IMG/VR virus record: IMGVR_UViG_3300044533_000758
Coordinates: 1-28,424 of that record
Length of the DNA stretch: 28,424 bases
Strand: one strand, 5' to 3'
Source of the DNA: a virus
The translations under genes and the position numbers were made by a program. The notes beneath the pieces are model-generated. The model was given only the letters and a program-made list of their open reading frames with translations, searched no databases and was not told where the DNA came from. Positions 1 through 28,424 of the stretch are shown here, one piece after another. Each line of letters begins with the position of its first letter. The stretch's first letter is position 1.

Positions 1-2
1 AT

Positions 3-512
3 GATGATATAAAAAAAATAAAAATATTTTGCTCAGAATTAAATACCTTTATGTCTATTCCTGGAGACAATTGGGATAATCGTGTTTGCAATAACTCAAT
101 CCTTAAAGAAATTGCTCCTGATATTGAACAAATATTATCTACTTATCAAAAAAAACATAAAAAAATTATAGAAGATTTTTTTAGTATTGAATTAAAAGAT
201 AATGTGCCAAGCGTTGTTATATGGAGACAGGGTGATCTTCAACCACCACATGCAGATAAAGAAAATCTTGATGGAAGCCCAAACCTATATCCTGAAAACG
301 ACATTGCTTCCTTGTTCTATCTTAATAATGAGTATATTGGCGGAGAAATTTATTTTCCAACACAAGGATTACAATTTAAATTAAATGCTGGAGATGCGGT
401 ATTTTTTCCAGGAGATGTTAACTATCAACATGGTGTTACTGAGGTAACTGAAGGAAAAAGATTTACCTGTCCAGCATTTTGGAATGTTATAAAAAATAAT
501 AAAAATATTTAA
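3..512 (+). CDS. 2-oxoglutarate/Fe(II)-dependent oxygenase, 5' end outside window
   Basis: Probable prolyl-4-hydroxylase-like 2OG-Fe(II) dioxygenase, which would hydroxylate a protein or small-molecule substrate using 2-oxoglutarate and O2. Numbered from the ATG at 51, it shows the HxD metal motif (PPHAD, H67 and D69), GGEIYFP (97-103), a distal metal His in YQHGV (H127) and a 2OG-binding Arg in GKRFTC (R137), in the family's order. The frame stays open from base 3 to that ATG with no stop, so the gene very likely begins upstream of the window and the ATG at 51 is internal. It converges on the minus-strand tail block across 12 bp. Such enzymes are common accessory genes in aquatic phages; the substrate cannot be told from sequence. 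Confidence 0.8.
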   Translation, partial: DDIKKIKIFCSELNTFMSIPGDNWDNRVCNNSILKEIAPDIEQILSTYQKKHKKIIEDFFSIELKDNVPSVVIWRQGDLQPPHADKENLDGSPNLYPENDIASLFYLNNEYIGGEIYFPTQGLQFKLNAGDAVFFPGDVNYQHGVTEVTEGKRFTCPAFWNVIKNNKNI

Positions 513-524
513 TATTTTATTAAA

Positions 525-758
525 TTATTCTGGTAGTGTAAAAGTATCTGTTTCTGAATTATAAATAACTCCTGCTTGAACAATTCCACCTTCTATAGCA
601 GTTTGACCAGTAACATCTTTAATTATAGGATTACTCATCATCATTGCATAAAATTTTTCACTTGCTGTAATTACCTGAACAACCTCATTGTCAATTATTA
701 AAGCAATATAAAACAAGTTATCTGGCAATGCTGGAACTTCACTATCTTCTATAGCCAT
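525..758 (-). CDS. hypothetical small protein at the end of the tail block
   Basis: A 77-residue acidic protein, not recognised. No signal peptide or membrane segment; the middle (LFYIALIIDNEVVQVITASEK) is a beta-like hydrophobic stretch followed by MMMSNPIIKDVT. The start is the ATG preceded by a purine-rich AAAAGAGAA element, and a TATAAT box lies about 20 bp further upstream (780-785, reverse complement). It is the last gene of the leftward tail block, so a small structural or assembly role is possible, but this is context only. Confidence 0.7.
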   Translation of the reverse strand: MAIEDSEVPALPDNLFYIALIIDNEVVQVITASEKFYAMMMSNPIIKDVTGQTAIEGGIVQAGVIYNSETDTFTLPE

Positions 759-807
759 TTTTTCTCTTTTCTGTTATATTAATTATAGCACTTATGACGC
801 AAAGGCT

Positions 808-1041
808 TTACCATTTTCCAATCGGACATTTTGAAGCCTCTAGTCTTGTTTTTATTTCCATAAAACAGCCACATTTTTTACATGTTTTTGTTAATTGTAT
901 TAATTCTGGGCAAGATATGCATATGTCTAACCTTTTATTTTTAATTTCAATATCAACCGACTTTGTATTTGGATTTAACAAGTCAAAAGGCGTAGTTCCA
1001 TATTTTTCTTTATATTGTTGCCATTTATTTTTTTCTGACAT
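808..1041 (-). CDS. Cys-rich zinc-binding phage protein (DUF6171-like)
   Basis: A 77-residue protein whose C-terminal half carries CISCPEL, then CKKCGCF and a terminal KCPIGKW, giving six cysteines in a zinc-ribbon-like arrangement. Similar small CxxC...CxxCxC...CPxGKW proteins are widespread in aquatic tailed phages, usually close to tail or structural genes; their function is unknown. The start is supported by a strong GGGGGAAAA ribosome-binding site directly before the ATG. It lies between the repeat-rich tail gene and the hypothetical gene at the end of the block, on the same strand. Confidence 0.75.
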   Translation of the reverse strand: MSEKNKWQQYKEKYGTTPFDLLNPNTKSVDIEIKNKRLDICISCPELIQLTKTCKKCGCFMEIKTRLEASKCPIGKW

Positions 1042-1059
1042 TTTTCCCCCTTTATTTTA

Positions 1060-1659
1060 TTACAAACAGAATAGGAACGTTGTACTTGTACAGACACATT
1101 GATAATCAGATGAACCGCTAGTGTATACTCCGTCAAAGTAACAATTTCCAAATACATTCAAGCATCCGCCTCCAGCAATAGCACATGGTTGTGGAGAAGG
1201 TGGTGGGAATGGTGGTGGGAATGGTGGTGGGAATGGTGGTGGGAATGGAGGTGGGAATGGAGGTGGGAATGGAGGTGGTGCTGGGAATGGCGGTGGGAAT
1301 GGTGGTGGGAATGAAGGTCCAAATGATGGTGGGAATGAAGGTGCTGGTGCTGCTGGTGTAACTGAACTAGTAGGTGATGAAAAATCAGAGTCTAAAATAG
1401 TATTATTTAACTTTACTGTAAATGTATATGCAGTTCCATTTGATAATCCAGTTACTACTATTGGTGAACTAGATCCAGTTTGTGAAATTGAACTAGGTGA
1501 TGAAACAACTGTATAAGTTAAAGAAGAATCTGGTTTACCTAAATATGTTGGTACTGTAAATGTTACAGACGCTTGACCGTTACCAGCGGTTGCAGTTCCA
1601 ATTGTTGGTGTTCCTGGTGTACGACCAGCAGAAGATAATACGGGTCCTAGTCTTGACAT
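1060..1659 (-). CDS. fibronectin-III / Pro-Phe repeat protein, putative adhesin
   Basis: A 199-residue protein starting MSRLGPV. An N-terminal segment (about 15-100) has the fibronectin type III pattern (GNGQASVTFTVP ... TYTVVSS ... VVTGLSNGTAYTFTVKL). Residues about 105-160 are a low-complexity PPF repeat encoded by an imperfect 12-bp tandem repeat (about 1196-1340), and the last 40 residues have several cysteines (PCAIAGGGC, GNCYF, YQCVC), probably a disulphide-stabilised knob. The chosen start forms a TAATG overlap with the upstream tail gene; an ATG 30 bp further upstream is possible but would overlap that gene more. FN3 domains in phage tails usually bind glycans or surface proteins. A surface-exposed adhesin is inferred. 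Confidence 0.75.
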   Translation of the reverse strand: MSRLGPVLSSAGRTPGTPTIGTATAGNGQASVTFTVPTYLGKPDSSLTYTVVSSPSSISQTGSSSPIVVTGLSNGTAYTFTVKLNNTILDSDFSSPTSSVTPAAPAPSFPPSFGPSFPPPFPPPFPAPPPFPPPFPPPFPPPFPPPFPPPFPPPSPQPCAIAGGGCLNVFGNCYFDGVYTSGSSDYQCVCTSTTFLFCL

Positions 1660-2387
1660 TATGCAACTAAGTCTCCAAGAACAACCCAAGAGTCAGTAGC
1701 ACGTTTAATACATACGGCAGATGACCATTGTGCTCTTAATTTTAATCCTGGAGTTCCGTCTACAGTTGTAGTTCCTGGAGTAGTTGCTGCAATAGTTACC
1801 TGTCCCGTGCCTGTTTGTAAAATTGTAATTTGTGCACCTGTTGCAAATGCTTGGTTGGCGTTTGTTGGAATTGACAAGGTAACTGCAGAAGCACTTGACA
1901 CCTCAACCATTTTTCCATTATCGGCAAGAACAAGTTCATAAGCAACTGTTTGTGGGTTAATTGAAAGATTTATAACTGGAGCAGTTAAAGTTTTATTGGT
2001 TAGTGTTGCGCTATTAGTAAGTGTAACATCTGGTGTTGTCCAGGCTAGTCCTGATGCCGTTGCAGAGTTGGCTGTTAAAACGGTTCCATTACTTCCAACA
2101 GATAAAATAGATAATGTGTCATTTGCTGAAGCAGAAAGTAGGTCACCTTTTGCTGCAAAATCTGTTTTTAATAGTGCAGTTGAAAGATCAATTGCAGTTA
2201 TTTGAGTTTGTAAACTATTAAGTGTATAAGCAATAGATGGACTTACAAGGTTTGCTGCATTAGAGTTTGCCGAATTATAATTTTCGTCTCCATAGTGATA
2301 TAAACGAAATGCTGCCTGTATGTCGGCAGGATCTGATAATCCTGGAATTTTAGTTGGTATTAACGTACCTATTGATTCTGCTGCCAT
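1659..2387 (-). CDS. tail fibre / tail spike-like structural protein
   Basis: A 242-residue protein with phage tail-fibre phrasing: GDLLSASANDTLSILSVGSNGTVL and LTNSATLTNKTLTAPVI, followed by a Ser/Thr/Ala-rich beta region ending in WVVLGDLVA. The N-terminus (DPADIQAAFRLYHYGDENYN) resembles attachment segments of small tail proteins. The start has GAGGTG 4 nt before the ATG. It overlaps the downstream FN3-repeat gene by one base (TAATG), which suggests coupled translation and perhaps a joint adhesin complex. No enzymatic motif is visible. The role in host binding is inferred from composition and neighbours. Confidence 0.75.
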   Translation of the reverse strand: MAAESIGTLIPTKIPGLSDPADIQAAFRLYHYGDENYNSANSNAANLVSPSIAYTLNSLQTQITAIDLSTALLKTDFAAKGDLLSASANDTLSILSVGSNGTVLTANSATASGLAWTTPDVTLTNSATLTNKTLTAPVINLSINPQTVAYELVLADNGKMVEVSSASAVTLSIPTNANQAFATGAQITILQTGTGQVTIAATTPGTTTVDGTPGLKLRAQWSSAVCIKRATDSWVVLGDLVA

Positions 2388-2424
2388 ATATCACCTCATT
2401 AGAATTATATCATAAAGATATAGA

Positions 2425-3015
2425 CTAAGACTCCTCATCTTCTAAAATTGTTATAAATAAATGTGTTGTTACTTGCCCCTCTAAAACCGCCCAATCTCCA
2501 TATGGGCCAGAATCTACATCTGTTCTATGCTCAACTGCTTTAAAGTTTATAACTAAATTTTGATTGTTTCCAGCAAGAGCGGGTATGCTCATAGAGGCTG
2601 CAATTGGATTATCATTTACAATACTAAATTGAACACTAAAGTTACTAGAAGTTAGTGATGTTAAAGAGGTAATATTTGAAATAGGAATCACAATTTGTGC
2701 AATTCCATTGGTGTAGGTTGTTGTGTGATTAACTGAATAAATTGTTGGATTTAACTCTAGCACCTCAATCCAGGTATTTGCTCCAGGTTGAGATACGTAT
2801 TGATATAGATATCCATAATCTGTACCTGGAGAGGTATTAATATATAGATCATTAAGAAGTGGGGTTTGACCAACTCCCTCTGTATTTGGATTTCCTGCGC
2901 CAACAAAAACTTGACTTCCACGAGTTCCTGTTGGTCCAATATCTACTAAAAGTTCTACAACTTCTGGGGGACCAAGAACTGTAATGTCATCGTTGTCTAA
3001 TAAAACATCAGGCAT
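2425..3015 (-). CDS. minor tail protein with collagen-like GPTG motif
   Basis: A 196-residue acidic protein. Near residue 27 it has DIGPTGTRGSQVFVGAGNPN, a short collagen-like Gly-X-Y segment often seen in tail and fibre proteins of actinobacterial and aquatic phages. The rest looks all-beta (repeated TSLTS, IVIPIS, NLVINF strands), with a very acidic end (ILEDEES). It starts in a TAATG overlap with the upstream BppU-like gene, so the two are translationally coupled. A baseplate or tail-fibre role is inferred. Confidence 0.75.
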   Translation of the reverse strand: MPDVLLDNDDITVLGPPEVVELLVDIGPTGTRGSQVFVGAGNPNTEGVGQTPLLNDLYINTSPGTDYGYLYQYVSQPGANTWIEVLELNPTIYSVNHTTTYTNGIAQIVIPISNITSLTSLTSSNFSVQFSIVNDNPIAASMSIPALAGNNQNLVINFKAVEHRTDVDSGPYGDWAVLEGQVTTHLFITILEDEES

Positions 3016-3356
3016 TATACTGCACCTGTTACGTCATCTACTACTGATACTTCTCCTGTAAGAAGTGTATAAATTTGTGTTCCGTCTGTAATCTGAACAT
3101 CATAAACATAAGTAGCAGCAGCAAGAGTTCTACCAACTGCTGGTGTTATTGTACATGTAACAATATCTGTTGTTGCATTCACTACTGCAGAGGCAACGGT
3201 CTGTACTCCAGCAGAACCTCTTACGGTTGAAATTGTAAAAGCAGCGCTATAACCTGCTAAATCAAAAGTCCCGCCATTTGCTGTCTTTGGACGAATTACA
3301 AATTGAGATGTGTCACCACGGTAATACAAAAAGTTATAAAATCCTGGAAATGCCAT
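3015..3356 (-). CDS. BppU-like baseplate/tail protein
   Basis: A 113-residue protein beginning MAFPGFYNFLYYRGDTSQF. The YRGDT start followed by alternating beta strands (FDLAGYSAAFTIST ... VTCTITPAVGRTL ... YVYDVQITDGTQIYTLLTGEVSVV) is the layout of the BppU N-terminal domain, an Ig-like fold that links receptor-binding proteins to phage baseplates. An excellent AGGAGG site lies 5 nt before the ATG. It resembles the 133-residue protein encoded just upstream, so two such domains are encoded close together. The assignment is by pattern, not alignment. Confidence 0.75.
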   Translation of the reverse strand: MAFPGFYNFLYYRGDTSQFVIRPKTANGGTFDLAGYSAAFTISTVRGSAGVQTVASAVVNATTDIVTCTITPAVGRTLAAATYVYDVQITDGTQIYTLLTGEVSVVDDVTGAV

Positions 3357-3402
3357 TATTCCTCCTAACTTATTATACCATTAAGAATTAACTCTGGTAG
3401 AA

Positions 3403-3489
3403 TTATTTTTTTACTTTAAATACTTTTTTACCAATTTTAATAATTGGTGGAAGATTATCCTTTTTCGCTGATATTTTTACTATTGGCAT
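3403..3489 (-). CDS. 28-residue basic ORF coupled to the BppU-like gene
   Basis: A tiny gene encoding MPIVKISAKKDNLPPIIKIG and eight further residues, about one third lysine. Its ATG overlaps the stop of the upstream BppU-like gene as TAATG, the same junction used between the larger tail genes, and it fills a gap otherwise unexplained between two tail genes. It has no recognised domain. The coupling and clean length argue for a real gene, but 28 residues is short enough for chance; confidence is moderate. Confidence 0.55.
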   Translation of the reverse strand: MPIVKISAKKDNLPPIIKIGKKVFKVKK

Positions 3490-3890
3490 TATAGACCTGG
3501 AGTTACATCACCTAGCACGCATATGGTTCCAATTACTGGAGTCCATACTGTGTCTGCGTTTGCACCGCTACCGCCTTCAATTATTACTTGTAAATCAAAC
3601 TGTAGTTCGGCAACAATTGAGCGGTATTTAGTACCACCCCAATTTTCAGTAATGTTTGCTGGAGCAAAAATTTCAACATACCCATTACCATCGGTAGTAA
3701 TAAGTTCATCTAAAACATCTCCATTGGAATCATAAGATGTAGCGCTATATGTCCAGTCTGAGGTGTCGTATGGTGTGGTTTCGTCATCTTCAAAAAACTC
3801 TACCTTTAGGGTTGCACTATCTCCACGGACTACTGTCCACTGTATGTTGGCTGGTGTTGCGCCATATTTTTCAATTGTAGATACGCACAT
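3489..3890 (-). CDS. BppU-like baseplate/tail protein, possibly leaderless
   Basis: A 133-residue protein with the VVRGDSATLKVEFFEDD...YDTSDWTYSATSYD pattern of BppU-type N-terminal Ig-like domains, and a GG-rich loop near the C-terminus (EGGSGANADTVWTP). It is first in the leftward tail cluster and is followed by the coupled 28-residue ORF. No ribosome-binding site precedes its ATG; instead TATAAT (3899-3904, reverse complement) ends 8 nt before it, so the message probably has almost no leader. It would connect receptor-binding proteins to the tail (inferred). Confidence 0.72.
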   Translation of the reverse strand: MCVSTIEKYGATPANIQWTVVRGDSATLKVEFFEDDETTPYDTSDWTYSATSYDSNGDVLDELITTDGNGYVEIFAPANITENWGGTKYRSIVAELQFDLQVIIEGGSGANADTVWTPVIGTICVLGDVTPGL

Positions 3891-3897
3891 AATATTT

Positions 3898-3960
3898 GAT
3901 TATACCATAAAATATGCTAACCCCTAGGCGCAGTGGGGGGGGTGGGGGCAACCTAGGGGC
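3898..3960. promoter_or_regulatory. inverted repeat with G-tracts upstream of the tail operon
   Basis: Between two minus-strand genes. CCCCTAGG (3921-3928) is mirrored by CCTAGGGG (3952-3959), and TGCT/AGCA just outside extend the palindrome imperfectly. The loop holds two plus-strand G runs of 8 and 5 separated by one T, so a G-quadruplex-prone segment sits at the tip. A TATAAT box on the minus strand (3899-3904) lies 8 nt before the tail gene. It could be a terminator of the upstream gene or an operator for the tail promoter; no U-run follows in either direction. Confidence 0.45.
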
Positions 3961-4162
3961 AGCACTAAAATTATAACATTATATATTAATAGACATTATA
4001 TTTGTAACAAAACGTTATAAACCAGATATATAAAAATTGTTATTGAACCGTTATAAAGGTTTGGCATAAAGTTCGAAAAATCCAGGAGTTATGGTGTATA
4101 CTTAAAATATATAAAGAAAAGAATATACTGTAAATAGGTTTTTAAGATATCTTTATATATAG

Positions 4163-4387
4163 TTACTTAGAATGATCTTTTAAATGTTCGATCATTAAGT
4201 CAAAAATTTTTTCAGTCTTCTCTTCTAATCTTGTAATTTGGTCCTTCATCGAGGATCCATTATTGGGCTTCATTTCGTAAACAATATCTTCTACGTATTT
4301 TTTAACAATCCATCTTACGCCCATTCCAACAATTGCAAGTATGGACAATAAAGTTAAAATCATTCCTGCCCAGTCTTGAGTTGTCAT
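4163..4387 (-). CDS. small membrane protein with coiled-coil tail (holin/spanin-like)
   Basis: A 74-residue protein: one N-terminal membrane helix (about 7-28, GMILTLLSILAIVGMGVRWIV) followed by a charged helix predicted as a coiled coil (MKDQITRLEEKTEKIFDLMIEHLKDH). This layout is shared by small phage membrane proteins near lysis and tail genes and by some holins, so a lysis role is possible but not shown. TATAAT (4395-4400, reverse complement) lies 7 nt before the ATG with no ribosome-binding site, so the transcript is likely leaderless. Confidence 0.65.
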   Translation of the reverse strand: MTTQDWAGMILTLLSILAIVGMGVRWIVKKYVEDIVYEMKPNNGSSMKDQITRLEEKTEKIFDLMIEHLKDHSK

Positions 4388-4411
4388 GAATCCAATTATA
4401 ACATTATTTAT

Positions 4412-4444
4412 TTTAAATTTCGGCGGGAATTAACGAAGCCGAAA
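4412..4444 (-). terminator. probable intrinsic terminator, leftward
   Basis: TTTCGGC and GCCGAAA arms (4418-4424 and 4438-4444) form a 7-bp stem with a 13-nt loop. On the minus strand the stem is followed by TTTAAAATAAAT, a weak U-rich tail. It would end leftward transcripts of the small genes to its right. Confidence 0.5.
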
Positions 4445-4451
4445 AATAGAG

Positions 4452-4552
4452 ATAACAAACCTTCCACCACCTAATATGTATGACACATACACTATGGTGT
4501 AATATATGTCAAACCTTCTATGCGGCTATATGCTCTATATGAGGTTTGTTAT
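4452..4552. repeat. inverted repeat ATAACAAACCT ... AGGTTTGTTAT with inner palindromes
   Basis: An 11-bp perfect inverted repeat (4452-4462 and 4542-4552) flanks about 80 bp that contains a second nested palindrome (TGACACAT ... ATATGTCA, centred on ACACTATGGTGT at 4489-4500) and a further CAAACCTT. No gene is visible here. The ACAAACCT word also recurs in the non-coding stretch 16890-17640. A control region or structured RNA is possible. Confidence 0.45.
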
Positions 4553-4689
4553 TTAAAGTGTTTATTGACCAGAGAAACGATAATTGTTATACCTGCCAAA
4601 ATTGCAAGAATTAACAAACCTCTATCTGAGTGATCATAACTTCCGCTACAACCAACCCATTCTTGATCTACGTAGCAGTCTTTAAACAT
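4549..4689 (-). CDS. 46-residue single-span membrane protein
   Basis: Encodes MFKDCYVDQEW... followed by one strongly hydrophobic helix (about 24-41, GLLILAILAGITIIVSLV) and a basic end (NKHFK). The N-terminal half has two cysteines. It sits 13 bp downstream of another minus-strand small gene. The start lacks a good ribosome-binding site; a weak CAATAT box exactly 6 nt before the ATG would fit leaderless translation. Function unknown; a small phage membrane protein. Confidence 0.5.
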   Translation of the reverse strand: MFKDCYVDQEWVGCSGSYDHSDRGLLILAILAGITIIVSLVNKHFK

Positions 4690-4702
4690 ACCTGCATATT
4701 GA

Positions 4703-4915
4703 TTATTCTTCAAATGAGGTTTGAGATTCCAGGAGATTATTAACTACCGTGGTTTTGCAAGAACAATGATTACAAACCTCTTCTTCAAAAACTTTTAATG
4801 CCAAACCATTGTTTATAACTTTTTCGTTATTAGAGTGTGGGTCATAGCCTTTAGGGGTTTGTCTACTCCAGGATTCTGGATATGAAGGATTATCTATGTT
4901 ATCTAGTATAGCCAT
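4703..4915 (-). CDS. small Cys-rich hypothetical protein, leaderless
   Basis: A 70-residue protein starting MAILDNIDNPSYPESW. Near the C-terminus it has CNHCSCKTT, a possible metal-binding cluster. The ATG at 4915 is chosen over one 27 bp upstream because TATAAT (4922-4927, reverse complement) ends exactly 6 nt before it, which places the predicted transcription start on the A of the ATG. The upstream ATG would also overlap the neighbouring gene. Function unknown. Confidence 0.6.
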   Translation of the reverse strand: MAILDNIDNPSYPESWSRQTPKGYDPHSNNEKVINNGLALKVFEEEVCNHCSCKTTVVNNLLESQTSFEE

Positions 4916-4929
4916 GTGATTATTATATA

Positions 4930-5088
4930 CTATATTGACCACCAGGTATTGGTGTTGTAGAAATACCCGACTTTTTCCTTGTACTCGAAATATTTTTTAT
5001 TTACCTGGTTCCAGTCAGGATCGTTAGTTGACAAACCACAATATCCGCATAGCCCAGAACCTGTGTATCTATATACGTGTTGGCACAT
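4930..5088 (-). CDS. small zinc-finger-like protein, leaderless
   Basis: A 52-residue protein beginning MCQHVYRYTGSGLCGYCG; Cys2, His4, Cys14 and Cys17 could form a zinc site. The rest is aromatic-rich (KYFEYKEKVGYFYNTNTWWSI). An ATG 45 bp further upstream is available, but the one at 5088 has TATAAT (5095-5100, reverse complement) exactly 6 nt before it, the same geometry as the next gene. No homologue is recognised. Confidence 0.6.
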   Translation of the reverse strand: MCQHVYRYTGSGLCGYCGLSTNDPDWNQVNKKYFEYKEKVGYFYNTNTWWSI

Positions 5089-5190
5089 ATATTGATTATA
5101 CCCTATACCCTGGAAATCTGAAAAAATTTTCATTTTGACAAAATCTGAATATTTTTATCAGATGTACGATACATGTTTAAAAAAAATAAA

Positions 5191-5230
5191 ATATAAAAAA
5201 TTAGTGAGCACACTACTCTGGGTAGTGCGC
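5191..5230 (-). terminator. intrinsic terminator of the leftward 5213-5778 operon
   Basis: On the minus strand a 9-bp stem with one mismatch (5208-5216 with 5222-5230, loop 5217-5221) is followed by TCACTAATTTTTTATATTTT. It ends the leftward operon and overlaps the last codons of the 31-residue ORF that closes it. Confidence 0.7.
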
Positions 5231-5308
5231 CCTATCATAGTCTGCAAGGCTGCCACCATTGTCTAGGTGCGCCTTGCGTCTTAGTTGTTCAGCAGAATAC
5301 TCAGACAC
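5213..5308 (-). CDS. 31-residue ORF with GTG start, end of leftward operon
   Basis: Starts at a GTG within the stop region of the preceding gene (8-base overlap), with AAGGA 7 nt before it, and encodes a hydrophilic peptide beginning MSEYSAEQLRRKAHLDNGGS. Its final codons form one arm of the operon terminator. It has protein-like composition and a good ribosome-binding site, but it is very short and the GTG start is a judgement. Confidence 0.5.
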   Translation of the reverse strand: MSEYSAEQLRRKAHLDNGGSLADYDRAHYPE

Positions 5309-5486
5309 TTTTGCGTCCTTGTATCCAACCTGAATGAATACCAACTAGCGGTGCGTCAATGTTTACTGCTGTGCCAATTGGTAATGCGTTAGAGTATTGA
5401 TCAATAAACTCTAGTATTTTTTCTTTGCTTGTAAATGGCATGTCTGCCACCGAGCCGTTAACTGTTGTTAGTTTTACTGGTATCAC
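5301..5486 (-). CDS. 61-residue hypothetical protein, paralogue of the gene at 7700
   Basis: The GTG start overlaps the stop of the upstream gene (GTGA), preceded by AGGAGAG. The protein aligns along its whole length with the 61-residue product of 7700-7885 on the opposite strand: shared VKL.T.NG.V, then FI..Y.N.LP.G..V.I, then a G-rich end. Compact beta-alpha-beta-like composition, no known domain. Having one copy on each side of the divergent control region suggests duplication and a conserved small fold; the function is unknown. Confidence 0.75.
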   Translation of the reverse strand: MIPVKLTTVNGSVADMPFTSKEKILEFIDQYSNALPIGTAVNIDAPLVGIHSGWIQGRKSV

Positions 5487-5620
5487 TTGTCTCTCCTAAT
5501 CAATTTAATTGAATAAATGAACGCAATAGTGCCAACCAACAACCATGTTGGTATCTCTACTGCTAAGGCAATGCTCTCGGCATATAAACCAAAACCATCT
5601 AAGTCTAAAAATAGTTCCAT
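5483..5620 (-). CDS. 45-residue single-span membrane protein
   Basis: Encodes an acidic N-terminus (MELFLDLDGFG) followed by one hydrophobic segment (about 16-38, SIALAVEIPTWLLVGTIAFIYSI) and a basic end (KLIRRDK). GAGGAGG near the end of the upstream gene serves as its ribosome-binding site. It overlaps the next gene by 4 bases (GTGA). Positive charge after the helix suggests an inside C-terminus. No function recognised. Confidence 0.65.
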   Translation of the reverse strand: MELFLDLDGFGLYAESIALAVEIPTWLLVGTIAFIYSIKLIRRDK

Positions 5621-5622
5621 AA

Positions 5623-5778
5623 CTACTTAACCTCCTCATCTAAATTGTATTGAGCAGATAGATAAGCGTTAGCCTGACTTAGTGCGTCAAGCAAGGACTT
5701 ATCCTCTCTATCATAGCGAGCCTGTTGGGCTTTTCTAATATCCGCAATAAGGTTATTGTTAGGGTTATTCTTTATCAT
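5623..5778 (-). CDS. 51-residue helical hypothetical protein, first gene of leftward operon
   Basis: Starts MIKNNPNNNLIADIRKAQQA, mostly charged alpha-helix, ending LDEEVK. GAAAGGA lies about 9 nt before the ATG, the consensus ribosome-binding site of this genome. It heads the leftward operon read from the promoter at 5821-5849. No family recognised. Confidence 0.65.
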   Translation of the reverse strand: MIKNNPNNNLIADIRKAQQARYDREDKSLLDALSQANAYLSAQYNLDEEVK

Positions 5779-5820
5779 TTTAGTTTATCCTTTCGTTAGA
5801 TAACTTTCTTTATACCTGCA

Positions 5821-5849
5821 ATTCTAGCAGGGGGGTCTGACAATTTAGG
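5821..5849 (-). promoter_or_regulatory. leftward promoter of the 5213-5778 operon
   Basis: On the minus strand TAGAAT (5821-5826) is preceded by CTGC and, in the spacer, by TTGTCAG, the same spacer motif seen in several rightward promoters here. The -35 (CCTAAA) is poor. A Crp-like palindrome is centred about 64 bp upstream of the predicted start. A second possible -10 is TATAAA at 5809-5814. Confidence 0.5.
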
Positions 5850-5914
5850 GGGGTTATTTGCTAGGCTCACTGTGATTTGTCTCACATTTACTTGCTAGGC
5901 TCACGCCCCTAAAT
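5843..5914. repeat. nested repeats around a Crp-like site in the divergent control region
   Basis: Outer inverted arms ATTTAGGGG (5843-5851) and CCCCTAAAT (5906-5914) enclose a 13-bp direct repeat TTGCTAGGCTCAC (5858-5870 and 5892-5904), which in turn flanks a perfect Crp-like palindrome (5871-5886). The ordered nesting between divergent operons suggests a compound operator or iteron-like element. Confidence 0.6.
5871..5886. promoter_or_regulatory. Crp/GlxR-like operator
   Basis: TGTGA-TTTGTC-TCACA matches both half-sites of the Crp consensus. It lies between the divergent operons, inside the nested repeats, about 64 bp upstream of the leftward start. Confidence 0.6.
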
Positions 5915-6020
5915 AATTCTATATTTAATTTTCTATAATGGAATTATAGCAGGGATAAGCCCAAAAGTCAACACGACACGCCGTTAATAACACGCATGTA
6001 ATTAGTGATATGCACCACAC

Positions 6021-6043
6021 GACATATCGGACATATCGGACAT
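6021..6043 (-). promoter_or_regulatory. tandem TGTCCGATA motif
   Basis: Read on the minus strand, two tandem copies of a 9-bp unit (TGTCCGATA) follow a third TGTCCGATA-like start. The unit resembles the 14-mer TGTCCG(A/T)TTTGTAC box found upstream of three rightward promoters, so this may be a cluster of half-sites for the same protein. Confidence 0.4.
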
Positions 6044-6076
6044 GCAGCCCGGCTCGGTCGGGTGTGTCTGAGAGGG

Positions 6077-6141
6077 TTATCCACATGACGTAGATCACAT
6101 ACCTATTTCACGCTCAAGTTATCCACATGACCTACATCACA
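6077..6141 (+). repeat. 23-bp direct repeat combining DnaA box and Crp-like site; candidate origin element
   Basis: Two near-identical 23-bp copies (6077-6099 and 6119-6141) begin with the perfect DnaA box TTATCCACA and continue into a Crp-like palindrome (CATGA-N6-TCACA at 6084-6099 and 6126-6141). They differ only at two S positions. Two further DnaA boxes in the opposite orientation lie at 7034-7054. This may be a replication origin, or DnaA/Crp control of the early promoter at 6175. Confidence 0.5.
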
Positions 6142-6149
6142 AGACACAA

Positions 6150-6163
6150 TGTCCGTTTTGTAC
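6150..6163 (+). promoter_or_regulatory. TGTCCGTTTTGTAC box
   Basis: A 14-mer repeated exactly at 9839-9852 and with one change at 12557-12570, always upstream of an early promoter. Here it lies 11 bp before the -35. Probably an operator. Confidence 0.5.
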
Positions 6164-6174
6164 TACTTACTGGT

Positions 6175-6203
6175 GAGTAAATGTCAGTGGTCGCTGTTAT
6201 ACT
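6175..6203 (+). promoter_or_regulatory. rightward early promoter
   Basis: GAGTAA-N17-TATACT, with TGTCAG at the start of the spacer as in several other promoters here. Predicted start near 6210, about 40 nt before the first gene; GAAAGGA precedes that ATG. Confidence 0.6.
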
Positions 6204-6251
6204 TCTAGTATAAAGAAAGTTAAATAAAGGTTATTTAACAGAAAGGACAAA

Positions 6252-6359
6252 ATGAAAGATTTTGTTAAAAAGTTAGAATTAGAAAACTATCTTGATGAAA
6301 GTCAAGATGAGTTAAGTCTAAGACTAGATGAGTTAATCGCTCTTGGTTCATATAACTAA
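6252..6359 (+). CDS. 35-residue acidic helical peptide, first early gene
   Basis: Encodes MKDFVKKLELENYLDESQDE and 15 more residues, a predicted charged helix. GAAAGGA lies 5 nt before the ATG and a good promoter lies about 50 bp upstream, so expression is well supported although the peptide matches no known family. As the first gene after the control region it might be regulatory, but this is only position. Confidence 0.6.
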   Translation: MKDFVKKLELENYLDESQDELSLRLDELIALGSYN

Positions 6360-6372
6360 ATATAAAAAAAAT

Positions 6373-6442
6373 CCTAGTGAGCCTTACTAAAAAAGTAAGC
6401 AAATAATCTAGGTCAAGGAAAAAGATAAACACAAGGTTTATC
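6373..6442 (+). ncRNA. structured intergenic RNA leader
   Basis: A nested hairpin (CCTAG 6373-6377 with CTAGG 6408-6412 enclosing CTTACT 6383-6388 and AGTAAG 6394-6399) is followed by a second hairpin (GATAAAC 6424-6430 with GTTTATC 6436-6442). The second ends 10 nt before the AAAGAAAGG ribosome-binding site of the next gene. It could control the translation of that gene or process the message; no known riboswitch is recognised. Confidence 0.4.
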
Positions 6443-6463
6443 GCTTAAAGAAAGGAATTCAAA

Positions 6464-6637
6464 ATGAATTCACTAAAAAATAAAGTGTGTAAGCATACAC
6501 CTAATAAAAATGCTATCTCTATCCATCAGGATATGAAATATACTTTCTGTGAGAATTGCGAAAGCAATATCTACTCTCACTATATTGAGGACAATGACTT
6601 AATGTCTTATTGGTCTTCATGGAAGGTAGGTAAATAA
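6464..6637 (+). CDS. 57-residue zinc-finger-like protein
   Basis: Cys9-Lys-His11 near the start and CENC (29-32) suggest a metal site, followed by an aromatic, acidic tail (YIEDNDLMSYWSSWK). AAAGAAAGG precedes the ATG. Its stop abuts the next ATG directly. No family recognised; one of many tiny CxxC proteins in this region. Confidence 0.65.
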   Translation: MNSLKNKVCKHTPNKNAISIHQDMKYTFCENCESNIYSHYIEDNDLMSYWSSWKVGK

Positions 6638-6742
6638 ATGTTTTCTACAATAAAACTAAATTGTCGCATATGTGATGAACCTATTTATAGCGTTCATTTT
6701 GATACGCAAGACATAATCACTTGCTCAAATTGTTGGGAGTAA
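6638..6742 (+). CDS. 34-residue CxxC zinc-ribbon peptide
   Basis: Two CxxC knuckles (CRIC at 9-12, CSNC at 29-32) spaced as in a minimal zinc ribbon. Starts immediately after the previous stop, so translation is probably coupled. Such peptides may bind RNA, DNA or host proteins; none is identified. Confidence 0.6.
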   Translation: MFSTIKLNCRICDEPIYSVHFDTQDIITCSNCWE

Positions 6743-6743
6743 A

Positions 6744-6866
6744 ATGCTTAACGAAATAAAAAATAAAATAATTCGTATTCAAGAATTGCGCCGTAGTAAT
6801 GCGGCAACACCAATTCCAAATAAAAAAAAATATAGTAGAAAGGTAAAACATAAAAATGCAAAATGA
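6744..6866 (+). CDS. 40-residue very basic peptide
   Basis: Encodes MLNEIKNKIIRIQELRRSNA followed by a Lys/Arg/Asn-rich end (NKKKYSRKVKHKNAK), with the charge of a nucleic-acid-binding tail. Starts 1 nt after the previous stop and overlaps the next ORF by 11 bases. Function unknown. Confidence 0.5.
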   Translation: MLNEIKNKIIRIQELRRSNAATPIPNKKKYSRKVKHKNAK

Positions 6867-6966
6867 AAATATAACTAAGCAATTTGAAAACGCAGTTGAA
6901 TTAACTAATTTAACCGAAGCGCAATTAGAAATTGTTAAACAAATTTTATTAGATAAATTTAACTAA
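6856..6966 (+). CDS. 36-residue acidic helical peptide, end of operon
   Basis: Encodes a predicted helix (TEAQLEIVKQILLDKFN at the end). AGAAAGG lies about 12 nt before the ATG, longer than usual. The end-of-operon hairpin follows 8 nt after its stop. No family recognised. Confidence 0.5.
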   Translation: MQNENITKQFENAVELTNLTEAQLEIVKQILLDKFN

Positions 6967-6973
6967 TAAAAAA

Positions 6974-7008
6974 TTTTTGCAGAAATAAAAACTCTGCAAA
7001 AAACCCGG
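6974..7008 (+). terminator. end-of-operon hairpin followed by AAAACCCGG
   Basis: TTTTTGCAGA (6974-6983) and TCTGCAAAAA (6993-7002) form a 10-bp stem with loop AATAAAAAC; AAAACCCGG (7000-7008) follows. The loop end is like those of hairpins at 8618, 11006, 11855, 12508 and 13690. There is no U-run, so it may be a processing or stability element rather than a classical terminator. Confidence 0.55.
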
Positions 7009-7033
7009 CTCCCCTGGCGTGTCGTCCACAGCC

Positions 7034-7054
7034 TGTGGATAAACCTGTGGATAA
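7034..7054 (-). other. two DnaA boxes
   Basis: TGTGGATAA at 7034-7042 and 7046-7054, the reverse complement of TTATCCACA, spaced 12 bp. They oppose the two boxes at 6077 and 6119 and lie between an operon end and a Crp-like site. Confidence 0.55.
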
Positions 7055-7065
7055 CTTACGTACGA

Positions 7066-7081
7066 TGTGATTTTTCTCACA
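7066..7081. promoter_or_regulatory. Crp/GlxR-like operator
   Basis: TGTGA-TTTTTC-TCACA, perfect half-sites, centred about 84 bp upstream of the predicted start from the promoter at 7123. CTTACGTAC precedes it, a word also found at 9853. Confidence 0.6.
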
Positions 7082-7122
7082 CAGTTTGAGCGTCTTATTA
7101 TTTGAGATTACTGGCTAGTAGG

Positions 7123-7151
7123 TTGTAAATGTCTGCTAATTCTGCTAAACT
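7123..7151 (+). promoter_or_regulatory. early promoter
   Basis: TTGTAA-N17-TAAACT, with TGTCTG in the spacer and CTGC directly before the -10. Reads the three genes 7194-7605. Confidence 0.65.
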
Positions 7152-7193
7152 TACAGAGTAAGAAAATAACAAAAAAGAAAGTAGGTAGCAAAA

Positions 7194-7391
7194 ATGGCTA
7201 ACCTTTACACAATAGAAAACCTTTTACAAGGTAAACAATATCGCTCTAATTCTCTTAATGGAGAAATTATTAGCGGTGAAAAAACCGACCATTGGTTTGG
7301 TAATGATAGAGAAGCGTATCGTGTTTTAATTCGCACACCGCATTCTTATACAGACCACTATCGCATAATTGCGGTTAAGGTAGGTGAATAA
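7194..7391 (+). CDS. 65-residue hypothetical protein
   Basis: A mixed alpha/beta small protein (MANLYTIENLLQGKQYRSNS, then DREAYRVLIRTPHSYTDHYRIIAVKVGE). The ATG follows AAAGAAAGTAGG. First gene of its operon, directly abutting the next ATG. The aromatic, Arg-rich second half is consistent with a small beta-barrel, but no family is recognised. Confidence 0.65.
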   Translation: MANLYTIENLLQGKQYRSNSLNGEIISGEKTDHWFGNDREAYRVLIRTPHSYTDHYRIIAVKVGE

Positions 7392-7505
7392 ATGATAAAA
7401 CTTTGTGGTATTTGTGGTATCAATTCCGCTCATGTATCTAAGCATGGCATTCCCCCAATGTGTGATGAATGTATTGCTAAGAATTGGAGGAGGGTCAATG
7501 TCTGA
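7392..7505 (+). CDS. 37-residue CxxC zinc-finger peptide
   Basis: CGIC (5-8) and CDEC (24-27) with His14 and His18 between; basic end (KNWRRVNV). Starts at the base after the previous stop. Overlaps the next gene by 8 bases, whose GGAGGAGGG ribosome-binding site lies inside its coding end. Probably a zinc-binding adaptor of unknown partner. Confidence 0.6.
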   Translation: MIKLCGICGINSAHVSKHGIPPMCDECIAKNWRRVNV

Positions 7506-7605
7506 TTATCTTAACTCTCTAGATGAGGTCTATACCGACCTAGTAGCCGAGTATGGCGAGGAGATAACCCTTGCTTATCATCAGGCTAATATAAAGGAGA
7601 TGTGA
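7498..7605 (+). CDS. 35-residue acidic peptide
   Basis: Encodes MSDYLNSLDEVYTDLVAEYG and 15 further residues, strongly acidic and helical. The ATG at 7498 is chosen because GGAGGAGGG lies 4 nt before it. The stop codon is part of a Crp-like palindrome (7601-7616) that precedes the next promoter. Confidence 0.6.
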   Translation: MSDYLNSLDEVYTDLVAEYGEEITLAYHQANIKEM

Positions 7606-7616
7606 GGCAACTCACA
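7601..7616. promoter_or_regulatory. Crp/GlxR-like operator overlapping a stop codon
   Basis: TGTGA-GGCAAC-TCACA, perfect half-sites, centred about 64 bp before the predicted start of the next operon. Confidence 0.55.
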
Positions 7617-7636
7617 CTCCAACACACCCCCTATAA

Positions 7637-7666
7637 TTGGAAAATGTCAGCGATAACTGATAGAAT
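7637..7666 (+). promoter_or_regulatory. early promoter
   Basis: TTGGAA-N18-TAGAAT with ATGTCAG in the spacer. Reads the five genes 7700-8606. Confidence 0.6.
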
Positions 7667-7699
7667 AATAACTCAAACAAAAACGAAAGGTGGTCAGAA

Positions 7700-7885
7700 A
7701 TGACTTATACTGTAAAACTAGAAACCTTTAATGGTGCTGTAAAAAATATCAACCTACCTTCTCAGGGTGCGGTTGCTCAATTCATAAACACTTACCCAAA
7801 CCAATTACCTGTTGGCGTATCTGTAAAAATTGCTTGTGATGTGTTAGGTGTTCGTGGCACACTTAGGGGAAAGGCGTTAGCATAA
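7700..7885 (+). CDS. 61-residue hypothetical protein, paralogue of the gene at 5301
   Basis: GAAAGGTGG precedes the ATG. The protein (MTYTVKLETFNGAVKNINLP...) matches the 61-residue product of 5301-5486 in length and pattern: VKL.T.NG.V, FI..Y.N.LP.G..V.I and a Gly/Arg-rich end. The shared hydrophobic spacing suggests a compact beta-alpha fold. First gene of its operon, with a TAATG overlap to the next gene. Function unknown. Confidence 0.75.
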   Translation: MTYTVKLETFNGAVKNINLPSQGAVAQFINTYPNQLPVGVSVKIACDVLGVRGTLRGKALA

Positions 7886-8034
7886 TGATAAGTAGCGTAA
7901 TGACTTTTAAATGCGACCAATGCAATAATGCAGGTTATATCTTTTGGGGAGATAACCTTGACTATGATGTAGAAAAATGCCAATGCGAAAATTTTGCCCT
8001 TGGAACTTTATTTACTAGCGGGGAGGCTGACTAA
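7885..8034 (+). CDS. 49-residue Cys-rich protein, related to the gene at 8801
   Basis: CDQC (10-13) and CQC (32-34) flank GYIFWGDNLDYDVEK. The segment from Gly17 to Cys34 matches the product of 8801-8965 (GWLYQGNNVDFDSEVCEC), so the two are paralogues or share a zinc-binding fold. TAATG overlaps couple it to both neighbours. The GYxxxG...CxC arrangement recalls DnaJ-type zinc knuckles, but that is only resemblance. Confidence 0.65.
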   Translation: MISSVMTFKCDQCNNAGYIFWGDNLDYDVEKCQCENFALGTLFTSGEAD

Positions 8035-8243
8035 TGAAAACAATTAAACACTACATAACACTAGAAACTGAAATTCTTAACGAAAACGATATAACTGCTA
8101 AGGCTCTTTTATCTTTACCTAAAGAAACACAACAAATTAGACTAACTGAATTAGCCTATATTGCTTTATCTGAAACAATAGAAAAAGAGTTAATAAAGTT
8201 AAATAAAAACAATTCTTTTGCTGTCTTAAAGTTGGTTAAATAA
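8034..8243 (+). CDS. 69-residue helical hypothetical protein
   Basis: Starts in a TAATG overlap. Charged helix-rich composition (ETEILNENDITAKALLSLPK ... SETIEKELIKLNKNNSFAV). No membrane segment or motif. Coupled to the next gene by another TAATG, so it is part of a tightly ordered operon. Not recognised. Confidence 0.65.
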   Translation: MKTIKHYITLETEILNENDITAKALLSLPKETQQIRLTELAYIALSETIEKELIKLNKNNSFAVLKLVK

Positions 8244-8455
8244 TGATGACTAGAAAATCTTATATCCAAACCGCAAACATCTTAAAAGGATTTGTAGATG
8301 AAATTCCACAAAATACTTATGAGGATTTAGTTCAAGAATTTGCTGAGTGGTTTAAATCAGATAATGAAAACTTTGACTACGCAAGATTTGAAAAGGCTTG
8401 CGGAATTGATGAAATTGGTTTAATTCCTGTTGGTTCTGAAATGTGGAAGGGGTAA
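8243..8455 (+). CDS. 70-residue hypothetical protein
   Basis: Starts MMTRKSYIQTANILKGFVDE; the second Met (8246) is an alternative. Acidic, helical middle (YEDLVQEFAEWFKSDNENFDYARFEKACGID). Such YEDLVQEFAEWFKxDNxxFDxxRFxxAC patterns occur in small actinophage proteins of unknown function. TAATG junction with the preceding gene. Confidence 0.7.
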   Translation: MMTRKSYIQTANILKGFVDEIPQNTYEDLVQEFAEWFKSDNENFDYARFEKACGIDEIGLIPVGSEMWKG

Positions 8456-8459
8456 AACA

Positions 8460-8606
8460 ATGATAACTAATTTAGATTTAATTGCAATAATTATTGCGCT
8501 AAGTGGTTCAATGTTGGTAATGTTTTTATTTTATAAACAAAATGTTGCACAACAAAAAGAAATTCGCAGATTGCGAAATGAATTGCGTAAAGCATTTAAA
8601 GTATAA
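8460..8606 (+). CDS. 48-residue membrane protein with basic coiled-coil tail
   Basis: One N-terminal membrane helix (about 5-25, LDLIAIIIALSGSMLVMFLFY) followed by a basic, coiled-coil-like tail (QQKEIRRLRNELRKAFKV). Starts 4 nt after the previous stop; AAGGGG lies before the ATG. Last gene of the operon; the end-of-operon hairpin follows. It may anchor something to the membrane, but no function is known. Confidence 0.6.
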   Translation: MITNLDLIAIIIALSGSMLVMFLFYKQNVAQQKEIRRLRNELRKAFKV

Positions 8607-8617
8607 ATAAAAATTCC

Positions 8618-8662
8618 TGAGCAAGAATAAAAACTGCTCAAACATTTGTTCGAAAAACCCGG
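8618..8662 (+). terminator. end-of-operon hairpin plus AAAACCCGG
   Basis: TGAGCA (8618-8623) and TGCTCA (8635-8640) with the 11-nt loop AGAATAAAAAC, then AAAACCCGG (8654-8662) and GGCGTGTCG (8669-8677), the latter also at 7016-7024. No U-run follows. Confidence 0.55.
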
Positions 8663-8700
8663 CGCAGGCGGCGTGTCGCAATCTATACATGACCTTTACG

Positions 8701-8716
8701 TGTGGTTAAGATCACA
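8701..8716. promoter_or_regulatory. Crp/GlxR-like operator
   Basis: TGTGG-TTAAGA-TCACA, one mismatch from the consensus half-site, centred about 73 bp before the predicted start. Confidence 0.5.
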
Positions 8717-8745
8717 CCCTAAATTCCCCAGATTAAGGCGTCTAA

Positions 8746-8775
8746 TTGGATTTTGTCAGTTGTATCTGCTAGGAT
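8746..8775 (+). promoter_or_regulatory. early promoter
   Basis: TTGGAT-N18-TAGGAT, with TGTCAG in the spacer and CTGC before the -10. Reads the genes 8801-9795. Confidence 0.6.
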
Positions 8776-8800
8776 AAAGATATAAAGAAAGAAGGAACAA

Positions 8801-8965
8801 ATGGGTAAAGTAAAAGAAGCACTAATGGATATATTAGAGCATGACCTATGCTATGGCTATGGTTGGTTATATCAAGGAAATAATGTAGACTTTGATAGTG
8901 AGGTTTGCGAGTGTAATCCTTACGCTATATCTGCTGATGAAATAATGGAATGGAAAGGACTATAA
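8801..8965 (+). CDS. 54-residue Cys-rich protein, related to the gene at 7885
   Basis: Contains CYGYGWLYQGNNVDFDSEVC and a following CxC, matching the core of the 7885-8034 product. An N-terminal helix (KEALMDILEHDL) and a C-terminal acidic helix flank it. GAAGGAAC precedes the ATG. First gene of an operon of five; TAATG overlap with the next. A zinc-binding function is inferred from the cysteines. Confidence 0.65.
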   Translation: MGKVKEALMDILEHDLCYGYGWLYQGNNVDFDSEVCECNPYAISADEIMEWKGL

Positions 8966-9180
8966 TGGATAAAGAATATACTTATTCACTTACTACTTCA
9001 TATGATGGAGAGTTAATAAATACCCTGCGAGTTAGCGATATGCTAGAAGCAGTTAGGGCTTGGGATAAATGCGTGGACTATGGCTTTGCTAAAGAATACG
9101 CAACCTATAACTTGTCTGACCCAACAGGTAAGATGTATACTAAAACCTTCTACACTAACGGAGAGGTCGTAATTAAATAA
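8965..9180 (+). CDS. 71-residue hypothetical protein
   Basis: Starts MDKEYTYSLTTSYDGELINT in a TAATG overlap; an upstream TTG in frame is less likely. Mixed beta strands and a helix (DMLEAVRAWDKCVDYGFAKEY). Proteins with this YSLTTSYDGE...AVRAWDKCVDYGxAKEYATYNLSDPxGKMYTK layout are seen among actinophage small genes; function unknown. TAATG to the next gene. Confidence 0.7.
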   Translation: MDKEYTYSLTTSYDGELINTLRVSDMLEAVRAWDKCVDYGFAKEYATYNLSDPTGKMYTKTFYTNGEVVIK

Positions 9181-9476
9181 TGGGAAGCATAACAGCAATA
9201 GGTTTAGCAGATACAACGCTAGACCTAGAAACACAATTAAAGTATCACCTGCAAGGTAATCATTATCCACCAATACCAACAGTAATGGTTCAGCCATGTA
9301 TTGAGGCTATTGACGCATACTATGAGGAGGATTATTCTCGTAGAATAGAATTACCAGTTGTAGATGGATTTCAAATTAGTTGGAAAGGCAACACTTGGAC
9401 TACCGCCAGCGCATTGGTATCACACGCACACCTAGAGTGGTTCATTGAGCCAGCAGATGAGGACTTATATGAGTAA
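9180..9476 (+). CDS. 98-residue hypothetical protein
   Basis: Starts MGSITAIGLADTTLDLETQL in a TAATG overlap. Contains HYPPIPTVMVQPCIEAIDAY, typical of small actinophage proteins with a conserved YPP.P motif, then an acidic C-terminus. No membrane segment. Overlaps the next small ORF by 8 bases. Role unknown. Confidence 0.7.
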   Translation: MGSITAIGLADTTLDLETQLKYHLQGNHYPPIPTVMVQPCIEAIDAYYEEDYSRRIELPVVDGFQISWKGNTWTTASALVSHAHLEWFIEPADEDLYE

Positions 9477-9561
9477 AGACTTGCAAGATAAGTTAGACGC
9501 AGTTGCTAAAATTTTAGAACCTATCCTATGGGAAACATTAGCAGAAATTGAGGCTGAATAA
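9469..9561 (+). CDS. 30-residue acidic helical peptide
   Basis: Encodes MSKDLQDKLDAVAKILEPIL plus ten residues, an amphipathic acidic helix. GAGGA lies about 5 nt before the ATG, and its stop abuts the next ATG. Short, but the packing between two genes supports it. Confidence 0.5.
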   Translation: MSKDLQDKLDAVAKILEPILWETLAEIEAE

Positions 9562-9795
9562 ATGGCTGCTACAATGATGAACATGGAATTAAAGAAAATA
9601 GATATTCTCAAACCTTCTATGATGATGGTTGGAGATTTTATTAGATACAATGATGAGGTAGTTGAAATACTTTCTCTTGAATCTGATCCTGACCAATACT
9701 TTTGGTATGCAGAATATCAAAATGAGTTTGGTGAAAAAGATACCGCTCAGTTAGTTGATAATGAATACTATGATTGGTATATTCACTTAGAATAA
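9562..9795 (+). CDS. 77-residue acidic hypothetical protein
   Basis: The ATG directly follows the previous stop. The sequence (MVGDFIRYNDEVVEILSLES...YFWYAEYQNEFGEKDTAQLVDN) resembles a small SH3-like beta barrel: G-D-F-I-R-Y-N-D-E-V-V-x-I is a common barrel strand pattern. Last gene of the operon; a hairpin follows 1 nt after its stop. Confidence 0.65.
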   Translation: MAATMMNMELKKIDILKPSMMMVGDFIRYNDEVVEILSLESDPDQYFWYAEYQNEFGEKDTAQLVDNEYYDWYIHLE

Positions 9796-9826
9796 TTTTT
9801 CTGCACTTCCCCGCAGAAAAACCCGG
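9796..9826 (+). terminator. end-of-operon hairpin plus AAAACCCGG
   Basis: TTTTTCTGC (9796-9804) and GCAGAAAAA (9813-9821), 9-bp stem, 8-nt loop, beginning directly after the stop codon; AAAACCCGG at 9818-9826 overlaps the descending arm. Confidence 0.55.
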
Positions 9827-9838
9827 CCCTGCCCGATT

Positions 9839-9852
9839 TGTCCGTTTTGTAC
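9839..9852 (+). promoter_or_regulatory. TGTCCGTTTTGTAC box
   Basis: Exact copy of the 14-mer at 6150-6163, 11 bp before a -35, followed by CTTACGTAC. Confidence 0.5.
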
Positions 9853-9863
9853 CTTACGTACAC

Positions 9864-9892
9864 TTGATATTTTCTCCACATTCTGCTAAAAT
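9864..9892 (+). promoter_or_regulatory. promoter of leaderless GP88 gene
   Basis: TTGATA-N17-TAAAAT followed by 6 nt and ATG, so the predicted start is the A of the start codon. Confidence 0.7.
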
Positions 9893-9898
9893 ATTTAT

Positions 9899-10627
9899 AT
9901 GACAACATCACAATTAAAAAGATCATTTGACAGAAAGGTTGCTAATCTTGTCACAAAAAATGGAAAGCAAGCCGCAATTGCAAACACGTTCGGTCTTCCC
10001 GCTGGAAAGAATTATTCATGCCCTGGTGCCACTAGTGTTTGTGAAAGTGTTTGCTACGCAGGAAAACTTGAAAAACTCTACAAAGCCGTAAAGGCAAACC
10101 TAATACATAATTGGGAATTATTAAAAGACGCTGACGAATCGACTATGATTGATCTATTGCAGAATATGATTAATGATTTTAAAAAAGATTGTGAAAAGAA
10201 AAATGCGTCATTGTTATTTCGTATTCATTGGGACGGTGATTTCTTTAATGACACGTACACCAAAGCATGGAAACAAATCATCCTTAACAATACAGATATA
10301 AAATTCTGGGTATATACAAGGGTACAGCCTGCAGCGGTAATGCTAAAGGATATTCCTAATCTATCCTTATACTATTCAACAGACAGCGAGAATAAGCAGA
10401 TAGGCGTTAGTTTAAAGAAAGATCATGGGGTACGCCTTGCATACCTTGCACAGAATTTTGCAATAGGTCAGGCAGATATGAAGGAGTTATTTAATCGACC
10501 TGGTGCTAAGTGCCCTGAAAACCTAAAAGCCATTCCACTTATCTCAAGCGCTGGCTCGGCTTGCGTATCTTGCGGTTTGTGTGTATACTCTAAGAGCGAC
10601 ATAGTCTTTTCATCATCTAAGAAATAA
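9899..10627 (+). CDS. GP88-family phage protein, Cys-rich
   Basis: A 242-residue protein recognised as GP88-like (named after a mycobacteriophage gene) from NTFGLPAGKNYSCPGATSVC and the downstream FRIHWDGDFF and FWVYTR motifs. Seven cysteines are arranged as C41, C48, C52 and C205, C222, C225, C228. The spacing and the GDFF/WVYTR elements recall radical-SAM-like phage proteins of the Gp37/Gp68 type, but a CxxxCxxC motif is not present, so an iron-sulphur or zinc role is inference. The message appears leaderless: TAAAAT ends 6 nt before the ATG. The family is typical of actinophages and its function is unknown. Confidence 0.85.
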   Translation: MTTSQLKRSFDRKVANLVTKNGKQAAIANTFGLPAGKNYSCPGATSVCESVCYAGKLEKLYKAVKANLIHNWELLKDADESTMIDLLQNMINDFKKDCEKKNASLLFRIHWDGDFFNDTYTKAWKQIILNNTDIKFWVYTRVQPAAVMLKDIPNLSLYYSTDSENKQIGVSLKKDHGVRLAYLAQNFAIGQADMKELFNRPGAKCPENLKAIPLISSAGSACVSCGLCVYSKSDIVFSSSKK

Positions 10628-10634
10628 GGGGCAT

Positions 10635-10700
10635 ATGGAGATACTAATAGTATTATCACTTATATTCTTATATATCCTATTCTCAGGCATGGGGCATTAG
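10635..10700 (+). CDS. 21-residue membrane micropeptide
   Basis: Encodes MEILIVLSLIFLYILFSGMG plus a final His: a single hydrophobic helix. AAGGGG lies 5 nt before the ATG, and its stop abuts the Crp-like palindrome at 10701. Downstream of the GP88 gene by 7 nt. Plausible as a phage micropeptide but could be chance. Confidence 0.45.
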   Translation: MEILIVLSLIFLYILFSGMGH

Positions 10701-10737
10701 TGTGATGTATCTCACATCTCAATATATGAGATTATCC
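10701..10737. promoter_or_regulatory. composite operator: Crp-like site plus CTCA/TGAG palindrome
   Basis: TGTGA-TGTATC-TCACA (10701-10716), which fits TGTGANNTANNTCACA at every fixed base, runs into a second palindrome ATCTCA-N5-TGAGAT. The same pair, with small changes, occurs at 11912. Centred about 75 bp before the predicted start. Confidence 0.6.
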
Positions 10738-10747
10738 ATGAGATAAT

Positions 10748-10776
10748 TTGTATTTTTGACCAAAAAATGTTAGACT
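10748..10776 (+). promoter_or_regulatory. early promoter
   Basis: TTGTAT-N17-TAGACT; predicted start near 10783. Reads the 56-residue gene at 10812. Confidence 0.6.
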
Positions 10777-10811
10777 TATACAGTAAGCAAAAACCAACAA
10801 GAAGGAGAACC

Positions 10812-10982
10812 ATGTCCGTATCAAACGCAACATACAAGGTAGGCGACACCTACACATCACAAAAATCAAAGGTAGTAGGAACTATTACCGAAATTGTGCC
10901 AACTAACAAAAACACAGTTAGAGTTAAGTTAGATGTTAATGGCTCAACTCGCTGGACAACTTGGACAGCAAAGAACGCTTAA
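10812..10982 (+). CDS. 56-residue beta-barrel-like protein, paralogue of the gene at 11572
   Basis: The ATG at 10812 follows AAGGAGAACC. The sequence YKVGDTYTSQKSKVVGTITEIVPTNKNTVRVKLDVNGS has a KOW/SH3-like strand pattern and matches the 56-residue product of 11572-11742 in length and layout (YxxGDxxTxxKxxVxGxIxxxxPxNxxxxRVxLxxxNGSxR). Possibly a small nucleic-acid-binding barrel. An ATG 45 bp upstream is rejected because it lacks a ribosome-binding site and lies at the promoter. Confidence 0.7.
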   Translation: MSVSNATYKVGDTYTSQKSKVVGTITEIVPTNKNTVRVKLDVNGSTRWTTWTAKNA

Positions 10983-10984
10983 TC

Positions 10985-11028
10985 TTAGCCTAGTGGCTAA
11001 AGTCCTGAGCATGACGAGAAACTGCTCA
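10985..11028 (+). terminator. double hairpin between genes
   Basis: TTAGCC/GGCTAA (10985-10990, 10995-11000, 4-nt loop) followed by TGAGCA/TGCTCA (11006-11011, 11023-11028) with loop TGACGAGAAAC. The second belongs to the family of end-of-operon hairpins. Confidence 0.5.
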
Positions 11029-11067
11029 ACTCAAAAGCCCCACTAACAGAAATGGAAACCCATCACA

Positions 11068-11490
11068 ATGGCAAGAAGCAAACCCATCAGCGTAAAAATC
11101 GCTACTGCTAAGGTTATTACAGCCTTAGAAAATAGATTAGCAGAGTTAGAGGCTAACTATAAAACACAAGACGAGAACGAAGCAAAGTTCCAAGTCGCAA
11201 TAGAGGCTTGGAAAAAAGAACTATTTGCTTTTGCTATCGCTAATGTTTCTAAGGCAGAAAACCTACGCACTAACTATCGTCAATGGTCAAGCAACCTTAA
11301 TGTTGATTTTGATTTAACAGTTAAGGAAGGCGAGTTCCCTGCTGAGCCTCAAAGAGAGTTTGAGCAACTCCATGCTCATACCTATCGTGAGCAGAAAGAG
11401 GAAATGGAAAACGCTATCCGTATCCTCAAAATGACCGACGAGGAAACAGTTAATACTAGCACATATAACGCTATCGCAAGATACTTGTAA
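11068..11490 (+). CDS. 140-residue coiled-coil hypothetical protein
   Basis: Starts MARSKPISVKIATAKVITAL and continues as a long charged helix (ALENRLAELEANYKTQDENEAKFQVAIEAWKKELF), then a variable region and a second helix (YREQKEEMENAIRILKMTDEE). GAAATGGAAACCC upstream offers only a weak ribosome-binding site. Proteins of this layout (IATxKVIxALExxLAxxExNY) are found in actinophages with unknown role. Followed at once by a perfect hairpin that carries the next promoter. Confidence 0.7.
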   Translation: MARSKPISVKIATAKVITALENRLAELEANYKTQDENEAKFQVAIEAWKKELFAFAIANVSKAENLRTNYRQWSSNLNVDFDLTVKEGEFPAEPQREFEQLHAHTYREQKEEMENAIRILKMTDEETVNTSTYNAIARYL

Positions 11491-11493
11491 TAG

Positions 11494-11533
11494 TTTGGGG
11501 GTATTTGACTATGCCCCCAAAATATGTTAGACT
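11494..11533 (+). promoter_or_regulatory. hairpin and promoter in one element
   Basis: TTTGGGGG (11494-11501) and CCCCCAAA (11514-11521) form a perfect 8-bp stem 4 nt after a stop codon. The -35 TTGACT (11505-11510) is in its loop and the right arm is part of the 17-nt spacer before TAGACT (11528-11533). It looks like a terminator that doubles as the promoter of the gene at 11572. Confidence 0.6.
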
Positions 11534-11571
11534 AAATAAGTAAGCAACCACCACAACAGAAAAGGAAAATC

Positions 11572-11742
11572 ATGACACTAGGCGGATACACATACCAACT
11601 AGGTGATTTATTCACCACTAGTAAAACAGGCGTAACTGGTAGAATTGTAAAGTTCTCACCACTTAACTCTAAACTTACTAGAGTATCACTACAATTAGCA
11701 AACGGCTCTCGTCGTCTTGCTATGGTAAGCACAACTAAATAA
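11572..11742 (+). CDS. 56-residue beta-barrel-like protein, paralogue of the gene at 10812
   Basis: Encodes MTLGGYTYQLGDLFTTSKTG..., 56 residues, the same length and strand pattern as the product of 10812-10982. AAAAGGAAAATC precedes the ATG. It is alone in its operon, with its own promoter. The YxLGD...GRIVKFSP...LTRVSLQLANGSRR layout and basic residues suggest a small nucleic-acid-binding barrel (inference). Confidence 0.7.
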   Translation: MTLGGYTYQLGDLFTTSKTGVTGRIVKFSPLNSKLTRVSLQLANGSRRLAMVSTTK

Positions 11743-11911
11743 ATAATCTTGGGGTAGGTTTGTAACGTGTAATCACTTAAGTCCCTGCCCCAACCATATT
11801 TATCTCTGATAAGCACTTGGCTTAATTGCTAAGTTATTCCTGAGATAAGACTCCTGAGCATGAGTTCTAAACTGCTCATCTTTTAATTGCCCCCGCAAAA
11901 ATCCGGGGCAG
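11743..11911 (+). other. 169-bp non-coding stretch with hairpins
   Basis: Contains a long-range TTGGGG/CCCCAA pairing (about 11748-11794), the family hairpin TGAGCA/TGCTCA (11855-11860, 11873-11878, loop TGAGTTCTAAAC), and a compact CCCCG/CGGGG hairpin (11891-11895, 11904-11908) that takes the place of the AAAACCCGG word. No coding signal seen; it links two operons. Confidence 0.5.
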
Positions 11912-11943
11912 CGTGATTTAAATCACATCTCATTATGTGAGAC
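11912..11943. promoter_or_regulatory. composite operator: Crp-like site plus CTCA/TGAG palindrome
   Basis: CGTGA-TTTAAA-TCACA (11912-11927) continues into ATCTCA-N4-TGAGA, repeating the arrangement at 10701. Centred about 75 bp before the predicted start, the same distance as there. Confidence 0.55.
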
Positions 11944-11959
11944 TAATTAAGAACTGAAC

Positions 11960-11988
11960 TTGCATTTCCACAATCTTGATGATATTAT
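11960..11988 (+). promoter_or_regulatory. early promoter
   Basis: TTGCAT-N17-TATTAT; predicted start near 11995, about 20 nt before the ATG at 12014, with AAAAGGA between. Confidence 0.6.
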
Positions 11989-12013
11989 TGTATTAACAGA
12001 AAAGGAACCCCTA

Positions 12014-12481
12014 ATGAGCGAAGTAATGACACAGGAGCAGTTATCTGTTCCATACAATCCTAACCTACTTGTTACGTACAAGTATGTTCCAGAAACATAT
12101 GCAGCACCTGAAAGCCCTACATTCATGACTGATAAGGTTACTCAGATTGAATGGGACCTACATAACGGTCGTACTACTCAAAAACAATTAGCAGAGAGAC
12201 GCTTAGATATAAGTTGGTTAGAGGAACAAATTGTAGAATGGTATGACCCTAACTATACTAAAGAAGAAGTGTTGCAAGCAATCATAGAACACTTTGGGTT
12301 TAATCCAACTAAGCAAATTGAAGTTCAAGGTACCGTATCGTTCAGCGGAACGATTAATATTCCACTGTCAGAGATTGAAGACTTTGACCTTAGCAATGTA
12401 ACAATTGATGTTGATCTAAGTTCATATGAGTATGACGCAGATCTTAATGTGGACGAAGTATCTTTGGAGGACCACTACTAA
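12014..12481 (+). CDS. 155-residue hypothetical protein with acidic beta C-terminus
   Basis: The ATG at 12014 follows AAAAGGA; an ATG 54 bp upstream overlaps the promoter and is rejected. The first 100 residues are helical (VTQIEWDLHNGRTTQKQLAERRLDISWLEEQIVEWYDPNYTKEEV); residues about 100-155 are beta-rich and very acidic (VQGTVSFSGTINIPLSEIED ... DVDLSSYEYDAD). Layout typical of single-stranded DNA or RNA mimic-like acidic tails, but that is speculation. The gene stands alone in its operon. Confidence 0.7.
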   Translation: MSEVMTQEQLSVPYNPNLLVTYKYVPETYAAPESPTFMTDKVTQIEWDLHNGRTTQKQLAERRLDISWLEEQIVEWYDPNYTKEEVLQAIIEHFGFNPTKQIEVQGTVSFSGTINIPLSEIEDFDLSNVTIDVDLSSYEYDADLNVDEVSLEDHY

Positions 12482-12484
12482 ATT

Positions 12485-12544
12485 TGATAGGGGGCTATCA
12501 ACGTCGTGGGCCAAGACGTAAAACTGGCCCTAACAAAAACCCGG
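12485..12544 (+). terminator. hairpin cluster plus AAAACCCGG
   Basis: TGATAG/CTATCA (12485-12490, 12495-12500, GGGG loop), then GGGCCA (12508-12513) and TGGCCC (12525-12530) with loop AGACGTAAAAC, then AAAACCCGG (12536-12544). The second hairpin keeps the loop of the TGAGCA family but has a different stem, which suggests covariation. Confidence 0.55.
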
Positions 12545-12556
12545 CCCCGCCCTAAA

Positions 12557-12570
12557 TGTCCGATTTGTAC
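12557..12570 (+). promoter_or_regulatory. TGTCCGATTTGTAC box
   Basis: Third copy of the 14-mer, one base different, 36 bp before the -35 of the next promoter. Confidence 0.45.
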
Positions 12571-12606
12571 CAATTAAGAAGATTAAACCATTTTCCCCAA
12601 TCCTAG

Positions 12607-12635
12607 TTGACATTGTCAGCCATGACTGCTAAACT
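12607..12635 (+). promoter_or_regulatory. strong early promoter
   Basis: TTGACA-N17-TAAACT with TTGTCAG in the spacer and CTGC before the -10. Reads the DUF932 gene and probably the tRNA. Confidence 0.7.
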
Positions 12636-12661
12636 TAGTTAAAACAACCGAAAGGATAAAA

Positions 12662-13678
12662 ATGGCTCATGATTTAGAAACTCAAAATGGCGTAGCAAGT
12701 TTTGCATCATTTAGAGAGCCTGCATGGCACAATCTTGGTACTGTATTTGATACTGAGAAAAATACAAGTGAAATGCTTGTTGCTGCTAATCTTAATAATT
12801 GGAATGTTAGACTAGAGGATTTAGAAATCCCATCTAGTTTAGTATCTGACAAACAATATCAATATGTTGTTCGTACAAATCCTACTGATAAATCTCAAAC
12901 TGATGTTTTGGGAATTGTTGGGCAGCGTTATGTTCCACTACAAAATGAGGATTTATTTGCCTTTGGCGATAACATTCTTGATGGTGGTGGGCGTTGGGAA
13001 ACCGCTGGCTCAATTAGTGGTGGGCGTGTAGTATTTGGCTCATTAGCATTAGAGCGTGAAACTGTATTAGACCCTAATGGCGTTGCTGATGTTGTAAAGA
13101 CTTATTTACTCATCAACACTTCACATGATGGTTCAATCGCTATTCAAGCAAGCATAACACCTGTTCGTGTTGTGTGTGCTAATACTCTTAATGTTGCACT
13201 AAACCGCACTAAGAAAAAAGATGGCGTAAAGCAATCTTTCAAAATCCGTCATACCCAAACTGCTGAGGGCAAAATTGCTATTGCTCGTCAGGCACTAGGC
13301 ATGGCTAACGCTTACATGACTGAGTTCGATAAGATGGCTCATGCTATGATAGCAAAAGAAATCTCAGCACAAGATTTCAATAACATTATTCTTGCTGCTT
13401 ATCCTAAGCCTGAATTAGATACTAAGGGCGCAGTAAAGAAATGGGAAAACAAGGTAGATATGATTAACGATATCTATACTGGTGAATTTAACGGAATGAT
13501 TGCTGGTAATGCGTGGGGTGCGTTCAATGCGCTAACTGAGCGTTTAGACTGGTATCGTTCATCTCGTAGTGCAAATGGCGAAAGCATGTTTGCTGCTGCT
13601 TCTGGATTTGACCCTGCTACCAATGCAGAAAAAAATCGTTTGCTAAGTATTGTTCAAAATACTTTACAAATAGTTTAA
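12662..13678 (+). CDS. DUF932 / phage-plasmid-like protein (TIGR03299)
   Basis: A 338-residue protein recognised from its start (MAHDLETQNGVASFASFREPAWHNLG), the central VVGQRY-like segment (DVLGIVGQRYVPLQNEDLFAFGD), the VVCANTLNVAL motif and the WYRSSRSANGESMFAAASGFDPATNAEKNRL end, all hallmarks of DUF932. Members occur in phages and plasmids of many bacteria; the function is unknown. CCGAAAGGA precedes the ATG. Full length, no disruption. Confidence 0.9.
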   Translation: MAHDLETQNGVASFASFREPAWHNLGTVFDTEKNTSEMLVAANLNNWNVRLEDLEIPSSLVSDKQYQYVVRTNPTDKSQTDVLGIVGQRYVPLQNEDLFAFGDNILDGGGRWETAGSISGGRVVFGSLALERETVLDPNGVADVVKTYLLINTSHDGSIAIQASITPVRVVCANTLNVALNRTKKKDGVKQSFKIRHTQTAEGKIAIARQALGMANAYMTEFDKMAHAMIAKEISAQDFNNIILAAYPKPELDTKGAVKKWENKVDMINDIYTGEFNGMIAGNAWGAFNALTERLDWYRSSRSANGESMFAAASGFDPATNAEKNRLLSIVQNTLQIV

Positions 13679-13689
13679 CAATAAAATCC

Positions 13690-13712
13690 TGAGCAAGATT
13701 TAAAACTGCTCA
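13690..13712 (+). terminator. end-of-operon hairpin before the tRNA
   Basis: TGAGCA (13690-13695) and TGCTCA (13707-13712), loop AGATTTAAAAC. It separates the DUF932 coding end from the tRNA by 5 nt, so it could also mark the tRNA 5' end for processing. Confidence 0.55.
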
Positions 13713-13717
13713 TCATT

Positions 13718-13791
13718 GGTTCTGTAGCATAGTTGGTTAATGCGCTACCCTGTCACGGTAGAGATCGTGGGTTCAAGTCCCATCAGAGCCG
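13718..13791 (+). tRNA. tRNA-Asp (GTC)
   Basis: A 74-nt cloverleaf: acceptor GGTTCTG/CAGAGCC (one G-U), D stem GCAT/ATGC, anticodon stem CTACC/GGTAG with loop CTGTCAC (anticodon GTC), five-base variable loop, T stem GTGGG/CCCAT with loop TTCAAGT, discriminator G. No CCA is encoded. It ends the DUF932 operon and is followed by CCGGGTTTTCTTTCTTT, a U-rich release signal. It may boost decoding of GAT/GAC in phage messages. Confidence 0.95.
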
Positions 13792-13844
13792 CCCCGGGTT
13801 TTCTTTCTTTAAATAATAACACATGATTGCTTCATTAAGAAAGA

Positions 13845-13873
13845 TTGACTTTTTCCCCAGTTTCCTGTAAAAT
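13845..13873 (+). promoter_or_regulatory. promoter of leaderless gene
   Basis: TTGACT-N17-TAAAAT, 6 nt, then ATG at 13880, the same geometry as the GP88 promoter. Confidence 0.7.
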
Positions 13874-13879
13874 ATTAAC

Positions 13880-14038
13880 ATGACCACAATTAACAAACCA
13901 CTAACCATAGACGGCCTAATAATGAATATATATGAGGACAACTCTGAACATTTTGACTTTATATATAGCATGAATAATGGAGACTGCGATTGTTGTCTTC
14001 ACTTTGCAATGAATTTGATTAAGGAGTATGATAGATAA
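13880..14038 (+). CDS. 52-residue Cys-rich peptide, leaderless
   Basis: Encodes MTTINKPLTIDGLIMNIYED... with a CDCC cluster (36-39) near the end, possibly metal-binding. The start is fixed by the promoter: -10 TAAAAT ends exactly 6 nt before the ATG and there is no ribosome-binding site. TAATG overlap with the next gene. Function unknown. Confidence 0.6.
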   Translation: MTTINKPLTIDGLIMNIYEDNSEHFDFIYSMNNGDCDCCLHFAMNLIKEYDR

Positions 14039-14214
14039 TGTTAGGTTATACATATAAAGATATACAGGCCTTTGGTAATAGTTTAACTTGGGCTATTGAT
14101 ACCGCCAAAAACCAGGGGGATGAACAAAACTATAAACAATTACTAATAGTATGGGACTTCTTTGAGGGACTACTAGCAGAAGGTTACATAGATGAGAACA
14201 CATACTATGGATAA
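14038..14214 (+). CDS. 58-residue hypothetical protein
   Basis: Starts in a TAATG overlap and encodes a helical acidic protein (MLGYTYKDIQAFGNSLTWAI ... WDFFEGLLAEGYIDENTYYG). No motif recognised. Overlaps the following small ORF by 8 bases. Confidence 0.6.
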   Translation: MLGYTYKDIQAFGNSLTWAIDTAKNQGDEQNYKQLLIVWDFFEGLLAEGYIDENTYYG

Positions 14215-14359
14215 TGGCGAGATCTTAGATAAGATTATAGAACTTATAAACACAGACGGAGAGATCATGTCTGATGAAGAGGTTGTTAATAATATTAGGG
14301 GACTTCTTGAGACTAACCCTCAAACCTATTGGGGAGCAAGCCAAAGCAGTGTGATGTAG
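14207..14359 (+). CDS. 50-residue acidic helical peptide
   Basis: Starts within the end of the previous gene and encodes MDNGEILDKIIELINTDGEI..., acidic and helical. Its stop lies inside a Crp-like site. The overlap and protein-like composition support it; no ribosome-binding site is clear, so coupling is assumed. Confidence 0.5.
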   Translation: MDNGEILDKIIELINTDGEIMSDEEVVNNIRGLLETNPQTYWGASQSSVM

Positions 14360-14365
14360 ATCACC
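14350..14365. promoter_or_regulatory. Crp/GlxR-like operator
   Basis: TGTGA-TGTAGA-TCACC, one mismatch, centred about 54 bp before the predicted start; CCTTACG follows. Confidence 0.5.
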
Positions 14366-14375
14366 TTACGATATC

Positions 14376-14404
14376 TTGTAATTTTTCCCAGTTCGTAGTA
14401 AAAT
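14376..14404 (+). promoter_or_regulatory. early promoter
   Basis: TTGTAA-N17-TAAAAT; predicted start near 14411. Reads five genes to 16185. Confidence 0.65.
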
Positions 14405-14433
14405 TGTATTAAGAACCTAAAGAAAGAGACCCA

Positions 14434-14757
14434 ATGCCAAACCTTATACAACTTACAGAGGATGAATGGTTTGAACAGTTCAAGCCTATCCCAAACCATT
14501 TAGACGAGAATGCCTCATTCAATGACGGTGAGCACGGCTATATGTTTGAGACATATGGTGATGAAGTAGAGTTTGTTAGGGACCATGTGTTCTTACATCC
14601 CAACACTGTATGGACTTACTATGACGGAGATAACGGTGGTACGTATATCTCTGACGGTATGCATATGGTTAATAGGATTGGTTACTTTGTAACTACCGTT
14701 CCCTATGATGACAGCCAGTATTATCAGATACAACTAATTGCAGGAAAGGACGACTAA
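14434..14757 (+). CDS. 107-residue conserved actinophage-type protein
   Basis: An acidic, aromatic protein; the segment TVWTYYDGDNGGTYISDGMHMVNRIGYFVTTVPYD is of a type repeatedly seen in actinobacteriophage and plasmid small genes, with unknown function. AAAGAAAGAG precedes the ATG. First gene of a five-gene operon, TAATG overlap with the next. Confidence 0.75.
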   Translation: MPNLIQLTEDEWFEQFKPIPNHLDENASFNDGEHGYMFETYGDEVEFVRDHVFLHPNTVWTYYDGDNGGTYISDGMHMVNRIGYFVTTVPYDDSQYYQIQLIAGKDD

Positions 14758-15314
14758 TGCATACCCTACACTATATAGCAGTTGAAGCAGATAACAAGCA
14801 AGAGGCTTTTGACAAAGTTGTTGTAAGCCTACAAACAAACGAAGACGGATACCGCATAGGCGATTGGTCAGATTGGCACGTCGTTGGCGGAGGAAGGTGG
14901 AGCACTAATGCACAAAAATCTAAAGACTTTATGGACGGTTATAACCATGACAGTACTGATGTTATTGGCTATGCTAAAAATAAAGAAAAGTTCCAAGAAG
15001 TAATTAAGGACATCTTACGCTTTCGCTCTCAGAGTATGAACAGGAACATAGTAGAGATTAAGACTGATAAGTTTATTAGTCAAATGGTCGACTATGCTTC
15101 AGAGGGTGGGAGAGGTCCCTGGAATGGGGATACTCTAATGAATGTTTATTCTATCAAACAGGCAGCAGAAATGCTAATGGGTTCTTGGACATGTGATAGT
15201 GGGTTTTACGATCTTGAAGAACATGTCTCCGAATTTGAGTATTTAAATGAGCGACTTGACAAACCTGATCGAGCCGTGAGACAATATCTAGTACCAGTTG
15301 ACTTCCACTTCTAA
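14757..15314 (+). CDS. 185-residue protein with WHVVGGGRW motif
   Basis: Starts MHTLHYIAVEADNKQEAFDK in a TAATG overlap. Contains DWSDWHVVGGGRWS (about 39-52), a Gly-rich turn flanked by tryptophans found in a phage protein family of unknown role, then a basic helical middle (KDILRFRSQSMNRN) and an acidic end. Cytosolic. In its family the motif may bind a ligand, but this is not established. Confidence 0.7.
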   Translation: MHTLHYIAVEADNKQEAFDKVVVSLQTNEDGYRIGDWSDWHVVGGGRWSTNAQKSKDFMDGYNHDSTDVIGYAKNKEKFQEVIKDILRFRSQSMNRNIVEIKTDKFISQMVDYASEGGRGPWNGDTLMNVYSIKQAAEMLMGSWTCDSGFYDLEEHVSEFEYLNERLDKPDRAVRQYLVPVDFHF

Positions 15315-15323
15315 GGAGACCTA

Positions 15324-15641
15324 ATGATAAAAACAAAAGATTTAATCTTAGCAGGACATTTTGCAGTTGATAGCGGTCAGGCCATGGTAGGCGACCCATG
15401 CTATATTGATAATTGGGATACCAACAAAAATGATGATTGGAATATTGACGGCAAAGAAGGTCAATACTCTTATCATGGTGCTAGTGCTACTACCCTTGCT
15501 AATTCATATGGCGAGTTAGGTAATGGCACGGCAGTAGTATTTAATACAGGTTATGGCGATGGCCTATATCCAGTATATGTCCAGATGAACGATGACGGCA
15601 GAGTTTCTAAAGTTGTAATCGATTTCGAAGGGGACCTATAA
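15324..15641 (+). CDS. 105-residue DUF4241-like protein
   Basis: Sequence AGHFAVDSGQAMVGDPCYIDNW ... YSYHGASATTL ... GTAVVFNTGYGDGLYPVYVQMNDDGRVSKVVIDF resembles DUF4241, a small beta-rich domain with conserved VDSG.a.vGDPcY and GDG.YPV.v elements. AAGGAGACCT lies before the ATG. Role unknown; frequent in actinophages. TAATG overlap with the next gene. Confidence 0.75.
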   Translation: MIKTKDLILAGHFAVDSGQAMVGDPCYIDNWDTNKNDDWNIDGKEGQYSYHGASATTLANSYGELGNGTAVVFNTGYGDGLYPVYVQMNDDGRVSKVVIDFEGDL

Positions 15642-15787
15642 TGGCTACATGGGATGTTGAAATAATCTTTGAACCCACAGGTACTTATATGAATTTTGAA
15701 TATGAGACTGACACCGAAGACGAGAACGATATTTTTAATGAGATAACAAACCAAATATCAATCATACCTGAAAGGACGGATGCATAA
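15641..15787 (+). CDS. 48-residue acidic peptide
   Basis: Starts MATWDVEIIFEPTGTYMNFE in a TAATG overlap and ends in another TAATG. Very acidic second half (YETDTEDENDIFNE). No family recognised, but the double coupling makes a real gene likely. Confidence 0.6.
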   Translation: MATWDVEIIFEPTGTYMNFEYETDTEDENDIFNEITNQISIIPERTDA

Positions 15788-16185
15788 TGGGAGCACGTTG
15801 TACATTCATATTTAAACAATCAGAGGATCTAGCAGTAGCGCTGTATAGCCATTGGGGTGAAGACAGCATGTATGTGGATCTTGCTAAGGCCCTTCAGCAT
15901 GCGACGGTACGTAAAGGTGATACAGAATACTATACCCGCATGGCTATTAGTTATCTATTGCAAGACTCTATCTTGGATGAAACAGGGTTTGGTATCTATG
16001 CCTGCAATCCTAATGACTTAGGGTTTGCGGACCACCCAATATTAATCGATCTCACAGATAATACTATTAGTCATGATGGTGTAGACCACAAAGACATTGA
16101 TAGTTTTATTACTTATAATTTGCCCAGCAGTGCTCTCTCCACTGTGGGGGCTTCATCAGCGGAGGTTGGGGTCACCTCTCGCTAG
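15787..16185 (+). CDS. 132-residue conserved actinophage-type protein
   Basis: MGARCTFIFKQSEDLAVALYSHWGEDSMYVDLAKAL...YYTRMAISYLLQD is a pattern seen in actinobacteriophages, unknown function. The body is a mixed alpha/beta protein; the last 20 residues (ALSTVGASSAEVGVTS) are low-complexity and encoded by DNA that folds into two hairpins, one 9-bp, ending at the stop codon. That end may be an RNA element overlapping the reading frame. TAATG overlap at the start. Confidence 0.75.
   Translation: MGARCTFIFKQSEDLAVALYSHWGEDSMYVDLAKALQHATVRKGDTEYYTRMAISYLLQDSILDETGFGIYACNPNDLGFADHPILIDLTDNTISHDGVDHKDIDSFITYNLPSSALSTVGASSAEVGVTSR
16128..16181 (+). terminator. hairpins inside the gene's 3' end
   Basis: CAGTG/CACTG (16128-16132, 16138-16142) and a 9-bp stem with one bulge (16156-16164 with 16172-16181) immediately before the stop codon. 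Likely end-of-operon structure placed in coding sequence; no U-run. Confidence 0.4.
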
Positions 16186-16215
16186 CAATATGGGGAGGGC
16201 GTTAACTGTGGTGGG

Positions 16216-16244
16216 TTGCGCTTTCCCTTTTCCTTTGGTATAAT
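16216..16244 (+). promoter_or_regulatory. promoter of the 16260-16876 operon
   Basis: TTGCGC-N17-TATAAT; predicted start near 16251, leaving about 9 nt with AGGGG before the ATG. Confidence 0.65.
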
Positions 16245-16259
16245 TTAGATAGGGGTTTC

Positions 16260-16493
16260 ATGTATCGTATTAACAGAGTAAAGCGACAGACCAATGAGGA
16301 AAAGGTTGCGGTTGGAATTGGCAAATTGCTATCTGACTTTTACCTTGACTTAGAAAAGGTTGGCTATTACTTGGCTACAGCAACTCCTTATTTAATTTAT
16401 CGCAGGTCATTAGAAGTATTAGAAAGCGCACAGTTCCAAGAGGACAAGATAGAGCAAAACAGATTGGGGTATGATAGTGACCGACTTCCGTAA
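16260..16493 (+). CDS. 77-residue helical hypothetical protein
   Basis: Starts MYRINRVKRQTNEEKVAVGI; helical, with a repeated EKV/GY pattern and a charged end. The short leader carries AGGGG 4 nt before the ATG. No motif recognised. The next gene overlaps it by 23 bases. Position suggests an early function. Confidence 0.65.
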   Translation: MYRINRVKRQTNEEKVAVGIGKLLSDFYLDLEKVGYYLATATPYLIYRRSLEVLESAQFQEDKIEQNRLGYDSDRLP

Positions 16494-16755
16494 TGTATGT
16501 GAGATTTTAGGAAAACTTTATTCCGTATATAAAGATGATGAAGAGTTTAAAGACTTCATAGAGTTTAATGACTTAGGGCTACCGCTTGCTTACTTTGTTT
16601 CTGAGAACCTTTGTGAGGTAGCAGATGACGGGGCACGGTATATAACAGAAACATGGGCACTATTCTTAGCAGGGTTAAACCTAGAGGATACTGGCTTCTC
16701 TGATTTAGATGAGGTCTTTGAGAGTGCAGAGGAGAAGAACAATGGAACTGAGTAA
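16471..16755 (+). CDS. 94-residue acidic hypothetical protein
   Basis: MIVTDFRNVCEILGKLYSVYK...EFKDFIEFNDLGLPLAYFVSENLCE...YITETWALFLAGLNLEDTGF: an acidic helical protein. In actinophages this FNDxGLPLAxxxxxxL pattern marks a common small protein of unknown function. It may start instead at the GTG at 16480. Overlaps neighbours on both sides. Confidence 0.7.
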   Translation: MIVTDFRNVCEILGKLYSVYKDDEEFKDFIEFNDLGLPLAYFVSENLCEVADDGARYITETWALFLAGLNLEDTGFSDLDEVFESAEEKNNGTE

Positions 16756-16876
16756 TAACTATTTAGATGAACAGTTACTTAAAGCCCAACAGTTGCTATG
16801 GTCTGGCTCTCTACATGAAGTGGACCAGGCACACAACATCATTGCTAACTTAATTAAAGATCGCCTACCAGCATAG
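16742..16876 (+). CDS. 44-residue helical peptide, end of operon
   Basis: Encodes MELSNNYLDEQLLKAQQLLW... with GGAGAAGAAC before the ATG inside the previous gene. Ends 2 nt before an AAAACCCGG word. Helical, no motif. Confidence 0.55.
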   Translation: MELSNNYLDEQLLKAQQLLWSGSLHEVDQAHNIIANLIKDRLPA

Positions 16877-17008
16877 GAAAAACCCGGTATCAATTACCAA
16901 ACCTTCAAACCTTATTTACGAAAAAGACATTAAGAACCCAATTCAAAAAATCCCAGAAAGTTTGACAAACCTTCAAACCTTTATATTTAAAGATAGTATA
17001 ATATATAT
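16877..17008. other. 132-bp non-coding stretch with repeats
   Basis: Begins with AAAACCCGG (16879-16887), carries the exact 16-mer CAAACCTTCAAACCTT twice (16898-16913, 16966-16981), the 15-mer AAAAAATCCCAGAAA (16945-16959), TTGACA overlapping a repeat (16962-16967) and the TATAAT of the next gene. Looks regulatory. Confidence 0.5.
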
Positions 17009-17170
17009 ATGAGTCCTCGTAACTACTATAGTAAGAATCGTATTGATAGATATAATATGAGTCCTTCTTTTGTATCTACCGCTTCAGGTATGGCAGAGAA
17101 AAAGGTAGAGAGGTTTGTTACTAGGGTATTACGATCCATCTTTAAGTCCCGCCGTCGCAATAAATCATAG
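17009..17170 (+). CDS. 53-residue basic peptide, leaderless
   Basis: Encodes MSPRNYYSKNRIDRYNMSPS... and a basic, Arg-rich end (RVLRSIFKSRRRNKS). The TATAAT box at 16997-17002 ends 6 nt before the ATG and there is no ribosome-binding site. The high positive charge suggests nucleic-acid or membrane binding, without further evidence. Confidence 0.6.
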   Translation: MSPRNYYSKNRIDRYNMSPSFVSTASGMAEKKVERFVTRVLRSIFKSRRRNKS

Positions 17171-17197
17171 TACTAATAGACATTACGAAGCGGGAAA

Positions 17198-17266
17198 AAA
17201 AATCCCAGAAATATACAGATTATTCCCATAATTACCAAACCTTTCTAGATTTTTTCTGGGGTTTTT
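17198..17266 (+). terminator. long-arm hairpin with alternative partner
   Basis: AAAAATCCCAGAAA (17198-17211) pairs with TTTCTGGGGTTTTT (17253-17266), 14 bp with one G-U; a second TTTCTGGG at 17284-17291 could pair instead. The T-rich right arm would stop rightward transcription from the gene at 17009. Confidence 0.5.
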
Positions 17267-17313
17267 CCTACATTTTCCTACATTTTCTGGGCATTTTTAT
17301 AGGGGTTTTTTAC

Positions 17314-17342
17314 TTGACAAACCATGGTATTGGGGGTATAAT
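17314..17342 (+). promoter_or_regulatory. consensus promoter with tandem AGGTTTGG repeats downstream
   Basis: TTGACA-N17-TATAAT, a perfect consensus with optimal spacing, the best in the window. It is followed by two tandem GATAGGRAGGTTTGG units (17359-17373, 17374-17388). No convincing gene lies directly downstream. Confidence 0.7.
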
Positions 17343-17460
17343 GCATGCCGCATATGGGGATAGGAAGGTTTGGGATAGGGAGGTTTGGCCGCCAGAGGAT
17401 TACGACGCCATCTATAAAATCGCCCAATCCCCCACTATGCTCCACTTTCCTCCATTCTAA
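17341..17460 (+). CDS. weak 39-residue ORF after the consensus promoter
   Basis: ATG at 17341 overlaps the -10 box, so it would not lie on the transcript from 17314. The peptide (MHAAYGDRKVWDREVWPPED...) has protein-like composition, but part of it comes from the tandem repeat. A non-coding transcript is at least as likely. Confidence 0.2.
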   Translation: MHAAYGDRKVWDREVWPPEDYDAIYKIAQSPTMLHFPPF

Positions 17461-17690
17461 CCCAATCTAAAAAATGTCAGTAAGGATTATCTTTCATACC
17501 AAACCTCCAAACCACCTATTTAAAAGCCTTCCAAGCCCTATTTGCGACGGTATTTAACCATCTCGCTGGTTCCCAAACCAGACATATCTGGCTATCTGAG
17601 ATATGGGGATAGGGGGATATAAGGTTTGTTATTACACTGGGGATTATGATACTCCTTCTGTACCCGCCAAAAATAGGATACAATAAGTTT

Positions 17691-18305
17691 ATGTCTAATA
17701 CTGGTTGGCTGGGATCAAGGTTTGGTAAAGGGCATTACCCAAATTGGTTTGAAGCATCAGGTCAATATAACTTTGAAGAATTCTTGTCTGAGTATAAAGA
17801 TAAACCTAACTTAAACTATCTTCAATTAGGTGTCTTTACTGGAGATACAAGTTACTGGCTAATGAATCATGTATTAACCCATGAAACCTCACATTTAACG
17901 GATGTTGATACTTGGCTAGGATCATCTGCTGAAAGCGATGTTCATGATAATTATGACTTTGAAGATGTCTATCAATTATATTTAAGTAGGATGCAACCAT
18001 TTTCTCCTCGTGTTCATAGTGAAAGATCTACAACCTTTGATTTTTTAAATGCTGAAAAAAACAACACCTATGATTTTATTTACATTGATGCAGATCATGT
18101 TGCCAGTAACGTATTAAGTGATGCCGAACTGTCTTGGCCATTATTAAAGACTGGTGGAATTCTTGCATTTGATGACTACTCTTGGGGTGATGAAAAACCT
18201 GCTCACCTAAGACCTAAAACTGCTATTTTGTCATTTGTTGAAAAATACAAAAATGAAATAGAAACAATGGCTATGAACCATCAATATTGGATTAAAAAAA
18301 TATAA
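17691..18305 (+). CDS. class I SAM-dependent methyltransferase (Methyltransf_24 type)
   Basis: A 204-residue Rossmann methyltransferase. Motif I is LQLGVFTGDTS (45-55), an acidic strand end at DVDTW (71-75), the YIDADH motif (131-136) and LLKTGGILAFDDY (151-163) follow in order, as in Methyltransf_24 enzymes that methylate sugars or small molecules. The start at 17691 is chosen because TACAAT (17679-17684) ends 6 nt before it with no ribosome-binding site; an ATG 45 bp upstream is unlikely. The nearby glycosyltransferases suggest a sugar or glycan substrate (inference). Confidence 0.8.
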   Translation: MSNTGWLGSRFGKGHYPNWFEASGQYNFEEFLSEYKDKPNLNYLQLGVFTGDTSYWLMNHVLTHETSHLTDVDTWLGSSAESDVHDNYDFEDVYQLYLSRMQPFSPRVHSERSTTFDFLNAEKNNTYDFIYIDADHVASNVLSDAELSWPLLKTGGILAFDDYSWGDEKPAHLRPKTAILSFVEKYKNEIETMAMNHQYWIKKI

Positions 18306-18336
18306 CTGTTTACTATCTATGGTATTACGATCTTTC

Positions 18337-18365
18337 TTGCTATTCCCGCCGATTTATGGTATGCT
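18337..18365 (+). promoter_or_regulatory. promoter of the 18389-19262 operon
   Basis: TTGCTA-N17-TATGCT; predicted start near 18372. AGAAGGGAAAA follows before the ATG at 18389. Confidence 0.6.
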
Positions 18366-18388
18366 TAATGTAAACAGAAGGGAAAATT

Positions 18389-18538
18389 ATGACAACAGAA
18401 ATGATACATGAAATAATGCAAGAAATGTTTAGCAATGAAAAATCAGGTGGACTTTTCTATATTGAAAGCGACAAAGTTAATAAAATAATTCAAAGTTACT
18501 TTCCAAAGGCTTTTGAATCATTTGAACCTGCTTACTAA
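18389..18538 (+). CDS. 49-residue helical peptide
   Basis: Encodes MTTEMIHEIMQEMFSNEKSG... with a Met-rich amphipathic helix and an aromatic end. AGAAGGG lies 7 nt before the ATG. Function unknown; it is followed 2 nt later by the next gene. Confidence 0.6.
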   Translation: MTTEMIHEIMQEMFSNEKSGGLFYIESDKVNKIIQSYFPKAFESFEPAY

Positions 18539-18540
18539 TA

Positions 18541-18909
18541 ATGAAATCTAAAAAAGAAATAGATTGGTCTGAAGCAGAAGAACGAGCAAGGGCTAGCCTT
18601 AATAGAAATAAATCCGCTATTGAGGCTACTGCCTTTGGGACACCTGCTAACTGGTCTAGACCTGTTTATAACAAACCTTTAATTGCTCCAGATCCTAGCG
18701 CTCCTGACACTCATGTCAAAACTCATAAATTAAATAAAAAACAACGTAAAAAATATAACAAAACCTTTGTACCCAAACAAAAAGCAAAGGCTAGAAAATC
18801 AGATGAAAGTGGTGGTTTACCAGTGGTCAATAAAAATGTTAATCTTTGGGTTGAATTAAATGAACAAGATAAAGGTTTTATATCAAATTGGAAGTGGCAC
18901 AATGGGTAA
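18541..18909 (+). CDS. 122-residue basic hypothetical protein
   Basis: An N-terminal acidic/basic helix (KEIDWSEAEERARASLNRNK), a proline-rich middle (PLIAPDPSAPDTH) and a Lys-rich segment (KLNKKQRKKYNKTFVPKQKAKARK), probably disordered and nucleic-acid-binding. Starts 2 nt after the previous stop. No domain recognised. Confidence 0.65.
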   Translation: MKSKKEIDWSEAEERARASLNRNKSAIEATAFGTPANWSRPVYNKPLIAPDPSAPDTHVKTHKLNKKQRKKYNKTFVPKQKAKARKSDESGGLPVVNKNVNLWVELNEQDKGFISNWKWHNG

Positions 18910-19111
18910 TGTAGATTATGACAAACCAATTAACCAGTATATCTTTCAATCTTGTATTAATTGCGGAAGGTTTATTAGGACAAAAGACAAGGTTAGATTA
19001 ACCCTATTTATGTACGATCATTATGGGGAAAAGGGTATTAGACGTTGTTCTAATAAGTGGTACGGAGAGTTTGTTTATACCCTGCTAAACTGGAGGTATC
19101 GAAATGCATGA
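18902..19111 (+). CDS. 69-residue CxxC protein
   Basis: Starts MGNVDYDKPINQYIFQSCIN; CINC (18-21) and a later RRC suggest metal binding. The ATG at 18902 overlaps the previous gene by 8 bases and follows GGAAGTGG. Tyr/Trp-rich end (KWYGEFVYTLLNWRY). No family recognised; one of the CxxC micro-genes of this phage. Confidence 0.6.
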   Translation: MGNVDYDKPINQYIFQSCINCGRFIRTKDKVRLTLFMYDHYGEKGIRRCSNKWYGEFVYTLLNWRYRNA

Positions 19112-19262
19112 ATCAATGGATACAAACCTTACTTGGGATGACGGGGATATTTGGAAAGGCTGGACATATAGCATTGAAAACAATCGTTATTACTTTGATG
19201 ATATTGGAGATGAGTCTTTAGATACCCTTTGGAATAGTGAGTTCTTGATGCGGGGTAATTAG
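19104..19262 (+). CDS. 52-residue acidic, Trp-rich peptide
   Basis: Encodes MHESMDTNLTWDDGDIWKGW..., acidic, with four tryptophans. TGGAGGTATC precedes the ATG inside the previous gene. Last gene of its operon; a GCCCT/AGGGC hairpin follows (about 19280-19292). Function unknown. Confidence 0.55.
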   Translation: MHESMDTNLTWDDGDIWKGWTYSIENNRYYFDDIGDESLDTLWNSEFLMRGN

Positions 19263-19317
19263 AGATACTAACCGCTATTGCCCTCTTAGGGCAGGGGAAG
19301 GTTTGTTACCTCCTATT

Positions 19318-19346
19318 TTGCCGCCGAACTCAAACCGTGATACACT
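19318..19346 (+). promoter_or_regulatory. promoter of leaderless gene
   Basis: TTGCCG-N17-TACACT, then TATAAT (6 nt) and ATG. The TATAAT touching the ATG is too close to serve itself. Confidence 0.6.
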
Positions 19347-19352
19347 TATAAT

Positions 19353-19523
19353 ATGAAAAAAAACAATGCGATTATTTCCCAGAAAAAACTTAGACGGTAT
19401 GCCAAAAACAAAAAGCGTATGTCTAACAAACCATATCACAGCATGTCCAAATTTGAAAGAAGCCAGGAAGATGTTAGGCAGCGTATCATAGCCCAATCCT
19501 TGGCAAATGCATCAAGGTCTTAA
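19353..19523 (+). CDS. 56-residue basic peptide, leaderless
   Basis: Encodes MKKNNAIISQKKLRRYAKNK..., very basic, likely nucleic-acid-binding. It has no ribosome-binding site; -10 TACACT ends 6 nt before the ATG. Overlaps the convergent minus-strand gene by 4 bases. Function unknown. Confidence 0.6.
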   Translation: MKKNNAIISQKKLRRYAKNKKRMSNKPYHSMSKFERSQEDVRQRIIAQSLANASRS

Positions 19524-19696
19524 AGTTTAATATCAAAACTTTCGTTACATTTTTTACAATATGAGGTAGGATCATGCTTGGTATGATAAGTGGTTGATAC
19601 TAAAAATACCAAACCCTGCTTATGCATATCTACATACTTGGGGTTAGCGTATCCGTATAATATTGGAATTAACGGGGTATTGCAATGCGGACACAT
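19520..19696 (-). CDS. 58-residue zinc-ribbon protein
   Basis: CPHC (2-5) and CKKC (47-50) frame a segment starting NTPLIPILYGYANPKYVD. Small phage proteins with CP.C...L.PI.YGY and a second CxxC are common in actinobacterial and aquatic phages and are thought to bind zinc. Its ATG lies 1 nt beyond the stop of the upstream membrane protein gene, so they form an operon. Confidence 0.65.
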   Translation of the reverse strand: MCPHCNTPLIPILYGYANPKYVDMHKQGLVFLVSTTYHTKHDPTSYCKKCNESFDIKL

Positions 19697-19697
19697 A

Positions 19698-20036
19698 TCA
19701 AGGTCTTATCCTATATGAGTATGTATTAAGGGGATCGTAGTTGGTTCCACCAGTACTTTTGTTATACCGTGCCGCAAGTGAGTTATATCTATTAACAATA
19801 TCATCAATTACGGAGTTTGCGTTATCTACCGTCCGACTATGGGCGTCTTGTTCTCTTATTAAATCAAGACGGCTGCTTGCAATAATATCACTTGTGTATC
19901 TTATGCAGTAATTGCTTTGATCTAGACTCATCTTACGAGAGTGCTTTAGGTCCCCCCCCAAAAATAACAAGGCAGTAGATAGTATTACGATTAGAAAAAT
20001 TTGTACCCAAACCAAGGTTTTCATCTTTATACTCAT
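19698..20036 (-). CDS. 112-residue membrane-anchored coiled-coil protein
   Basis: One N-terminal hydrophobic helix (about 8-27, VWVQIFLIVILSTALLFLGG) followed by a charged helical domain (SSRLDLIREQDAHSRTVDNANSVIDDIVNRYNSLAARY). This signal-anchor plus coiled-coil layout is shared with phage spanin i-subunits, but the evidence is only topology. TATAAT (20045-20050, reverse complement) ends 8 nt before the ATG, with TTGCCC 18 nt upstream of it, so the message is nearly leaderless. A second Met (20024) is an alternative start. Confidence 0.65.
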   Translation of the reverse strand: MSIKMKTLVWVQIFLIVILSTALLFLGGDLKHSRKMSLDQSNYCIRYTSDIIASSRLDLIREQDAHSRTVDNANSVIDDIVNRYNSLAARYNKSTGGTNYDPLNTYSYRIRP

Positions 20037-20075
20037 ACCCTACAATTATAGCGTATCTTGATAGTATGGGCAAAC

Positions 20076-20104
20076 TTTACAAATTGGTAGATCTTTGCTA
20101 TACT
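20076..20104 (+). promoter_or_regulatory. promoter of leaderless zinc-finger gene
   Basis: TTTACA-N17-TATACT, 6 nt, ATG at 20111; divergent from the leftward promoter of the membrane protein. Confidence 0.65.
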
Positions 20105-20110
20105 GGAATT

Positions 20111-20212
20111 ATGGCTCATATAATTGTTTGTCCAGTATGTAAAAAACAAATAGAGTCTAGGTCTAGCATGGCTTCGCAAACCTTAACTAACCACATGAAG
20201 GAGCATAAATGA
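20111..20212 (+). CDS. 33-residue C2H2-type zinc-finger peptide
   Basis: CPVC (7-10) and a later H-x3-H (NHMKEH, 28-32) give the C2H2 zinc-finger pattern, with a basic helix between, as in classical DNA-binding fingers. Leaderless: TATACT ends 6 nt before the ATG. ATGA overlap with the next gene. May bind DNA or RNA, unproven. Confidence 0.65.
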   Translation: MAHIIVCPVCKKQIESRSSMASQTLTNHMKEHK

Positions 20213-20343
20213 ACTATGAGGATATAGTCCAGATGGCTGTTACTATGACTGAGATGGATAATGGGGTTTCTTTAAATCCCGCCGAAAGACAGGCTATGGT
20301 AAATAGAATTTTGGGCAAGGTAGAAAAAGAATTAGGTGTATAA
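20209..20343 (+). CDS. 44-residue helical peptide
   Basis: Encodes MNYEDIVQMAVTMTEMDNGV..., amphipathic helical; its ATG overlaps the previous stop (ATGA). Its last codons contain the TATAAT box of the next gene. No family recognised. Confidence 0.55.
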   Translation: MNYEDIVQMAVTMTEMDNGVSLNPAERQAMVNRILGKVEKELGV

Positions 20344-20350
20344 TAAAAAT

Positions 20351-20554
20351 ATGAAAAAATTTATTAAAAAACAAAAGACCAATAACCTAGTATTAAGATT
20401 CATAGGAAATGTTTCTGGATCAATCTTTACCTTTTTTCTTATTAGAGAGATTAGGGCTGAGGATAAAAATCATATTATAAGAGCAAAAATGTTTGCTAAA
20501 ATATGTAATCCTTTTGGTAAAGCACAAAATAAATGGGCTACTTACTATATCTAA
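20351..20554 (+). CDS. 67-residue basic protein, leaderless
   Basis: Starts MKKFIKKQKTNNLVLRFIGN; basic N-terminus, a hydrophobic stretch (SGSIFTFFLI) and a charged rest. The ATG at 20351 is chosen over one 15 bp upstream because TATAAT (20339-20344) ends 6 nt before it and the preceding stop is at 20341-20343. Function unknown. Confidence 0.6.
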   Translation: MKKFIKKQKTNNLVLRFIGNVSGSIFTFFLIREIRAEDKNHIIRAKMFAKICNPFGKAQNKWATYYI

Positions 20555-20570
20555 GATAGTTTGATATACT
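20542..20570 (+). promoter_or_regulatory. promoter of leaderless membrane-peptide gene
   Basis: TTACTA-N17-TATACT, 6 nt, ATG at 20577. Confidence 0.55.
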
Positions 20571-20576
20571 AGATAT

Positions 20577-20669
20577 ATGGGGAAACTACTTAGTATATTT
20601 ATTGCATTTTTAATTTCCCTTGGTCTTTGGAAATTATGGACAAAGGTAGTTGATTCTTTTTATGAATGA
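20577..20669 (+). CDS. 30-residue membrane micropeptide, leaderless
   Basis: Encodes MGKLLSIFIAFLISLGLWKL and ten more residues, one hydrophobic helix. TATACT ends 6 nt before its ATG. Overlaps the next gene by 8 bases. Probably a small membrane-acting peptide; unproven. Confidence 0.5.
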   Translation: MGKLLSIFIAFLISLGLWKLWTKVVDSFYE

Positions 20670-20769
20670 TTATTGCAATAGTTGTAACAATAAATTAATT
20701 AATGGTGATTGTGGATTTTGTTTAAATAATTCTAATGCATTAAGGGAGTTTGAAGAAGAAAATGAGTAA
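20662..20769 (+). CDS. 35-residue CxxC zinc-ribbon peptide
   Basis: CNSC (5-8) and CGFC (18-21), a minimal zinc ribbon, then an acidic helix. Starts inside the previous gene and overlaps the next by 8 bases, so it is embedded in a compact operon. Confidence 0.55.
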   Translation: MNDYCNSCNNKLINGDCGFCLNNSNALREFEEENE

Positions 20770-20974
20770 CTGGACCGAAGAACTATCAGATGAACACAAA
20801 GAACAAATTTGGCATTTTATTGTGGAGACTGTTAAAGAAATTCGTGAACAGATTGCTCAAGACATTGAAGGTACCAGTGACCTATGGAAGGCTAAGGGTC
20901 TTAATAAGTCTCGTCGTACAACAAAAGCATTTGAAATATCTGCAGCCATAGCAAGAGGACAAAATGAAATTTAA
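20762..20974 (+). CDS. 70-residue acidic helical protein
   Basis: Encodes MSNWTEELSDEHKEQIWHFI..., a charged helical protein with a C-terminal LNKSRRTTKAFEISAAIARGQ segment. The ATG at 20762 follows GAAGAAGAAA; a TTG 12 bp upstream is less likely. Function unknown. Confidence 0.65.
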   Translation: MSNWTEELSDEHKEQIWHFIVETVKEIREQIAQDIEGTSDLWKAKGLNKSRRTTKAFEISAAIARGQNEI

Positions 20975-21050
20975 TGATTTTATCAAGAACATTTTAATTT
21001 CTGCTGTTATAATTTTTATTGCAGCAATATTTTTTAGTACTAAGGATTAA
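20964..21050 (+). CDS. 28-residue membrane micropeptide
   Basis: Encodes MKFNDFIKNILISAVIIFIA plus eight residues, one hydrophobic helix. GAGGAC lies about 5 nt before the ATG. Overlaps the previous gene by 11 bases and is followed 2 nt later by the next gene. Confidence 0.5.
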   Translation: MKFNDFIKNILISAVIIFIAAIFFSTKD

Positions 21051-21052
21051 TT

Positions 21053-21322
21053 ATGAATGCAGAAGAAATAATCCAAACCATAAAAGACCAGTATTACCTT
21101 TGCCCCAACATAGACGATGATGTTTGCTATACATGGTGGAAACATGATGAGTGTGAAACATTACGATCACTTCTTTATACCGTCACAAAAGATCTAAGGT
21201 ATGTAGAACCATTAAGTAAGTTAAGACCAAATGTAAAAGAGGCTATTGAAGAAATGTTAAGTGATCCAGAGAGCCAAGCATTAATGGAACGATTAAAGTA
21301 TATGGAAGATAATGGAATCTAA
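21053..21322 (+). CDS. 89-residue acidic hypothetical protein
   Basis: MNAEEIIQTIKDQYYLCPNI...VCYTWWKHDECETLRSLLYTVTKDL: acidic and helical, with two cysteines. AAGGA lies about 7 nt before the ATG. Overlaps the following DHH-like gene by 11 bases. No recognised domain. Confidence 0.65.
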   Translation: MNAEEIIQTIKDQYYLCPNIDDDVCYTWWKHDECETLRSLLYTVTKDLRYVEPLSKLRPNVKEAIEEMLSDPESQALMERLKYMEDNGI

Positions 21323-22094
21323 TTTAAAAACCAGCATATTAGATACGTTAGAATATTCTAAACAATTAATTATTTCTCCTGATATTGATGGATTTATGAC
21401 TGCTAAGTTAATTAATCGATACAATGGGTCAGTTGTTGTTGGAGCATACGATAAAAACATTTTAACTATTGCTGATGGAATTAATCCAGAAGATTGTCTT
21501 TTTGTGGATTGTGATATGAATACGCCAGAGTTTGTCTCTATTGGTAACCATATGCGGTTGCCTTCTGACAACATTTCTATTAATTCTTTTAATCCAAACC
21601 TACACTTTGAAGTAATAAAGTATACAGATAAATTTCCTTATGCTACTTGTTTTTTAATAACATTTGCAACTGGTGTAACTACCTCTGATCTTGATAAGAA
21701 TTTTATGGCTTACGCAGATTCCACATACAAGAATTTAATAAATTATGAAAGAAATATGAAGAGTTGGTCTACAAGAATATATCACAATGAAGTAGAAAGA
21801 GTGTTAAATCCAAAACCTTCTGATCATAACGAAAGACTATGGATAGAAAAAACATATCCAAAACAATCATTTCTTTCAAAACAGTTTGGCAAAACTAGAT
21901 ATATACAAGCACTAAATAATTCATTGGCATCAGAAAATATAGAACATTTGCCAATTATGCATGGTAAAAAATATAAAACAGGCTTAGTAGATAAGAATAC
22001 TGTGACACGATATAACAAAGATATGATCTCATATGCAGAAATATACTCTGGAGAATACTCTGTTACGTATAATCAGATAGCCGATTGGGAGTAG
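21312..22094 (+). CDS. DHH-like phosphoesterase-related protein (tentative)
   Basis: A 260-residue protein. SPDIDGFMTAKLI (22-34) resembles DHH motif I (D-x-D-G), CLFVDCDM (62-69) the acidic motif II, and SIGNHM (76-81) an HH-like motif III, as in RecJ-like or nucleotide phosphoesterases. The later region (TDKFPYATCFLITFATG) also fits. Key residues differ (N for H), so catalytic activity is uncertain. It may act on nucleic acids or sugar-nucleotides. Starts in an 11-base overlap and ends 2 bp from the convergent Stealth-like gene. Confidence 0.45.
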   Translation: MESNLKTSILDTLEYSKQLIISPDIDGFMTAKLINRYNGSVVVGAYDKNILTIADGINPEDCLFVDCDMNTPEFVSIGNHMRLPSDNISINSFNPNLHFEVIKYTDKFPYATCFLITFATGVTTSDLDKNFMAYADSTYKNLINYERNMKSWSTRIYHNEVERVLNPKPSDHNERLWIEKTYPKQSFLSKQFGKTRYIQALNNSLASENIEHLPIMHGKKYKTGLVDKNTVTRYNKDMISYAEIYSGEYSVTYNQIADWE

Positions 22095-22096
22095 GA

Positions 22097-22786
22097 TTAC
22101 TGTTCGTAAGGGCTAGGGTTTGTTAGTAATTCTTTAAATATATTATCAACCATTATAGTTAAACCTGTATCTTCTGTTGATAAATAAATAGAATTTTTAG
22201 TTATTTGTGCTGATCTTGCAGCATGCCTTTTGTTTTTATATACTTTAACATCTTCCATTTGACTACCCCCAACATTAAATAAATTACCATACATTGATCT
22301 CCATAAACATTCTGGATATTGGTTTAATATATAAAGTAATCCCGCTTTATGCATTGGCATTGGTACGTGTAACTCATAGTCTAATGGTTTTGTAAACCCC
22401 AACTTGTTTAATTTATTGTTTGTTGTTATAAGTTTTCTAATATACATTGATGATCCAGTAATCTTTGTAAACTTATCTATTTTTTCAGACAACAGCCCAT
22501 TGTAAAATTGTTCTATTGTTTCTATTTTTTTAATAATAAAAAAATCATCATTCATTAATATAAAATTATCAGATATATCTGAGGTATCGCAAACAGCCTT
22601 TAAATTATTTACAGCATTAGCATATTTGTTATCATTTTGTTCTAAAAAAACATGATTGCCAGAATACCATTTTGGCTTTCCACCTACGACCCAAACCTTT
22701 GCCTCTGGAAAACTAAGCAAGACAGACCTAATGGAGTATCTTAACTCTTCATTTTCTCCATCACGACAAATATAAACAAAATCCAT
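22097..22786 (-). CDS. Stealth-like sugar phosphotransferase
   Basis: A 229-residue protein. DFVYICRDGENEELRYSIRSVLLSFPEAKVWVVGGKPKW (2-40) matches the Stealth CR1 layout (DxVYxWxDGxD...YSLRSLxxYxPW...VxIVxGxxP) and FILMNDDFFII (75-85) matches the CR2 LNDDxFL motif. Stealth proteins transfer hexose-1-phosphate to build capsule-like polysaccharide. The ATG at 22786 is preferred to the adjacent TTG; AGCGGGG lies about 8 nt before it. It opposes the other glycan genes and shares a divergent promoter region with them. Confidence 0.65.
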   Translation of the reverse strand: MDFVYICRDGENEELRYSIRSVLLSFPEAKVWVVGGKPKWYSGNHVFLEQNDNKYANAVNNLKAVCDTSDISDNFILMNDDFFIIKKIETIEQFYNGLLSEKIDKFTKITGSSMYIRKLITTNNKLNKLGFTKPLDYELHVPMPMHKAGLLYILNQYPECLWRSMYGNLFNVGGSQMEDVKVYKNKRHAARSAQITKNSIYLSTEDTGLTIMVDNIFKELLTNPSPYEQ

Positions 22787-22799
22787 CAAATACCCCGCT

Positions 22800-22865
22800 T
22801 TCTTATAAGTATATCAGAATCTGGTATACTGTTATAAACACAGAATGGGTGGGATCCTTGGCTAA
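22800..22865 (+). promoter_or_regulatory. divergent promoter region with possible 6-codon leader ORF
   Basis: On the plus strand TATACT (22825-22830) and TATAAA (22832-22837) are candidate -10s. TATAAA is followed by 6 nt and an ATG at 22845 that encodes MGGILG and stops at 22863-22865, overlapping the GTG/TTG start of the glycosyltransferase. On the minus strand TATACT at 22808-22813 serves the Stealth-like gene. Confidence 0.4.
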
Positions 22866-23817
22866 TATAGTATTTCTAGGCAACTTTGAAGTGCCTTATA
22901 GTAGTGAGAATCATCATGCTAAGTCTTTGGAATCTCTTGGCCATACCGTGCAAAAACTGCAAGAAAAAAAAGCAGGTAGCACAGAAATATTAAACGCAGC
23001 ATTAAACTCTGATCTATTTATCTGGGTACACACACATAGATGGCAGACTCCAGGATCTAGATCTATGACTGATGTACTAAAAGAATTAAAGGCTGCTGGC
23101 ATACCAACTATGACTTATCACTTGGATTTGTGGTTTGGAATTGAGCGTGAAAAAGATTTAAAGAATGATGACTTCTACACAAACATAGGTCATTTTTTTG
23201 CTACAGATAAGTTAATGTGTGATTGGTTTAATAAAAATACAGAAGTTAAAGGACACTTCTTGCCTGCTGGTGTGTATGATAAAGAATGCTACGTTCATCA
23301 AGATTACGATCCACACAACTTTGAACATGACATAATTTTTGTTGGTAGCAGAGGGTATCACCATGAGCATAAATACCGTCCACAACTAATAGATTTCTTA
23401 CGAAAAACATACGGTAAAAGATTCCTACATGTTGGTGGCGATGGAGATACTGGAACTGTGCGTGGAGAAGCGCTTAATCGCATCTATGCAAGAAGCAAAG
23501 TAGCCATAGGTGATAGTTTAAACATTAACTTTAACTATCCGTACTACACAAGCGATAGACTATTTGAAAGCACTGGTCGTGGTGGTTTTACTATCTATCC
23601 TCGCATCAAGGGGCTTGATGAATATTTTGAAGATGGTAAAGAAATTATATTTTATGAACATGGTAATCTTGAAGATCTTAAACAAAAAATAGATTACTAC
23701 ATCTTAGATGGATTAACCAGGGAAGAAATAAGGATTGCTGGTCATGAACGGACTAAAAAAGAACATACATATGTTCATAGATGGGCAAGCATATTAGAAA
23801 CTTTAAACATAAAATGA
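22849..23817 (+). CDS. CgeB-like glycosyltransferase (GT-B, Glyco_trans_1_2)
   Basis: A 322-residue protein. N-terminal Rossmann-like part starts NIVFLGNFEVPYSSENHHA; the C-terminal half has VFVGSRG-like DIIFVGSRGYHHEH, AKVAIGDS-like KVAIGDSLNIN and SDRLFESTGRGGFTIYPRIKGLDEYFEDGKEIIFYEHGNLEDL, typical of the CgeB/Glyco_trans_1_2 family. It probably transfers a nucleotide-activated sugar. The start is a GTG (22849) or TTG (22858); no in-frame ATG is near. It ends in an ATGA overlap with the sugar epimerase. Confidence 0.75.
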   Translation: MGSLANIVFLGNFEVPYSSENHHAKSLESLGHTVQKLQEKKAGSTEILNAALNSDLFIWVHTHRWQTPGSRSMTDVLKELKAAGIPTMTYHLDLWFGIEREKDLKNDDFYTNIGHFFATDKLMCDWFNKNTEVKGHFLPAGVYDKECYVHQDYDPHNFEHDIIFVGSRGYHHEHKYRPQLIDFLRKTYGKRFLHVGGDGDTGTVRGEALNRIYARSKVAIGDSLNINFNYPYYTSDRLFESTGRGGFTIYPRIKGLDEYFEDGKEIIFYEHGNLEDLKQKIDYYILDGLTREEIRIAGHERTKKEHTYVHRWASILETLNIK

Positions 23818-24701
23818 AATATTTAGTTACTGGTGGTGCTGGTTTTATTGGATCAAACCTTGTTGATAAGTTAATTAGTCTTGGTCACGAGGTTATTTGT
23901 ATTGATGATGAGTCTGCAGAATGTCATGAGCAGTTCTATTGGAATAATAAAGCACAAAATTATAAGCATGACATTTGTGATTATGACCTAATTGCACCAC
24001 TCTTTAAAGATGTTGACTGCGTATTTCACGTAGCATCTGATGCAAGAATACAGCCAGCAATATTAAATCCAAAAAAATCTATTCAATCAAACGCAGTAGG
24101 AACAGCCAATGTTCTTGAACTCTGTAGGGTTAACAAGGTAGGTAGACTAATCTATTCAAGCACATCCTCTTCTTATGGTAAAAAGGCTTTGCTTCCAAAC
24201 CAAGAAACACAATCCCCTGATCCACTAACCCCATACTCTGCTGCTAAAGTTTTTGGTGAAAACCTTGCAAGAGTTTACTACAACCTTTATGGATTAAAGA
24301 CTATATCCCTTAGATATTTTAATGTTTATGGAGATAGACAACCATTAAAGGGGCAGTATGCACCAGTAATAGGATTATTTTTAAAACAACATCATGAGTC
24401 AAAGCCACTAACAGTAGTTGGCGATGGCTCTCAACGTAGAGATTTTACTCACATATCAGACGTAATAGAAGCAAACATCCTTGCATCTGAGGTTGAAAAT
24501 GGATTTGGTGAAGTGTATAACATTGGGTATGGAAGTAACTACGCTATACTTGATATTGCTAATATGATTTCAAATGATATTAAATTTATACCGCCAAGAA
24601 TTGGTGAGGTGCAAGAAACTCTTGCCTCTAACGCCAAGTTTAAAGATCTAACTGGATGGATACCAAAAGTATCATTAGTAGAGTGGATACAGAATGACTG
24701 A
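23814..24701 (+). CDS. NAD-dependent nucleotide-sugar epimerase/dehydratase (extended SDR)
   Basis: A 295-residue protein with the extended short-chain dehydrogenase layout: GGAGFIGS (7-14) for NAD binding, Asp31 at the end of strand 2, the SSTSSSYG segment (115-122), YSAAK (141-145) with catalytic Tyr and Lys, and RYFNVYGDRQ. It resembles UDP-glucose 4-epimerases and related enzymes that interconvert activated sugars for the neighbouring glycosyltransferases. The ATG at 23814 overlaps the previous stop (ATGA). The exact substrate cannot be told. Confidence 0.85.
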   Translation: MKYLVTGGAGFIGSNLVDKLISLGHEVICIDDESAECHEQFYWNNKAQNYKHDICDYDLIAPLFKDVDCVFHVASDARIQPAILNPKKSIQSNAVGTANVLELCRVNKVGRLIYSSTSSSYGKKALLPNQETQSPDPLTPYSAAKVFGENLARVYYNLYGLKTISLRYFNVYGDRQPLKGQYAPVIGLFLKQHHESKPLTVVGDGSQRRDFTHISDVIEANILASEVENGFGEVYNIGYGSNYAILDIANMISNDIKFIPPRIGEVQETLASNAKFKDLTGWIPKVSLVEWIQND

Positions 24702-25407
24702 AATGATTAAGGCTACTGTTAACGGGGAATTTGAAATAATGTTACCAAAGCATCGTGCAGATAGACCAGAATGGTATCAACCACATGGTTGGGAAAAAAT
24801 TAGATTAAAATCAATGCATGAAAATATTGGTAAAGGCGATGTTGTTTACTATGTTGGAGCAGAAGAAGGAGAGATGCCTGCCCTATGTCAAATGTGGGGA
24901 GCAGAAGTTGTTTTATTTGAACCTAATCCAAAGGTTTGGTCACACTTTCCTTTGCTTTGGAGTGCTAATAATTTAGAAAAACCAATTGCATGTATTCCTG
25001 GGTTTGCATCAGATAAAGATAATAAACTTGCACGTATTTATTATGGCGAGTTTCCACCAGAAGCAGATGCTCCTATTGAGGCTGCTCATGGATTTAAAGA
25101 ACTGCAGTATGAAGCAGATAAATATGGTCAAACAAAAATTGATACGCTTGTATATGAAAAAAGAATGAAGCCGCCTACTGCAATTTCTCTTGATGTTGAG
25201 GGTAGTGAATGGAGGGTCCTAGGAGGGGCTGAAAGGGTCCTTAGAGAGCACAAACCTAAGATTTGGCTATCTGGACACCCAGAATTTATGATGATCTATT
25301 GGAAAGAATATTTGCATGATTTAAGACAGTTTATTAAGGGTATTGGCTACAAAGAAACATTGCTTGACTATCAACATGAAGTACACTTATATTATGAGCG
25401 ATCTTAA
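24694..25407 (+). CDS. FkbM-family methyltransferase
   Basis: A 237-residue protein with VVYYVGAEEGEMPAL (50-64, motif I), FEPNPKVW (75-82) and SLDVEGSEWRVLGGAERVL (165-183), the signature of FkbM methyltransferases, which O-methylate sugars or small molecules. Overlaps the epimerase by 8 bases; the next gene overlaps it by 14. Probably modifies a glycan made by the module; inference from context. Confidence 0.8.
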   Translation: MTEMIKATVNGEFEIMLPKHRADRPEWYQPHGWEKIRLKSMHENIGKGDVVYYVGAEEGEMPALCQMWGAEVVLFEPNPKVWSHFPLLWSANNLEKPIACIPGFASDKDNKLARIYYGEFPPEADAPIEAAHGFKELQYEADKYGQTKIDTLVYEKRMKPPTAISLDVEGSEWRVLGGAERVLREHKPKIWLSGHPEFMMIYWKEYLHDLRQFIKGIGYKETLLDYQHEVHLYYERS

Positions 25408-26248
25408 AGCATATCTTTATTCAGTTAAACAAGAAGATTGTGCTGCTGATAAATGGGATTACGGTTTATTAAAACAATTTTTTAATAAAAATAATATTAA
25501 ACCAGATAAGGTAACAATTTTACCTAACACAGATAGAGCCTTTGTTGTTATTCCTGGACCACAAAATGTAGACTATGAAGATAAAATATCTGAAGAGTTA
25601 AACAAGATAGGTAGAGTAGTTTTGTTTATTACTGGAGATGAAAGTGCTACATTTAAAGTTGATAAGATAAAGCATAAAAATATTGAAATTTGGATTCAAT
25701 ACCCACACAGAAAACATTCACAATATAATAAATTAGCATTGGGTGTGCCAAGAGATTTACACAAAAATTTGCCAAAGTATCAAGATAAGTTATATGATGT
25801 ATTTTTTTCAGGGCAGATAACTCATCAAAGAAGACAAGAACTTGCAACTGTTATGCCTAACATACCCAATTCTTTTTATAATCCAACTACTGGTTTTGCA
25901 GAAGGACTAAAACCAAAACAATACTATGACAAAATGTCTTTATCAAAGATTGTTCCTTGCCCTAGCGGGGCGATGGTCATTGATTCATTTAGATTTTATG
26001 AAGCAATTGAAATGCTTTGCTTGCCAATAGGAGACAAGTTAGACTCAAAAATGCAAAATACAGATTTTTTTAATTTTGTATTTGAAGATAATCATTCAGT
26101 AAAAACTGTTGATAATTGGAATCACTTGGTTGACTTGTTACCTGAACTATTAAATAATTATACATCTGAAATGCATCAGATTGTTTGTTGGTGGATTAAA
26201 TATAAAAGAGATCTTTTTATTAAGTTAATGAGGCAAGTAAATGCATAA
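25394..26248 (+). CDS. exostosin-like glycosyltransferase
   Basis: A 284-residue protein. The C-terminal half (VFFSGQITHQRR at 136-147, SKIVPCPSG at 184-192 and DSFRFYEAIEMLCLPI at 197-212) has the exostosin/GT47-like donor-site layout, in which a conserved DSxRFxExxxxGxxPI segment contacts the sugar nucleotide. The ATG at 25394 is favoured over one 51 bp upstream, which would give a much longer overlap. Likely adds a sugar to the same glycan as its neighbours. Confidence 0.65.
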   Translation: MSDLKAYLYSVKQEDCAADKWDYGLLKQFFNKNNIKPDKVTILPNTDRAFVVIPGPQNVDYEDKISEELNKIGRVVLFITGDESATFKVDKIKHKNIEIWIQYPHRKHSQYNKLALGVPRDLHKNLPKYQDKLYDVFFSGQITHQRRQELATVMPNIPNSFYNPTTGFAEGLKPKQYYDKMSLSKIVPCPSGAMVIDSFRFYEAIEMLCLPIGDKLDSKMQNTDFFNFVFEDNHSVKTVDNWNHLVDLLPELLNNYTSEMHQIVCWWIKYKRDLFIKLMRQVNA

Positions 26249-27002
26249 AAGGGATATAACAATTGTCATGGCTACATCTGTAGTTTTAGATCATCCAAAC
26301 ACAAAAATGATAGATCAAACCATTAGTGATATTCGTGTTCATTTTCCAGACAACGAAATTATTATGCAAATAGATGGTCTTAGAGAAGAACAACAAGATC
26401 GTAAAAAAGATTACGATGAATACAAAAATCGTATTTTATGGAAATGTTTACATGAAGATAAAAACATATTACCTTTTATATTTAAAGAGCATAGCCATCA
26501 AACCAACATGATGCGTCAAACAATCAATGAAATTAAAACACCACTATTACTTTATATTGAAGGAGATGCTCCTTTAACTCCAGACACACCTATAGACTGG
26601 GATAAGTGCTTAGATATGTTTGAATACAATAAAGCAAATACTATTCGTTTTCATTTTGAAGCATTTATACCAAAAGATCACGAACACCTTATGTTTGGTT
26701 TAGAAGATGGGTTTATGAAAACTATACAATGGAGTCAACGACCACATCTAAGTAGAAAACAATATTATAAAGACATTGTGCTTCCAAGATGTAAAGATAA
26801 ATTTTTTATAGAAGATACATTTCATGGAGCAATTCAAGATGATATATCTCCATATGGGGAATTTAATAAAGAAGGTTGGGAAACTCACAAACTTTGGATT
26901 TATCATCCTGAAGGAAACATTAAACGTTCTTATCATTTAGATGGTCGTCAAGGCGGAAGAAAGTATACTTCAGATGATGAAACTTGGGGGTACAAAGAAT
27001 GA
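26241..27002 (+). CDS. GT-A-like glycosyltransferase
   Basis: A 253-residue protein beginning DITIVMATSVVLDHPNTKMI, the start of many family-2-like transferases, and containing TPLLLYIEGDAPL (100-112), where E-G-D stands for the DxD metal motif. The rest has the acceptor region (HFEAFIPKDHEHLMFG) and RSYHLDGRQGGRKY. Overlaps neighbours by 8 and 4 bases. Substrate unknown. Confidence 0.65.
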   Translation: MHKRDITIVMATSVVLDHPNTKMIDQTISDIRVHFPDNEIIMQIDGLREEQQDRKKDYDEYKNRILWKCLHEDKNILPFIFKEHSHQTNMMRQTINEIKTPLLLYIEGDAPLTPDTPIDWDKCLDMFEYNKANTIRFHFEAFIPKDHEHLMFGLEDGFMKTIQWSQRPHLSRKQYYKDIVLPRCKDKFFIEDTFHGAIQDDISPYGEFNKEGWETHKLWIYHPEGNIKRSYHLDGRQGGRKYTSDDETWGYKE

Positions 27003-28036
27003 GACTAGGAATCATAGCAAGATCAGACAACACTGGTCTTGGCAATCAGACTAGAGAGTTAGTTAATATGCTTAATCCTAATAAGATTCTTTTAATTAAC
27101 TCTGCCCCGTTTAATAATAATAAACAAAATCCCGATTGGTATAAAGATTACAACGTTTACTCAACCAAAAACGGTATGCCAACAAGAAAAGAAATTGTTT
27201 GGTTTTTAAAAGATGTTGATGTAGTAATTAGTTGTGAAACCTTTTATCATTTAGACCTTGTAGATCTTGCTAGGCAACAAGGAACAAAGACTATTCTTCA
27301 ATACAACTACGAACTTTTTGGTAACTTAACAAACCCTAACTGGTCATTACCAGATGTATTGCTGTCTCCTAGTCTTTGGAATATAGAGATAGTAAAAGAA
27401 AAGTTTGGCTCTGTGTGTGATGTAATTCACTTGCCACCACCAACAAATGAGTCTTTATTTAATAAAGCAAAAGACAATAATCTTTCAAAAGATCACAACC
27501 GCATACTTCATATTGCTGGTAAAAAGGCTGCAAAAGATAGAAATGGAACTGAAAGTATTTTTGAAATGATCAAGCACTCTAAAGAAGATTACGAATTAGT
27601 AATTAAATCTCAAACCCCACTTAATCCAAACTGTAAAGATTCTAGGGTAAAGATTGAAATAGGTAATCCAGCCAGTAGGGAAGACATGTATGATGGCTTT
27701 GATGCAATGATTCTTCCTAGAAGGTATGCTGGTCTTTGTTTACCTATGAATGAGGCTCTTATGAGTGCCCTGCCAGTTTTTATGACTAATGTATCTCCGA
27801 ATAATAAAATATTGCCTGAAGATTGGTTAGTAGAATCAACAAAGATAGGATCATTTAGAACAAAGTCAATGGTTGATATTTATGATATTGCTCCAGATAA
27901 ATTTGCAAATATAGTTGATGGATATATTAAGAATAATAATAAAAAAGAATTTAAAGAAAAAGCATTATCGATTGGTTTAGAAAACTTTTCTATAGATAAA
28001 TTAAAACAAAAATACTTAGAAATTATAAACAAATAA
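26999..28036 (+). CDS. GT-B glycosyltransferase (family 1/4-like)
   Basis: A 345-residue protein. The N-terminus (MRLGIIARSDNTGLGNQTRE) has the glycine-rich GxGxQ loop of GT4-like transferases, and the C-terminal half has ILHIAGKKAAKDRNGT, RVKIEIGNPASREDMYDGFDAMILPRRYAGLCLPMNEALMSALPVF, i.e. the donor-binding EAL-type region. The ATG at 26999 overlaps the previous stop (ATGA). Last gene of the glycan module; a terminator follows within 10 bp. Confidence 0.75.
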   Translation: MRLGIIARSDNTGLGNQTRELVNMLNPNKILLINSAPFNNNKQNPDWYKDYNVYSTKNGMPTRKEIVWFLKDVDVVISCETFYHLDLVDLARQQGTKTILQYNYELFGNLTNPNWSLPDVLLSPSLWNIEIVKEKFGSVCDVIHLPPPTNESLFNKAKDNNLSKDHNRILHIAGKKAAKDRNGTESIFEMIKHSKEDYELVIKSQTPLNPNCKDSRVKIEIGNPASREDMYDGFDAMILPRRYAGLCLPMNEALMSALPVFMTNVSPNNKILPEDWLVESTKIGSFRTKSMVDIYDIAPDKFANIVDGYIKNNNKKEFKEKALSIGLENFSIDKLKQKYLEIINK

Positions 28037-28070
28037 AAAAGCCAGCCTATCTCTAGACTGGCTATCTTAT
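28035..28070. terminator. hairpin terminator between convergent genes
   Basis: AGCCAG (28040-28045) and CTGGCT (28058-28063) with an inner CTA/TAG pairing. On the minus strand it is followed by TTTTTTATTTG, a strong terminator for the holin-like gene; on the plus strand the tail is weaker. It may act for both. Confidence 0.75.
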
Positions 28071-28080
28071 AGAAGATTAT

Positions 28081-28347
28081 TTACTTCTTTTTAGCAGCCT
28101 TTTTTGCTGGTGCTTTTGCAGCCTTTAAAGCCTTTGCAACCTCAGCAGCATCAGGCAAAATACCAAATGCCTTATCTGCAGGATTGAGCGCTCTCAATGC
28201 AACGGGCGCTATAGCAGCAACAAGTGCAGCCCATAGATCCTTTGGATCTGTTACGCCTGCCATGTATAGTGCAAGACCTGATGCAAGAACTGAGCGACCA
28301 TATGACGCTAGCATTGCCTTTGTCTTATCATTAATTAAGTTATTCAT
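28081..28347 (-). CDS. holin-like membrane protein
   Basis: An 88-residue protein: short N-terminus (MNNLINDKTKAM), two hydrophobic segments (SVLASGLALYMAGV about 18-31 and LWAALVAAIAPVALRAL about 37-53) and an Ala/Lys-rich cytosolic tail (AAKAPAKKAAKKK). This layout and the TDPKDLW...LRxLNPxDKAFG pattern recur in small aquatic-phage proteins called holin-like. The ATG follows AGGAGGAAT, the best ribosome-binding site in the window, which fits high expression late in infection. A longer start 48 bp upstream is less likely. Confidence 0.65.
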   Translation of the reverse strand: MNNLINDKTKAMLASYGRSVLASGLALYMAGVTDPKDLWAALVAAIAPVALRALNPADKAFGILPDAAEVAKALKAAKAPAKKAAKKK

Positions 28348-28355
28348 TATTCCTC

Positions 28356-28424
28356 CTAGGATATAATTTGTGTCATTGTTGTAAAGCCAATCCAAATCCC
28401 AATAATTCCTGCGACTCCCGCAAA
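28356..28424 (-). CDS. 3' end of a membrane-protein gene, cut by window edge
   Basis: In frame from the window edge to a TAG at 28356-28358, the last 22 residues read FAGVAGIIGIWIGFTTMTQI and two more. Gly-rich and hydrophobic, so the C-terminus of a membrane protein, perhaps another lysis or structural gene. Its stop lies 8 nt before the ATG of the holin-like gene, whose ribosome-binding site overlaps it. Confidence 0.55.
   Translation of the reverse strand, partial: FAGVAGIIGIWIGFTTMTQIIS

Follow-up and report, generated by a model that had tools for sequence, protein, structure and literature searches.

A 28,424-nt stretch of viral DNA, analysed at its full length and called the window below, carries palindromes of the form TGTGA-N6-TCACA, which raises the question of which regulator reads them and what it would do to the phage promoters. 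A sequence-only reading had listed nine such sites, four of them perfect, and proposed that they wire the phage to a Crp-type regulator, either that of the host or a copy carried by the phage.

Crp-type palindromes in the window and in related loci

Scanning of the window identified TGTGA-N6-TCACA-like sites at all nine of these positions (Table 1). The four perfect sites and three sites with one mismatch lie between genes or at gene ends, and the remaining two (6084 and 6126) carry two mismatches each, their left arm CATGA overlapping the DnaA-box-like sequence TTATCCACA. The site at 10701, proposed to fit the GlxR-type consensus TGTGANNTANNTCACA, does so and is the sole full match to it in the window. 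The glycan region had been described as free of sites; this did not hold entirely, since a one-mismatch match was found there at 27416, within a coding frame, although it is probably a chance occurrence outside the system.

Table 1. Crp-type sites and accompanying palindromes in the window. d, distance in bp from site centre to -10 hexamer; centre, coordinate of the site centre relative to the predicted transcription start; conservation, identity of half-sites and of N6, with the number of orthologous segments in brackets.
Feature	Position	Strand	Predicted -10	d	Centre	Downstream start	Conservation	Remark
Crp-type operator, perfect	5871..5886	-	TAGAAT 5826-5821 (minus strand)	52	~-64.5	frame start 5778	99%, N6 48% (15)	leftward promoter
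Weak Crp-like CATGA-N6-TCACA	6084..6099	+	at 6198	106			99% (9)	joined to TTATCCACA
Weak Crp-like CATGA-N6-TCACA	6126..6141	+	TATACT 6198-6203	64			99% (15)	joined to TTATCCACA
Crp-type operator, perfect	7066..7081	+	TAAACT 7146-7151	72	~-84.5	ATG 7194	97%, N6 71% (7)	
Crp-type operator, perfect	7601..7616	+	TAGAAT 7661-7666	52	~-64.5	ATG 7700	100%, N6 96% (4)	overlaps last bases of frame 7405-7605
Crp-type operator, one mismatch	8701..8716	+	TAGGAT 8770-8775	61	~-73.5	ATG 8801	88%, N6 91% (13)	half-sites below N6
Crp-type operator, perfect	10701..10716	+	TAGACT 10771-10776	62	~-74.5	ATG 10812	94%, N6 75% (10)	full GlxR consensus
Second palindrome TCTCA-N5-TGAGA	10717..10731	+						between 10701 site and -35 region
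Crp-type operator, one mismatch	11912..11927	+	TATTAT 11983-11988	63	~-75.5	ATG 12014	95%, N6 82% (19)	
Second palindrome TCTCA-N5-TGAGA	11928..11942	+						adjoins 11912 site
Crp-type operator, one mismatch	14350..14365	+	TAAAAT 14399-14404	41	~-53.5	ATG 14434	100%, N6 100% (4)	overlaps last bases of 55-codon frame ending 14359
One-mismatch match	27416..27431						no informative orthologues	within coding frame

Occurrence at chance density had been named beforehand as one of two outcomes that would refute a regulatory network, and it was excluded by simulations, by gap and permutation controls and by confinement of the sites to one region. Markov simulations of orders 1, 2 and 3, run 60 times per order, produced no perfect site, as compared to four in the window, and sites with at most one mismatch, of which the window has eight, reached simulation means of 0.55-0.97 and a maximum of 3 (orders 1-3, 60 each). 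When half-site gap lengths from 0 to 20 were tried in the window, matches were obtained solely at 6. Across 80 related IMG/VR loci of uncultured phages (1.32 Mb) we counted 247 perfect sites, whereas control counts were 0-8, both for 16 alternative gap lengths and for 29 permuted half-sites. Moreover, 26 longer records contained 104 perfect sites, all within 10 kb of a DUF932 gene, as the count of perfect sites in each record equalled the count in its locus at most 10 kb from that gene.

Ordinary inverted repeats, whether terminators, RNA hairpins or chance matches, could also appear as palindromes, and at up to two mismatches the window pattern was indeed not above chance (19 matches vs 14.8 expected), indicating that the signal resides in the sites with no or one mismatch. 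However, only the N6 spacing is enriched, the sites are phased to promoters (see below), and the half-sites are conserved while the spacer varies. Pooled over the seven main window sites, and excluding repeats and rows at ≥97% identity, half-sites were 95.3% identical (n = 720), N6 76.2% (n = 432) and flanks 78.5% (n = 3600). We therefore find it very hard to believe that the palindromes are such repeats, and spacing, phase and footprint led us to set aside the terminator or hairpin reading. Within N6 the centre prefers T-A, with frequencies of 0.57 for T and 0.57 for A at its two positions, as counted on 130 nonredundant sites derived from the 247 perfect ones, which gave 142 nonredundant sites for the analysis of phasing. 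According to a crude ORF model, 57 of 251 perfect sites fall inside frames of at least 60 codons.

Helical phasing to promoters

The sites had been described as lying 54-85 bp before predicted starts, which is correct for predicted transcription starts, with the centres of the seven main sites at -53.5 to -84.5, but not for start codons. A missing relation to promoters in homologous phages had been named as the second refuting outcome; the relation was seen again in related phages, where site centres are mostly found 41, 52, 62 or 72-73 bp upstream of a sigma-70-type -10 hexamer, on one helix face. Phasing of the 142 nonredundant sites gave R = 0.53 at 10.5 bp (p ~3e-18; the highest R tested was 0.56 at 10.0), whereas a jittered-anchor control gave a mean R of 0.08 and a maximum of 0.21 in 200 runs, and R was 0.49 (p 3e-9) among the 81 sites left at 55% identity. 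A second sample of 629 sites, reduced to 252 nonredundant ones, 251 with a promoter call and finally 148 free of the scan motif, showed R = 0.57 (p ~1e-21) for these 148, and one-mismatch sites peaked at distances of 52, 61-63 and 71-73. Both samples pooled amount to 374 nonredundant sites, 373 of them with a promoter call, and 254 of the 373 occupy phased positions, defined as 18 of 71 possible distances and chosen from the same data, while about a third lie elsewhere. The upstream position together with the helical phasing suggests the manner of Crp-type upstream activators.

The exceptions among the 373 sites include 25 at d = 57-58 and 11 at d = 89-90. TGTCC was found one base 3' of the palindrome at 18 sites, 12 of which are at d = 57-58; since 9 of the 25 sites in this class have no TGTCC within 30 bases, the TGTCC box accounts for only part of the class. 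Other motifs accompany the Crp-type sites, and a TTGTCAG element is present in the promoter spacer. Scanning all of IMG/VR for a site, a gap and TTGTCAG returned 5 stretches at gaps of 20-22, at least 120 at 26-28, at least 120 at 36-38 and 13 at 41-43, counts that fit the phasing. Gaps of 31-33, corresponding to d = 56-58, also returned at least 120 stretches; this class is hence common in IMG/VR, and its count speaks against the phasing.

A perfect TTGACA was rarer at Crp promoters than at others (2/165 vs 35/360). The mean -35 match was not lower there (3.34 and 3.35 vs 3.43 of 6), so that the means do not support generally weaker -35 elements at Crp promoters.

Alternatively, the sites could act as a sponge that draws host Crp off the host's own promoters, or as repressor sites that hold phage genes down until sugar enters the cell, as has been described for phage T1, where cAMP-CRP inhibits the promoters of pir, dam and recE (PMC6737242). 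Phage sites could compete well for Crp, since the order of the candidate host is nearly devoid of the palindrome (134 TGTGA-N6-TCAC vs 954 with N9 in 81 genomes). On the other hand, a sponge needs no set distance to promoters, while the observed phase is strong, and repressor sites are expected to overlap the promoter, while the main window sites end at least 10 bp upstream of the predicted -35. We consequently give this explanation little credence.

The regulator and its candidate hosts

A phage copy of Crp, the second wiring that had been proposed, was not found. A cNMP-binding domain was absent from all 26 phage records searched, which may be incomplete, and profiles of 20 host Crp proteins or of their HTH region had no match in the window, the 80 loci or the three long records searched. 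A phage-encoded regulator without sequence kinship to Crp could still read the same palindrome and serve as the early or middle activator of the phage. The layout indicates factor-dependent activation without naming the factor, motifs other than the palindrome occur at the sites, and most of 32 ORFs scanned in record G005 were without a Pfam family. None of the six Pfam families that were obtained in these 32 ORFs is an HTH, however, and the motif has the length, the spacing and the preferred inner bases of the Crp/GlxR consensus. For 140 ORFs scanned in G005, 25 of 72 families were listed, and a regulator elsewhere is not excluded. Taken together, the missing Crp-type domain and profile matches, the lack of an HTH family in the 32 ORFs and the fit to the consensus make such a regulator unlikely, albeit conceivable.

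With regard to the host, WhiB genes were present in 18 of the 26 records, pointing to actinobacteria, and the only host link is a 4.7-kb phage contig in one Actinomycetota MAG (G027); the hosts, inferred in this way, are probably actinobacteria. The same phage gene was absent from 295 other genomes of the order (1/296), and G027 itself, which may be incomplete, shows no cNMP-binding domain, whereas the domain occurs in most of the sampled genomes of its order (75/81). All of the best-scoring 20 Crp loci from the order contain GASRETVNKAL, and one of these candidate-host Crp proteins shares the segment LVGASRETVNKALADFA unchanged with its best solved relative, which we take to be M. tuberculosis CRP. 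As judged from protein sequence, the order has a Crp with the actinobacterial recognition helix. In five genomes, in one of them with one base off, the palindrome precedes an oxidase-type gene, the same gene each time. General enrichment of the palindrome was not observed in the order, but rather avoidance. In G028, a single-contig genome of the order, the motif was not enriched in noncoding DNA, with 23 matches at two mismatches, none better, and 14-27 in controls.

The sites were observed to be enriched, restricted to one region, conserved and helically phased, and on these grounds we consider it likely that the palindromes are host Crp/GlxR-type operators for class-I-type activation of phage promoters. 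On sequence grounds a Crp-type activator, the first wiring that had been proposed, is supported, while the identity of the bound protein as host Crp is inferred without binding data, as are the role of cAMP and the activating effect. After infection, a host Crp dimer carrying cAMP would bind these operators upstream of the phage sigma-70-type promoters, mostly at d = 41, 52, 62 and 72-73 (centres near -53.5, -64.5, -74.5 and -85) and on one helix face, where it would contact RNA polymerase as a class-I-type activator. The cluster of short operons may in this way be switched on together according to the cAMP-Crp state of the host. That these are early genes is inferred from gene layout and from related Streptomyces phages, in the absence of expression data.

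Implications and comparison with known systems

Phage early promoters are usually viewed as strong and independent of host regulators, whereas several hundred nonredundant viral promoters here are equipped with an operator for a global activator of host type. If the proposed role is true, infection would depend on host carbon status, linking nutrition and lysis in the probable actinobacterial hosts. It is possible, though we advance it with considerable doubt, that an actinophage clade builds its early transcription on host cAMP-Crp with a grammar of its own, in which a turn-spaced Crp site is sometimes combined with TCTCA-N5-TGAGA, placed some 15 or 25 bp downstream from the site centre, or with a TGTCC box and a half-turn shift that would cover part of the exceptions. 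With host chromosomes nearly purged of the palindrome, the phage would upon infection hold most of the high-affinity Crp sites, and lysis would be tied to host nutrition. The phased sites also represent a natural experiment on the distance and helical angle at which actinobacterial Crp activates RNA polymerase. What Crp is kept for in the candidate host order, whose small genomes avoid the palindrome, is a separate question.

Class-I activation by cAMP-CRP of E. coli uses the same palindrome, placed ahead of the -35 at several turn positions on a single face of the helix. With the class-I site positions of E. coli as reference, the phage centres lie 2-3 bp farther upstream, and they belong to phage promoters with a TTGTCAG spacer element, for which there are no binding data. 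In mycobacteria, ahpC of M. smegmatis is activated by Crp from a site at -81.5 and TGTGA-N6-TCACA is named as the target of M. tuberculosis Crp (PMC4218801), and GlxR of C. glutamicum, with consensus TGTGANNTANNTCACA, is mostly an activator (PMC4254451). The likeness to these regulons consists in the consensus, in an activator position upstream of the promoter and in the recognition segment that a candidate-host Crp has in common with its best solved relative, but their genes are chromosomal, whereas the array described here is on a virus. With T1 the phages share promoters that respond to host CRP; however, CRP inhibits in T1 and takes part in a lysis-lysogeny switch, while we observed an activation geometry at many promoters of probable actinophages.

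The Streptomyces phages NootNoot and Riptide encode a DUF932 relative with ~53% identity and have many short genes, most of them preceded by promoter-like sequences with a TAGACT-like -10; the family name Stanwilliamsviridae is given in the NootNoot record only. No perfect TGTGA-N6-TCACA was present in 40 kb of NootNoot and 14 kb of Riptide sequence, where a single one-mismatch match lies in a gene, and these relatives were rejected as a second case. A phased array of Crp-type operators on phage promoters was not found in the literature. In conclusion, control of individual phage promoters by host CRP is already known, and the phased array is the new part.

Palindromes in the window and in related phages

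The nine TGTGA-N6-TCACA palindromes reported by the sequence-only reading are all present (four perfect, three with one mismatch and two with two), and the finding is real and stronger than first stated, though with exceptions. Window sequences simulated with Markov models (orders 1 to 3, 60 runs per order) contained no perfect site, and sites with at most one mismatch averaged below one per 28 kb. A scan of half-site gaps in the window gave matches at the 6-base gap only. The centres of 5871, 7066, 7601, 8701, 10701, 11912 and 14350 lie outside frames of at least 60 codons, with 7601 and 14350 touching the ends of short frames. An eighth match in the window, with one mismatch, lies within coding sequence and looks like chance.

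The sites do not occur at chance density, which would have refuted the network: 80 loci recovered from IMG/VR through the DUF932 protein (82-100% identity, best 80 of 487, at most 10 kb on each side of the gene) contain 247 perfect sites over 1.32 Mb, well above the controls (0-8 at 16 other gap lengths between 0 and 16, and 0-8 for 29 permuted half-sites). Noncoding DNA, 30% of the total, holds 194 of 251 perfect sites and frames hold 57 under a crude ORF model. A subset of 26 longer records taken from these 80 contained 104 perfect sites, spread over 25 of the records (reversed control 0). Since the tally for every record matches that for its own locus, these records carry no perfect site elsewhere. 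The cluster is directly visible in three long records, for example at 94,980-103,598 of 116,566 in G022. Among the matches listed, the nearest named phages are Streptomyces phages, with about 53% identity in the DUF932 protein.

Across 72 orthologous segments, each below 97% identity, the half-sites of the seven main window sites were 95.3% identical when pooled, compared to 76.2% for N6 and 78.5% for the flanks (Fisher p ~2e-33, computed on rounded counts). Site 5871 showed 99% identity in the arms and 48% in N6, whereas site 8701 reversed this pattern (88% and 91%).

Coordinates of Crp-type sites and other features in the window (d, palindrome centre to first base of the -10 hexamer)
Feature	Position	Strand or direction	d
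Crp-type site	5871	leftward	52
Crp-type site	6126		64
Crp-type site	7066		72
Crp-type site	7601		52
Crp-type site	8701		61
Crp-type site	10701		62
Crp-type site	11912		63
Crp-type site	14350		41
Eighth match (one mismatch)	27416
TTGTCAG-like heptamer	6181, 7129, 7644, 8753, 12613
TTGTCAG-like heptamer	5843	-
TGTCCG/CGGACA boxes	6150, 9839, 12557
TCTCA-N5-TGAGA	10717-10731, 11928-11942
DnaA-box-like words	6077-6127, 7034-7054	two per strand
Promoter-like sequences, close-set -10	9864-9901, 13845-13882
GP88-family gene	9899
Frame behind close-set -10	13880
Hairpin	8610, 10998, 11847, 13682
Small protein	5301-5486	-
Small protein	7700-7885	+
DUF932 gene	12662-13678
tRNA-Asp gene	13717-13794

Spacing between sites and promoters

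For each site the best sigma-70-type promoter was sought on both sides. The tie to promoters inferred from the window was upheld in the related phages, where d peaks at 41, 52, 62-63 and 71-73. The resultant length of helical phasing (R) for 142 nonredundant sites was 0.53 at 10.5 bp (Rayleigh p ~3e-18), the highest among the periods tested being 0.56 at 10.0, and 200 runs on jittered anchors averaged 0.08, with no value above 0.21. The Rayleigh p assumes independent sites, which related phages violate, and two guards were applied: clustering at 55% identity (81 sites, R=0.49, p ~3e-9), and a second set with loci from motif scans, purged of sites resembling the first set and of any site having TTGTCAG within 80 bases (148 sites, R=0.57, p ~1e-21, phase same as in the first set). 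One-mismatch sites located from the promoter side peaked at d=52, 61-63 and 71-73. The -35 elements of Crp-linked promoters were on average no weaker, and these promoters may thus not be fully Crp-dependent. A TTGTCAG-like heptamer, ending 10 bases upstream of the -10 within the promoter spacer, is strong in Crp-linked promoters.

When the two sets are pooled, phased positions account for 254 of the 373 nonredundant sites; these positions make up 18 of 71 allowed distances and were chosen from the data themselves. Off-phase sites include 25 at d=57-58 and 11 at d=89-90. IMG/VR has many site-to-TTGTCAG gaps of 31-33, the equivalent of d=56-58, whereas the two other out-of-phase gap classes are rare (5 stretches at 20-22 and 13 at 41-43, compared to at least 120 for each of the in-phase gaps 26-28 and 36-38). 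The word TGTCC stands one base past the palindrome at 18 sites, 12 of them at d=57-58, and is absent within 30 bases at 9 of the 25 sites of that class. We infer that part of the class represents composite promoters, perhaps with another protein bound. TGTCCG/CGGACA boxes, likewise tied to part of this class, lie upstream of promoters and are common to the window and its Streptomyces relatives, including intergenic regions of phage NootNoot.

Several other elements were observed in the region. The palindrome TCTCA-N5-TGAGA, probably the site of a second regulator, has 98 copies in the 80 related loci, compared to 0-9 when N5 is replaced by any other gap length between 0 and 12. Of 45 nonredundant copies, 30 have their centre 15.5-26.5 bp downstream of that of a Crp-type site and form two groups separated by about one turn; a further 14 have no Crp-type centre nearby and one is upstream. 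DnaA-box-like words (TTATCCACA) cluster near the divergence point, a possible origin, and two are fused to Crp-like sites with 99% conserved arms. The divergence point is flanked by two small proteins that look alike by eye. Two promoter-like sequences place the -10 hexamer 6 bases upstream of ATG, and the transcripts of the GP88-family gene and the second frame are possibly leaderless. A terminator-like hairpin, CCTGAGCA...TGCTCA, is repeated 3' of genes (GAGCA-N11-TGCTC, 153 copies in related loci), and a tRNA-Asp gene immediately follows the DUF932 gene.

Binding protein and candidate host

The motif of the phage sites is the same as the GlxR consensus (PMC4254451) and the target given for M. 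tuberculosis Crp (PMC4218801). A cNMP-binding domain was found in none of the 26 phage records, while the same search detected one in 10 of 14 control genomes, and profiles from 20 host Crp proteins and their HTH region had no match in the 80 loci, the window or the three long records. WhiB, proposed as an actinophage marker in PMC10202952, is present in 18 of the 26 records.

One Actinomycetota MAG carries a 4.7-kb contig of the phage group bearing TGTGATTTTTCTCACA; a search of this MAG for a cNMP-binding domain found none. Such a domain is encoded by 75 of 81 sampled genomes of its order (1.1-2.2 Mb), mostly in a single, Crp-sized protein. These genome sizes suggest Nanopelagicales, an inference made without habitat data. 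GASRETVNKAL is encoded in every one of the 20 best-scoring Crp loci that were retrieved, and LVGASRETVNKALADFA of the candidate-host Crp (L091) is identical in both displayed alignments to its closest relatives of solved structure. From their entry codes we take the two best to be M. tuberculosis CRP, with GlxR entries presumably next.

TGTGA-N6-TCAC is strongly avoided in this order, yet a Crp-type protein is kept in 75/81 genomes. The word occurs 134 times in the 81 genomes (reversed word 458) and its gap-9 version 954 times (reversed 400), the gap-9 count being higher in 81/81; full palindromes enter these counts on both strands. In a single-contig genome of the order, GTGA-N6-TCAC occurs 5 times compared to ~28 when the gap is changed without altering the codon phase; only one of 256 words has a lower ratio. 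Noncoding DNA of this genome showed no motif enrichment. A set of 31 genomes made up of the MAG and its relatives differs by size: the count is 20 in the 20 small genomes (reversed control 93) and 188 in the 11 larger ones (reversed control 28).

Of 14 host stretches inspected, six have the site within a frame and eight outside frames (crude ORF model), a split that gives no rate since the stretches were picked from match lists; two (L423 and L088) are the same place. Five of the eight sites lie upstream of the same gene (L108, L429, L430, L431 and, one base off, L432). This gene looks oxidase-like by eye, although a Pfam scan of the L108 copy only gave no match; the other neighbour is CtaG-like in four of the five, with Pfam confirmation for L108 only. 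Since the palindrome recurs upstream of one gene in five genomes, the host Crp probably uses it, sparingly.

Proposed activation and comparison with known systems

Our best reading is that host Crp acts as a class-I-type activator: a dimer bound upstream would contact polymerase and activate transcription, and the position of the site could shift by whole helical turns relative to the promoter. Activation, cAMP dependence and early timing at the phage promoters are not shown. The nearest tested actinobacterial example that we found is the ahpC gene of M. smegmatis, with Crp bound at position -81.5 (PMC4218801). NootNoot, assigned to Stanwilliamsviridae, resembles the window in that its corresponding region has many short genes, most with their own promoter-like sequence, but that region lacks a perfect Crp palindrome, its sole one-mismatch match being intragenic.

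Searches of open-licence papers on phages and CRP or on phage promoters in the host group turned up no account of Crp site arrays in actinophages. Single phage uses of host CRP are already known, the nearest precedent being phage T1, in which host cAMP-CRP inhibits the pir, dam and recE promoters (PMC6737242). As far as the literature searched shows, what is new here is a phased array at multiple promoters across a large group of phages that probably infect actinobacteria.
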